Positions 1 to 64,000 of a DNA stretch of 64,000 bases are shown here, piece by piece. The notes beneath the pieces are model-generated. The model ran no database searches, was not told where the DNA came from, and saw nothing but the letters and a program-made list of their open reading frames with translations. The number at the start of each line of letters is the position of its first letter. Within the stretch, counting starts at the first letter, position 1. The translations under genes and the position numbers were made by a program. The DNA comes from Fasciola hepatica (taxonomy: Eukaryota > Platyhelminthes > Trematoda > Plagiorchiida > Fasciolidae): assembly GCA_948099385.1 (NCBI GenBank), contig CANUEZ040000210.1, positions 379,501 to 443,500 of the forward strand, read 5' to 3'.

Positions 1-394
1 ACGAAACTTTGTGATTATTGCACTGGTCTTCATGAAAAGAGGTGAAGTCTGGTTGATGGAAGGTAGGCTCACAAAACACCACGTCATTGGTGCACTTAAA
101 AGGTCGCACAGGTGGTGCAGTGGATAAATCGTTAAACTACACAGTGAAAAGGTAGGTAAAAAGACATTCTGGATGACACCAAAGTTATTCATTAGGGGGC
201 CCGATAAACTTGTGCCCACTTTAGTTCGTTCGTTTCTACGGTAAAACTAGTTTTTCAACCCTAAAAGTAAAGAAGCAGGACGGGAAATAATCACTCTTTG
301 GGAAACTGTTTTTAACCATTCAAAGTCACCGACAGAAAGGTGCTCTATCGCATAGCGTATGTGTTCACCAAACCGTTGATAGTCAGTCTGTATG
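1..394. other. Unassigned sequence
   Basis: No convincing coding frame. Around 105-150 a stretch reading GGTGGTGCAGTGG resembles the A-box side of a tRNA-derived repeat but no B box follows in register, so I do not call a SINE here. Confidence 0.3.
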
Positions 395-485
395 GCTTGA
401 CGGTTAAGTGATTGACACACTCGTTCACTCAAGGTTCGAATCCGGAGGAAGTGCACTGCTGACAATGCCTAATAAATTGATTTGC
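395..485 (+). repeat. tRNA-derived SINE fragment, family C
   Basis: The segment has a tRNA-like head: a 'TTGACGGTTAAGTGATTG' A-arm region, then the B-box-like GGTTCGAATCC, followed by GTGCACTGCTGACAATGCC. The same order of blocks (GGTTAAG, TTCGA-TCC, GTGCACTGCTG, then a -CCTAACAA-like segment) is found at 1470-1585 (minus), 52375-52510 and 62705-62870. Family assignment is by eye; the copy is truncated after the GTGCACTGCTG block. Confidence 0.5.
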
Positions 486-1420
486 TGATGAGAGATGCCA
501 TTATTCCCATTAGTGAACTGAGAAGAGTGGAGCATCAGCCATCTGAATCCAAAACACAGGCTGTTTTTGAGGTTTGAATTAGCCTGAAGATTTTTTCTGA
601 GTAAATTAGCTCCATTTACAAGGGTATATAATTTCAGGATGACAGGATATCTGTGAAGGGGTGAACAAACGAAACAGTCGGGCTGTTAGCATCTGTATCG
701 TAGTTCCTCAACCGAAACCTTTGTCCGCGTAGAAGCCTGATTCCGTACCAAAGACCTTTGCTATTTTTGGTACTCAAGAACTGGTGGGTGAATGAAGCAT
801 TCAGCCTTTGTAACTCCCGTTTGCTCAGGATCTCATAGCTTCACAGGTCCCATGCACTATTAAGAATATCCGGAAACCAGACCCCGAGATTTGGGTGGAG
901 AGCCACATGAAGTCCCAAAAGGTCAGAAGCAGTAACAAATCGGACAACAGTGGGAATTACTATCTACCACCACAGTGGCGGGAGTAGGTAAGCTAGGTGG
1001 TAAACAAGCGCTCTAATTCGCTCGACATCGACCGGTCAATGGGTTCTAAAAGTTTTCCTTCTTTCAAGGGGGTGGATAGAGCTAAAATATACATTCAATT
1101 GCAAGGCAAACGAACTCCAAATCAAGTCATTATCACGATGAGAAACAATCTGATAAATCAACATGATCCATCCACACATTTTTTGTTTACAGTATGTCGC
1201 ATGGTTCATTTAAGGCGGGTCATGAAGAGCACAACTGTATTAATAATGAAACGAATTATTCTGTAATAGATGGCTAGTATTGGAATTACGACTTATCAGA
1301 TCTGACGAGTAGTGAACTGATTCAAAAGCTTTAATTCGTCGGCCTTGTGAACAAAAGTCACCTATACTTCAGTGCGGAGAGCTCTGTAAAATTTGGTTTA
1401 GATATATAAAATGACATCAT
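486..1420. other. Unassigned sequence, no recognised gene
   Basis: Short open frames are present (for example 997-1266 plus) but none has splice signals, an ATG in good context or family resemblance. I see nothing else in this stretch. Confidence 0.3.

Positions 1421-1466
<46 letters not shown>
1421..1466. repeat. (GTA)n microsatellite
   Basis: About fifteen uninterrupted GTA trinucleotide units, read directly from the sequence. Confidence 0.98.
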
Positions 1467-1469
1467 CAC

Positions 1470-1585
1470 TGGGTGGCTGTTTCATACAACTTGTTAGGAG
1501 TCATCAGCTGTGCACTTTCTCGGAGCCTTAACTGGGACTCATACTTGGGGTTACGATTGTGAGTCCAACACCTAACCAGTGGGCT
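1470..1585 (-). repeat. tRNA-derived SINE, family C (minus strand)
   Basis: Read on the minus strand this is GGTTAGGTGTTGGACTCACA, a degraded B-box region ending in GAGTCCC, then GTGCACAGCTGATGACTCC and a CAACAAG-GATGAAACAGC-like tail. These blocks line up in order with the copy at 52375-52510. The (GTA)n tract abuts it where the SINE 3' end would lie, so the microsatellite may have grown from the SINE tail. Confidence 0.5.
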
Positions 1586-2841
1586 ATCTGGTGAGATGAA
1601 CGTGGATGCCGCATGATTTCAAAATCTAGTATCTTAACTGCATTCAAAATTTAGTTTGTCGGATTCAGCCGTTCAATACGTGGGGAAATTATAGTTCATT
1701 GTGACACATACCACGAGCTGACGTGACCCAGACCGGCAATCGGTTAGATTCTTTTGCTAGATTGCTGGTTTTGTATCTCATCTGGTAGTTCACGGACAGT
1801 ACTAGGGCCTTTGATGTGTCTGTGCGTGAGCTGAGCATCTTATTATTGTTTATTTTGATGAGCAAAATCCCATCTAGTACATTTAGGGGACAATGACTTG
1901 CGAACATGTTGGTTTCGAGTTATTCGTAATCATATACCATTAAATCACAATAATGTGTGACACTTAAGGAGATGGGTTCAGTTGGACAAACGGTTGAGAG
2001 TGATACGGATTAGCGTTCACCGTTACATTGGATGCTGATTATTTTCACGAGTTCTGTCCCAATTTTCATCTGGTCTAGGGCCTGTTGTCGTGTTTTAGAT
2101 GGGTTCGAAGCAGCCAAAAATTACACTCAAGTTGATTTTGAGTATACTGAATATCGGTTCTGACCGATGCTCCGGCTAGGATGCCATATTACCCCGGTCT
2201 TGATTGCCAACTCTGGAGTTTTTACAGGGTTAGGAATTCCTCGACCGTTTTCACGGTGTGGTGAAGTCCGATACACCGATGAAACCACCACACTATTGAG
2301 CGAATTATTCGAATCAGCTAAGTTGATTACATCGCGTCTAGTTGACGTCTCACCCTGAATCATCATAGTCAGTTAACTCTTTCTTTATTTTTCCCAAATT
2401 TCTGGAATGGCCGAATAGTTTCTTCCGGGAAAAACCACTAATTGTCACCGGACACAGACACAGCAGCATAAAATGCAGAATTGTGAATTGCGAAATGTTT
2501 CGTGATTTCACTTACAAAGCTGCTCTGAGTTAATTAAGTCGTTCATTTCATCTTATGCGAATTTCATGGGCAAAACTGTGTTGGCTGTTAAAACTTAAAT
2601 AACCAATAGTATATTTCGATCTTGGGACTGAGTTACGAACCGGTAATTAGCTGAATATTCAACTCCGGGTGCATAACTCGATAACATGGCTGCACTGATT
2701 GCACCCTGAATTTTGCTAAATCTCCGGTATAATCCCCTCATTCCTTAGAAAAACAATACGAAAGCCAACGCACGAAAACCATATCTGAGTAGAAGTTGGA
2801 GAAACCCTGCATCTTAGGTGCACATGTAGGTTTCCATCAAC

Positions 2842-2844
<3 letters not shown>
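1586..2844. other. Unassigned sequence with one weak ORF
   Basis: The only frame worth noting is 2167-2358 (plus, 63 codons, true ATG), which lacks a recognisable domain and is matched by an equally long antisense frame. Nothing else is supported. Confidence 0.3.

Positions 2845-2895
<51 letters not shown>
2845..2895. repeat. (CA)n microsatellite
   Basis: Uninterrupted CA dinucleotides for about 50 bp. Open frames across it (Thr-His or Cys-Val runs) are artefacts of the repeat. Confidence 0.98.
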
Positions 2896-2897
<2 letters not shown>

Positions 2898-3225
2898 TGT
2901 GAGAGAACAGTCTGTAATGGGGCACACGAAACAAAACAAACCTTGAGAACAATATTTGCAAAAGACCGATTAAAGTTACCTCGCAATGTAATCATCAACA
3001 CTGTAAACGATCCATTTGCACTGTTTACAGATGAAACATCTTTCATACAAAAGCAGTCCAGATAAATTTGACAACTATGTTCAAGGTTAACTGCGGCTCT
3101 GACACTCAAAATAAACTGGCCGAAAAAACTTTCCCCAATGATCCGGGGAATGAATGGAGTGGTATTAATACAGCAAATCGATTTCGTTAGCCCTCAACCA
3201 GTTGATCACCGACAATGGCTAAGAT

Positions 3226-3232
3226 TATATAA
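3226..3232 (+). promoter_or_regulatory. Candidate TATA box
   Basis: TATATAA lies 39 bp upstream of the ATG at 3265, which opens a signal-anchor-like first exon. The spacing would put a start site only a few bases before the ATG, so the 5' leader would be very short. A chance AT-rich match is possible. Confidence 0.3.
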
Positions 3233-3264
3233 GGTGGAGAAATGGCCATTTTAGCTCATAAGCT

Positions 3265-3370
3265 ATGGAGTATTACAAAAATACGAGAGGTGTGGGGAAA
3301 ATCATGGTATTTTTGGTCGTGGGCGTACTCATTTTGGTCTCATTGCTCGTTCTGTCCGACAAACTTTCAC
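3265..3370 (+). CDS. Candidate first exon of a short membrane or secreted protein
   Basis: An ATG opens 35 complete codons. After a basic N-terminus (residues 1-12, ending GVGK) comes a strongly hydrophobic run, MVFLVVGVLILVSLLVL, ending in SDKLS. The frame reaches a consensus 5' splice site (CAC|GTGAGT) at 3371 in phase 1. The hydrophobic run fits an uncleaved signal anchor or a signal peptide. A TATATAA sits 39 bp upstream. I could not place later exons, so the rest of the protein is unknown. An overlapping frame (3242-3490) exists but lacks the hydrophobic and splice logic. The composition could also have arisen by chance. Confidence 0.35.
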
Positions 3371-6300
3371 GTGAGTCTAGTTCCACTGTACTTCAAAATA
3401 CCCTCATTTCTTGTTTTTATGTTGGCCGCTGTTGTCCAATTAATTGCACCAGACTTTGGTCAACGGATTAGGTTTGTACATCCAAAATGACCCATAATTT
3501 TCCAAATGTCCCATTTTTTCTCACGTTTATAAATATGGGCGTTTCTTTGTTCAAAGTAGTCCTGTAAATTTCACGACACCGAATTATCGATAGCACAGGA
3601 ATTATATGTTTAGTATTAGTGCAAATAATAGCCTACCCATAAGTTATATGACTAAAAAGCAAAAAGTTGATTACGCGTCAAGTTATTGCTTTTTTTATTG
3701 CATCTCATCGAGTGCTTTTATTCACGAATAAATAGTAAAGTTTGCGTCTTTTGAGTTCAGTTCGTCACACACCGTGCATGATGTGATGACTATCTGGCCA
3801 CGTTAGTATTCAACATAATCGGCTTCTTTATTAGGTACCGAAGGGGTCTGAGCACTAGATCTGATTCTCTTCCCTCGGAGACTGATTGAACACCTCCCTC
3901 CGAGGGGAGATTTTTAAAGTTTAACCTTTTGTTCATCTCTCGGTTCACCAGTTTGCTTTGATAGGTAGTCAGTAGTGTGTGTAACGTTTCGGCCAACTAG
4001 TCCTTGTTTGCAGTTCTCCGTTAAGCCGGTTTATTCTCACTTCACTGGTGTCTTTCATCGTCCTTGAATCTATTACGCATCGAGCAACGAATGAACTTCC
4101 TAAGGAATGCCACGAATCAAAGTTTGTCACGTGCATTATGGTGACTGAGACGGCTGGTGGACTTGATTTTATCTTCTGAACCAGCCAGTAACTATACACT
4201 GACTGGGCACCAGACGGACTCAACTGAAATAACGATCAGTATGTCGGTCCAGACCCGTTACAATGTTCGCATGCCAGCGTAAAGTAACACCAGCCCCATT
4301 TGTTCACACTATGGTTGTGGTCGTTTTTCCTTTCGTTTAATTTTTCGGGACAATACTAATACTCCGTTAAGGTCAAGAAACACCTTTACGGCTGAATAAA
4401 TATCCCGCATTTCTGAGGTAAATGTGTATACAAGGTGTTAAACGATCAATGCTTTGACAGGCCCAGAACCGAACAACTGTCTCTTCTCTTGTCCAGCTCT
4501 GACCAATCTATCATCAAGAATTCTGCTAATATCTATTTCAAGTCAAGTCATGTTATGCAAACTCGTTATGCCGACCTCAGCATTGTCCACAGAAAAAGCA
4601 ACTGAGAAAACCTGACGTTACTACGAGTCTTGACACCGGACACTGATTTTGGTCAGTTCTAAAACTACGCTGTCTGACATTAGTTCAATCACCAGGCAAG
4701 TTATTTGGACTTTCGCTACGTTATGTGATGTCTACTGGAGTCGACTTACTCTCAATCTACCGGGTTTTCGTCCCTTTATTATCAAACACTGTGAAAACAC
4801 TTAAATGATTTGAGATCACTCGGGGGAAAAACTGACCACTTCTTTAATTAAATCTGATATCAGAACAATAGACAAGCTTTAAATCATACTGATGGCCAAC
4901 ATTGGAACACGAATGAGGATAGGTAAATGTATACCGTTTGGTAGCACAGCACTGTCAGAAAAGATGGTAGTCAGCGGACTTCTTGATTGTTGCGAGGGGC
5001 ATTTTCCAAGACAAGCTTACAACCAAAGATGTTTTACAGTATGAATCCCATGTCATATGGACCCAAAATGTCGGCAGAACTCAGAAAGACGCTTTCTGCA
5101 TGAAATATCCGGAACATATCGCTATAGGAACTCATTTTTGAGCCTGACACAATACAAGTGGTAACCAAATCGAGAAGATCCACATTAAGGAAGGCCGCAG
5201 AATCTGATGGACTTCAACTCATCCTCTTAATGGAGAGGGTTTCTCGTTTATCTGAACCTGTAGCGGTAGGTCATATCATGTGTATCGAAAGAAAGATCTT
5301 CGCTGAGTACTTCAGATTAATGCGCATTTCTCCACAGTTATCCCGTTACGCCTTAATAATACATTGATGGTCTTGACTGTTATCAGCTAGCCTGCCGAAA
5401 CAAGCATTCAATAGTAGACGTTCTAGCTTATTTAGTCAACTTCATTCTATTCTCACGTGACCACATTGGAAAGCTTTTCTGTGTGGGTTTTCCTGATCAC
5501 AGGAACGCATTTTGTTTTCTCGATGTAACTCTACTGTTATCTTCGTTATACAGTGCTTTCCACCACCTCTTTTTCTATGATTCCAGGCTATTTCGCCAAC
5601 AGAACTCGGTTTACGACCCTCAAGGGTGACATCTCTGATTCGCTCCACGTTTGTTTCGGAGTATTTCAGAATGTTATTCTCCATCTCTTTCTCTTCTCTT
5701 TACATTCGCAATTCATTTGAATCTTCCCATAATTTTCTAAATAAATACCCTGGTAAAGCTACCACTGGAACCAGATCAGTTATTAACCAGCAATTCAGTG
5801 AATTCAGTGAATATTTGTTTCCATCGCCCAACGGTCCACCTTGTCGCACTGATATCTGAATGTACTCAAGTGTAGTGAAATTCACTTTTTACTCGCTCCG
5901 GGGATAAAATTTGTCTTCAATGGAAAGTAGTTGGCCTTCCGTGCAACGGAAATATAGTAATCATGATTCATTCCCAAAATTTGATTAGCCTGCAGTTTGA
6001 GCTTTTTAACATAATTTAGGCATATTACATTCTCAGGGATTGACATGAATTTTCTCAAGCTGACAAGATACTGCACTTCTGTAATGAGCAGACTGTTAAC
6101 AGTCATACTGGAATTTGAATAATATGTGTCGGATCTTGTTGATCTACCTACTGAGATTTTCGTGTGTGATTTTTCATTTTGCAGATTGAACACAAGCAAA
6201 CCTCAACCTAGCCCCCCTCCCTGCCGAGGAATACCGAAACTTTTGTACCACATTCTGGCGACCCTACCAGTGGGACCAAGTAAATAGGAAAAGATCTTGT

Positions 6301-8251
6301 TAACTGGGTGATTTTGAGGCGCAGTGGCTGATACCAATTTTAAAAAATGACCCACCAGGCGAATCGAATATCCCCGGTTTGTATGTGATGCGGAAGTATA
6401 TAAGAACGTAGACCGAGTTATTTCATTGGTTGAAGTAGTGCGGTGACTAGGCTATTGTCAATCACATTGGTGTTCGATGAATGTAAGTATGGGACCCTGT
6501 TATTGCAACTACTGAGCTTTGGTGCTCACGGGGTTTTCTTTCATTTTTGTTTTGCAGATTGGACACAAGCAACTCTCTACGGAAGATCACTGATCCTTGC
6601 ATACTACACTGCGCAAAAGAGATTGTATGTGACCTTGACTGCTGAGGTAACATCATATGAGCACGGTAAGTACTAACCAGGCTGTGCAAATATAATTTAC
6701 CCGATGAACAGATGCGTATGAACTGTATTAAATTATATTTAGAAACGCTACCCATCAGAAATGTTCGGTGTAGATAACCTTTTTATTCATTATGTTATTC
6801 ACAGATATGTTTCTGTGTTAAGGTCAGAGGAAATTACTTCATAATTGGGAGATTTGACACTAAATACCGTTTAGTATCAAACCTTAAAGATGGTTACCTA
6901 ACTTGTCAAAAAATGGGTATTTGGATTCTTGCTAAAGAGAACACTGACTTCAAGGTTATTTTAGTGCGTTTTGTTAATTTTTTAAGTTGTTTTCGCGGTA
7001 ATGAAACAGAGAGAGGGAAAATTAAAGCTTATCGATATCCCAACATGGAAGACAGAAATAGGATTGCAAGTGCCTGGATTTTCTACCCTAGACCTTGATT
7101 AATGTCTTTACGTGAACCAGAACGACATTTTTGGATTATTCACAGATAAAAGTTCATGAGAATATCTTGCAGAGGATGGATACCCAGCAAATCGAACAAG
7201 GTAGGTCATTTAATACGCGTTGGGCTCAGGAAATAGAGTCCGGAATTGCTGTCATCAATCCGGTGACAGGATCTTCCTGGCCATCGTTACTTCTTTTTTA
7301 GAGAAAGATGAGACGATATGAAATGTGGTAGGTATCGTCTGACTTGACGCTTGCGATAAACGTCCAACAAAATAGGGGCTTGTATCGATTTCGGAGGGGA
7401 ATTCTAATTCCGACGCCTGTCGTTTTGGTGACTGGTTTATTTTGCTAACGCATGCTTGGTGTGCAACAGGCCGAGGGATAAAATTCCTTAAAAAAGTATC
7501 TTTCTACATACCGACGTATCATAATCACCACTATTATTGATTTGGGCGGGAATAATTAATAGGCAGCCTTGCCGATGGACCTTAATCAAATGCACCATGT
7601 GAGAGGAAATACACTTTCGTTATGGCTGAAATTTCCTTTGAATTCAACGAACAAATTTCCCTGGGTAAGGTTATAGTCTTCCAGCACAAAGCCTCATGTA
7701 ATATTTCACGAGGTTTGTAAATATAAAGACGCAAAAATATTTGTCCTTTCGTCAGTTCGTTTTCGATCTATAAAAGCACGAGCTACTCAGGGTTGCAGTT
7801 CGCTCAATTTTTACTCAGGAATCCAGATCTAACAGTTATCAAAAAAGTATCCTCTGTTCTGAAGTGATTGGTTAACTGATCACCTCAGAGCTGGGTATTG
7901 GAGGAAAAAAGGAACATTTGATAGAGCATAATATGAGAAAAGATCTCATAGTCAACTTGGTCGACTCTATGCGAAAGTGACTGGAAAGGTCCCGTGCTAC
8001 AAAAGAAGGCCCTTTGATTACTGGTGAGTATAGACTGTTTTTTCCACCAGTATCTAGGTCACTTCGTTGTAAATATATCCTCAGTTATTTCCTCTCCTAA
8101 ACTCATATTGTTCCATGAATGATGCTGATTGATGGTGGAAAAATGAAGGTACCCTGGGAATTTTCAGAATATTTTGCTTGTTAGATAAAAAAGAAAACAG
8201 TGTTACTACGTGTGTATTTTTATAAATAAAAATTTAACTATTTCTGCACTC
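3371..8251. other. Mostly unassigned; possible MITE relic and a short local duplication
   Basis: No firm gene. At about 4940-5010 a GTAGCACAGCACTGTCAGAAA block resembles one arm of the fold-back element at 61142-61320. At 6171-6200 and 6540-6575 a near-identical ATTTTGCAGATTG-ACACAAGCAA block is duplicated. A TATATAA at 6397-6403 precedes frames that do not splice into a sensible product. Other open frames in this interval (5158-5367, 5882-6199, 6443-6676, 6913-7098) have no family resemblance. Confidence 0.3.
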
Positions 8252-8781
8252 AGTATCATCATGAACGAGACAAAATATGCCTTTTTAGATTCGTTTGCTT
8301 AAATTTTTATTACAAATACACTGAAGAAAAGATAATACTTGAGTGCGATCGGCAAAGTGTCTTGTCGTCATCAATTCTGAGGAAGTTGTCTGACCCTAGA
8401 GTATTACTGACACACACACACAATAATACCATGACTGACAATGCATATTTACCGCAGGAGATCTTCACAAGTTCCGCATACATAGAAGCAAACCTAATGG
8501 TTACTTATTACTTTCCTGTAACTTTGCCGGCCATAAGACGGGCAGACGTTTTTAATTTGGCTTGGGTTTGTCAGTGTCATGCCCCAATTCACTGGAGTTA
8601 TCCGCCTTGCAGTAATATACGATATAATCGGGATATTTATCAGAAAATATGGAAAATTTACCCCATCAGTCCAGACAGAGAAACCCTGGAAACAGTTAGC
8701 CTAAAAATTGCTCGTGTCAGTGAACATTTTCCAACTCTTTCTCAGGAAATTCTCGAGGCAAAGCGTTTTATGATTGACTAG
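8252..8781 (+). CDS. Candidate 3'-terminal exon, unknown protein
   Basis: A plus-strand frame stays open from 8230 to a TAG at 8779-8781. A good 3' splice signal (CTATTTCTGCACTCAG) would open the exon at 8252, giving about 176 codons. The predicted peptide is mixed in composition and has a YLPQEIF segment near its middle and a hydrophilic C-terminus ending EAKRFMID. It is one of the longest frames in the window not explained by a transposon. I do not recognise a domain. It may be a real terminal exon, an undetected repeat or a chance frame. Confidence 0.3.
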
Positions 8782-8879
8782 TACCCGACGGGCAAATCGT
8801 GACAAAAATAACAATTACTTTCCGCATGTGATGCACGTCCATTCCACCGACAAACCGATCCAAATAGCCAAACCGCTGA

Positions 8880-9290
8880 GTGAGATTCTTTTGTTCAGTC
8901 GATGAAATCAACCGAGAGAGAGAGAGAGAGAAAGAGCTTGGCCTGTCAACGAAGTATAGCCAGTATTTTATTTTAGCTGAGAGCTGGCACAGACATCAAT
9001 CTAATTCACCCATCGGAGCTTTAGAAACAATCGAACAACTTAACAGAATTTTCCGCACTGAATGGGAGACAGATACTTTTGAAAGCAAACATTTTCCCGT
9101 ACCACGGCTGAGTTTATCGCTTGACAAATCAGAACAGTATTCCGATGGAAAATGCTTTGCTGATTGCCTACAAAACAGTGGGCAATGTGTGTACATACGT
9201 GTAAAAATACTTTCGGCTATACAATCCCATTTCCACAAGCCCTATAGTTTAGAAAGCTTTTGGTTTTCGAAAACTGTTTTGCCATCGTAA
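8880..9290 (+). CDS. Candidate exon(s), unknown protein
   Basis: An open frame of 136 codons carries an internal acceptor-like signal (TTTTATTTTAG) ending at 8976, so a plausible exon is 8977 onward. The peptide is hydrophilic and Ser/Glu-rich (segments such as GALETIEQLNRIF and CFADCLQNSGQ). A short (GA)n run at 8914-8931 encodes the Arg-Glu repeat near the start and supports beginning downstream of it. No family recognised. It may belong to the same gene as the frames at 8252-8781 and 9467-9559. Confidence 0.25.
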   Translation: MRFFCSVDEINREREREKELGLSTKYSQYFILAESWHRHQSNSPIGALETIEQLNRIFRTEWETDTFESKHFPVPRLSLSLDKSEQYSDGKCFADCLQNSGQCVYIRVKILSAIQSHFHKPYSLESFWFSKTVLPS

Positions 9291-9466
9291 AATTAATATT
9301 GTCGTCCAAAGTATTCGGCTGAGATGATCTTGATGCGGACAAAAGTTTGGAAATAAAATTATATTCACCCTGTTTCAAGTGCGTCATTTGTCGTAAATTA
9401 CCTCTAGGAAAACTGCAAAGCCATCGGCAGGTAGTTCACTATGAAATGTATTGTATAATTCTCCAG

Positions 9467-9559
9467 CAGAGAGACACTTTCATCGATTGAAGAGATTGCG
9501 TGTTCATTTGTTGAATCCATTCAAAAAAATGATTTGCCTCCACAAGACTTCAGAATTTG
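9467..9559 (+). CDS. Candidate internal exon, unknown protein
   Basis: Bounded by an acceptor (TATAATTCTCCAG|) and a GT donor (TTTG|GTGATT), this 93-nt segment reads ETLSSIEEIACSFVESIQK and then NDLPPQDFRIW in one frame. I noticed a faint resemblance in spacing to the N-terminal helix of SPO11 (E-L-x-x-I-E...S-x-x-x-N-x-x-P), but it rests on a handful of residues and no catalytic region is visible, so I assign no function. Confidence 0.25.
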
Positions 9560-9750
9560 GTGATTCGACATTTCTAGAACCAATACCTTTCAGGCATCTA
9601 ATACATAAAGTAAACATCCATAGTCCCACCCCGTTAATTCATCCCAAAAGAGAAGATTAGCAATGTGAAAACAAAACCAATGTGAAAGAGCCTAATGGTA
9701 AATAATTAACCTTTTAGAATGCTTTTCATGTCAACTTCCAACACAATTTT

Positions 9751-9972
9751 TTGAAGTCCATCCACGGTCGCGAAAGATTCTCGACAATAAGTGAATTCCT
9801 CCGCATTTTTATCACACTGACCACTGACATGTTTCAAAGCCGAAGACTAGAGTTGCCGTATATTCCTCAGAACCGGTGTCTGGCTGTGTACGGTTCCATC
9901 GTCATTTGCTCGACAAGACGTTTATTTAGTGACCCCATTGTGAAAAACAAAATCCGAAGACTCCCGAACTAG
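9751..9972 (+). CDS. Weak candidate exon, unknown protein
   Basis: A 73-codon frame lies downstream of the exon-like segments at 8.2-9.6 kb on the same strand. It contains RFSTISEFLRIFITL and RRLFSDPIVKNKI segments. A possible small intron (GTGTCTG...TTTATTTAG, about 9881-9930) would keep the frame open. No domain recognised. Confidence 0.15.
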   Translation: MKSIHGRERFSTISEFLRIFITLTTDMFQSRRLELPYIPQNRCLAVYGSIVICSTRRLFSDPIVKNKIRRLPN

Positions 9973-10950
9973 AATCTGAATTTAATAGCTCTAGAGCATA
10001 AAAAAACAGCTTATTTACAGGCATAGAATGTGTATCGGAAAACATGCGCGAGCATTTATTGATTCGTGAACAGTTTGAATGGTAAACGTAAACTTGCTAA
10101 ACTCTGTCACGTGATGTAGAGACAGATCATGCGCGTGAGAGATGGGCACAGCTCTAATCAGTGTCAAGATTTGCATCAGAGTGAGTCATACGTGCACAAA
10201 GTACTTGGTGGTGCATGAAAATGTATGGGTGACAATGGGAACGAAAGGAGAGTGATTGGCCCAAATGCGATTTCTCGTATTGCTTGCGAGTCCGGTACAA
10301 AAACACGGCAGTTTGCTCCGAATAGAGCAGCTTTAGTACTCAGTAGTCGGTGATGACAAAATGGTGGCTTCAATGTGCAGCCTCGGGTCAAATTGATCCA
10401 CTGAAAATTTACATCAACCAAAGCCGGATACTTCAGTTGTAGGTTTGCTCCCGCCAAATGCATCAGATAAATCATATTTAGTAGCGGACGAAGAGTGACA
10501 AGGTATTTCCACCAAAGTCTCAGAAGACTTGAAAGCTTAACAGTCAAACATCCGGTCAGCTTTCTTCAAACTAATCAGCCTTTTCAGGGGGAAAAAACAA
10601 ATTCACAATTTTGGTTTCATCAGACAGCGTAACTGATGCTAATGTCTACTGCAAATACCGCCATCAGCTTGAAAGTTCTGGTAACAAGCGTGTGTAACAG
10701 TGAGTGGTTTTGCTCAAACTCAAATACCGCAAAGTATGACTAACATATCAGGGAAGCAAATTCGTGAAAGTTCTCACAAAACACAATGTTCATCACTTAG
10801 GATGATCCCCAATTGATTTTCGCGAATGAGATTTGAAGATTACTGTTTTTTCTTTGAAACGACATCCTACATAGCGTGGAAATTTTTTTCCGCAGACCTC
10901 AGCAGTGAATTGTAAAATCAAGTATCTAGCAGGGATCCACATTGTATTTA
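9973..10950. other. Unassigned; one antisense open frame
   Basis: A minus-strand frame of 123 codons (10176-10547) has no recognised domain and no convincing splice sites. Nothing else is supported before the transposon that begins at 10951. Confidence 0.3.
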
Positions 10951-11135
10951 CAGTGCGTGAATTGATATTGAACCTACCCTGCTATTCTGTATTTACTTTT
11001 GAACCAAACCACTTAGACTGACCGAATTTGGCATGTTGATGTGTCAACCAAATAGTATACCAAATAAACACAAGGATTTGAAGCGTGAAGCAAACAGATC
11101 GATTTACCATTGAAAATGTTCCTCAGAGGGTGGGA
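10951..11135 (+). repeat. Left terminal inverted repeat of Tc1-like copy 1
   Basis: Pairs with 12340-12528 in reverse complement. It begins CAGTG after a TA dinucleotide, as Tc1-family ends do. Confidence 0.8.
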
Positions 11136-11409
11136 GTTGCCAATAAACCCGCCTTTGAACAAATATACAGAACTGGTGGGCAAACACAAAGTCCTTGGTA
11201 GTCAGTGACTCATTTTTTATACTCACGGATGTGTTATTGATCAGTGAGAACGTCACACGTGATTTTTGAACGAATTTAACCCGAGCTATGCGTTCTGACT
11301 CGTAGCAGAGACCTCTCACTCATCAAAACGGAGCGATAGCACGAGGTCCAGTAATCTACGAGCTGAACAAGGAATCGTGGATGAGAATAGGTTGGATTCC
11401 CAGCAAAGT

Positions 11410-12260
11410 TTCCTGATCGACAATAGTTATTAGAAACTTTTTAAGCGATCTCGATTACTATGGAGTTAAGGAAAAACTTACAATTCACGAAAAAATCTGC
11501 GAGCAGACCAGGAGTAAATTCATGTTTGGTACTTCGAACGAACCTACGTGTGCATCAAAGCTGCAGAGGCTCATATAACTGAGTAGAAGTGTCCTGCGTG
11601 AAGAAAAAATCCTACAATCTGCACGACATCGGCAGCACAAAAGGATGTGATCACTACCGTGGATGACTGAACGTCATTTTCAAAGTCGAAAGGAACAGGT
11701 CAGAAATTGCCTCACCTGGAATGCTAAGTGGAATGATGTGATGTTTGCCGAAGACAAACGGTATGATTTCATCGGTATTGATGTGATTGTTTTATTGACA
11801 CTACTTCAGGAAATTCGAGCTGCACCGCAGTCTTCGAGCCTTCGGTGGTGGCTCTGCTTTTGTCAGGGATGCAGTTTTAACGGGAGAAAATCTCGGTTAA
11901 TCTTTGCAGGGAAGCAGAGGGCTGGCCCATACATCAGAACGTTGAATTAATTTTTCTCCCGAAGATTCCGGAACATCCACAAGAACCTAGACATTTGAAC
12001 ATTTCAACGAGGCCATGAATAAGGCCAACATCACCAGAACTCAGCAAATGCCTCTGAACATCAGAAACCGTCGACCAGCCTGCTCAAATTTCAGACTTGA
12101 ATCCGACTAAAAATGTTTGAGGTCTGTTAGAGAGGCGAGTCTTTGCGGACGAAGAGTCATCGGCACTTTGCGGGATTTGACGCCCGCCACCCTCAATGAA
12201 TAATTAACGCAGAACACGAGGTTTCTGAAACGTCATCGGAAGCAAGCTCTGGATTTGTGT
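11410..12260 (+). pseudogene. Tc1-like transposase pseudogene
   Basis: Pieces in three frames line up with a DD34E transposase. The second helix-turn-helix region reads STIVIRNFLSDLDYYG (from 11418). The start of the catalytic core reads WNDVMFAEDKRYDF (about 11730-11770). The C-terminal block reads QPAQISDLNPTKNV (about 12072-12115), then a stop, then GLLERRVFADE. In the family the last block is normally -DLNPIENxWG-, with the third catalytic acidic residue at the E. Here that position is K and the following W is a stop. Frameshifts and stops throughout make it non-functional. Confidence 0.8.
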
Positions 12261-12339
12261 TCCAGTCGTAATCATTAAAGGTCGCTGTGTTTCGTGGCCA
12301 GCCGGTAGCTTTATCATTTGTTCAGGGGTGGGTTAAACA

Positions 12340-12528
12340 GCATTTCGCATTCTCTGAGGAACATTTTCAATAGTAAATTGATCTGTCCGTTTCGCGCTTC
12401 AAATCTGTGTGTATATTTGGTGCATTGTTCGCTTGGTAAACCAGCAAGCCAAATTTGGTCAGTCTAAATGGTTTAGTCCAAAAGTTATCGCAGAAAAACA
12501 GGGCGAAGTGCTATTACCATTCCAGTGG
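12340..12528 (+). repeat. Right terminal inverted repeat of Tc1-like copy 1
   Basis: Reverse complement of the left repeat, including the AAACCATTTAGACTGACC block. The outermost bases read CCACTGG on the inward strand instead of CAGTG, so the tip has mutated and the flanking TA is lost. Confidence 0.75.
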
Positions 12529-14195
12529 AAATTACATATCTGAGAAAGTAAATTGGTCTGCTTATTTACCATTTGTATAATTCAGACGACCATCGGTAGT
12601 TAGAATGGTGGTCCAAAATAACAGATCTTCAGTTGTGATAATGTCGTTGCAATGACAACACTTACAATAATGGTTTTCCTCATCCCCATTATCACGGGAA
12701 TAATCATCTGACTGGTACGAAAAGAGACACAGTGAGACGTAATTCGCGCTGCACATGTGAATTTTCGATCGGTATTGATTCCTTACGCTGTTTCAAAGTC
12801 AAAGAGAACCTACCGTTGTCAGCACTTAGACGTTAAAACACTTTTTCATATCGAAAATCAAGGAACATCGATTTTGCGATGCGCTCCAAAAGTCGTTCGT
12901 TTCTGCTATGCTCGTTACGGAATCAGTTTAAAATGCATGAAACCATCCCATCACCGTCGATTATTTGAATCCAAGTTTGTCTCTATGAGCGATTCGTTTT
13001 CCATTCTCGTTTGTTAAGTCAATTGGAAAAACTCCATATTTCACCGTTTCCCGAGTTTCGCCAATCGATACTGTTTTTTTTTATAAGACTTTTACACGCT
13101 TTCAATCTGCAAAATGAGTAGCATGGCATTGTATCTGGATGACAGGCAAAATTCTCCCGGTTTCGCGGTTGTTCCAGCTCATTAGGTATGCGAACCCGGT
13201 ACTCCACTTTCTGGAACGGTTTCTAAAACAATACAGGTATTTGAAGCATTCAGTTTATTTGCTTCAGCTGAGCACAGCGATAAAATCTGAATATACACCG
13301 GACTGATTTTGGCCATCGGCTTCGAGTGCTGTCAGTGCATAAACGATTTTGTTATTCATCCTAACTAGTGAACATTCAGAGTACCCGAAATTTCCGCGGG
13401 ACCTATCTACTCTGGATGAGTGACATAAGGATTATGGATTGCAGTTCCGTCAAGGTTGGTGTTTGAAAACGGTCTTTTGATAGCCGGAACGTGAGTAACA
13501 CTAGCGCGGAACGATTGAGGAAGTGCATTTAGGAGTTAAGTAAACCAAAACGAAAAGAAAGAGAGGAGAAGAGAAAGTCTGGAAGTTATCATGAAAAAGG
13601 ATATTCATCAAAAATGCCTCCCGCAACACAACATTCTGGTAAAAGATTTTTGACGATTACAAACATAACCGAAAAAAGAACAGTAAAAGATCTAAGAATA
13701 TGCCCATCGATTTACGAAAAAACTTGTGACACAAGGAAATTTCTATTCAATGTATCACTTCCGGCATTTACATATATAGTACTGCCTAAAGGAGAGCATA
13801 TATGCAGATATAGATAGCACTGGGTGAGGAAGTGTTCACGAAAGAAAGAAGGGAGAGTCGGAAATGCACACGCGATGGAGCAATACACATATTTCCTAAG
13901 TTTTGTCTCTCTACGATACAAGAGAAACCTATTGAGCTGTCTGATCTGAAGAGCAGGAAACATCTGTAGTCCATCTGTAGCTCACTTGTTTGGGCAGCAC
14001 CCTGAAATTTAATCCCAGCGACAAAATTTCACTTTGAGCTGTGGTCACTTGAAAGCCAGAAACTAACACTCGTTCAATTCGAGAACCTTTATGATCAATA
14101 TAAGGATCTAGTGCCCACGTCATCTGGCTAAGCCGGTTGGTTCAAGGCCAAGCTTATTAGTATTCCTGAACAATACCTCTCTGCTCCCATACTTC
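12529..14195. other. Unassigned sequence
   Basis: Short open frames on both strands (for example 12757-13017 plus, 13712-13963 minus) have no recognised domains. I see no further repeat family that I can name here. Confidence 0.3.
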
Positions 14196-14239
14196 AGTCG
14201 TATTCTTTATTACAAGAACTTCGGGTGGCGGTAAACAAC

Positions 14240-15500
14240 TCAAACAAATGAAGGATTTATTGTTTCTACTACCGGACAAAGGATCAGGAGTCGTAATTAT
14301 GGAAAAGAAAGAGTACATGGAAAAGACGGAACAGATAATTTCCGATAGGCACCTTTTCAAACTGAACACTACTCCAGAGAACAATGTGCTGACAGAGAAA
14401 CCAATATTAAGACAACTCTGAATTTGGTCCCTACACGGTTTCATTTTCGAAGCTTCATGAAAGAAGCTAAAACCACCACCAGACGTCTTACTTGAGAGGA
14501 TCTGCCGAAGTTCACAAGCCTGGAGTCCCTTTGAGGCCGAAACTAAGCTTGCGAAACACGGCTTGTCACAAAATTTACCCGGTGGCTCGTCGAGATTCTT
14601 ACCCCTTTTCGGAAACACATAATACCGTTTTGTCTACAAGAGTTAGTTGAACTCGCGAGTTCCCCAAGCAGTACTGCAGTGAGTTCTGATAAAATTCATT
14701 GCGTCGATGGTGAGTCAATTTTCACAAAGGTATCTCTTCGTTAGACATTAGATTATCTATGTGATTTTCTTTCTTAGCACAACTTTCATTTGCCTATTCC
14801 TGTTGAATACCTTAAAGACCTCATTCCTTTATGTACATAAAACATTCGTTTTAGTTTTGAAGGCAAAGCTTACAAACGAACTGATGATGTGGCCATGGGA
14901 AGTCCTCTGGGCCTAACCTTGGCAGATGTATTATTGTGTACGGTGGAAAAACAGCCCTGTGATACTATCTCCCAATTTCTTCTGCAGTTGACACGTGGAG
15001 AATATTTTAATTTTTTACGACTGAAAAATGTTTTATCCCTTTCGTTAACGTTCCTAACTATATTCGTCCAAACCTCAGTGTATCTCACAAAAGGAGAATG
15101 AGATAACAGTGTACTCTTTCTAGATATTTTATTAACTAGGCTTCAGAATTGAACTTTACAGCGCAGAATCCACCGAAAAGCAACGTAGGGTGGACGTTAT
15201 TTACAATTTCCTAGCTTAGCTCCGGTGGCTTAAAAATGTGGATTGGTCAAAACTTTTCAGCACAGCCCAGAAAATCTGTACAGAAGATCAAGTACAGAAT
15301 GAAGAGAAGTTCATAAAATGAATGCTGCTGGCCAACGACTATCCGGAAAACTTTATCAGACAACATCAGAAACCGAGACTAGTGTGCCACAGAACAATGA
15401 ACGTGGAGAAGAAACAAGATTTATCGTTTTGCCTTTTAAGGGAGGTCATTTGCTTAATCAAATAAATTGTAATCTTAACTAAGCTCTAAGGCACACATAC
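14240..15500 (+). pseudogene. PLE reverse transcriptase pseudogene
   Basis: Frame-shifted RT homology. An ATG-opened piece at 14248-14420 carries PDKGSGVVIMEK. In the next frame there is VHKPGVPLRP (about 14510-14540). Another frame has YLKDLIPLCT followed by FEGKAYKRTDDVAMGSPL (about 14805-14915). The catalytic aspartate pair is not intact. Long antisense frames here (14157-14618, 14870-15088 minus) are shadows of this coding region. Confidence 0.8.
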
Positions 15501-15960
15501 GACAGGCGCAATTGTTTTCGCTGTAGACGACTAAAAGGTTGTTTTCAGAATCATTCAAACAGTCTTGCTGATCCCAATGTCTCACATATTGTCTATCAGT
15601 TCACTTGCAGTTGCGGTGACGTATACATTGGCAGGACGAATCGTTGCTTGACTCAAAGAGTGTCAGAACACATACCCAAATGGCAGGCAAGCATGATGAC
15701 GCAACCCGATGGGACAATACACAAAGATGTGAAACTGCCAACTTCTTTGATTGTAAGACACTTGACGGTATCAGGTCCCATGTTTTACCTGACCTAGTGT
15801 TTCAGAGCATTGTTGCCCAATCCAACACCGAAACTATTAGCGTTCAGTGAAACAGTTCTAATCATGAAGCATTAGCCAGCACCCTGTGCACAAGAAACGA
15901 CTGACTCAAAATGTTTGTTTACCTTGGCGTTAACATGATAGACTTCACTCTCCCCAACGT
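15500..15960 (+). pseudogene. PLE GIY-YIG endonuclease pseudogene
   Basis: The frame has Cys residues typical of the PLE linker (FTCSCGDV), then YIGRT with Arg and an R-x-S-E-H motif (QRVSEH), and further down SLIVRHLT. These match the GIY-YIG nuclease of EN-plus PLEs, which nicks target DNA for priming. C-terminal residues PKLLAFSETVLI and QNVCLPW agree with the copy at 28.4-28.6 kb. Stop codons interrupt the frame. Confidence 0.8.
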
Positions 15961-16250
15961 ACTTACTGTAAGAACTTTCGATCGTGCTTACTTTGCTGTT
16001 GCATTTACCTACCCCCCTCCTCGCACTGTGCCACGTATATATAGTGACATGTTTTACGTTCGCGGTTAACAAGAGTAAACAAAACGCTTGCTTCTCGCGA
16101 CTTATGTCCTCTTTCTGTTCTAATTATTTGGATAAAGGGGACGCAGTATTTCAAATCTTTTAAAAGAATGAAATTAGTCAAGTTTGTAATGGAATTTTCA
16201 ATTGTTATGGTGCTCCAAACCACGTTGCATCTAGAGATTTCAATCATGTC
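15960..16250 (+). repeat. PLE copy 1 3' tail
   Basis: Non-coding tail after the endonuclease. The block CGCTTGCTTCTCGCGACTTA and the following ~80 bp recur at about 28710-28790 behind the endonuclease remnant of PLE copy 2, so this belongs to the element. Confidence 0.65.
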
Positions 16251-19200
16251 TACTATTCCTGATTGTAACCCGAATTGCTGGGCTTCGAGGAGGCTTTATG
16301 CCTAACCTGATAGACGTGATCTTCACGAAGATTAATCTCCCGTTGAACTTCCAGTCAACATTGCAAACTTAGTATTCATCCTTGAGGGGTAACGAGGAGA
16401 GAGAAATTCAAATTAATCGATAAACCCCCAAAGTAATTGGATTCTTTCGTTGTTCGTAGACAGGGGTGATTTGCGAAAAGAGCAATCTGCTTTTCGTGGA
16501 TATTTGGGTAACACCAAAATACCTCACGTGACTGCTGGGCTAATTCGTAGAGACAGATGTTTACGATGCGCCATAACAGATTCATAAACTGCACACCGTG
16601 AAACAGCACAATCAATTCATGATGATTCTGGCTGAGAATAAAATCGATCACATTGTTGCTTTACTGACACCGGGTTACCTTTTTTATAATCGGTTTTTAG
16701 GGTTTCAAGATAGCATAAGTAAAATAAAGGACTGTGATATTTAGAAACTGATACATTGGTAGGCACTGATATTTATTATTCTCCGGGAAACAGTCGGATG
16801 TTGCAAACTAACGACTGGGGAATATCATAACACACAAATTTATAATATTCCTCCTTGTGAAAATTTTTACCACTACTTTCAGTTTCAAGGGGTACTTGGT
16901 TAGGATCTAGTTGATTCATTCCACTTGCAAAGACCACACCTTGTTAGGAATATGTTCCAGCTGAATAATGTGAGATATAACAGCTCACAAGCGGATATTT
17001 ATGAAAGACAATATATCAGATCAGAGTCCTAGCTGGCGGACAAGAACGGGGGTAAGCTACAAGACTACCTGTTTATGCACTCCGCTTTTTCTTGTATAAG
17101 AGATATGGTAAAGAAGAACGAAGTTAGAAGAAGTATTTCCGTGGCCGTCGAATTGGTAGCTACTGTATAAGGCAAAAGCCGCGATGTTCAAGTATACACA
17201 TTTCGTGCACACTACCTGTAAAAATATTGATCTTGTACGATTCAAGAAACTGACTTTGCCACCCCAAGATGGCCTTGGCTCTGGCTGAGCCTAAGTGTTG
17301 TCGAAATTCGCTGGGAAAACATTTTTCTTGCAAAGCTGTGTCCCTTTTCTTGTTCTTCCTAGTTAATTTTCCCTTTCGTGAACTTTTCATAGTATATCAC
17401 AAGCCGAGTCTGAGTTATAAAGTTCTGTAGAACTCGATATCAATGGAGTTAGTACTGCTGCAATCAGCTGACCAGTGAAATTGTATGACCCTGGTCACCA
17501 TGAATAACTAGTCTAAATTTCAGAGGTTCGAAATTAGTAAACTGTTAATTATGGGTAATTGTTAAGCCGACATAGACAAAATTCACTATGGGTGTTATTT
17601 ATCATTGGGAAACAAATGCTGATTCTACTAAAAGCCATTCTTTCTTCTGAACTGTTTGCCATGGAGCAAAAAACTTCAAATCTATTTCGAATGCACGACC
17701 TGGATTTCAAGGTCGTATGAACGCGACCTCTTAAATATCCACTTTATTTTCGCTACTTTGAAGAAATATTTACTGAAAACCGGGGAATTTCGTTGCCTTA
17801 TTAAAGCGAAGAGGGAGGACCTTGTGCGAACCCATCAAAAACTTCTTCCTGTGGTGGAGATATTTCCTGTCCTTCTTGTGAATGAAGTATTTCTTGCATT
17901 ATTCGTGCAAAAAGTGGTTCCATAACAGGATTTGGTGTACAAGAAACGAAATATCCGACTTGAGTAATGATTTTAACTGCATTCGGATAAAAGTAACAAC
18001 CACAGAGCACTGAGTACTTGTTCTGGGAAAAGATTCGTTTAAAAACTTCCGTGGGACTTCACAAATAAGATTGGGGAAAATTTATCTGCTTTAGCCTCCG
18101 GCCGATAGAAAGCCGATATTTTACGAACGACAGAGTTAGATAATAAGTTGTAATCAACAAAATTTCCGACTAGCATCGAAAACAGTTTTGACCATCAATC
18201 TACTTTGAGCGAACTGTGGGGGTTGATGCTCGCAAACGTGCTTGTCGTAAAAAGAAAGAAATATCCAGAGAAACTCGTTTTAGTGACTTTGATGTCGTGA
18301 AAGATATTACAGTGTTTGAAATAGGCATCAAAAAATCAGGATCAACTCTGTTGACTGGTCTTTATTAGCGCTACTCTGAACAAAGCAGAATAGACCTTGC
18401 GCAAAAACCGAAAGTCTGTCAGACCGGAAGTTATTTTACGGAAACTGTCTGATTACAGAATGATAACTCAGGTCATATATCACAAAAGCTGTACATCTAA
18501 TAAACATGGTCAGATGTGTTCATTTATTACAATACTTCACAGCAGCAAAATCACTGGAAAATTCAGACTTGATTTTCATAATTTCATGCTAAAAGTCAAG
18601 GTTTAAACACGATTAGGAATTTGTTCCTTATGTTTAAGGGAGAAGTTATTGTAAATTTCCAAAGTAATAGAAATTTTACGGGGGTACAGCCATGTATGTT
18701 TGAGATAGATAATTTTGAACAACCGCGACCTCAAAGGAAGTTTGACAATACCTGCAGACCACATGCTATTCATGTGCCCCATTAACCATGACTCAACTCG
18801 ACCTATGTCTCCTAACTCTGTGTCACTCCTCATGATCGTCGTGAATGTTGTGTAGCAAAAGGTCCCGTTTTGCTGTCGTTCAAGCTTTCCTCGTCCTTTC
18901 GTTCCCTTTCAGAATCACCAACGACACAATATCAACAGTGAAAAAGTGGTGCATTTTCTCTACTCACTTCGTATGCGCACTGGCTCGGCCGTAGTGAAAA
19001 CAGTTTTCCAACTTCCACGGTACCACTTCCACGCGACTTTGTGTACCAATGTTTCTGAATCCCTTGCGTTCGCGTATGCACGTCACGTGGTATCGTCCGA
19101 CTCTTAGTCGCTGTTGTTACCATATGACTGGGAACAATCTCGTCAACCTTATGAAAGCACGACATACGCGTCTGCTCGCAAGTAGTTCAGGCAAATAACG

Positions 19201-20529
19201 AATCGATTTTCGGTTTGCTATGTCTACGTAGCCAATATGTGTTTGCTTTTTATTGCCAAAAGTTCCTTCAGTTTCTTTTCTTTATAAGAACACGGGGCTT
19301 ATTTCCCTGGCAAACCAGTATCCGATTGTTGTTTACGGGGTTCGATTTCCTACACTGTGAATTGATTGAACTCTTCTGGCATCCTTAATTCCACATTGAT
19401 TGAGAATAGTTGTATTGAGCATCATGTTCAAATAACAAACTGACATCAAGATGCCTGTGGTAAAGATGCTCGTCATTTATCTCAATTTTTTTCTTGCAGA
19501 CGAGGTTGAGGGAATTTTTCCTGTAGTTCGTACTCCGTAGCTCTACACCATCCGGTGGAGAAGCTACACAGGAAAAGGACAGCAGTGAATCAAAACCGGC
19601 GCCAGAAATTCGGCCGGGGAAAAAGCAATCTGTAGCGCCTAACTAATTATCATAGTGCCACTGTGAAGGATATACAGAAAAAGATCACCCATTGGCAAGC
19701 TGACCGGATGAAAACCCGATTGTAATTTATCTGACGTATCTAAAATGGTCCAATAAAAATCTCATTTCGATTTTCACTCGGTAATCTTTCATCACGAGTC
19801 ACTCCACTTATTCCTGGCAGTGCTTCATGTTGAGCGGATGGGTGGGCTGTCCCCTAATTTCGAATTAGCTATCCAGTGCACATTCGTGTTGCATATAATA
19901 CATAAATACTCTAGGGTCATGCAAAAACACATCCGGCCACCGCACATTATCCAGCTCTGTGCGTTCTTTTAACTATTTTCAAAAACTCCTAATCGGTACG
20001 GCGCCGTTCTTGGGTTTCTGACTGAATCATTGTAAAATTTACAAGCTCTGAATGCACTCCGAAACTATCCAGCTATCAGAAACTATAAATGTGAAATAAC
20101 CACTTGACTAGCGTCATTACTAATCAGTAGCAGTAGTAATAGCCGAACGAGAGTGAAATGATGTCTACTAGCTATTTCTCCATTATATTGCGCTCACCTA
20201 AGAAAGCTAGACACACTAGAACATTTTCGTAGCATAAATGTTACACAATAATTGAACCCATAATCTTGCAGACATGGCTTGGAGTGATTTTCTATATCAT
20301 CAGTAACGGGATCAGCTAGTTTCGAATGAAACCAAAATAATTAAAGCTTGTGGAGGGAACGGTATCTGGCAAAAACCGAGCTTGTCTGCTTGCAAGTTGT
20401 TCGTGAAACTACTCACCGCTTGGTATCAGCGCTCCAGTCACCTTTGGAAATTCATGAGAGCACTCAGTAAAAATCCGTGCTTTCGACTTATTCGGAATCA
20501 CCAGTCACGGTAAATATCCTCCAGATAGA
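16251..20529. other. Unassigned; only weak exon-like frames
   Basis: No recognised gene or repeat family. Items seen but not supported: a minus-strand frame of 91 codons (16376-16651); a Kozak-like CCATGG at 17659 opening 17 codons before a GTCGTA; and a minus-strand ATG at 18831-18833 reaching a CTGCAG|GTATTG donor. A TTTTTTTCTTGCAG acceptor near 19499 is followed by only 13 codons before a stop. Confidence 0.3.
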
Positions 20530-21070
20530 GTATACCTTTGTGCCTTCCAAGTGTAAAGTACTTTTACAAGGCTGACAAGAGCTTGTGCGTGCAATCATCC
20601 TCCGTGATGGTCATGTAAATGTAGTCAAAAGCTGTAAGTACCTCAAGAGCTTGACTGAAGTTGGAGGTAGTTTTCGGAAGGAAATCACTCCACGAATAGG
20701 GAGAGTTGGAGCAGCCTCCCATAACCTACAGCATCTGGGATGTCACCATGACATCTGACTTTCCTTTATAGCCACCTTTCTTAGCGTTTTGCTTTACGGT
20801 TTCCTGGCCTGGCTATACCGAGTTAAGGATGTTCGGCAACTTTTGCTTTTTGATCACCGACATCTCCGAAACATTGCCCGCATCTTTTGGAAACATTGAG
20901 TGAATAACGACAAGGTTCTTCGTGGGTTATGTCTGACGAAGGCAATCACTCAGCACCAACTTGGATGGGTCAAACATATTTTACATATGCCTGTCCATTG
21001 TCTACTTTTCCAAGCTGTGTTCGCGCTTGTCAGGCAATGCCTAAAAGTGAACCCAAGCAACGGACATACT
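20530..21070 (+). pseudogene. RTE-type LINE reverse transcriptase C-terminal fragment, copy 1
   Basis: Plus-strand frames read SKCKVLLQ, VVKSCKYLKSLTEVGGSF, a stop, then FLSVLLYGFLAWLYRVKDVR and LLFDHRHLRNIARIFWKH. The end reads LGWVKHILHMP. This is the order of the RTE-clade RT thumb and C-terminus, where -FKYLGS-, -LLYGCETW-, -FDHRCLR- and -RWLGHVLRMP- are hallmarks. The RT palm and the endonuclease are missing, as expected for a 5'-truncated insertion. In-frame stops show it is dead. Confidence 0.8.
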
Positions 21071-21205
21071 ATGATTTGATGTCAAACATTTACCTATGGA
21101 AACAAAGATAATTTTTAACCCTATGACCAACAAATCTCCCAGTAGCGTATTATCTCACTGTTTTCTGTTCCTCAGGACTGACACCAAGCTTAAAGTCAAG
21201 TTGGG

Positions 21206-21253
<48 letters not shown>
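21206..21253. repeat. (AT)n microsatellite
   Basis: Uninterrupted AT dinucleotides. It lies about 130 bp beyond the RTE coding remnant and may derive from its 3' tail. Confidence 0.98.
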
Positions 21254-21255
<2 letters not shown>

Positions 21256-22909
21256 CTATCAAGTATAAATTCGAATTCGAACTCAACACTTTTGGATGTG
21301 ATTCTTGTACTTTTAATTCCGGAAGTCGGAAGTAGCACCCAACGGTTTGTTTCACGCTGATTTTACATGACTGTATGAGGGGTATTCGTTACTTAGACTG
21401 AATTTGAGTAACTTGCTACGCAAACAGCGATCATTGTTAGTCGAGCCACTCAGAGCCATTCCGGGGCAGTTGAGCAGTTTACGAGTCAAACCAAACAATA
21501 TCACATCTCCGGCTTGAGTCTATTTGGGGATTCGGTAGGTATTTACTGTGGCTCAGTATTTCTGACACGAATATAGCCCTCGTTTCGTGGCTTTATATGA
21601 TGACTTGAGCGTTTCAACGGTGCAGTCAGTGGTTTCTTTGTTGTTGATTGAATCAAACATCCAACTGAGGAAATACTGTTAGTTTCCACCGTTGTTGTCC
21701 TAGAACTAAATTCGTGAGTTGAATGACTGTAACAGGCTGACAGAGTTGCACAAAAAATGGTTTATTGCGCAAAGGATAGTACATCCAGTGATATGGACGT
21801 TCCATTCACGCACCTAACAAACCTGAAAGAGCACCAGAAGCTATTCGTGAACACAACATCAGATTGAATGATAACGGCTTTCGAAGTTTGTATGAATTAC
21901 TCAGGAGTACGCGCGAGCATTTCAGTCAACAAGGTTTACTCACATTTGATTTACCCAGAGGATATCTAGTAGAATAAACAGGTTCGAAGGACTCTACCGC
22001 TTTCATCAGCTGAAGGGCACTTACGAAGATTAGAGTCCGATTCGGTAGCTGCTCGCCCTTTGCTCGTTAAGATGCGAACCGCATACGAGACAGGGAAACC
22101 CTTCTCAAGATTTATGCGACAGCAGATAAACAGGAAATTGGAATCTGTTCATATGTGTGAATAGCAGGAAGACAAGTGGACACGCAGCTGCTGCGTATTA
22201 TCGGTTTCTACCTTGTGAGCCATCTGCATGCGTGATACGATATGTTTGTCCATAAGTTCCTTAAAGGGTCCCTAGGGTAGAATCACTAATTTCCTTTAGG
22301 ATGTATATCGCAGAATTTTGGATTCCTATTCCAGAAGGCCATGGAATATTCCAATGGTCAGAACACACTGGTAGACAGGATTGGTTACGGGGTCTTGAAG
22401 TGTATGTGAAAAGACCGGTAGCAGTTTTTCAACATCCGACGAAACTTGTGCTGACCAGCGGCGACGCTATTTACGATGATTACCGAGTCGAAATCTGACA
22501 AGAGAATCTTTAACAGCAGTCTCATTGTTCACAGGGAAAGTGGGGTGTGAAGGAGTGCAACGGCACTCCGAACATTTAGATGGGTTCACTGTAAGACCAG
22601 AGTGACTGGCAAAGTGTTTATTGTGTGACAAGTTTTCACGAAGCCTATTAGGATAAGAATGATTGTAGAATGTCTGTCAAAAAGCGGTATCATCTGCGTA
22701 CTTTAAAACATAAACGAGATAAATATCAGGTAGGTCTTTGATGCTTTGGGGGAAAGTACGTAAAGAATAACACAGTGGAGTAATTCAGAATTTCCGAACC
22801 TTGGTATGAACAAGGTTTTTGTCGGATTTAGTGCACTACGCTGTTAGTGAAGAAGTTAGATTGTCCATCAAGTAATTGCTCTGGACTTTCAAAAGATTCT
22901 AATTTGCAG
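21254..22909. other. Unassigned sequence
   Basis: One 65-codon plus frame at 22301-22498 has no recognised domain. No repeat family or RNA gene identified. Confidence 0.3.
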
Positions 22910-23529
22910 TAGAGTTGTGAATAAGGAAGTGAAAGAATTTTCCAGGAAAATGCTCATCACTGATTTTAATTTGTCAACAAGGAATATAGTGAATAAAGGA
23001 AACTGTGGCATCTCAGATGCTCCTATTTGGTTAATATCCAAATTAAACGGAGTCTCCAGAGACATTCGCACGTCAGTGCAAACTTTTGTGGACACTCTTC
23101 TCAGGCGTTTTCAACACACTGAATGCAAAGTCAATGGAGCAGAAGCATTTTGTGGTATCTGTTTGTCCGGTAGCCTTTGGAATGGAAACAACAGTAACGG
23201 GCTTCCAGGAGTCGGTTTCATTTGTTGAATCGGTGACTGACTCACAAATGATAATATCTCGCTTCAGCTACAAAGTGAGACTATCCGGATCCGAGGACCG
23301 GGGGAATTTGGTGGTTCTCAAGGGTTTAAATATATTTACATTACAAAACGGTTCGGTTGCACTGTTATCGCGGGAAAAGCAGGGACGCATAGCATCGGTA
23401 GATTGGCAAATCCGTGAAGCATTCGAAGTATCAACATCTACTCGACGACTGGAGTGTTCTATCCTTAGTGAACAGGAAGATGGATATCATTCCAGCAGAT
23501 ACTTGCTGCAGTTCTTCCCCAGAACCTAG
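22910..23529 (+). CDS. Exon-like region with two overlapping long frames, unknown protein
   Basis: A good acceptor (CTAATTTGCAG) at 22909 opens a frame that runs to a TGA at about 23228. A second plus-strand frame is open from 23047 to the TAG at 23527-23529 and can start at the ATG at 23135 (MEQKHFVVSVCPVAF...). The second, about 130 codons from that ATG, looks the more protein-like, with regularly spaced hydrophobic residues such as RFSYKVRLSG and NLVVLKGLNIFTL. Either one is a chance overlap or a frameshift joins them. I do not recognise a family. Confidence 0.35.
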
Positions 23530-23743
23530 CAGGTGAATAATACTTATGTGTATTCATTCTGTCGACGCTCCGGTTGAGATTTCCACAGATAAATTCTAGT
23601 CAACACTTGTGCTCGTGAAATATGAATACTACTGAGGAAAGGCCAACAAAAGGAGAAGAACCACGAAATAACAGTTGTAACAAATTTATCAAGTAGGAGA
23701 ACATTCTTTGTTCAAAAATCACAGAACCTTTTCTGTTTGATAC

Positions 23744-23745
<2 letters not shown>

Positions 23746-23817
<72 letters not shown>

Positions 23818-23818
23818 A
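23746..23818. repeat. (AT)n(GA)n compound microsatellite
   Basis: About 48 bp of AT followed directly by about 25 bp of GA. Confidence 0.98.
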
Positions 23819-24517
23819 ATGAAGGATGATTGAAAGATCTAATCCGTCTGTTTATAAATAAACTCTGAGAAATATTCCATTCAGAAGGTGACCTTAGTGC
23901 GTGCTAGCGTGACTGAAATCAATAACAACCAAATGAAAGTTATCATCTGATTTGGTAACAAGAATTGATACGCACGAGTCACAGAAGAAATTCATACCTG
24001 TTTTGTTCAGTTTCGTTAACTCTAGTGAGAAAAATCTCTTGACTTCGAACTATCTCACTTCATTAGTACAAAAACAACAGTTTATATACGATGAACGATG
24101 GTCATAGTCAAATCCTGTCCAGCTCACTCATTGGTCCACCTGTTATTCACAGTCAGCTCCTCTGAGTAGTGAGTCTGGTAACAGACCCAGTTGGTTGATT
24201 CAGCTCAGACGACAGCTGGCATTTGATTGGTTCTTCGGTCCACTTCGTTCGCTTTGATATTGTTCTTGATTCAGGACAGGCGAAGACGTGCTGGCTGACC
24301 ATTAAACCATCTTCCTTTCAACTAAAAGAACCAAGCCGCCAGCTGACAATGTGCCGGCCCAGTACCCTACAAAACCTGATTGTGAACAGGACGGAGTTAT
24401 GCACAAAGTAATGGTTGTGTTTCTGTGGAGAGAAAATCTCTGATAACATGGCACCCTTTCATAGCCAGAAACATTTGAGGAGTAGTTGGAATTAAAATCA
24501 GATTTGCAGCCGATCTA
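23819..24517. other. Unassigned sequence
   Basis: A 62-codon plus frame (24223-24411) has no recognised domain. It lies just beyond the LTR-like copy on the minus strand, where internal retroelement sequence might be expected, but I see no gag or pol motif. Confidence 0.25.
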
Positions 24518-24965
24518 TGGTTGGGTATGATTAGTGGTTTTATAGAAGACATTCGAGAGCTGCCGGTGAACGTGTCTCCTATTAGGTCTAGCAGCGAAAT
24601 ACCAACGATATCCCCTCTATCGGACGAATAGAGAAGACGCAAGTCGGTTTACAGATGCGAGGTGTATTCTATATATCGTGGCACCGAAACAGTACCGATA
24701 CGACAGATACACAGAACGGAAAACGAACGAAACGCAACGGCTATGCAGAAAGCGAACCGCGAGCGTGCACAATCGGCGAACGACCGAAAGTGAAAGTGAT
24801 TTAAAACGAGGTCGACGGAAACCTCGGAAAAGTCAGTCCAGTAAAAGGTACGCAACTGGAGAACACTGAGGTCAATGTCAAACGTCAGAAAAGATCGTGG
24901 AGAAAATAGATCCAAAATGGTGTCCAGAAAATAGTCATTTTCTCAAAACGATCGAGGTCACTACA
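24518..24965 (-). mobile_element. LTR-like repeat, copy B (minus strand), possible solo LTR
   Basis: Read on the minus strand it starts TGTAGTGACCTCGATCG and ends near ...CCCAACCA, about 448 bp. It carries a TATA-like GATATATAGAATACACC about two-thirds along. The copy at 34705-35150 on the plus strand matches almost throughout; by eye I count roughly 20-25 differences over ~425 bp. TG...CA ends, length and an internal TATA box suit an LTR. I find no clear target-site duplication, no adjacent tRNA primer site and no partner LTR in the same orientation. Confidence 0.45.
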
Positions 24966-26235
24966 GTTTCTTCCAAGGTCTACTTTTTATTGTTTTATCC
25001 TAACAGTAACATTTTGAAGTACCCCTTCGCATGAGGCCTCCTTCTTTATATTGATTTAACTAGAATTCCTATGTGCAAATCACTCAAGCTTTCTGGCGAA
25101 CGCATGAGCTGAAGGTGCACTTTTGTAGTATTCGAATGTTTTGCTGAAAGTTAGAGTATCTCCATCTCGGAAGGAAAAATGCAACCGAGAAGCAACTGCC
25201 GAATGGTTTTCTTGCAATTCTTGCTCTAAAATAGCACTGATTGTCTGATCTGTTGGTAGCGCGGACGATATAGTCGGGGTTCTTCAGATGTGAGCGACTT
25301 GAGAAAGTGGTACCACGCTGAAATCAAAAATGGCGATAAACGAGAAAAAGTGCCTAGCAAATCAAGAGCTGGTTAGAGATAAACTGTTTTCAGTTTATTC
25401 ATGTGAAGACGTATCGAGATTGGAAATGGAAATTTAGCCGTCCGTACTAAGAAACTCCGTTAGAATGGTCTGGTACAGTTCCCATGCTATCCATCACAGT
25501 TTTTATTTCCCTCGTATTTTTCTCATCAGCTCAGGCCACCAGTTTCCAAGCAGACCACTACCAATAGCCTCCACGCCCGCAAGATCATTGCATGTCCACT
25601 GCAATTGTGTCACACAATTTTAACCTGGTTTCCATGACGTGTTCATTGATTTTAACCGGTATCTGTCTGGGGTCCACTTTTTGGCCTTATCTGTTCTTAC
25701 CGCACTGATTCCTGACAGATTTTATCTCGCATTACTTTTCTACCCGTATTGCTATATGTACTCTGACCTAGGGGTATCCATGACCCGTTCTGTTCTCACA
25801 TCGTAATAGCTTGAGTTACCTGACTAAGCCCCACAGCTCAGGTGAAATTATCTTTCTCTCTGTATCTGCCTTATCCTCGTGAATGACTGAAACTGCACAT
25901 CCCTCTATGATCATGCACTTTCTGGTACCCATGCTATTCCGTTTGTTCTTCACACAGCTTCTGTGTGTGTTCCCTTGAGCGATTACTTCTCTTCCGACCG
26001 TTCATTGGTCAAAAAGCTCCCCATAAATAAGGATCTTCTTTGCAAACCACTTGAACTGCAGCTGCATCGCCGTTTTGTGCGTTTTCTGTCCATTGTAGCC
26101 TGAGCGATCTGAACCCTTTGTTAAAAATCTTGTTCCTGTGATCGATTTGCACACAGTTTGAGGTATGTTATCGTTATTTTTCGATTATTTGTCCCGCTGT
26201 ACACGTAGTAAAGCGAGCTTCAGTTCTCTGTCAAG
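24966..26235. other. Pyrimidine-rich unassigned region
   Basis: From about 25490 the plus strand is rich in C and T and has no long frame. It leads into the 26236-26310 block that matches the 3' end of the PLE at 57.3 kb, so much of it may be old PLE 3' untranslated sequence. I could not find endonuclease homology in it. Confidence 0.3.
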
Positions 26236-26310
26236 GGCCCAGTGATCGTTTATCTGTGATTCACTCAATTTCGGGATGACAGTCCTGTACAATACCCATT
26301 ACCGTCATTT
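26236..26310 (+). repeat. Orphan PLE 3'-end-like block
   Basis: TTCTCTGTCAAGGGCCC, CGTTTATCTGTGATTCACTC and CCTGTACAATACC align in order with 53472-53550 and 57318-57380. At 57.3 kb this block is the last PLE-side sequence before the split Tc1 element resumes, which suggests it is a PLE 3' terminus. Confidence 0.45.
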
Positions 26311-26556
26311 AATAATGGTCCTCTGTTTCCGAAAAGGTACTCAAATGGGTTTCCTTCTTAATTAACTGGTTCATACCAACTGAAGAGGAAAGTGCGTCTT
26401 GAGTTGCAGCTCAGGTGTGAGTATACTACGTGATATTTAGAACAAAACCAAAAAAACAAATTAGCTTGATTTCGGTTAATTCGTCTTCTGGCCTGAATAG
26501 TTACGTGTATAACGCACTAACTGCCTTCAAACCTACCCTATTTTTTTGCCATTAAG

Positions 26557-27454
26557 CTTGAACGGAACCACTTATGGTGTCCTAATTTGGCATGCAGACG
26601 TTTCAACTCACAGCTATAATAAATACGCAAGTGGATTCAGTGGGACAGATAATTTGAATAATCCTGGAAAAAATTGTCTGAGACGATGGAAAGTGCTATC
26701 AAAGCCACCTCTGGCAGAAAGACAAAAAGTCGAACTGGTTTGCAAACTCAGCGATCTTTGTCGGAAGAGATTCATTTTCGATAATCAGGGATGCTTGATT
26801 GACCAGTGTACAAGCCATACGTGATTCGTGAAGGAGTTTCAGTCAAGCTGTACATTCTGGTTAGGAGTAGCGGTCTCCGATTTATCGAAACAAGGGGTTG
26901 GAGCGAGGTCCAAGGTTTTCCGAGCTGGGACAGGAAAAGCGACTGGCATATTAAGACTCAGGTATATGCACATGCTACAGGTATGTCCACTAGTGGTTGT
27001 CAAGCTATGATTATCTTTAAACAAATTTTGCACAGATCTTGAAAGGGAAAAACAAATTTTCTTCTCGAAATCGCCTAGTGGACAAGCCTTAATTGACCTG
27101 AGTGGGCGAGCTTGTCTCTGTAGTCAAGTTAGCTGAGGGACCGATTGTGGTAAACAAATCCGGTTAACCGAACGGGATCACTAGTACACGGGTTTGAGCG
27201 AACCCTTTGAAGCTTACGTGCGCATCCGCTGGAAAACCGACTCAATCAGTGAGTATCTATCCGCAGTCATTTTGCTAAGACATAAAGTCAGCAGCTCTAA
27301 AAGGGGAGTGATGTTCTGTCGACCAAAAGGGATCAGCATCAAAACTGCTTCATATCGGGTTTTGGAAGGTATTCGAATCGACTCCCGGCGAACTGGCGCA
27401 GGTGACTTCACTGTAAATCTTGTGCAGGCTTTAGATTCACTTTCCAGGATTTAA
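26557..27454 (+). CDS. Candidate multi-exon gene fragment, unknown protein
   Basis: Exon-like segments can be chained with the frame kept open. 26557-26807 follows the acceptor TTTTTTTGCCATTAAG and ends CAGT|GTACAA. 26843-26961 follows AAGGAGTTTCAG and ends at a good ACTCAG|GTATAT donor. A weaker acceptor (GGGATCACTAG) opens 27185-27454, ending in TAA. The first intron would be only 35 bp. The peptide is about 214 residues. Its first part is Cys- and basic-rich (KVELVCKLSDLCRKRF), the second contains RGWSEVQGFPSWDRK, and the last contains IRIDSRRTGAGDF. No domain recognised; the third exon is least certain. Confidence 0.35.
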
Positions 27455-28255
27455 ATTAAAAGTAACAAATAAGCTGGGACACAAGTGTAGAAAAAGAGGA
27501 TGGTGCGTGAAAATACGATTTGATTTAGGGAGATTTTGCACGCAGTTCAGTAATGATCACATATTTGGTCATCAGTACACAACCAAAGTACGGCACAGGT
27601 GAATTCAAGCAAAAAAGCGAATCAGCAAATGGGATTATAGCCAACTGTAGTATGCTTTCTAAAGAGAATTAGGGACTGTAATATTCTGAAAACAGTTCTG
27701 AATTTGAAATGAGCTGCCTGAGCTTACCAAAACGTTTTTTCACAGTCAGATGAAGCAGACAGATTTTCGTGGAAATACACATTTGTGCATTTCGGTGTCA
27801 ATATTACTCTTATTGTTGTGAAGGTGGTTATCATTATAATAATACTACGGCTTATTACATTTAGAATAGAAATACTAAGTGAAATCATGTGTTGTGAGTA
27901 CATACCGGTGGACTTTTTTGAATGCTTAATACTTGTTTGAAAAGACCCATGATCACATCAGATAAACAACATTGGAGAGCGAACCGTTATTTCAATGATT
28001 CCTAATCTTGCCCCTACACATCATATGGGTAACAGATGGGCATTTGATTGGCCGGTGGCCGGGTTGAAAGATACTTTCATAAGCTTCCTCCACACCACAA
28101 ACCTATTCTAAAAATGGCCATTGATTCGGACAACAGCCAATCAAATGCAAAACTGTCATGCATACGATGTATGACAGCAAGATTAGGAATCACCGAAAAC
28201 AACTACTGGCCGTACAATGTTGCTTATTTACTTCATTTATTATTCAGTTTGCGAT
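27455..28255. other. Unassigned sequence
   Basis: A plus frame at 28048-28311 runs into a repeat-like block and has no recognised domain. Nothing else is supported. Confidence 0.3.
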
Positions 28256-28310
28256 TGAATAGATATTCAGTAACACAGCGTTGTCAGAAAAGTTTTGCTT
28301 ATCACGGGTA
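28256..28310. repeat. Short MITE-arm-like block
   Basis: CAGTAACACAGCGTTGTCAGAAAAG resembles one arm (CGGTAACACTGCGTTATCGGAAATG) of the fold-back element at 61142-61320. No opposite arm is visible nearby. Confidence 0.35.
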
Positions 28311-28384
28311 AAGTTTCTGAACAATGGTTTGCCCGCTAGCTAAGACTTGCCACAAACGTGCCCATGTAAGGTGAACGACGAATT

Positions 28385-28840
28385 TCTGATAACCACTGGT
28401 CTGATTTAGAGCTATCTGGTGCGCAGCCTCCCTGTCCAAGCATTTCCTTCCGGTCTTTTCACCAGATCAACCAGAATCGGAGCCTAAAACTTCTAGCTTT
28501 TTGTGAGGCTGTGTTGATGAGTAGCCTTCGGCCTCCACTGTGTGCACAGACACCTTTGACCTACAATGTGTGCTTGCCGTGGCTGTAACCAATCAGGTTT
28601 ACCGGATCGTTTCCTAATTTCGTTCCACACTGGCTATTCCATTGTTTTGCTCTGTACCCCATTCAGCACGAATTCGCATGTTTTAGGTACGCGATTGAGA
28701 AGACTAAAAGAAAAGCTTGCATCTCGTAATTTATGTCTTCTATCTGTTTTGATGAACTGGATCAAGGGAACCCAATGTTTCAAACAAACACAGATAGTCT
28801 GTTTCGTGAATCGGTATCGTATTTCAACCACGAGATCATA
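28385..28840 (+). mobile_element. PLE copy 2, 5'-truncated 3' end
   Basis: The plus strand encodes the end of a PLE endonuclease: SLKLLAFCEAVLM, then CAQTPLTYNVCLPWL and a stop at about 28585. It corresponds to PKLLAFSETVLI and QNVCLPW in copy 1. The following ~250 bp contains AAGCTTGCATCTCGTAATTTA and TGGATCAAGGGAACCCAATG, matching the 3' tail of copy 1. RT and the YIG motif are absent, as in a 5'-truncated insertion. Open frames listed on either strand here are accidental. Confidence 0.7.
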
Positions 28841-28911
28841 TTATTAGATTGAAAACTGGTCTTTCTGCCGCTTTATAATATATAGTAGGCCTGTATTATG
28901 CGCTACGCTAA

Positions 28912-29175
28912 ATGACTTTCAATGAACTATTACCAAATATTTCCTCTGGTCTAAGCAATGAATTTCTGGCCACAGGTCACTTTTGCTACCACGTCAGAGA
29001 ATTATGTTATCGCATATACTCGGATTTCTCGGAAACCGGTAACCCAGTCCGCTTTAAGCTCAAACACCTCCGGAACATGTTAATTAAAAATCGCTGTATG
29101 TATGGAGATTTTAATGTTATATTAGGTGTTCAAATTTTTATCCAGCATTCTGTTTACGCAGAAGCATCTGAATGA
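28912..29175 (+). CDS. Weak candidate ORF, 87 codons
   Basis: A true ATG opens MTFNELLPNISSGLSNEFL and the frame ends at a TGA at 29173. A TATAATATATAG sits about 35 bp upstream. The peptide is balanced in composition (a KLKHLRNMLIKNR basic patch), but I recognise no family. Confidence 0.2.
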   Translation: MTFNELLPNISSGLSNEFLATGHFCYHVRELCYRIYSDFSETGNPVRFKLKHLRNMLIKNRCMYGDFNVILGVQIFIQHSVYAEASE

Positions 29176-29454
29176 ATTTTTCCTTCAACTGATTACGAAA
29201 AATCCACTAAGGACCATCTAATTGGGAGTAAGCATGGGCATTGTATTCCGGTCACTAACAACAAAGGTCTTTGTGTTTCGTTACCGTCTACGTTCACGCA
29301 GTTTGCCTGTGGGGGGAGCTTTAGTAGCATCTTCCACCTTCATGGGGCATTTTTCTCAGCATCAACCGATTTATCCGTTTCATACCTAAGCTCTGTATGT
29401 ACTTTTGATGCAGCTTTGGGTTATTACGTCAGCTTGTCATGTTTGGTCACCTTA

Positions 29455-29660
29455 AATGGTTTCGTATTATGCAAGGGCCAGTGTTCCTCCACGGTTGTTG
29501 CTCGTGTTTGATCTGCAAAATATAACACACAGAAAATTCCGCGAGCACGAAGCTCAATACGTATCTCATCGGGAACCCACTCTTACGTGAATCGAGAACA
29601 ATATGTCTGCCAACAGCCTGCTCACTGCAGGTTGGTTCAAAACTACCGCTGATAAGCAAG
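29455..29660. repeat. Unclassified interspersed repeat R3, copy 1
   Basis: Blocks GTTGCTCGTGTTTGATCTGC, ACAGAAAATTCC, TCATCGGGAACCCAC and GCCAACAGCCTGCTCACTGC recur in order at 37595-37790 and 41165-41370. No protein homology. The 122-codon minus frame across it (29447-29815) is probably not coding, since the other copies do not preserve it. Confidence 0.55.
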
Positions 29661-31679
29661 GTGAGTTTAGTAATATTTCGTGCATTACGTAGGGTAAGAC
29701 GGCATATCGAGGAGTGGTTTGCAAAAGCCAAAACACGATAAGTAAGAAAGGGATTCTTAGCGACCAGTGATCGGAGAGTAGCAATTTTGTCGTGCTGCGG
29801 TTTGAGAGAAAACAAATCGATTTTTACGGAGTGGTGGTTACATCAGTTATCCACCACTTTCAGTTACGTCATCTATTCAAGTGAAGAGAGGTATCCTGTT
29901 TGTAAGCAAGCGACGGTGCTCAGCTAGGCTAACTGGAGGGACTTTACGGATCGCTTCTAAAATCCGTGTTATAGATTGTAAATCCGCTGCTTCGGTAGCG
30001 GTTAGTTGCCTGTGTCGAACTACTATTAACACGTCCGTCGAGGCAATGCAAATCACCCTGAATACGTCTTACTCATTCAGAATGTGTCCCGTGTGGATAA
30101 GAGGCATAACCATAGTACTAAAAATAGTCATCTGGTTTCCACTGCGGAAACAAATCAATTTGTGCTCTTTGATACTTTGAGAAAACTAACTTGACGTCCA
30201 ATCTACGTAGCTTCTCCAACATGAGGAAACAGATAAAGTCAGAACAGTTACTTTATCCTTGGATATCAGAGAGATTACTGGTCGACTGTTAAAGGTTACG
30301 CCTGATGATGCCATAGGTAATGTACAATCCATGACCTTTTTCAGTCGTTTAGTCACAAGATCTCATTTGAGGAGTCCCCTTTGAAAGGCCATCTTGTGTG
30401 TGTAGCTCTGTTCACCTCACTGCTGCTACTGGGAATTCATTAGGGTTTTTCGACAAATCCTTCTATGAAATCCTTCTGACCAAACTGCTCAGAATAACAG
30501 TTATTCATAAGTTCATGCTTGTGGCACTCTGGTTTCTGAACTACCCTGTCTTCTGGGCACATCTTTTTGATGCTTACGGCAACAGACCAAACAAGATTGC
30601 GCTTGTATTTCAGGAGAACAAAATTAGCAACTAGGGTGTACTGTCCTGCCGTAAATGTGCATGGGAAAACTATGTTCGTTGAATCAAACAGCACCTCTTT
30701 CGCATATTGTGAGGGAATGCGCCCAGCTCGTTGCTAATAGACTGCCTGGTTCAATGAAGCAGACGGCACCTGATCGGCTGACCAGAAACACCTACAAGAT
30801 CAGAGCCAGTCAGGCGATCAATGGGTCGGTCGGCGATTAACATTCGACCAGAGCCAAATCAACCAATCCGGGAGCAGCCAGATAAACCAGCCAGATGGGC
30901 CGTTTAGGTCTATCAATTGACCAGTGAGCTTTTATGGACGGCTTTGTTTATGCCGAGCGCATATCTTATATAAATATTATATTCTGTACCAATATAAAGA
31001 AAATGATTCTGAGGCAGAACTGAGCTCTCACTAGAGCTAGTGGGACGGAACACAACACATACCTCGTTATCGCGTTTGTTTTCCCATAGTCTTATGGAGT
31101 TCTTTGGTAGGGTAAACGGTTCAATTATATTCCTGGATGTGCAGCTTCCACGTAGGACGTGGAGAGAGCTAAGAAATCAGCAAAACAATATAACGAGCGA
31201 CAGCCCGCCTTGGATAGGATATTCAAGTGACTTTTCATGCATTCAGCAGAGTTTCGCAGCAGTATTTGAAGCACCATATAAGGTGCCCGTGCGTCGGAGG
31301 AAGTAACGAACTGGGCGACGGTCAATCACAGCCTACGCGAGCCCCTTAAACAGCTGCGCCACAACTCTCGTCCGTTTTCGTTGGAATTATTCTGTTAACA
31401 CAGTCCTTTACCGTGATACTAACTTCAGGAAAATATTTAAAATAATTTGTTATCAATAAGAAACAAGCATCGACAAGTCTCACGTCAACTACCATCAAGT
31501 AACAACAACGTGAATCGGGGCCATCATGTGAAGAAAAGCAAAAGTGATGAATATGGGTAGGCCTTAGTAGCACACCAAGTGGTTATATGACAGTTTTCTG
31601 CATCCTGTGTAACAACTTGCGTTCTTGGTTCAACAAGCCTCCGGAAGTGGCTTACCTGTCTATGGATCGAACTTTTTAA
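29661..31679. other. Unassigned sequence, possible retroelement relics
   Basis: Near 30700 a plus frame reads LSHIVRECAQLVANRL, faintly like the zinc-binding tail of a LINE ORF. Near 31260 a frame reads FEAPYKVPVRR, faintly like an LTR-element integrase tail. Both are too short to call. TATATAAAT at 30967-30975 has no associated gene. Confidence 0.25.
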
Positions 31680-31689
31680 AATGGGTGTG

Positions 31690-32060
31690 CTATGTCTTCA
31701 GAAAACCTGGCTGAATGCCGACGTGGATGATTCCGTGGTGGAAGTGGAAGATTATTCAGCTTTTTTTGGGCAGAATAGACGGGATTTCGCGGAGAAAAAA
31801 GGTGGTAGCATTTTCATTTATACCAATTCCAAGTGGAGCAGCTAATCCAGTGTCATTTCCCTCTCCTCCAATGAGATTAACAGTGTGCCTGACTCGCGTT
31901 GCCGTAAATTTTCTCACTTTGACCATATTATTATCGCGAATGTTTATGTAGCCCACAAGGCCTAGTTAACGCCTTCTGTGATTCATTCCTACCTTTCCTT
32001 ATACCCTTTGTAGGTGATAATCTTCAGGCCATTGTAGGAGACTTGAATCATACTTCTGTG
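31690..32060 (+). pseudogene. LINE apurinic-like endonuclease pseudogene
   Basis: A single frame is open from about 31680 to 31842, encoding the N-terminal endonuclease strand (LQKTWLNADVDDSVV...GGSIFIYTN), then continues after a stop with HFDHIIIANVYVAHKA. In this LINE group the domain nicks target DNA. The catalytic His region is not visible. Confidence 0.65.
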
Positions 32061-32309
32061 TATCCCCCCTCGTCTTGTAATTTCGATGATAATTGTTTTA
32101 TCCCGACCCTTTGTGACTTACAGTGATTGTATTCTAACTAACCATCCAGAGCTTTTCTCCGTTGGACTAAGCATGCCCCTTAGCACCGGTTTTCGTATAA
32201 TAATACATATTCTTCTAAAAAAAAGTGCTCAACACATGGTCAATTACCTTACACACAGACTTGGCAAATCCATTTTCCTCACCGGAACTTATCCAAAGGA
32301 ATCCATTCA

Positions 32310-34132
32310 TTGTTCAACTGTTCTTTGTCTCTCGCCACCTCCCGGCTACATTACAGCTTTAGCCATTCCTTTTCGGTACACTTTATGACCAAAATTACAA
32401 ACCACATCTTTAGCATTTGCCGTCCCACCGAAAAGGTTTACTTCCATCTAGGAAGAATGGTCTCACCCTATCTAAAAGGATTACGCAGAAAGAAGGAGTT
32501 AGCCTACAGGACGCGCAGTCCACCTGAGGTCAGTAGACCACCCAGCTTGATCGAAAAAGAAATCAGACGTCTGAACTTTATATTCGCTCAGCTGTTTCTG
32601 CACTTCAGGAACATCAAATACAGATGGCATGGAATCAACTCACCCTGTGGTCATAATATGGGTCTCCTTTCTGATGATATGGGAGTTGACTCTCTGAATT
32701 CTCAGTTCATTCGTCACTCGCATAACCCACTCCCAGAGTTTCATCAGACCAACAATTCAGAAATTGGAAAGTTCGCTAGCGGGTAGGTTTACAAACCGCT
32801 CAAGTTTGCTCAGTTGACCAATGCTTCCGAACCTGATGGGGCTGGACCTCTCTCTGAGCTAATGACTACTAGTATCAATCATTCACTTGAATCGTTCTCC
32901 ATTTCTGACTGCTGGCATCTTGTCACAATCATTCCCATACCAAAAGGGTAGAGTAACCAAATGAGAACCAAGAAGTTCCGTCCAAATACACTTTCCTCGT
33001 CGGCCTTGAAGCTAGCTAAACGTGATGTTCTTCAACGCCTTCAAAAGGCAGTCTGAAGTCCCACTGACGAAAGTCAGTTTGCGCATAAAACCCGGGGCTG
33101 CACGATGGATGCAGTGGCGTGCACAGTTCATTACTCTTCCACACACTTGCTTAACTGCCTGAAAGACTGCTTCTCGGGTAAAGTCAATGCACCGAAGTTA
33201 GAAGAAAAGTCCCCAGACATCTCTTAGGCTGTAAAGGTGTTCACCAACGAGCTGTTCTTTCTCCGTACTTACTCACTACTTACATTGGTGATTTAAATGC
33301 ATCCCATCTAGCCCGTCTATTCAAGTATGCGGGAGACTTTGTCTTGGCTCGATCTGTCCCCAGTAGCCCGATTTAGATGGATTTCGTGAAAATATTTCAC
33401 ATATCCAAAACATTTCTGCACAGTCCAATCTTGTGTTAAGCAATAGTAAAAGCCAAGAGTGCATTTTTCTACTTCGCAGTCTCGTTTTATAGAAGGTAAC
33501 ACCACTAATTACTCTGCTCCTCTTTCACGTGTAAACAGTGTTAAATATCTCGACGTGGCATTACAAGGGAATTCGCATTGGTCTTCACATATAGAAATTA
33601 CTGTTGGAAAATTGCGTGTAATATCCTCTCAAATTCGTAAACGTCCACAGTTCAGTGCTCCGCTGTCTGATATTTCTTCCTTCGTACACCAGTGTATATT
33701 TCCCATAATTCTGCATTACTCTCCCATAGTTTTTCCTGGTCTGTTGAAAAAGGACTACATAATCTTTCGGATAGGTCTGTAAGTCGTCGGTCTTGTTTTT
33801 GGTATTCCCCTAAGAGACCTCATATCGGTAAGCACACAGCGGCCTCCATTGTATTCGTTGAGAAGATCACAAACGGCTATTCACACCCAAAGCTTTGGGG
33901 CCTTTCTCTAAATCACTCACACCGGTTGACCCGTTTCATGTTTCACCGACATCCGTCAAAGTTGTTGCTGTACAGAACTTCTGTAGTTCCTTTCGTCGCA
34001 CGAGTTTTAGCAAACAAGGCTGAGGTTTTATCTGAACCATTAAAGGATTCTAGTGCGCGAAACCTTTTCTTTTTTTCTCCAGGGAGGAAAAACACCGTAA
34101 AACGTGCTCAAGCCAGTATAATAATGACGTAA
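32310..34132 (+). pseudogene. LINE reverse transcriptase pseudogene
   Basis: Frames at 32310-32786, 33459-33782 and 33692-34132 are pieces of one ORF2-type protein shifted relative to each other. Between them, frame-corrected reading gives the GVPQG-equivalent GVHQR and the YADD-equivalent YAGD. The final piece (HPKLWGLSLNHSHRLTRFMF) resembles the C-terminal domain after the thumb. Confidence 0.7.
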
Positions 34133-34164
34133 TATTAAGATAATTCAATTACAGGCAGCGGCAG

Positions 34165-34240
34165 GATTTGAGTCTCTGACGTCCGAGGTGGTAGGTAAAC
34201 TTTGAAATCCAATGCACCACCACCAGTCCAGTAGCTGAGC
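34165..34240 (-). repeat. tRNA-derived SINE fragment, family B (minus strand)
   Basis: On the minus strand this reads TTACCTACCACCTCGGACGTCAGAGACTCAAATCC, with the B-box-like GACTCAAATCC. The copy at 49330-49400 has CTACCACCTCGGAGGTCAGAGGTTCGAATCC. It directly follows the dead LINE. Confidence 0.5.
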
Positions 34241-34704
34241 TATTGCGGTAATCTTATCGGACGTCAGTAACTCAAAAGAATATCTGGTGATACTCACCGA
34301 CAAGGTCAACGATACGCAGTAAATGACCTGGTTTTAACGACTGAGCTAACCCGGGCGAAATTCACGGCTGACAGAGATCCAGAAAAATACGTGAATGACA
34401 CCAGCAGCTCGATCATATGCATAATACAACATGCAAGTGGATTTCCCAGCATCTTTATGATCCGGTTCCTCTTGCATGCATGTATTATGTATTATAATGT
34501 GTAGTATTCTAACACTTATTCTGTATCGGTATAAGATAATTCTCGATGAAGTGCAAGTGTATAACTCATCACAAGAAGTTTACACGAATAGTATTTGTAT
34601 AGCTTCTGCTACTGACTGGTTAAGAATTGTCCACTGAAATGCACATCCGACAAGTTCGGGCTGAGGCTGAGGCCCTGGGGCGCATAACTATGCGCAACAC
34701 AGCA

Positions 34705-35150
34705 TGTAGTGACCTCGATCGTTTTGAGATGACTATTTTCTGGACACCATTTTGGATCTATTTTCTCTACGATCTTTTCTGACGTTTGACATCAACCTTA
34801 TAGTGTTCTCCGGTTGCGTACGCTTTACTGGACTGACTTTTCCGAGGTTTCCATCGACCTCGTTTTAAATCACTTTCACTTTCGGTCGTTCGCCGATTGT
34901 GCACGCTCGCGGTTCGCTTTCTGTATAGCCGTCGAGTTTCGTTTCGTTTTCCGTTCGGTGTATCCCTCATATCGGTACTGTTTCGGTGCCACGATATATA
35001 GAATACACCTCGCATCTGTAAACCGACTTGCGTCTTCTCTATTCGTCCGATAGAGGGGATATCGTTGGTATTTCGCTGCTAGACCCAATAGGAGACACGT
35101 TCACCGGCCGCTCTCGAACTTCTTCTATAAGCCCACCACCAGTCTATCCA
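34705..35150 (+). mobile_element. LTR-like repeat, copy A (plus strand), possible solo LTR
   Basis: Starts TGTAGTGACCTCGATCG and runs ~446 bp to about CTATCCA. It is the opposite-strand partner of 24518-24965. GATATATAGAATACACC at about 34993-35009 could be a TATA box, with AATAGGAGACACGTTCACCGG downstream. The copy is CpG-rich compared with its surroundings. The last ~20 bp diverge from copy B, so the 3' boundary is uncertain. Several short open frames on both strands across the two copies are by-products. Confidence 0.45.
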
Positions 35151-36079
35151 GGGGCTGGGTCTCGACGGCTAACTGTGACGTTACCATTGCCACTGTCACC
35201 GACAGGCACCTGTGACACTGACTTTGGACGTGATCAGCTAGCTCACTATCCACACACTGACACTTAACTTTCACAGTGAACTCGACGTAACATTTCCACT
35301 TGTGGATACATCACAGAACCATGCGGAACCTAAGCGGTGCAATGAATAGTGCATGGCTTGTTACATTTTCCGTGACCGATCAGAGTCATAGCAAATTATC
35401 CAGGGGATGTTAGAAATGTTGTCTAGTGCTGCGTAGTAATGCCCTCTACAAATGTCTGGGATGTACAATCTCTGTCTCCGAATGTGTTTATCTTACAGGT
35501 ATTATGAAATATTGTCAAAATAGGGTAACCTGAGCTGATCTGAAGGAAACTCGATACACCGGTCAAATTTATATCCCATTAAATCAGCCTGGTGGCAAAA
35601 CTTTTCACTTATATTTACTCGATGCCTTCAGTAAGAAAGCCTCCTTCAAACAGACGAAAATACCCGCAAAACTCCCACTTTCATCAACTCTTCTCGTTCG
35701 ATTTAAACTAAAACCTTTACATTATCTAAGAAATACTGATATTATCAATTTCTGTTTGGCACGCAATAATTGTCACGCCGTTTATCACTACAATCCAGTT
35801 TGTGTCTCAGCAGTGAGAGTGGATGCTGCTCTCAGAGCAGCTCACTGGGGAACAACAACGGCGATTCTCTGATAGTTCTACGTGGGTCAGTCACAGTTAA
35901 CTTCGAGAAAGACGTAACTTCGGTCTCAAGTTGGAATTTTTAATGATAGTTGTATTTACAGGCGGGTGGACAAATTTTATCGGGAGCCCACTACCGGATG
36001 CACAGTTATTCCGGCACATCAGGAATGCGTATCCGATACATCCCTGTCGATCCGTTGGATGCGCACAAGTATTAAAACG

Positions 36080-36082
<3 letters not shown>
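35151..36082. other. Unassigned sequence
   Basis: No gene or repeat recognised between the LTR-like copy and the (GA)n tract. No internal LTR-retroelement motif or tRNA primer-binding site follows the LTR-like end. Confidence 0.3.

Positions 36083-36124
<42 letters not shown>
36083..36124. repeat. (GA)n microsatellite
   Basis: Uninterrupted GA dinucleotides; overlapping Arg-Glu and Ser-Leu frames are artefacts. Confidence 0.98.
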
Positions 36125-36125
<1 letters not shown>

Positions 36126-37345
36126 AGTATCGGATAAGAACACCTGATGAGTGGCAATAATCGCAAAACCGGTCGTGTGCTTTCAAAATCTTTTTCCACC
36201 CGTCTGTGGATACTGCTTACATCGAAAATGTGTCACGTAGTCCACTGGGTGGTACCCAACCAATAATAAGCGGCTGTTTTAAATAAACTTCAAGAAGAGC
36301 TTACTGCAAAAGCGTGATAGTAGTTATTTGTGCTCGATGGATCCTCTTTGATTAAATTTCAGGTGACGGAAAGTCATCAACTTTAGAAAGCCGATGCTCA
36401 AAATATTTTCACTACGTAGCTGTTGTCTTTGGTAACCAGAAAATCGTTAGCTAGCGTGATCAGTTGCATTTTTGCTCTTTGTGTTCCCAAAAAGGGCATT
36501 TTAAATTGTTATCAGGACGATTTGGTTGCATATTTCTGGACAGAAATGACAATATGAGTCTTCCGAAGGAGAATCTGAGAATTCGACCAAAAAATGCCAG
36601 TGGTAAGAATTCTTCAGCTTGAAAAGTGCAAAAGTGTTCCTTTTCAGATCCTTCAGAGCAAACTAAGTGGGTGCAGGGTGACATTTAATTCTATCCCAAG
36701 GCAACCATTACTAGATCGACCAGTTTTTAAACGTGAGGACAAAGCACAACAACAATACTTAACTGATATTTCGGTGCACCCGTATTTAGAAAAACAAAAA
36801 TAAATGATATTTTGCTCTGTTTGTTCATTCTTAAACGAAGAAAATATATTTTTGAAATAGAGAGCCATGGTTGGGTGGCAGGTTACCAGACAGGGAAGTG
36901 ATCAACGGGGGCTGAATTTTAATGCGGGACCACGTGGTCTTAAGGGCACCCGGATGACCGTCTGATTAAAATCAGTTACCCAATTTTTTTCTGCCCGCAG
37001 CTGACCGTCACAATCCACAAGGATAGATCTACTGTTTGTTTGTGATAGGCAATCTTCCTCGAACAGGTTCGGATAGCTCCCCGTACAGTTGCGTTGGCGG
37101 TTGGTTCGAAGCATCGTCATTTCAAAAACAAAATGAATAGAAGCATTAGGATCAAAAAAAAACAGCACGAAAGAAAGTTACAAATGGAAGTCATGAGAAC
37201 GAAGAACGGGATCAAATGCAAATACGCCCCTGACCGTGGCATTTAGCTATGTCACAATGTTTCCCACTATCTGGAGGGTGCATCTCGTGAAATTCAACCC
37301 AAGATCCAAATATATCCTGTATTCATAGGATTTACTATTGACACG
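36125..37345. other. Unassigned sequence
   Basis: Short frames on both strands (36460-36684 minus, 36594-36803 plus, 36902-37168 minus) overlap one another and have no recognised domains. Confidence 0.3.
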
Positions 37346-37470
37346 AGGAGCCTGATCTTATATAATGGAAAATCCGCTTGTATTTTTCACATCCAGCAAT
37401 CCAAGGCCGCGAGCCAGAGTCGAACCGGCGACGCTGCACTTGTCAGGGAGACGCTCGACAGCTATATATG
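37346..37470 (-). repeat. tRNA-derived SINE, family A (minus strand)
   Basis: On the minus strand: GCGTCTCCCTGACAAGTGC, the B-box region GCCGGTTCGACTCTGGCTCG, CGGCCTTGG, GATGTGAAAAATACAAGC, then GGATTTTCCATTATA. The same blocks occur at 39750-39990 and 41880-42115, with a tail-only relative at 59397-59462. Confidence 0.6.
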
Positions 37471-37594
37471 GCCGATTTCACTGGTCAAGCTCATATCGTG
37501 ACATTATACTTCCGACTTATTAGCGTGGTGAAACTGTATTGTCATGAGTGAGAATTGCTCTTTGATTGCGAAAATAAACTGGACATTTACTGTG

Positions 37595-37790
37595 TGGTAT
37601 GCAAAGGACCAGAGTACATTCGCTGGGGTTGCTTGTGTTTGGTCTGCTAAACACGAAGGATAGAAAACTCTATGAGCCCAACGTTATGTAAGTGCATCAA
37701 CAGGACTCTACTTTTGCTTTAGTCGAACACCACTATGGTTGCCAACAGTCTGCTCACTACAAACTGACCACGCTCTTATGACTTTGGTTT
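37595..37790. repeat. Unclassified repeat R3, copy 2
   Basis: GGTTGCTTGTGTTTGGTCTGC, ATAGAAAACTC, TATGAGCCCAACG and GGTTGCCAACAGTCTGCTCAC match 29455-29660 and 41165-41370 in order. Confidence 0.55.
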
Positions 37791-37855
37791 CAAGGTCATT
37801 GATTCCACCAAAATGGCAATAGCCTTTTTCTCATGAGCCTACCGTCAACCGCAAA

Positions 37856-38137
37856 ATGGCTAATAAACCGCCCGACAAAACTAGGCCTTCTGAAAGAGTC
37901 CGGATTGCTTTTGATTCCAGAAATACAATCGACAACTTCACAGATGGAATTGCTCCTCGCAGGATTGGTATTTATGCCTGGTTGGCGAAAACCGCATGCG
38001 ATAAATTTCACGTGAATGACTTTGAAAATTTTCTTGTTCCACCGTTCATTCAATGTGGTCTGTCAAGTGCCAGTCAAATTATTCGCGTTAGCTACAGTCA
38101 TGCAATTTCAACTTCGCACAGAATATTACGGATCTAA
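37856..38137 (+). CDS. Candidate ORF, 93 codons, unknown protein
   Basis: ATG in a good context (GCAAAATGG) opens MANKPPDKTRPSERVRIAF and the frame ends with a TAA at 38135. The peptide is basic at the start and then mixed, with RIGIYAWLAKTACDKF in the middle. It begins right after the R3 repeat. No signal peptide, splice site or known domain is evident. It may be a small exon or a chance frame. Confidence 0.25.
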   Translation: MANKPPDKTRPSERVRIAFDSRNTIDNFTDGIAPRRIGIYAWLAKTACDKFHVNDFENFLVPPFIQCGLSSASQIIRVSYSHAISTSHRILRI

Positions 38138-38882
38138 CGTGGACGGAATTTAGCTATCAAGAGTTTTTTCTTTCAACCCTTGTTTAATACTATATGTAAA
38201 AATTACAAATTCTAAGCATGTTACGCAGGAAATACGTTTCCTTTCGAATCTCGACAGTACCTGTTCACCGCTTTTTGCCGTGTTATGGACTGACAACTAA
38301 TACCTTCATCGGAGAAAAACGTGCACAAAGCAATTCCAGCCACTTTCACCTCAATAGATTAAACGCTCGTTTCCTGTTAGGACGTGACGCGTATTTTTAC
38401 TTATGACTAAGACTGTTCAACAGTATTCGCTCGACCTTACGACGCTGAGTGGTAAACTGATTGTGTGAGAAAAAATGGTGAATAATGAGAAGTTTCGTAC
38501 TACCAAAATTGCCGCCCAACATGTTTCGCTTCATTTGGTTCCCTTTTTGTCTCGTTCTGCTGCTCCGAGGAGCTCGTAGTTCACATGGTTCGGTCCTGAA
38601 ATAGTAGAGCTTATTCCAAGTATGTAAAAACCTCCCAGATATAATTTATTATTTCACTGTGATTGGCACGGTAAAGCAAAACGGTCTCGAGAAATTCGAT
38701 AGTTTGGAACAGCCTCAATAATCTCAAAACTTTTATTGCTTCTGTTTCGATCAGACCACACATCACCTGATGTATCGATTTGTACGAAACTCCCGACGGA
38801 CCGAACTTACCAGGTTCAGCAATCATTGAACGAATTTAGCAGTGGACTAAGTGAGAAAATCCAAACGGTTTGGTGAAAAGGT

Positions 38883-39098
38883 ATGCAGTTTTGCCCGCAC
38901 TGTTATTTGTTGGAGCAAACCAATGAACTTCGGCTATTCACTGTTTTCAAAATCGTCAGAGACTTTGATAAAGAAATTTTTTCCAACACCATCATTTTAC
39001 CAACACATCTCAAATTACAGATCATTGCTTACAGCAATAACTTCAACAGTACCCCTGACAATTCTCCCTCCTATTTTGTGTTTCATAAAGCTGACTAA
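38883..39098 (+). CDS. Candidate exon, unknown protein with a CPHC motif
   Basis: Either the ATG at 38883 or the acceptor-like GTATGCAG just after it opens a frame reading FCPHCYLLEQTNELRLF, then VFKIVRDFDKEIFSN, to a TAA at 39096-39098. The peptide has well-spaced hydrophobic residues, but a single CxxC pair defines no domain. An overlapping frame (38851-39126) is about as long. Confidence 0.25.
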   Translation: MQFCPHCYLLEQTNELRLFTVFKIVRDFDKEIFSNTIILPTHLKLQIIAYSNNFNSTPDNSPSYFVFHKAD

Positions 39099-39250
39099 GT
39101 CTAACATGGATAAGGAATTCAAATAGATCAGTATTTGAAAAGCGAAGAATAATATGTGCTTTCGTGGCTTTTAACTTTTATCCACGGAATATATTATCAG
39201 CAAGATGGTTCTGGGTCTTGAATGATAAAAAATCTGCTTCCTTTTTTCTC

Positions 39251-39251
<1 letters not shown>

Positions 39252-39283
<32 letters not shown>
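39252..39283. repeat. (AT)n microsatellite
   Basis: Uninterrupted AT dinucleotides. Confidence 0.97.
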
Positions 39284-39285
<2 letters not shown>

Positions 39286-39749
39286 TGGTGGTAAGTTGTA
39301 CGTAAAGGGGTGGAGAAAGTCTCCCCGGATGCACATGACCAGTTTTGCAGTTGTTGCCGCTAGTCAGGCATGCTTGCCGGTACTCTTTTGTCATTCATTT
39401 TCAGACTTGTACACCCCGTTGTTTTATCATCAATAGGATCTAATTTAAAGCATCTGAAGTGTGAACGGATACTCTTCATTGAAGAGTCCACGAATGAATC
39501 ACAACCGGGATTTCTGTTAATTATTCGTGTTTAGGTCACTGCTAATCCAACAAACAGCGTCAAAAACTGCATTGTAGGTGGAGCTTTTAATTAGCAGACG
39601 TCTTGGTTAACACGGACAACCTTTTTCAAGGTGCATCTCTCAATAGAAAAACATTTCAAAAGTCACAACACATGGCACATCGGTTGCTCGATATAATCCG
39701 AACCTCGTTCGGACCTGATATACCAATGAAATACATTTAATCATGTACT

Positions 39750-39990
39750 GTTCGATCCTTTTGGAAGTGACCGACTAGTCTGATCCAGTGATTAAAACCG
39801 AGACAGATGTTGTGTGTCTCTGAAATAAGAGTTTGTGCATCGCAGAATGTTCACCTGAGCACCAAACTGGCCATACCGCAAAACCTCAGTCAGTAGATTA
39901 TCCATCTGGCAAGCAGAATATCCCCGGTTCGATTCCAACTCGCGGCTTTGAACTTTCGAGTGCGAAAAATGTATAGAGGTTTTCTAGTAA
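39750..39990 (+). repeat. tRNA-derived SINE, family A, long copy 1
   Basis: Upstream part: GGAAGTGACCGAC, GTGATTAAAACCGAGACAG, CGCAGAATGTTCAC. tRNA-like part: CTGGCCATACCGCAAAACC, CAGTCAGTAGATTATCC, then the B box CCCCGGTTCGATTCC. Tail: CTCGCGGCTTTGAACTTTCG, GTGCGAAAAATG. The order and spacing match 41880-42115. It is unusual that ~110 bp of family sequence lies 5' of the tRNA-like part. Confidence 0.65.
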
Positions 39991-40781
39991 ACAGAAAACA
40001 CAACCACATCCTGTAAATAAGATACACTGGCTTTGCTAAGTTTTAAACTGACTGAAATCGAAATTTGTGAATTAAATTATTCTGTAAACTAAGTCAACAA
40101 TACCGATGATGAAAATTTATCACTAGCTATGAATAAAACCACATTCTGAATTGACTTGATTTAAAAACGCCAGACTGAATCTTACTTATTAAGTGCATTG
40201 AAATAAACCTTAGGACTTTTCCCGGTTAAAAAGTATTTTTCCACGCCATCAACTCAATAAATCGCCCAGAGGTGTTTTTTGTTCAGAGCCATTCCTAAAT
40301 ACTAAAAAGTTGGCATTTTCGAAGATGAAAACTGTATCGATGACATTTCCCGGTCGTGGAGCAGTTGTTTAAACTGTTTCGAAACGCTCAAAGGATGACC
40401 AACGGAAATCCCCAAAATTCGGCAAAGACTAGAAGAGCAATAAATACTTCATCCGCTGCATGCTGGAACCCGGGAGAAATGACATTTCAAGACATCAAAA
40501 AGTGAGTATTTGATCGTGCACTTGTCAAATAGTCACCATTTTACTGTAATTGAGCCAGTTATCTATGTGATTCGGACGAGTATATTGGACATAAGGGAGT
40601 GTACATATTTGTTGCTCAAAATAATTGATGACTTTCACAAACTTGGCATTTTGGCTGTGTAGCTGGTCCGCTCTTGCCTTGACAATCGACCGTGTTTCGA
40701 CAGCTCTTGCCACAACAGTTTGATCCCAGTCGGCAATCACACACGATCCACGTTCGCCTCGTCATATTCCGTGCAGCATCA

Positions 40782-40783
<2 letters not shown>

Positions 40784-40818
<35 letters not shown>

Positions 40819-40830
40819 ATACACACACAC
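40784..40830. repeat. (CA)n microsatellite
   Basis: CA dinucleotides with one short interruption (TCAT). Confidence 0.97.
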
Positions 40831-41164
40831 AACAAACAGGCATCACATTTATATCACGCATCTCATTGGTTCTGACCATAAAGTCACACGAAAGGATACT
40901 CTCGCATGTACCTTTTACGTTTATTTTTTACACCACCCATCTCAATACACGTGATCACGTGGTCTCAGCCTTCCGTTTTGAGATGCCTGGCCAAAATGTT
41001 CTGACAGCTGAGGTGAGATCTATGACAAAATAAGACTGGTGCTAATGACCTAATTCCGCTACGTTTACACGTGTTTCATCATTATTCCAGGTGGCATCAT
41101 CAGTGCACAGGTGACAATCTCTGTTCTCATTTTGGCCTTTAGATTTGACTTCGACATTCCAAAT

Positions 41165-41370
41165 AACAGACATTTTCTGGTTTCGCTGTAATAAGCAACA
41201 ACCAGTTATCTCCCGCCGGGGAATTGCACGTGACTGACCTGGGAAACAAATATACAGAAAACTCCATAAGCCCAAAGCTCAGCGAGTGTCTCATCGGGAA
41301 ACCACACTGTACATTAAGCGAACACTAACAGGGCTGCTAACAGTCACCACATCGTGCTACAAAATCTTGA
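41165..41370. repeat. Unclassified repeat R3, copy 3
   Basis: ATACAGAAAACTCCATAAGCC, CTCAGCGAGTGTCTCATCGG, GAAACCACACTGTACATTAAG and GGGCTGCTAACAGTC align with the copies at 29.5 and 37.6 kb. Confidence 0.5.
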
Positions 41371-41879
41371 CCCTTTGACCTCTGCACAGTTACTTTAATT
41401 TTAAGGCTCTACTAATCAACTTATTTCGATTATTTCATATGAAGCATTACTTTTTGGGGCAAGTGGGGTTTATTTCGTGAATTACATCTCCAGTTATCTG
41501 ACCTTGCAAGTCAATAGACTGTGTATATGACGTAATCCAATAATTTAGGGTTCAAGGTCACTATTAGTTTGCGAATAGGACTACCCAATTTTCGACTGGC
41601 TGATTTTCTTGACATTTTGTGTTTAAAAAACCATTTCAATTATACTAATAAAGAAGCTGCCAATGTGTATGAATTGAATAGCTGATTTTCAAGCCCATTA
41701 GCACCGGCTACACTGATATGAGACAGCATTCCGTCACAGCCTGACCCGTTACCACGCTCGGTCTGTAGTAACCATATATGATTTTCACCCCGAGTCCCAT
41801 GGTAATAGTTACTGTTTATCTTCGTTAAGGTTTCACTGTGGCCAAATCAACTGCCTCAGTTAGATGTGACCACCTTCGT

Positions 41880-42115
41880 CCCACTGGGAAGTGACCGACG
41901 AAGCTAACCCAATGATTAAAACCAGGACAGTTCCTGCGTATCATTGGAATAGTGGTTCGCGCACCATCGATTATTCACTCGCTTTATTCACACCCGACTG
42001 CCCGGACCACAAAAGTTCAGTTGGTAGAGCATCTCCCCGGTAAGCGGAAAGTAGTCGATTCAATTGCAACTCGTGGCGTTCGACTTTTCGATGTGAAAAA
42101 TGCTAGGGGAATTTC
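41880..42115 (+). repeat. tRNA-derived SINE, family A, long copy 2
   Basis: GGGAAGTGACCGACGAAGC, ATGATTAAAACCAGGACAG, CACACCCGACTGCCCGGACC, CAGTTGGTAGAGCATCTCC (a good A-box-like stretch), AGTCGATTCAATTGCAACTC (mutated B box), GGCGTTCGACTTTTCGATG, then GTGAAAAATGC. A direct repeat of the copy at 39750-39990, 2.1 kb away. Confidence 0.65.
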
Positions 42116-44194
42116 CATTACACATCACTAAAACACGGGAGGGGTTATCTCAGCTTTGTACTTCGCGAAATGGATTACGTGCTTCCGAGAAAATTTTGTT
42201 CACCAATCTACATGATATCTAAAACCGGAGTTTCTAATAGCTACCGTTGTGTCGTCGTCCTCGCGGTTAGTTGCGACGAACACAAAGTTATGATCCCCCT
42301 AATGGACTGACCATTCAATGAGGAGCACTGAATCATGCATAAATGAGATCTCTGTGCATGAAATGTAAACTCCGTCTAACTATCATTGTTTTCGATAATC
42401 TAGTTTATTCTTTGACCCATGAAATGCGAAGCATTTGGTTGTTATGACGTAGTCATACAACTGGCCATGACGACAAGCAAGAAAAACATGAGTAGACTGG
42501 TGACAATTGGAGAATGATTTGACGTCCAGAACATGAGAGGAAGATAATAAAACCCCAACCATTAGGCTTGGTTGAGTATCACACGTTTGTCTTACGGGCT
42601 GGGGTTCAAAAATTCTGACTACCAGGGCTGAGAAGCACTGGGTGACATAACCATGTGCTGCGGTCGGTGGTTCAGTTACTTTCGAACCCTTTCTTCATAC
42701 GAAAGATATTCTCACGTTTTCACTTGCTCGACTCGCATTCTTTAATCTACTTCACTTCCGATTCTGAGAAGTTGTGAGGTAGCAAAGAGAACTAGAGTAC
42801 GAACAAACGAGGTTCTTGACCGGAAGAACTAAGGTGAACTGAAACGTATAGAGACCTCACAAGCGCAAAAGTGAGTTTTGTTGATTCTCGCTACGGGCAT
42901 ATGAGCATCCGTCTTAAGCTGACCCGATTTTTTTTCATTCCCAGGTTTCCACTAAAAATGACAGCTTAGTGATATTTTTCTAGTCGTTGAAAGTTTATGT
43001 CATCATTCGTAACTGATCTCCTTGTTCGCTAGTTTCGGATAGACGTTAGATTTAGTAAAATTTTGCTTTGCTGTTCATGAATGGTTAGCTCCGTTGTCAC
43101 TCGGATGATAAGAGCGACTTGTGACCCATGAAACTCAATGAAGCCTCAATGAATGGTGCACAAATCTTGTTGAAACAACAACTTATCTGCTCGGATGAAG
43201 TCTATTGTTCACTGTGGCAAACAATCTCGTTTCTTTAGGTTTGAAAAGTTTTTCTCCAAGCTACCCAGCATGCAGAAAAGACTCCACTTATCGCACAGAT
43301 ATCACAGTTAAAACCGCGGCAAAACCAAAAACTTCAGATATATTTTGCTTTTATACGATGTGAAAATGTTACCAAGTATTCTTTGATCATAACGACGAGA
43401 TCAGCACAGCCATCCGACTGGGATGCATCTGCCTGGGAATGTTCCAAATAGATTCTTTTCTGTACTGTTTATTTATCGAAATACCCATGCCAGGCTGCTT
43501 TTCAGTCTGCCACAGAGTTCATCCACTATTCACGGTGTATGTGTGTAAGTCTAGTGTATAAAACCATGGAAATTGTTGTGTACGCACTGGGTTTGATTAA
43601 AAATTCATGTCACTGGTATTCGCTTCCCCATGAATTTCACTACAAGGCCAACGGAAATACGGAAGGAAGCTTACCGGGGTTGCCTGCCCCAAGGAATACT
43701 TACAGGCCTGATATTTGTGTGTCGGTTCTTTCCACATCCGAACGGCAATATGTGAGCGATGACACACATAGTACATGGTGAAATTCCACAAAACTAACGC
43801 GTCCCAGATTGCGACGGGTCAGACTTTTCGCCGATGAAACAAATTAAGATGTTGGAGAAATAGCAACAAAAATTATGAAGAACACAGAAGAAACAAGTCA
43901 CAGTTAAGTAGGGCTAGCCGTTAGTAAAAAAAAGACGATGTTTTCTTGCTTTTTACCTTACGCTTTCGATGTGTTCTTGTCATTTATGTTCGTCTGACTG
44001 ATGGTTTTATGTGTCAACAAGAAATGGATTTTAAACGGCATGTCATACAGCTTTCACTTCGCTGACTTCTTTTCTGATCCATATCCGTCGACTTCCCTAA
44101 AAAACAACAATCATCATCCCAAACCAGGAAGACAGGAAGCGCCAACCAAAGCCAGTACTGAAGCCAACACTTCTTCGTATCTTTCAGCGAATTT
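42116..44194. other. Unassigned sequence
   Basis: No recognised gene. A plus frame at 43539-43781 overlaps an equally long minus frame and has no domain. Nothing else to report. Confidence 0.3.
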
Positions 44195-44860
44195 ATAGAG
44201 TGGCTATAGCTTCAGTTCTTCTTCCAGCCTTGACCAGCACGCGCGAATAGAGCACGAAACGTTGGAAGACGGGCAGGTATACACAAACCACGCCCAAGCC
44301 ATCGGAGAAGGAGGGAGGCTATCAGCAGCCAACACATCACGGCGGATTTGTTATCACTAGCTAGATGTTCTCACCAGACGCGAGCAATGTTTCGCTGATC
44401 AAACAAGAAATGCCGCTGAGCATCCTAAACAAATAGCTAAGAACAGCAACCTTGCACACTCGGATCTCAAGGGGAATTCTAGTGTCTTGGTGGTGTCGTA
44501 TTTGTTGTAGGTTGTTGAAAGCAACTCTAACACTCGCTGTTAGTAACGTGATCTCCTCCTGAAGACTACCTTCATCTTTGTTCAACTTTGCAATGTACTT
44601 AAAGCTATCGACTACTTCCACCTGATCATCGCATACGGTGATTACAAAAGTACTTTGCTCTCGGAAGGCCCAAAGTGCATAGGAGTATTGGAGCCTTGAA
44701 CTTACTCGCATTGGTTTGAGGGCTTGGATTCCATCGAGTAAGTCCGTTGTAGCTATGCTCCTCTGAGGAGTTTAAACAAACCAAAAATGTCGTGCTTGTT
44801 GAAATACTTTGTACCCGAATTGTGCTCACCGACGACTGATAAGACCAGAATAGCAAACAC
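44195..44860 (-). pseudogene. RTE-type LINE reverse transcriptase C-terminal fragment, copy 2 (minus strand)
   Basis: Minus-strand frames read VVDSFKYIAKLNKDEGSLQE, RIPLEIRVCKVAVLSYLF, QRNIARVW, ASDNKSAV, then LLLRWLGRGLCIPARLP, RALFARAGQGWKKN. This is the RTE C-terminal order (FKYLGS, LLYGCETW, FDHRCLR, RWLGH, RALFAxAGxGWKK). The catalytic palm is not present. The longest intact piece is 44361-44711. It extends about 80 residues further toward the C-terminus than the copy at 20.5 kb. Confidence 0.8.
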
Positions 44861-46424
44861 GCATTCGGTTGCTTTATTTATCACAAATTCGATCATATAT
44901 AAATCAGTGCGTGCATTCAGCGATAAACAAGGTAACAGCTAATTGTAGAACGACCTGTTTGTGCCAGGACGATTGGAGCACAAAACTGAGTCTATGTCCG
45001 ATTGGTCGGATCCCCGTTACTAAACGATAAAGCATAACATCGAGCCGCATTTAGAAACTTTCGTACCACCACAGAAGCACAATGCACAGTGAATCATCAT
45101 GCGAGACAATCTTATCCGTATTCTGAGAGACGTCTCTTCATTCAACTGCTGAAAACTTACCATCGGTTTTCTACACAATAACTAGGATAGAGAGTAAGTT
45201 GCTCTGCAAGAAGATTCACGTTATTACAAAACTTTCAGTGGAATAAGTGGAATACAAGGAAAATAGGAGAAAATAATCAAAAGATGTATTCGAATAGATT
45301 GGGAATTAGTTCGAAAAAAAATCAGCTTGCCACCTCCAAACCTGATTGTCATATGTAAGCCGACCATCAAAAAGTCGACAAATAACTAACTTGTTTCAGG
45401 TTTCCCATTTCAGATTCTTATTTGTGGCTGTTTGTTCTTCAGAGATCGGAATATTCCTACTGAACATCAGTGACGATCGTCCAGTGAGATAAATGTTTAC
45501 CACATCCTAGCTAAGGGATTCAAACCTCGCCCTGAACGGTCACATTAGTGGTAGGCAGTATTTATCTGTCGCCGGGCTGAAAACCTATTGGGACTCTACG
45601 TGGATCACCAATCCAGGCCTCTGAGTCACAGCTGCCGGTTGTCTCTAGTAGTGTAGCGTGCAGTTGAGACAGTTGAGGATATATCCCACCTCCCAGCTCA
45701 ACTGCATTCGTGTGCCGGTATAGAGTGGGAACTCGTTCAGATCACCATTAAGCATGGAAGCTGTTTTCACAAACTAGATGAACCCAATGACCTAAATTAC
45801 TGTAATGAAAAACAAAAAATGTAATAATATAACATGATGAGGCCTTTTTAATCACGGTATGTATGCTTTCTCGTAATATCAAAACTATCCCAGCGAATCC
45901 TGAATCAAACCTTTATTGAATGGGTGCTTTGTAGTTTCTTCTAATCCCCATTTTAATACCACTGTAAGCTGTTGTGGTGAGTTATAAAAACCCTATCTAA
46001 TGGGTACGCATAAAAACGACAATCGCTGCGACAACCACAGATCTTTCGAAAAAGAACTGTGCCAGCTATCGTTGGTCCAGGGGTTACGTGATTCTGCTTA
46101 ACTGTCAGAAATAACAATGATAACTGATCAGTGAAATAAAACTGAATGGCTTGAAAAATCTTCCGCAAGAATCATTCACATCCTCTAGCGTCGCGAATAT
46201 GAACTGCGTTTTACTGTTCCTCTGTTTTCTTACTTCATTTCTAGGCATGTCTCACGGTGTTGAAAAAGAATTCTCCATGCAACTAGCAAATATTAGTAAA
46301 TGAGCGATTTCCCTCCCAGAGCACAAGTTATTACGTGCAATGACGACATTCCAAACTGTCAACATTTACTTATGTGCCGTCAACCAGAATTTAACTTAAT
46401 ATTCATATAAGCAAAGACGAGACG
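44861..46424. other. Unassigned sequence
   Basis: No supported gene. Around 45510-45620 there is a GGGATTCAAACCTCG stretch and a CTATTGGGACTCTACGTGG block that resembles sequence next to SINE family B at 49.3 kb, but orientation is inconsistent, so I do not call a copy. Confidence 0.3.
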
Positions 46425-46560
46425 ATTATCATCTTGGACTTTGGGCAATGACGACCCGGGTTCGATTCCCGTTGCCACCGATCACTTCCCCTTTTGGCAA
46501 TCTTTCACTGGCTATGACCCTCTTCCTGACCTGTTCCACTTTGTTGTATAATAAACTAAA
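46425..46560 (+). repeat. tRNA-derived SINE, family D
   Basis: ATCATCTTGGACTTTGGGC, the B-box-containing GACCCGGGTTCGATTCCCG, TTGCCACCGATCACTTCC, then TTGTTGTATAATAAACTAAA. Parallel blocks occur at 59210-59345 and 63425-63600. Confidence 0.5.
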
Positions 46561-46740
46561 AATGGAAGTCAAGAGAATGTTTTAGGATTTTTAATTCTGA
46601 GCAATTCTGGGGATCTAACTATCGACAGCCTCCTATTTTTTACTTTTTTTCCGAAGATGCTGCGAAATCATATTCAGACAAATATCAGTAAACTGGTTTT
46701 CCTTTTTTGTTAACGTGTCAACAAGGTAATAATCCATTAA

Positions 46741-47058
46741 ATGGAAATTCACGAATTATTACGGGGTTCCTCTACCTCCACTACACATTCCGGGAAAGAA
46801 CACCAGTCGTCGACTGTTTCTCGTCCATTTTGTCTTGTGATTTATCCGGACATATCTAGTGTTTATCAGTTGGAAAAAATCTCGGATTTTTTAAATCAGG
46901 GTTACAACCAGATAGAAACCAACACATTTGATCTGATTATACTGTGTTTGTTTGACCATCTGTCAAGCACTGAAAGCCCAGTTATGAAGAAAATAATCAG
47001 TGCAATCATTTTTCCTGTGTGCGCAACCAAAACGTCCGTGAAACAAGAAAATCTATAA
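46741..47058 (+). CDS. Candidate ORF, 105 codons, unknown protein
   Basis: A true ATG opens MEIHELLRGSSTSTTHSGK and the frame ends at a TAA at 47056. A pyrimidine-rich stretch ending CAACAAG lies just upstream. The sequence has a Ser/Thr-rich start and a more hydrophobic second half (FDLIILCLFDHL). No family recognised. It could be a real exon; length alone does not exclude chance. Confidence 0.25.
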   Translation: MEIHELLRGSSTSTTHSGKEHQSSTVSRPFCLVIYPDISSVYQLEKISDFLNQGYNQIETNTFDLIILCLFDHLSSTESPVMKKIISAIIFPVCATKTSVKQENL

Positions 47059-47092
47059 TCCGTTTTTGCTGTGATTAAATAAACCATACTGA

Positions 47093-47353
47093 GTAACAGA
47101 AACAGATTTTACTCTTCCGTGCAGAAGCAATGTTCTTCACCCATCGTTTGATCTAAGCCACGTATTTTTGACGTTGGGGACGGATCGAAGCAAACCATGG
47201 GACGAAAGCCTCCCAGTACACCGGGTTTGTATGCAGATTAGTGGAGTGTACGTACACAACGACTACTTACAATTTTTCCTCCCAAAAGACAGAAGACAAG
47301 ACGGGTATCCAAGTGTGCCTGAAATCCTGACTTCACTTGGTACTTTCTTCTAA
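47093..47353 (+). CDS. Candidate terminal exon, unknown protein
   Basis: The frame is open from 47093 to a TAA at 47351-47353, with acceptor-like AGTAACAG and TTCCGTGCAG upstream or near its start. The peptide looks protein-like: LTLGTDRSKPWDESLPVHR, then MQISGVYVHNDYLQFFLP, ending LTSLGTFF. No ATG opens it, so it would have to be a downstream exon. It sits just before the PLE fragment that begins at 47413. No domain recognised. Confidence 0.3.
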   Translation, partial: VTETDFTLPCRSNVLHPSFDLSHVFLTLGTDRSKPWDESLPVHRVCMQISGVYVHNDYLQFFLPKDRRQDGYPSVPEILTSLGTFF

Positions 47354-47412
47354 GTGCCCTTCTCAATCCTTAATCAAGTTGTGTCACACCTACGACAGAA
47401 GAAAGTTTTAAA

Positions 47413-48310
47413 TTAAAGTGGAGTGTACAGTGAATCTATTATCTCTCTTAGACTGGTAGTGGGAATTCCTACGGATATTGCTTCTTCATCAACAAATGAA
47501 CAAATAAAGTCTACTGTTTCAATCAAAAATACATTAGTGAACAAAGAAACCACATCCAAAGAGAACATTTGCTTCCCTGACATGTTCACATCTTTAATAA
47601 CTTCAATAAAGTGAAATGTGTCAAGGAGTGTATGCTTTGCAAGTTTTTTGTCGCACGGTTTTAAAAGACTAACTATCCATCGGGCTGTCGTGTGGTATGC
47701 TGAATTTGTCATGGAAACGATGAACTGGAGGGGCAGTCCAGGTTGTGAACTTTTGGAAAGCCATATAGTCGGGGTACGGTGGGGCCTACGGGTTTAAGGC
47801 TTTCAAAGAGGCTAGATGAAATGCAGCCTTGGTCTCTCAGACGTTTCATAGGGGAGGTAATTCCATTTTCCGCCTACTCTGTTTGGTCTTCTTGTGATGC
47901 GTCACGAGTGAACTTAGATTGATCCCACAAGAGATCTAACACCTTTGTCACGTATGAGGCCCGGTCCATCACAACAATACCGGCTCCCTTTTCAGGGTTG
48001 CTTGGGAGAATTTGAGGGTTTCGTTGTAGATCCCTAAGTGCGTCAATGTTTTATTTTGTTAAAGGACCTTGATTACGGGCTTGATATTGCCGATACTGGC
48101 AACATGCTGAGAATAATGACGACTTGAAACGTTCTAAATCCCCTGTCGACCTTGGTATGAGGTCAACAGTTTGTCCTACTAAGTTCTCGAAAGGTATTTC
48201 AGTCTACCTAACTTTCTTTACGACGTGGGCAACAAAACTTCTGACCAAGAGATAAAGCTTCGATCACAACACGGTCGAGTTGTAAACCGGAGAAGTTATG
48301 CACCTGTCGT
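47413..48310 (-). mobile_element. PLE copy 3, N-terminal half only (minus strand)
   Basis: Minus-strand frames follow PLE order from the N-terminus: VHNFSGLQLDRVVIEALSLG (about 48240-48300), ALRDLQRNPQILPSNPEKGA then GIVVMDRASYVTK (about 47950-48050). Next come PTVPRLYGFPKVHNLD (about 47750-47800) and MFSLDVVSLFTNV (about 47530-47570). The match stops abruptly at about 47413, before the AMGSPL block, so the RT palm second half and the endonuclease are missing. Loss of the 3' half is not the usual 5' truncation and suggests a later deletion. Stops and shifts are present. Confidence 0.8.
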
Positions 48311-49329
48311 TCGGGTTCACTTGGGAACTGAGCTTGAGGTATCAGTTGGTTCAGTGCTCTTCAATGACGACAATTTCTTTTCACAGAGGTTGTTTATAAT
48401 CTTATGAACGTATTCCAGGAACCGGCATCTGTCATTTTCTTCTAGTACTTCCGTATGCGGTTGGCATTGGGAAACATTCTTTTCTAACACAATTATCGAA
48501 GGTTTAATAGTATTCTTGAGGTTGGCTGCGTCCAGCACACAGAAAAACAGCGAATAGCCGTTGTGACTCCCCACTGGATGCTTCTAAGTGGAGCCCTCGT
48601 TGACACTTCAGATGTACAAATTAGATTGTTGTGAACGTCATGTCATGCTCTCGCAGATTAGAAGGAAGAGCACACGCGTCACTTAGGCGTGGGTGGTGTC
48701 CATGCATGGGTTTGAATCCCACCCGGGGTCAACAACATTTTTTAACATTTAGATGAACTCAGTTCGCCTAAAATTTGCCAAGTGAACCGAATACTGCTTT
48801 TCACTACTCAATTAAATTCACAAGAATTTGACCTGAAATACTTTTGACTGTTTCCTGTCAGGACGAAATAAAACTACAACTGTTTCATTGGAATTAAAAA
48901 CTTAAAGGGAATCACGTAAGTCCAAAGTTTTTCGATTTTGTGGCCTTGGGCAGTCAAATTCAAGGTCATGGAGGACTATCATATTCTGGCAGCTGGGACA
49001 CGTGAACAGCTTCAGGTGTATTATAAAATGAAAAAACAACCACTCGAAGAATTGGGATGAGACTGCGATTTATAATGTGTGCTAATCAGTCGGACTGTGT
49101 GTGTTTGTGTGTTGATTTACTTTGTTCGTAATTCTCCTTTTTGTATTACGTGTTTTGGCATGAGTACAATGGAGGGGGCTTACCCCATAGCCACAAAGGT
49201 CCAATGCTCTATTTGGGATCACCGGCAACCAAACCGAGAGACGGAGTAGATAACCACATAGAGTCCCAGTAGGTCTGGTGTGGTGACAATCCGGACGAGA
49301 GTGGATTATTTTCCGCCATCATAGTAATC
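48311..49329. other. Unassigned, with one tRNA-like B box
   Basis: The minus frame at 48317-48574 may be upstream PLE copy 3 sequence but shows no motif I recognise. At 48708-48720, GGGTTTGAATCCC looks like a tRNA B box in a CATGCATG-ACCCGGGGTC setting. No full tRNA fold or SINE partner was found. Confidence 0.3.
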
Positions 49330-49400
49330 GGTGATGACGAGGATTCGAACCTCTGACCTCCGAGGTGGTAGTCAAAGGCTCTAAACCAATCGATCACCAG
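49330..49400 (-). repeat. tRNA-derived SINE head, family B (minus strand)
   Basis: Read on the minus strand it begins GGTGATCGATTGGTTTAGA and ends GGTTCGAATCC-TCGTCATCACC. The terminal GGTGAT and ATCACC can pair as an acceptor-like stem, and GAGG-TTCGAAT-CCTC makes a T-arm. A clean anticodon arm is not evident, so I call a SINE head, not a tRNA gene. Confidence 0.5.
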
Positions 49401-50274
49401 TAGTCAAGTTGAATGAATTCCTAATTGAAGTAGACAGTCGTGATCACCAGTCGATAAACAGATGGAGATTTATAAAGGTAATGAGCGAACTTATCAGTGC
49501 ACAGCTGAACACTGAAAGCTTTGGAAACCCTTGCATGCAGCTGTTCTATCTGGCTTGTTTGAACGTATCTTTTGCAGTCCAATTTGGGACTTAAACCTGG
49601 GCTCTGTGATTTTAATTCAAACAAATATGAATCAAGCCATCCGGCCGCACTTTCGTTGGTTTCATTTGCGGGGACCCTACGGTTATGTCCATAGATAAAA
49701 GTAAGCAAAAGTAACAAGAATAACGGCACTGCAAGAGGAAAACTGTATTCCGAACATGACTAACTATAGCGAGTAAAGATATGTACGTATACATCAACAA
49801 AGTATACGAATGTCGGAAAAGGATAAGGCCAGTGAGAAACAAGGTCGTTGTTCACACACAATGCCTGTGTGAGTGATGTTCTAAATAAGATATAGCTGAT
49901 AGCTCACCGATCATCGAACAAACACGTGTGAAGTCCAACACCTGTATGTTATAATGCCCGTCTTTCACTGGTTCTGAACGTCATCAACTAGTCAGCCATA
50001 AAAATATGGACTCGCACGATTTGCTTCCTCTCACTCTACGGGGCCCTAACTGAAAAGCAGGTGTCATTAGTTAGTAGCACAACCATGGTTTTTAGCAATG
50101 AACTCCGCTTTTATGATTCATGAGCAGTTACTTCAATGACACCAGTACAGGATTTTCATCGTACGGCCACAAGGTTAACGAGTGTTATTTATGACAATTT
50201 GGAAATATCATACAATATAAGTAATGAAATTTCGCCTTCATCTTTCGGAACCAAAAATCAACCATGTGGGCCAG

Positions 50275-50365
50275 AAACGAACCGGCGATCTTCCGACTAA
50301 TGAGCTGTTGCTCCGTCGGTGGAACAGTTCCGGCATGGTCAGTCGGGTGCGAACATTGCACTTAA
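50275..50365 (-). repeat. tRNA-derived SINE, family A fragment (minus strand)
   Basis: On the minus strand: GCACCCGACTGACCATGCCGG, CCACCGACGGAGCAACAGC, GTCGGAAGATCGCCGGTTCG. These match the central portion of the family A copy at 41880-42115. Confidence 0.5.
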
Positions 50366-50524
50366 ACACCTAACCTATATTACAATGGAACACAGCAACC
50401 GTTCCGATTTCAGTAGATTGGTAGCCTTGTCGGTCACTTTCCAGAGTGACAAACTGCAAGGCTGAAGGAGATCCAAATAACATTTTGGTATATACGTAGG
50501 ATTTTTGAAGTCACAAGGAGCCAC

Positions 50525-50615
50525 GGCACAGCAACTGTCCGGTAAGCACGGGATCATCGATTGAATTCCAGCTTGCGGGATGTACGTTTCGACTCGGAAA
50601 ATACACTCGAATTCG
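50525..50615 (+). repeat. tRNA-derived SINE, family A fragment
   Basis: CTGTCCGGTAAGCACGGGATC, GATTGAATTCCAGCTTGCGGG, CGTTTCGACTCGGAAAATAC follow the second half of family A. It lies only 160 bp from an oppositely oriented family A fragment. Confidence 0.45.
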
Positions 50616-51556
50616 CATTACCTAAGTCGCTCCGACTCTCCGTGCTATGAATTAATCCTACAGATATTGTACACTACTTTATCGATCCCCATGAAAGTTT
50701 TGATGGCCAGTGAAATTCTGTGAATCCGTACAGTGCACTGTTGTTCTGTTCGATTAGTTAGTAATTATCGGCCAAATCATATCCACCCACCCACAGCCCC
50801 AACTGAGTATAGATTGGATTCAGCAAGAGAATCGATTTGTCACAGAAGTTACCAGATGATCTATCCAGGCTGCCTCTCAATCACCTACTTCAGCAGTTCA
50901 TTTTGAGCTTTTGTCGAAAAGGAACATGCGGTTGGTATATAGATATTCCAACCGTGGCAACAATCCGACTTTTTGTACTATAATCGGCGAGCAGACCACA
51001 AATTTCGAAAGTCTTTTAGTGGAACTGACGGTGTTTATTGGGGCTCAGAATAATGGACAGGAATAATTCGCCTTTTTATTTGTCTATGGTGAAATGACCA
51101 TCACGGATAATCTCAAATGTGGCTGAGCAACGTCAACTGATGTCAGATTAAGAAAAAAGCCAATAGTGGAGAAGATGGATGTGTACACGTAGTGTCCGGA
51201 TGAGTGATATTCCAGATGGAAAGTGTATTGATCGAATGTCCAACAACTCCCAACAGTTCATTATCATGCGTCAAATGGAGCTCAACATTCGGGCAATGCA
51301 AGCACAGTTGATTACGGCGTTCCGATGACCAGATTTGACACAGATTGACTTGACTCAAATTCAAACATCCGCTTTTTTCCTTTCGTGATCTACACTAAGT
51401 AGCTCGGGATTTTTCAGTGACGGAGTTCATTTTTCCACACAGTTGAAGCTGGTGATCAGGAGGGATTGTGAACGGAAAAGTTCGCCTGTTTGCCACATCC
51501 TATTGTAGAGGCTGTTCATGCTTGAACGACTGCCTGGTCGATCGCATGTGATTCAT
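50616..51556. other. Unassigned sequence
   Basis: No gene or repeat recognised; the minus frame at 51143-51364 has no domain. Confidence 0.3.
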
Positions 51557-51680
51557 TGTTTTTGTTTTTGTTTTTGTTGTTGTTGTTGTTGTTGTTGTTG
51601 TCGTCGTCGTCGTCATCGTCTTCTTCCCCTTCTTCTTCTTCTTCTTCGCTGTTGTTGTTGTTGCAATTGTTGTTTCTGTT
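51557..51680. repeat. Compound (TTTTTG)(TTG)(TCG)(TTC)(TTG) microsatellite
   Basis: Successive TTTTTG, TTG, TCG, TTC and TTG runs over ~120 bp. Open frames through it (poly-Leu/Ser, poly-Cys) are artefacts. Confidence 0.95.
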
Positions 51681-52374
51681 ACGATTCTTGTTATCCCGAC
51701 TGTATTACCATGTCCTGTGCTTTGTTCATAACCATCTCATGTGCATGTGCACGAGCTGGTGAGAAACTCGATTCGTACTTGTGCATACTACTTAATTCCA
51801 GTACCTGGTGTTTGGCCTCCTGCTTCGAATAAACTTTGGAAAGTCAGTAACAGTTCATCTCTGCTAATTTAATATATTCCGTCTCGCTTAGACAATGCAG
51901 CACAGAAACTCGTCAATATCCCACTCGTTAAATAGAACTGTGAATAAAAACACCCTCCATTTTGTTAGTTATCCGCCTAGGGCGCCTAGTAAACTGCAAA
52001 ATAAACAAGGGGGTATAGAGTATAAAACCGTTACCTCTCATTTGGACCGTAATCAAATGAATGTGGAGACATACGTGAAAAGCCCATGAATGTGTTACCA
52101 TGGTAAACATCAAACAATAGTAGTGGAGACTGAGTTAAAAAAAAATATGGTAACAAAATTAACGAAGCCGCTGGAAACTAAATCGGTTGGAGTCTAAAGG
52201 GACCGCTGATCTAGTCTCGACAGCCTATTCAAACAAGTTGGTCTAAAACGGAGATCAAATTTTCCGGGAATACGAAGCCGATCGCTGTATGGGAAGCGGG
52301 TTGTTACCGTTCAAAATCCAGTGACGGAAGGGTGCTATATCATGTAGTGCAGATGTTCAGCACACCGTTCAGAG
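51681..52374. other. Unassigned sequence
   Basis: Weak overlapping frames at 51895-52113 only; no recognised domain. Confidence 0.3.
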
Positions 52375-52510
52375 CCAGCCCGGATAGCCTTGCGGTTAAG
52401 GTGTTCGATTCACAATCTTTCACCCCGGGTTCGAGTCCCCGTGGGGGCTCGGTGGATGTGCACTGCTGGTGATTCCCAACAAGGATGAAACAGCTGTACA
52501 GTGCTTCCGT
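52375..52510 (+). repeat. tRNA-derived SINE, family C, best-preserved copy
   Basis: AGCCCGGATAGCCTTGCGG, then TTAAGGTGTTCGATTCAC, then CCCCGGGTTCGAGTCCCCG (a near-perfect B box) and GGGGGCTC. The tail reads GTGCACTGCTGGTGATTCCC, AACAAGGATGAAACAGCTG, ACAGTGCTTCC. The head resembles a tRNA, but GCCCGGA at the 5' end does not pair with a matching 3' end, so this is a SINE head. Confidence 0.6.
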
Positions 52511-52918
52511 AGTTTTCAATGGTGAGTTGAGCGTTCAAGCTGTATGATGAATCATATTATATACAAATCTAATCTCCTACTACTCAATTGCAAGTAAGAA
52601 AAAAAATTGAAATTGTCAGCAGTAAGTAAAGACTTAAGCTACATTGTTTTGTAAGCGAAACTAGAAAACACTTCTTTTATGAACAATACTTGCAATGGAT
52701 TTTTCCAGTCAGAAGTCGTAGAGTGACAGACACACGTTTGTCTTTTCGGTACGTCCACCGAGGTCACTATGATACACATGAGAAATTGAACGGTGTTTAC
52801 AAATCTGGTTTAACCTGTTATCAGCGAAGCATTACACTGAACTTCATAACCATTTTGATAAATTCATGTTGACAGATTCACAACCAGGTTCATTAATCCT
52901 GTGTGTGTTGTCGTACAG

Positions 52919-53035
52919 CTTCGTTGGAGTATGGTCAAAGAACCTGAAATGTCTAGACGAACTGGTTGTCGGGCAAATGATAGATCAGTATGGACTGATA
53001 GCAAGCGACTCCACCTTGGAATTCCTGTCCAACCT
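52919..53035 (+). CDS. Candidate internal exon, unknown protein
   Basis: The acceptor TGTTGTCGTACAG and a donor AACCT|GTAAAG bound 117 nt. One frame reads FVGVWSKNLKCLDELVVG, then QMIDQYGLIASDSTLEFLSN, and hits TAA exactly across the donor, as expected for a spliced exon. A second frame is also open (52901-53125). Peptide quality is good, but no family was recognised and no flanking exons were placed. Confidence 0.35.
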
Positions 53036-53471
53036 GTAAAGAATAACTTAAAGATACACGACTATGCGCTGCAGAATTATAGACCTGACAGTTATCGAGC
53101 ATCACAACTAATATATTCTATGTAACTTTAAAGATTTATTAAATTCGGACAAAGAAATTCAGCTCGCCATATCGAGGAACTTCTTAAAACTGGCTAAGTC
53201 CGGGTCCCATGCACTCTATCCTAATTTTATCTTGTATTAATCAAACTATAAGCTTGCCTTTCATGCACTGTCACCACTAAATCCCGAGCCGACCATACTC
53301 TTGGCTTCCTCACCCGCGTAACAATTGTTGTTCATTCACATTGCATCACGCAGTTCTTTTCAATCTTGTCTCTATGACAAGTGTCTATTGACCACAATTC
53401 GCACGATTCTAACTGTTGTTCTCATCTGTTCGAGTTTACCGCCTATGTAACCTTTTCTCCCGGTTCGGGTA
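53036..53471. other. Pyrimidine-rich unassigned region
   Basis: Leads into the PLE 3'-end-like block at 53472. It may be old PLE 3' untranslated sequence, but no PLE coding homology is visible upstream. Confidence 0.3.
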
Positions 53472-53550
53472 TGTTCTCTGCCCTTGGACTTGGGGTTCGT
53501 TTATCTGCGAGTCACTCTATTAGGGGACGAAAATGCTGTACAGTAACCCA
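53472..53550 (+). repeat. Orphan PLE 3'-end-like block
   Basis: TTCTCTGCCCTTGGACTTGG, GGTTCGTTTATCTGCGAGTC, ACTCTATTAGGGGACG and GCTGTACAGTAACCC match 57318-57380 and 26236-26310. It lies only 300 bp outside the composite element that contains the 57.3 kb copy. Confidence 0.5.
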
Positions 53551-53852
53551 ACTTCAAACCACTCTCAGTACTAAACCATGTTCGTAATGGAAACTCAACA
53601 GTAAGCCGCCGATCATATGACCACATGTGCAAATTCTTATTCTTATTTCCATGTAGATAAGTACTTCAGTGAAACAATCACTCTGTTGCCCGATCGAGTT
53701 TATGAACACTAACCCACATGGTTCGCTAGGTGGACCATTAGGACAGCAAGCAGATTGATATTGGCCGAAGCAGTCAATGCAGGTCACACACTAATGTGAA
53801 ATCGGTCGGTAAGCCCCATTTAACGTGTCCACGAACTGTTCTAAAAGGGGTA

Positions 53853-54080
53853 CAGTTCAAGAAATGCTGCTCAATTAACCTTGTTTCTCTCTATTTTTCG
53901 TGAATCCTTTTGATCCAAACCACTTGGAGTGATCGCATTTAGTGTGCTGGTGTGTCTACCCACAACCACTGATTGCTAGCCTGAACCAGATAATTCGATT
54001 TATTCCGGAAAACGTTCCTAAGAAGGTACGAAACGCTATTAAACCCACTCCTAAACCAATGGCAAAAACAACCAGCGGGT
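53853..54080 (+). repeat. Left terminal inverted repeat of Tc1-like copy 2
   Basis: Starts CAGTTCAAG after TA. The reverse complement of 57690-57916. The 87-codon minus frame here (53939-54202) lies within the repeat and is not evidence of a gene. Confidence 0.85.
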
Positions 54081-54239
54081 AAAGAAAAATAATGCCCTTC
54101 GTTGTTGATGATTAAACTACCGGGTCCAGACACGCTTTGAATTATATTTCGGATGGTTTCAAGTTTTATACTACCCCATTCATCGAGGATGGTGAAAGTC
54201 AATTCGTACTAAGTGCCGACGATTCTTCCATTCCCTTAG

Positions 54240-54700
54240 ACTTGTCTAGCTAACAGACCCCGGACTTTTTTAACTGGTTTCAAGTCTGGACTAAAAGTAG
54301 GCCGGCTCCTGGACTTGATTTTCTGGTACAACTGTCATATTCTGATGAGTTCGATTATGTATGGAGGTGTTGTCATGTTGACATTCTGCAAAATAATCTG
54401 GAGTAAGTCAGCTGTCCGTGTACCTCCCAAGACTACCAGCTGGGATTTCCCATTTTTAAAACTAAAACCCAGACCATCACAGAACCACCACCAAAAGCTC
54501 GACGACTAAGGTTCACCTTGGTTTTCCTAAAGTCTTGCCAGTAGTGCGTGATTTCACCAGAACCGTCGGAAGTAAACTGTTCTTGTCGGTAAATATCACA
54601 TTATTCCAGTCAGCACTCCAACTGCATTCGTTCCTGAAACATTTATGCTGATCTCCGAAAAGGTAATCAGTCACTGATTTCATCTTTGTATGCCGGAGGT
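54240..54700 (-). pseudogene. Tc1-like transposase catalytic region pseudogene (minus strand)
   Basis: Minus-strand reading gives SWSADWNNVIFTDKNSLL (first catalytic D retained in TDK), a linker to RRAFGGGSVMVW (about 54480-54510), and NGKSQLVVLGGTRTADLLQI. The end reads RPTFSPDLKPVKKVRGLLAR (about 54245-54305). The family signature is -SPDLNPIENxWGLL-. As in copy 1, the catalytic E of PIEN is replaced by K. The second aspartate block (QQDN) is not preserved. Dead. Confidence 0.8.
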
Positions 54701-55055
54701 GTGATACGGATTGTGGGGATTGCTGTAGATGCAGAAAGCCTACATTATTTGCAAGGATCCCTGCAGGTTCCATGAACTTGTCAGGTGGTTCGAAGCACAG
54801 CGTAAGGGTTCTCACGTGCCCCCCCCCCCCGGGAGATTCTTCTTTGAATTCCATGTTTTGCCTTGACGACATTTGCACCCCATTCCCAACTTGTTGAAGT
54901 TCCCACGCTGAACCAAATTTCAATGGACTCCCGTTGTTCACCACATGTACCTTTCCACCTAGCTCTAAAGACCGTATCCAATTTCTTCGATGATTCATTC
55001 TTAAGTCTTTACAAATCATATAGGAGATGGTTGTGCTGAAATGATCAGAGGTCAT
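54513..55055 (-). pseudogene. Chimeric 180-codon open frame across Tc1-like and PLE-flank sequence
   Basis: The longest ATG-type open frame in the window. Its C-terminal third is Tc1 transposase (SWSADWNNVIFTDKNS). Its first ~15 residues (HFSTTISYMICKD) lie in a block repeated in inverted orientation at 56440-56515, on the far side of the PLE. A run of twelve C at 54819-54830 falls inside the frame and gives a PGGGG stretch. The frame is best seen as an accidental fusion, not a gene. Confidence 0.6.
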
Positions 55056-55085
55056 TCGGATTGGACATAGTTTGCGAATACACAG
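55022..55085 (-). repeat. Inverted repeat arm flanking the PLE pair (left)
   Basis: On the minus strand CAAACTATGTCCAATCCGAA, TGACCTCTGATCATTTCAGC, ACAACCATCTCCTA. The plus strand at 56440-56500 reads CAAACTACGTCCAATCCGAA, TGACCCTTGACCATTTAAGC, ACAACCATCCCCTA. The arms flank the inverted RT and the endonuclease segments. Confidence 0.7.
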
Positions 55086-56010
55086 GAAACACGAGTTGAG
55101 TTGAATGTCCCACTCACTGCACGTGTTAAACGTCTGTTGACAAGGTCCGATATGACGTCTCCTTTGAATGACATACGAATAAACAGTTTCTTCTTGAGGA
55201 CTTCAAAACTTGGGGAACATTTGGATCTATCTCTCAGATTTTGTTCTATAAAGCCCTCAAGGCAACCGTTTTCCCTGAGAGTGTTTTAAACTAAGTGCAA
55301 TTTTTCTTCTATGGTCTCCTGTGAGCATAACTTTCTTACTCGCGAGGCTAAGCATTGGACTAGGTTTATTTTATGTTGTGTGGGTACAAAACTGAGAAAG
55401 TTGGTGTACTGTCCAGCCCATGTTTGCTTTCTATGTATCCTTCTTTGGACAGTTCCGATGATGCTTCTGCGTATAAAGACATCCATAAAGGCCAGCGTGT
55501 CGTTCTTTTCGGTCTCCACCGTGAACTGTGTGGCTTTATGAGCATTGCTGAGCGTTTGTTTCATCTTTTCTACACCGTTGTCCTTATTTCTAAGGCAAAA
55601 AATATCATCCACGTACCGCCGATAAAAGTTCATTTCTTGGATCTCCTGTTTCAATGTCGTGCTCTCTAGTTTTGCCGTGAATATGTCTGCTAAGACTGGG
55701 TCTAATGGTGATCCCATGGCTACACCATCACACTGACAATACAGCTTTCCGTTAAAAAGAAGTTGGACGTCAAAATTTTATCTGAGATGAGTTCTTTCAG
55801 GTCCTTCCGTGGTATGTTTATTGAAACTTGATTAGTTTCAATGTAGTCACAAACGAAATCAGTAGTCTCTAAGATGGGTACGTTGGTGAAAAGCGAGGTC
55901 ACATCCAGAGAAAACACTTGGTCATTTTTTATATTTCGGTGTTTGATGGTTTCAACAAATTCAAATGAATCTTTGAGACTTTATTCGATGAAACTCCTGG
56001 TAATCTATTT
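55085..56010 (-). pseudogene. PLE copy 4, reverse transcriptase segment (inverted, minus strand)
   Basis: Minus-strand frames read SLKDSFEFVETI, then VFSLDVTSLFTNVPILET (about 55860-55920). In the next frame come DGVAMGSPLDPVLAD (55715 downward), FYRRYVDDIFCLRNKD with an intact YVDD at about 55604-55616, and FMDVFIRRSIIGTVQRRIHR. A stop follows, then RENGCLEGFIEQNLRD, and TRAVSGTFNSTRVSCVF (to about 55085). This is the PLE RT palm to linker. It ends before the endonuclease. One frameshift and a few stops break it, so it is younger-looking than copies 1 and 3. Confidence 0.85.
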
Positions 56011-56017
56011 GTTCAGG

Positions 56018-56440
56018 TGCAAATGAAACACAACCTACATTGGCCGAACGGCAAAGCAACTATCCCAAAGAATTAAGGAACATTGTCCACCATGGCTACA
56101 ACATGGAGGAACAGGAATCATAGGGAGTGTCATTCTCAGGCATCTGGTAGACTCAGGTCACAAAATAAGCACGGATTCCGCATTTAAAATCGTCTATCGA
56201 GTGCCCCCAATCCCCACAAACACATCTGCTTACATACACTGGCCAGCGCAGAGGGGAGGATTAGCATCGGTCTTTTCGCACCTGCTCTGTGTACACAAAA
56301 GAAATTCGTCCAAGCCCTCCAATTACCCTGGCCGCAAGTGGATCACCCCTACCCTAGCCACTCAGCTCCGAACCATGTGACCGTCACGACCTAGTCGTGC
56401 AGATCGACACGTCGATCTAACCCCAACCCGTCTCCCCCAC
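56018..56440 (+). pseudogene. PLE copy 4, GIY-YIG endonuclease segment (plus strand)
   Basis: The plus strand reads NTTYIGRTAKQLSQRIKEH, CPPWL, VILRHLVDSGHKI, then FKIVYRVPPIPTNT. After a shift, LCTQKKFVQALQLPWPQVDH gives the typical PLE C-terminus. YIG, the R of GRT and the R-x-x-E-H motif are present. The RT segment immediately to the left is on the opposite strand. The junction lies at about 56010-56018. Residues differ from copies 1 and 2 (QNVCLPW), so this is a distinct PLE subfamily. Confidence 0.85.
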
Positions 56441-57379
56441 AAACTACGTCCAATCCGAATGACCCTTGACCATTTAAGCACAACCATCCCCTAAATGAAT
56501 CATTGAAAACAACTGTTTATCTCTGAAAACGTGTTCTGATGTCACAATGTGCTTATTCCGGAATCAAAATATCCAATTTCGTAACCATCGCTCGTGTTCG
56601 CCTTTGACTCAGTAACTTGGATCACACCTGTATCCGATGGGCCTCCACTCCCATCAGCTTATTTGTTTATCCACACCCACTACGGAGCACATTTTCAAAC
56701 CTTCTTTCTACAACAGTGCAGACAGATGTTATCTACCTGTAACCCGTGCATGCGCTGGGCCCATTGTTGGTCTTATCTTTTCGCATTGCTTCCTAATAAC
56801 TCATAGTTTCTCAACAGTCATTGTTTGTACATCCTTTGGTCCTGCCGAGTCCCCCGTTCATGGATCAACTGGTTTCCCGAGTTCGCATCTGTTTAATCAA
56901 AATGTCTTATCGTGTTGCTTACCGCCCCAACTTCTTTTTCGTGTAGTCTTCATTGTCTTTTAATATTTATGCATTCGTAGTCAAGATTCACAGCGACGTT
57001 TGTGTGTTCAATGAGTCTTTGCGTTGTTTACTTGTCTGGGCCATCTTTGGCCTTCTCGTCCCCTGACTTGGACGGCCGTTCCACACTGTCACCGATCATA
57101 GGTCGTGATTGGTCATTCTTTCGTACCTGTCGCAATAACCGCCTGCCTCTTTGCTCTCGACCCTGCCTGCGTAAGCCCGCCATCCCTTTTGATGGTTGAT
57201 TCCATCTCCATTGGCTGATCTGTACATTCTGACGGAACTGCCCACAAAATGAGGAACGTACCAACCATCGCATGCGTGTTAATCTCTCAGTACGTGGAGT
57301 AAACCAATTTCGTCTTCTCTGACCAAGGATTTGGGGTTCGTCTACAACGAGTCACCCAACCACTGGACCGGAGTCCGGT
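56440..57379 (+). repeat. PLE copy 4, 3' untranslated region and 3' end
   Basis: Follows the endonuclease without coding potential. It starts with the right arm of the flanking inverted repeat (56440-56515) and ends with the block at 57318-57379 that is shared with 26236-26310 and 53472-53550. Immediately beyond it, the minus strand resumes Tc1 transposase. Open frames here (56594-56963 plus, 57028-57273 minus) are incidental. Confidence 0.6.
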
Positions 57380-57440
57380 ACAAACATAGTGATAGAGATC
57401 CTTCAGAAAGTTACGGATAATTACTACAGATCTAGAAATT
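57379..57440 (-). pseudogene. Tc1-like transposase helix-turn-helix fragment (minus strand)
   Basis: Reads RSVVIIRNFLKDLYHY on the minus strand, matching STIVIRNFLSDLDYYG in Tc1-like copy 1 and the second DNA-binding helix of the family. Separated from the catalytic half at 54.2-54.7 kb by the PLE, which shows the PLE inserted into the transposase gene. Confidence 0.75.
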
Positions 57441-57689
57441 TTCTTGGAAATCTAGAACAAGCTAATCCCTGAGTCTTTTTGTGGTTAATTTTCCTTATTC
57501 CAGCTCAGAGGGCATCGAATCACTCTACATCCCCCTGCTCTCATAGATGAGAGGTTGCCAATTCGAATCCGATTGTATAGTTCGAGTCAGCTTTGTTCAT
57601 GAATCACTCGGGATGTGAACAATGTTCAGTGAAATAATCCTCAGGGGAAAAAGCAAGCCACTGACGGCCAAGGTTGTTGCATTTGCAAG

Positions 57690-57916
57690 CCAGTTCGATA
57701 TTTTTGCCACTGGTTTAGGAGTGGGTTTAATAGCTCTTCATATCTTCTTAGGAAAGTTTTCCGGAATGAATCGAATTATCTGGTTCATGCTCGAAATCAG
57801 TGATTGTGGGTAGACACACCAGCAGGCTGAATTCGATCACTCTAAGTGGTTTGGATCAAAAGCATTCACAGAAAACAGAGAAAAGTAAGGTTGGTTGAAT
57901 AGCATTTCGTGCACCG
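57690..57916 (-). repeat. Right terminal inverted repeat of Tc1-like copy 2
   Basis: Reverse complement of 53853-54080, followed by TA. The plus frame at 57622-57813, which looks membrane-like (ATGLGVGLIALHIF), lies within the repeat and is an artefact. Confidence 0.85.
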
Positions 57917-59209
57917 TAATAGAGCAAATCCTTTCTACAGCCGAGGCGATTATGATTAGATTATGTGGACCAGCTCTTCTAGACACTACAGCTGGTTTAG
58001 CCGTACGCCAACGAGGTTGTTCGCCAAAAACTCAGGACCGGTAAACCCCAGCTGTGAATCTGTCCGCAAAATTATCGAAAGGGGACTGACATTCCGTTTT
58101 AGACTCATCTAACACTGTAAATCATATTTGTAACCGCCGTTAGAATTCTGCATTGATACTACATTGACCACAAGAGATGTACCGGAAAGACAGACCTATA
58201 TTGGTCAACCTACATTTTCTAAATGATAACAACATTACTAACATAGCTGTTTCGTTTGACTGAAATTGTTTTTGGGGAACTAAACTGAAATACGCTGAGG
58301 AAAAACCAAAGTATACACACCGAGATGCTGGTAAAAACACTTTTGGGGTTGTCATATGTTACTGATCATCGATCTAACACAGGACGGCCGAGGAATTAAA
58401 CAACAGTGTTACCCAGTCCTTCTGACTGCATTTCAGTTCAGAATAATGTACATTATCCATTCTAATGTTGACTAACCTTAGCATGCCTTACGCATTTCAA
58501 CTTCAATTTCACGGATGGGAAACAGGCGACAGCCAGTTTTTTTCTTCATTCGGTAAATCACAGTGTATAACTAGTTATACAGCATACACTATCAGATGCT
58601 AATCAGACTGGGTAATATGATGAGGCCATCACTGTACAAACGTTTTATTCGGCTTTCAAAGAATCATCAGCCTGTAGTCGGTGGTAGTCCAGTGGTTAGG
58701 GGTTCCAATTCGGCCACTGCCCGTTACTTTATAGTAGACGGTAATGCATTGGCTTCCGGTTCCTTACCAAGTTCGACCTTATACGGTATTCCCCTTCAAG
58801 TCTCAGGGTCAGGATGTCGGTTAACCCAAATCATGCACTGGTCCTTCGAGGCTGCGTGGTATACCCATTACACCGCACTTATCCTCAGGCATGTAAAGAA
58901 CACTGTATCCCTGTTGGCAAGATTAATCCTGTAGTGATTATATTATCCAAGATGGATCTAAACAGTCTGATTTAAGTCAACGTTAAATGATAATGCTGAT
59001 TAGTCCTACCCGGGGAGGAACATATTTACAGTGCTGTCATGATTCTCACAAGTATGTTCGACTCTGGCACTGTGCGATGAATCTTTGCCTAGACAATATG
59101 CTATGCAACTTAAAAGCTTCGACTTGTTTGGTTGTTTTTATTATCTGTGCTCGTTTGTGTTCATGTAATAAAAGCAACAACCACGATGCTCTTCGTATGG
59201 CATGACCTG
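57917..59209. other. Mostly unassigned; possible SINE head
   Basis: At about 58675-58730, CGGTGGTAGTCCAGTGGTTAG followed by GGGTTCC-AATTCGGCC resembles a degraded tRNA-derived head, possibly family D. The 112-codon plus frame (58596-58934) runs through it and is not convincing. A minus frame at 58140-58355 has no domain. Confidence 0.3.
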
Positions 59210-59345
59210 TAGTAGTTAACGAGTCATCATGGTGAACTTTAGACCTTAAGGACCTTGGTTCGAGTCCTGCCACCGTTGGTCATTCTCCCATTCGACAGCC
59301 TCTAATTACCCATAATTGTACTATTTATGTATAATTAATGAAGAA
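59210..59345 (+). repeat. tRNA-derived SINE, family D
   Basis: GAGTCATCATGGTGAACTTT, GACCTTGGTTCGAGTCC (intact B box), TGCCACCGTTGGTCATTCTC, then TTGTACTATTTATGTATAAT. Matches blocks at 46425-46560 and 63425-63600. Confidence 0.55.
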
Positions 59346-59396
59346 GAATTAAAACACTATTATTATTAATGCTATATAAAAAAAACTTGTGGCACG

Positions 59397-59500
59397 AGGA
59401 GCCAGGCTTTTAGATAATGGAAAATTCACCTGCGTTTTTTACAACCGGGTTGCGGAGTCAGACATTCTGATGCAAGTGGATTTTCCATTGTCTCATTTGT
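59397..59500 (-). repeat. SINE family A tail fragment with a local inverted repeat
   Basis: ATAATGGAAAATTCACCTGCG with GAGGAGCCAGG upstream matches the family A tail at 37346-37410 on the same strand. About 35 bp further on, GATGCAAGTGGATTTTCCATTGTC is nearly the inverse of the first block, so the two can form a hairpin of ~22 bp. A GCAAGTGGATTTCCCAGC relative is at 34432-34450. Confidence 0.45.
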
Positions 59501-59984
59501 TTCTTTTTTCTGTTCTGTAGTCCAAAACTGAAGTTGATCATTGGTTTGCAGTTTAAGAGAGATTTTCCCCCGTTCAGATTAGATCAATTAACAAGAAACT
59601 CGGTTTGTTTGCCTTCATCTACTTTTCCCATTTGATATTCACAAACAACGCTCATCCATTTATCTCAATCAATACAAACGGATTTTCACCATAGAAGATT
59701 AAAAAAACAACAACAGGAAAAGCAATTCTCTTTGCTAGCCTGTGTTGATAAGATTCTGTTCACGTAAACAACTTGTCCAACTGACTCAATCGCATAACTA
59801 ATTCAATACCGTGGTCATCGAGACCGTACTAGTTCGACTGTCCTTCGTGAACGAGACATTGTCCCCCATCCGTAAGATCATTAACGCGTGTCCATCTCCA
59901 TCGATCGTGAGGTGGCCTAGTGTATTACACTTGGTTGTACCGAGAACAACAACCATGAATGATCGAATCAATGTTTCAGTTACT

Positions 59985-59986
<2 letters not shown>

Positions 59987-60025
<39 letters not shown>
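59987..60025. repeat. (CA)n microsatellite
   Basis: Uninterrupted CA dinucleotides. Confidence 0.98.
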
Positions 60026-60027
<2 letters not shown>

Positions 60028-60128
60028 GAACCCTCGTCATTTGCTGTATGACCAGTCGGACAGACACTAATTCTGTCTCTTGCTTCCTCTCACGCCCAAA
60101 CTCACAGAAGTGAAACAACAAAGCTTGT

Positions 60129-60160
60129 GAGCGCGCGTAAACGCGCGTAAACACGCGTAG
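60129..60160. repeat. Short (GCGCGTAAAC)n tandem repeat
   Basis: Three imperfect 10-bp units, GCGCGTAAAC, GCGCGTAAAC and ACGCGTAGGT, read directly. Unlike the nearby dinucleotide arrays it is CpG-rich. Confidence 0.7.
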
Positions 60161-60218
60161 GTGTGCGGAAGCCCATGCTTATACCAGAACCTTTGCACAA
60201 GTTACGAGCGAACTAACT

Positions 60219-60253
60219 TGTGTGTGTGTGTGTGGGAGTGTGCGTGTGCGTGT
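60219..60253. repeat. (TG)n imperfect microsatellite
   Basis: TG dinucleotides with GGGAG and GCG interruptions. Confidence 0.9.
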
Positions 60254-61141
60254 CTGGTCGTCATGTTTTGAGTCGCCAACCTCGATTCCCCATTTAGACC
60301 GGAATGCCGATGTGCAAACAAACAGGGGATGCGGACCGAGATCCACGGTAACTGGTCCTCACGACAGTGACCACCTTCACAACACTCCAAACAATCGCCA
60401 TCGCAACTACGAACAACACAATGACCACTATCCAGCCTCTTTATTAGTAAAATATACATTATATCTATATATGCATTATATAAAAACTGGCCTGGATTCA
60501 ACTAACTGACCACAGTATTAGCAAAATACGATGAACGATTTTGCTACGTGGTAAAACAAATCCACACAAAGAATCCCTAATTGTGACGTTCGTTTTCCAT
60601 CCCCAAAGTTTGCCTATCGCATTTACGTTATCATAAGAAAATGAACGATAACACTTGAAGGGCAGGCTTGCACTACGACAACAAATGTGATGTCGTGATC
60701 AGTTTTGATGGTAATCACCAATATTGTGTCAGTTCACTGGTCATGTACTCGTCTTATTTAATAGGAATTGAAACGAAATGTTTTCGGGAACAGAGCATTG
60801 TTTGGTTTGTCATTTGATGTGACATGCGAAGGTTAGCACTCGATTGACAACCTGACTGATAAAGCTTATTCGCGGTACCTGAAACGTCGGCTAAAGGTAA
60901 ATGCAAAAGACCACACTGTTATTGAATATCGAACATGTGTAGGTGTTGTTGTAATTTGCTGGATATCGTGGCTTTTGAAGTTAGTGTAACTCCTGCTTAC
61001 AGTGTTACACCCTGGTACAAAAGCTTTGGTAGCTATACGCACCACTTAGCCACCTATAGAGTCCAAACTATTCCGGGTTATCTTTCCTCTTGGTGACCAG
61101 CATAGGGCGATAAATTCTTTAAATTCAGGAACATTATGCGA
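60254..61141. other. Unassigned sequence
   Basis: No gene, RNA or repeat family recognised before the fold-back element. Confidence 0.3.
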
Positions 61142-61320
61142 AAGTGTTTATTGTTCGGTAACACTGCGTTATCGGAAATGACGGTGGTCAGTCAACGTTG
61201 CGATTACCGAGTTTACAATCGATGGCAAACTGTTCTTGAAAAATGTTACCCTCGGTAACCGAAGCGTCGACTGACCACCAGCATTTCCGACATCATTTTG
61301 TTACCGGACATTAAGCACTT
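61142..61320. mobile_element. Fold-back MITE-like element
   Basis: Two ~69-bp arms (61142-61210 and 61252-61320) are inverted repeats around a 41-bp centre. Both arms read AAGTG-TTA-TGT-CGGTAACA, then CGGAAATG--GGTGGTCAGTC and ACG-T-CG-TTACCGAG. About four-fifths of positions match by eye. No coding capacity. Single-arm relatives appear at about 4940-5010 and 28256-28310. Target-site duplications could not be defined. Confidence 0.65.
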
Positions 61321-61863
61321 ACGTATATATGGGATAGCATTTTTCCGAAACACTGCGAACTGATTTCGGCTGCTATACCGTAACTAATATCACCAACAAG
61401 GAAATTTCGCTATACTGCTAAGAACAATGACGAAGTTGATCATTGCACAAAAAATTCAAATTTATATGATATTTCCCACTGAAAGTCACATGAACTTCAG
61501 ATACTTACAATTATGCAAGCATAAGCGCATCGGGAAGAGCCTAACTACAAGAACAAAGCGCACTGTCACAGATAACTGGCAAACTTGGTGAAGAATCAAA
61601 CTGACCCCATCTTCTTCAATAAAACCTAGGTCTTTTTCGTGTGTACACAGCTGGATGATCGTCCAGCTTCCTACGAGCCCAATGGAAAAAAAAATTTGTC
61701 GCTGGAATAATTTGTGTACGTAGTACAATGGACAGCTTTCAACTGCTTGAAGAACAACGGTTGGCTGAGTTTTCTTTCTGTATTTAATTCCGCAGAGCGA
61801 AACCGTAAATGAACTTGTTACTTAGCACAATTTCAAAAGGAAACCTACTGGTTCCACGTTCCA

Positions 61864-61869
61864 TATAAA
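61864..61869 (+). promoter_or_regulatory. Candidate TATA box
   Basis: TATAAA lies 47 bp upstream of the ATG at 61911. Could be chance. Confidence 0.2.
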
Positions 61870-61910
61870 GTTAATGCCAGAAAACATGGACCGCCTTGTT
61901 GATCCCAACT

Positions 61911-61959
61911 ATGGAGAATGAAGCTGAGAATCTCTCTGATTCCGTTTTCTCATCTGTTT
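61911..61959 (+). CDS. Weak candidate first exon
   Basis: ATG opens MENEAENLSDSVFSSV, then meets a consensus donor (CTGTTT|GTAAGT) at 61960. The frame also stays open past the donor to 62102. The acidic, Ser-rich peptide is not diagnostic, and downstream exons could not be placed. Confidence 0.2.
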
Positions 61960-62704
61960 GTAAGTTTATCCCCTGCGGTGAATGCAAAAGTCGTGCTGGT
62001 TACTGGAAAGGTCTAGAAGCAGTCAGAAATCATAGCTTTTCCGTTCACAACCTCGAAAAAGGATACGCCAGATCAGATTTTAATTTCAAAGTTCGAGTTT
62101 GAGTTAACAGATTCTCAATCTGATAAACGATCCTTTCGTGCGTACCGGAAACTGGACAGAAAAACTGACTACACACACACACTTTTGACAAGAAATGTGC
62201 TTTTGATACAATTTATTCAAATCGAGGAAACTACCAAGAACTGCCCTCGAATTTGTCAAGTTCCTGTGCGCCATGGCCATAGACGTTAACACGATTTTGT
62301 CAGTTGAAAGATAGACCGATCGCCTTATCTAAGCGTATGACAGAGATAATAACTTAAAATTGCAGTCGTAGTCAAGAAAGGAAAAACGTATCCATACAAA
62401 CCTGAGCATAAAAAGGAGTCTCAGAAACCCAAGTCGAGGACACATTGATTAATTCAGCATATCCAATCATTTATTTCCAAACAGATAACGTGTAACCGAA
62501 CGCCATGAGTAACTGGTTGGTCGAATAATCGATCAAACATCTTTGAACCACCTGCAGATTTCTCTATGTTACTGAATAGGCTAAATACCACAGCATCTGA
62601 ATTCCCCGGTCACATTTTTCATCGACAGACATTGTACACAGTAGCGATTAGGAGTCAGAGATGCCGTAACTAGGCGACTCAGGAAAGCTATCAACGGTTT
62701 ATTT
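61960..62704. other. Unassigned sequence
   Basis: Nothing recognised apart from read-through of the weak exon candidate at 61911. Confidence 0.3.
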
Positions 62705-62870
62705 TGTCTCAGTCCTGCATGATACAACGGCTAGTGATAATGTGTGACTCACAATAATACACTCTGGGTCAGATTCCCACAGGGGAACTCTGTGGATATG
62801 CGCTGTTAGTAATTCCTCATATGGGGGCTTTGCACTGAGTTGAGAGCTAGCGTTTAATGATAACTGAAAT
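62705..62870 (+). repeat. tRNA-derived SINE, family C
   Basis: GTGTGACTCACAATAATACAC, the degraded B box GGGTCAGATTCCCAC, GGGGAACTCTGTGGATATGCG, CTGTTAGTAATTCCTCATATG, then TTTGCACTGAGTTGAGAGC. These follow the order of the 52375-52510 copy. Confidence 0.5.
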
Positions 62871-63424
62871 CCACTAGGATTTAAATTCAAAAGATATTTC
62901 CTCAGAGGTTACAAAAACCTATGCAACTTACCGCATAATATCTTAAACAGATTATGTATCTTCTGTATAGAGTTAGATGAGTTGAGTTATGAACCAAAGC
63001 ATACCCAGTGAAGATCAACGACAGATTCGGAACAATTATGCCGTACTTAACAGTAATCGACCACGGGGCCAATGAATGAGATCGGGTCAATCACCCGACA
63101 GTCGTACAAGTTCAACGGATGCGGCACACACTATGAACTAAGCACGTCGGGATGGGTGAGATCACATTGACGCGGGTACATAATCAGTCACTACGGTTCA
63201 TGCGATAGGGAAGAATACCGAAACAGACTGAAATATAAGTGACGAAACTATGACCATCGCATAAAAATGGGGAAAACGGCTACAATGAGAGAGTGATCTT
63301 CACTCATACGTCTGAAGAGCATTACAGATCAGATTTTTGATTTGTGCGTCAATTTGCTGATCATCGTTGAAAGGTTTGTACGTGTAAACCGTTCTTAACC
63401 GTTCAATGCATCATGATCATTCAA
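62871..63424. other. Unassigned sequence
   Basis: No gene or repeat recognised. Confidence 0.3.
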
Positions 63425-63600
63425 TCCGGATTGACCGTCGGTGGTCAAACGGTCATCATGGTGGGTCTTTAAACTTTCTGCTCCGAGTTCAGATTCTGCC
63501 ACTGCTGGTCTTTTTCACCTGCTGGGGGCCTCGAATTGGCCGCGAATCTCTTCGTGAAATATTGTACCCATATTACATAACTAAACGAAGTAAGTAAAAA
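63425..63600 (+). repeat. tRNA-derived SINE, family D
   Basis: CGGTGGTCAAACGGTCATC, ATGGTGGGTCTTTAAAC, the mutated B box CGAGTTCAGATTCTG, CCACTGCTGGTC, then TTGTACCCATATTACATAAC. Corresponds to 59210-59345. The 63-codon frame across it is not a gene. Confidence 0.5.
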
Positions 63601-63931
63601 TATAGATGGTCTTGTAGCATGAGGGTTGGCAAATGAGGCACCATCGGTTAACCCACTACCTCACCCTACTCACTGGAACATCCGGTCAAGTCGGAAAATT
63701 ATAGATGCCTGTTTTATTCGATAGTACGATATATCCTCATGGGTATGGGTTAATTAATCATGATTATCCCATTTTTGCATCAAGATTATAAGAAAGTGCT
63801 CTTCCTAGAAGAATCCACTGAAGAGTTACCACTGTATTCCTCCGTCAGTTCTTTGGGGGCTAGTTGTAGCTAACCTCAGGAGCAACTACACTGCGATCAC
63901 TAGTTGACATATTTACGGGAAGATGCCTTCA

Positions 63932-63955
63932 GGTGTGTGCGTGTGTGTGTGTGTG
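63932..63955. repeat. (TG)n microsatellite
   Basis: TG dinucleotides with one C interruption, near the window edge. Confidence 0.9.
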
Positions 63956-64000
63956 GGCGGGGGTGTAATGTTTATCAGTGAATCACAACAGGTATTCTCA

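What the first reader, a model, noticed from the sequence alone, without database searches (positions are those of the whole stretch)
55022..56515. PLE copy with its RT half inverted relative to its endonuclease half, resembling 5' inversion
Seen in sequence: RT motifs (VFSLDVTSLFTNV, AMGSPL, YVDD) run on the minus strand from about 56010 to 55085. GIY-YIG motifs (YIGRT, KEH) start on the plus strand at 56018. So the upstream end of RT abuts the start of the endonuclease. Established: LINE insertions can carry 5' inversions through twin priming, and PLE terminal repeats may be inverted. Inference: this is either a twin-priming-type inversion in a PLE, with a small deletion between linker and nuclease, or two head-to-head PLE fragments. 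The short inverted repeat at both outer edges is unexplained.
Basis: partly seen in the sequence, partly recalled or inferred. Interest (0 to 1): 0.75.

Follow-up and report, generated by a model that had tools for sequence, protein, structure and literature searches.

The report
Two-ended Penelope insertion mimicking an inversion
A jumping gene copied itself into this spot from both ends of one cut, so its two halves lie head to head; the same habit shows in about half of its best-matching relatives in this genome and suggests how this poorly understood class of jumping genes inserts.

Summary
A minus-strand RT piece (55072-55999) abuts a plus-strand GIY-YIG endonuclease piece (55998-56569). 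They are neighbouring, non-overlapping parts of one Penelope-like ORF; 54 nt of linker are missing.

It is one insertion of 1,584 bp (54986-56569) inside a perfect 11-bp target duplication; five of seven examined paralogs of the host repeat align straight across the site. The outer inverted repeats are the element's own 3' pLTR. So both target ends primed reverse transcription near the RNA's 3' region. The right cDNA stopped in the linker; the left cDNA lacks 494 nt including the endonuclease (CAA microhomology), which mimics an inversion.

Among 23 family loci mapped in this genome, 12 are head-to-head, 11 of these with 10-15 bp target duplications. In 12 of 12, exactly one outer end reaches the distal ("tail") start site.

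Strict L1-type twin priming is not supported; two-ended target priming is. The kind is known (inverted pLTRs; in-vitro extension of both strands). The endonuclease-less arm and the one-tail count are new to me. Whether the endonuclease was lost during or after insertion, and whether one RNA served both ends, is open.

The parts
54975..54985 (.). left copy of the 11-bp target-site duplication TATCCAATTTC
   Evidence: (0 of 300 shuffles as long)
54986..55074 (-). left cDNA, outer part: element 3' pLTR (L007 about 3016 to 2927), no tail
55072..55074 (-). CAA microhomology at the pLTR|RT junction; 494 nt (L007 2433-2926: linker, endonuclease, start of UTR) are missing here
   Evidence: the junction was found once in the genome at up to 3 mismatches in 27 bases
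55072..55999 (-). left cDNA, inner part: RT domain to linker start (L007 2432 to 1501), one frameshift near 55780, two stops
55998..55999 (.). inner head-to-head junction with 2-nt overlap (TG), no filler
55998..56394 (+). right cDNA, inner part: end of linker and GIY-YIG endonuclease (L007 2487-2878), one stop and one frameshift
56395..56569 (+). right cDNA, outer part: 3' UTR/pLTR plus tail to the distal start site (L007 3077), with a 21-nt deletion
56570..56580 (.). right copy of the target-site duplication TATCCAATTTC
54873..57384 (.). host repeat X (about 0.92 kb without the insert) into which the element inserted; paralogs L010-L014 align across the site
53851..57919 (-). outer Tc1/mariner-like DNA transposon (about 218-bp terminal inverted repeats, 86%) that hosts X; a related copy at 10948-12509 lacks 54873-57384
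   Evidence: the transposase name is my motif reading (recalled), no Pfam match above cut-off

Best explanation
This is one insertion of a Penelope-like retroelement made by two-ended target-primed reverse transcription. Shown: both outer ends carry the element's 3' pLTR in inverted orientation, one with and one without the tail; one 11-bp target duplication brackets both; the inner ends meet with a 2-nt overlap; the left piece lacks the endonuclease. Inferred: the element's enzyme made a staggered double cut; each free 3' end primed on element RNA near the pLTR-ORF border, at two different start sites; the right cDNA ran back to the linker and stopped; the left cDNA copied 89 nt and then skipped (or later lost) 494 nt before continuing through the RT; the two cDNA ends were then joined by microhomology.
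For: Perfect 11-bp duplication. Five of seven examined paralogs align across the site without an insert. Both outer arms match the family 3' end. 12 of 23 family loci are head-to-head, 11 of 12 with 10-15 bp duplications. Exactly one outer end at the distal site (3068-3081) in 12 of 12; probability at most 2.4e-4 if ends chose independently. Of eight pairs compared, five share more private variants than either arm has alone (C63 18 vs 3 and 2; C46 9 vs 1 and 0; C30 8 vs 2 and 1; C24 4 vs 0 and 1; C98 2 vs 1 and 0). Inner overlap of 2-5 nt in 9 of 12 by BLAST coordinates, binomial 8e-6. Published in vitro: a Penelope-like protein cleaves and extends both strands, and the tail is the stretch between its two start sites (PMC11167929, passages).
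Against: Raw RT and EN divergence to the young family differs and, with C58 as outgroup, private divergence still differs weakly (p=0.035). C58 shows no duplication; that of C98 lies in a simple repeat with 15 extra bases; that of C26 was matched by 1 of 200 shuffles. In C20 and C48 the two arms differ from each other more (12/2019, 6/199) than the right arm differs from another locus (7/1847, 4/199), and C156 shares 2 private variants against 0 and 3 unshared, so a common RNA source is not general; window, C58, C3 and C26 were not compared in this way. In four loci (C63, C24, C46, C30) the inner ends lie within 200 nt of each other, which fold-back copying would also give. The in-vitro paper saw no start-site difference between strands, so it does not predict one tail per pair. 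Only 40 of 1,496 first-look candidates were scored.
Confidence: 0.8

Rival explanations
1. Two-ended insertion as above, but the left arm first contained the endonuclease; 494 nt were deleted later between CAA repeats, perhaps because the roughly 530-bp inverted repeat was unstable. This differs from the best explanation only in when the endonuclease was lost, and its odds lie within those of the best explanation.
For: C156 resembles the predecessor: long left copy with EN, right copy with EN (but that right copy lacks the pLTR). CAA microhomology. A 226-nt deletion with a 3-nt overlap exists inside C117. PMC3846280 reports microhomology deletions in many Penelope copies (Discussion).
Against: The missing piece ends 54 nt beyond the right copy's inner end, a coincidence of roughly 2-22% under simple assumptions, whereas a jump over RNA already being copied would predict it.
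Confidence: 0.4
2. Strict L1-like twin priming: the left target end primed internally in the linker.
For: Orientation, small gap between segments and single target duplication all fit.
Against: The inverted half carries 89 nt of the 3' pLTR at its outer edge, so it started in the RNA's 3' region, not in the linker.
Confidence: 0.05
3. Two independent insertions lying head to head.
For: Raw divergence differs between halves.
Against: One perfect duplication around both; paralogs show one simple target; 10 of 11 other head-to-head loci also have one duplication around both copies.
Confidence: 0.03
4. Fold-back (self-priming): one cDNA folded back and copied itself, as proposed for rotifer Penelope palindromes.
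For: Arms share private variants in several loci; inner ends within 200 nt in 4 of 12 loci.
Against: Inner ends about 1.0-2.2 kb apart in 8 of 12, this locus included; the proximal outer end often falls near where single-orientation copies also start (3047-3056 by BLAST ends in 7 of 11); the distal end is on one side only.
Confidence: 0.07
5. Assembly artefact.
For: None seen; reads were not available.
Against: Target duplication, decay on both halves, and other, differently placed loci with the same architecture.
Confidence: 0.02

Closest known systems
Inverted-pLTR Penelope insertions (rotifer Pen2a_Av, Pen2_Av, Pen5/6; permuted inverted Pen3), PMC3846280
   Same: inverted pLTRs at the outer edges, optional tail on one of them, target duplication of 8-10 bp in several copies
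   Different: here the left copy lacks the endonuclease, so RT and EN occur once each in opposite orientations; duplication 11 bp; that paper favoured self-priming, which fits this locus poorly
Poseidon of Anolis carolinensis (PAc) in vitro reaction, PMC11167929
   Same: both target strands cut and extended; two adjacent internal start sites whose interval is the tail
   Different: biochemical assay; no paired, inverted product in the passages I read; here genomic products are read, with a different start site at each end
L1 twin-priming 5' inversion (start of abstract of PMC2837659 in a search listing; the rest recalled)
   Same: inverted upstream segment joined to a sense downstream segment within one target duplication
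   Different: in L1 the inverted segment starts internally; here it starts at the element's 3' pLTR

Membership tests
Endonuclease-containing Penelope-like element | RT of the Penelope type followed by GIY-YIG endonuclease in one ORF (in family copies) | tested here: met
   L007 has an 841-codon stop-free frame covering RT and EN in one orientation; relatives
Endonuclease-containing Penelope-like element | tandem or partial-tandem copies creating pLTRs | tested here: met
   about 2.65-kb units in C24, C26, C67, C20, C5
Endonuclease-containing Penelope-like element | optional tail extension at one end | tested here: met
   distal end on exactly one side in 12 of 12 head-to-head loci
Endonuclease-containing Penelope-like element | hammerhead ribozyme in the pLTR | tested here: inconclusive
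   no ribozyme match in Rfam for window 53800-58000 or L007 2850-3200
L1-type twin-priming inversion | inverted 5' segment next to sense 3' segment, one target duplication | tested here: met
L1-type twin-priming inversion | inverted segment primed internally, with no 3'-end sequence at its outer edge | tested here: not met
   89 nt of 3' pLTR at 54986-55074
Inverted-pLTR Penelope insertion | inverted pLTRs at both edges within one target duplication | tested here: met
Inverted-pLTR Penelope insertion | one arm is a continuous copy through EN and RT | tested here: not met
   left arm lacks L007 2433-2926 and the right arm has no RT

The most novel reading that the evidence does not exclude
Penelope-like integration is an ordered two-ended reaction: one target end always starts at the distal (tail) site and the other at a proximal site. 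In this copy the second cDNA jumped over the stretch of the same RNA already being copied, leaving a 54-nt gap, so both cDNAs shared a single RNA molecule. If so, the tail marks which end was primed first.
Probability: 0.25. Interest if true: 0.7.

Novelty: new variant of a known kind. Interest (0 to 1): 0.5.

Why it matters
How Penelope-like elements join their second end, and why their insertions so often carry inverted repeats, is open: the rotifer paper proposed self-priming (PMC3846280, Discussion), and the in-vitro paper calls the later steps yet to be validated (PMC11167929, passage). Single target duplications around head-to-head pairs, with one tail per pair, are what two-ended target priming with two start sites could leave behind, and they make the question testable in any genome with many young copies. 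The locus also warns that an apparent RT/endonuclease inversion need not be an inversion.

Tried and rejected
Independent insertions, strict L1 twin priming, fold-back and assembly artefact were weighed and set aside as described under rivals. A co-phylogeny test on relatives' proteins had no power: Spearman 0.65 for the window's RT versus EN distances, but 36 of 88 foreign ENs did as well or better (88 of 120 relatives kept). Raw RT/EN divergence first looked like two templates; polarising removed most of that with the most distant outgroup, less with the others. PDB sequence searches gave only weak RT matches, one irrelevant match at E=0.34 for EN and none for the linker piece. Pfam scans of nine host-repeat and transposon pieces found no family above its cut-off. 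Rfam found no ribozyme. Inverted arms were looked for around three other Penelope stretches of the window: the longest were 62 nt at 76% at 28000-28188, not flanking the piece at 29967-30643, and 32 nt at 78% at 45583/49243, which do bracket the piece at 47437-48529 and were not followed. A test of the two-ended pattern in a second Penelope stretch (window 14039-16000), an EN-only genome search, and a genome search for the inner-junction pattern did not complete.

Full report
What is there. On the minus strand an RT domain runs from 55999 down to 55072; on the plus strand a GIY-YIG endonuclease runs from 55998. Both match full-length Penelope-like proteins. In P0121 the RT part is residues 108-417 and the EN part begins at residue 438. 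The spacing FxGD to YxGRT is 64-65 residues in the 46 of 120 relatives in which my text pattern found both anchors, so about 17-20 linker residues are absent here. The RT part has one frameshift and two stops, the EN part one stop and one frameshift, so this is a decayed copy.

The family. The window lies in a 1.5-Gb genome (C210:379501-443500). A search with 55022-56515 returned 136 matches, which I grouped into 23 loci, the window included; 40 of 1,496 first-look candidates were scored, so these are the best-matching copies. In 22 of 22 other loci at least one RT-EN pair lies in one orientation, with 54 nt between the two matched stretches (58 in C24b, where the RT match begins 4 nt later). 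The reference copy L007 has an 841-codon stop-free frame and lies in a tandem array of about 2.65-kb units. In L007 coordinates the window's left cDNA is about 3016-2927 plus 2432-1501, and the right cDNA is 2487-3077.

One insertion. Left and right of the element stands the same 11-mer, TATCCAATTTC (54975-54985 and 56570-56580; 0 of 300 shuffles gave a match as long). The insert is 1,584 bp. The surrounding repeat X has paralogs elsewhere (45 matches listed, 40 of 1,117 candidates scored). Of the seven fetched as loci, five (L010-L014) align straight across the site at 62-69% local identity, without room for a second copy of the 11-mer; L015 and L016 give no alignment that spans it. X itself sits in a Tc1/mariner-like transposon whose relative at 10948-12509 lacks it. 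This rules out two separate insertions for practical purposes.

Age of the halves. Against L007, RT differs at 94 of 931 sites, EN+UTR at 27 of 569 and the left arm at 6 of 89; RT versus EN+UTR p=1.8e-4. That speaks against one template. With C167 as outgroup, changes private to the window are 52/928 (RT), 21/516 (EN+UTR) and 5/89 (arm), p=0.21 for the first two; with C58 67/931 versus 25/569, p=0.035. With C117, C63, C48 or C184 the RT count stays at 83-85 of 931 while EN coding has 19-20 of 390-391; these four are close to L007. The excess sits on the branch to L007: 39 RT versus 3 EN+UTR sites via C167, and 26 versus 2 via C58, whose own RT and EN form one continuous copy. I conclude that the halves are of about equal age and that the young family's RT region has a history of its own; the data do not exclude two related templates.

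The family habit. I mapped all 23 loci. Twelve are head-to-head (window, C48, C98, C156, C58, C63, C46, C30, C3, C20, C24, C26) and eleven have one orientation (C116, C67, C184, C5, C56, C16, C24b, C176, C117, C61, C167). Eleven of the twelve have 10-15 bp target duplications; C58 has none, that of C98 lies in a simple repeat with 15 extra bases, and that of C26 was reached by 1 of 200 shuffles. In all twelve exactly one outer end is at 3068-3081; the other is at 3013-3048 or, in C156 and C20, at 2846-2848. If ends chose independently this would have a probability of at most 2.4e-4. Inner ends overlap by 2-5 nt in 9 of 12 by BLAST coordinates (binomial 8e-6). Private variants were compared in eight pairs: shared ones outnumber unshared ones in C63, C46, C30, C24 and C98, but not in C20, C156 or C48; in C20 and C48 the arms differ from each other more than the right arm differs from another locus. 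C24 holds four units on each side, the innermost 5'-truncated, 19.8 kb in all, within one 12-bp duplication.

Mechanism. A Penelope-like protein from Anolis cuts and extends both strands of a target in vitro, and the tail is the stretch between its two start sites; no start-site difference between strands was seen (PMC11167929; outline and passages). Rotifer Penelopes carry inverted pLTRs, several within target duplications, with an optional tail on one of them, and were explained by self-priming (PMC3846280; passages and whole Discussion). The loci here fit two-ended target priming better: inner ends are about 1.0-2.2 kb apart in 8 of 12, so most are not simple fold-backs (four are within 200 nt and could be), and the proximal outer ends often lie near where single-orientation copies also start (3047-3056 by BLAST ends in 7 of 11). 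The window copy differs in that its left arm lacks 494 nt including the endonuclease, at a CAA microhomology. This junction occurs once in the genome at up to 3 mismatches in 27 bases, so I found no sign of a line of endonuclease-less elements. Whether the piece was skipped during copying or lost afterwards is open; C156 resembles an undeleted predecessor, and C117 has a 226-nt internal deletion with a 3-nt overlap.

Standing. The element is a known kind of Penelope-like insertion with an unusual internal gap. What goes beyond the papers I read is the count: head-to-head pairs within single duplications and exactly one tail per pair. My literature searches listed no paper whose title or shown abstract announces such a count, in a library that lacks most subscription journals; I read passages of two papers only, and one whole section. 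The sample is one family, biased to close matches; a second family could not be tested because the genome search did not complete.

Noticed in passing
C24:4237516-4257303 (joined L048-L050): Four Penelope units on one strand head to head with four on the other (innermost ones 5'-truncated), each 99.9-100% identical to the reference unit, 19.8 kb within one 12-bp duplication: apparently a single very recent insertion.
   Followed up: partly
L007 1501-2432 versus 2487-3077: The young family's RT region carries many changes of its own (39 of 928) where its EN+UTR carries 3 of 516; recombination or fast RT evolution in the active lineage.
   Followed up: partly
C156 and C20 (L032, L029): One outer end lies at about 2847 of L007, inside the end of the EN coding region, suggesting a third start site.
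   Followed up: no
window 47437-48529 (-): A Penelope-like copy with only its 5' half (N-terminus to early RT), the opposite of the usual 5' truncation; no remainder found within 42000-52000. A 32-nt inverted pair at 45583/49243 brackets it.
   Followed up: partly
window 13833-15932 (+), 29967-30643 (-), 53626-53862 (+): Further decayed Penelope-like pieces; none matched the studied copy at the nucleotide level within the window.
   Followed up: no
window 53851-57919 and 10948-12509: Tc1/mariner-like transposon with long terminal inverted repeats; one copy contains repeat X, which contains the Penelope insertion (three-level nesting).
   Followed up: partly
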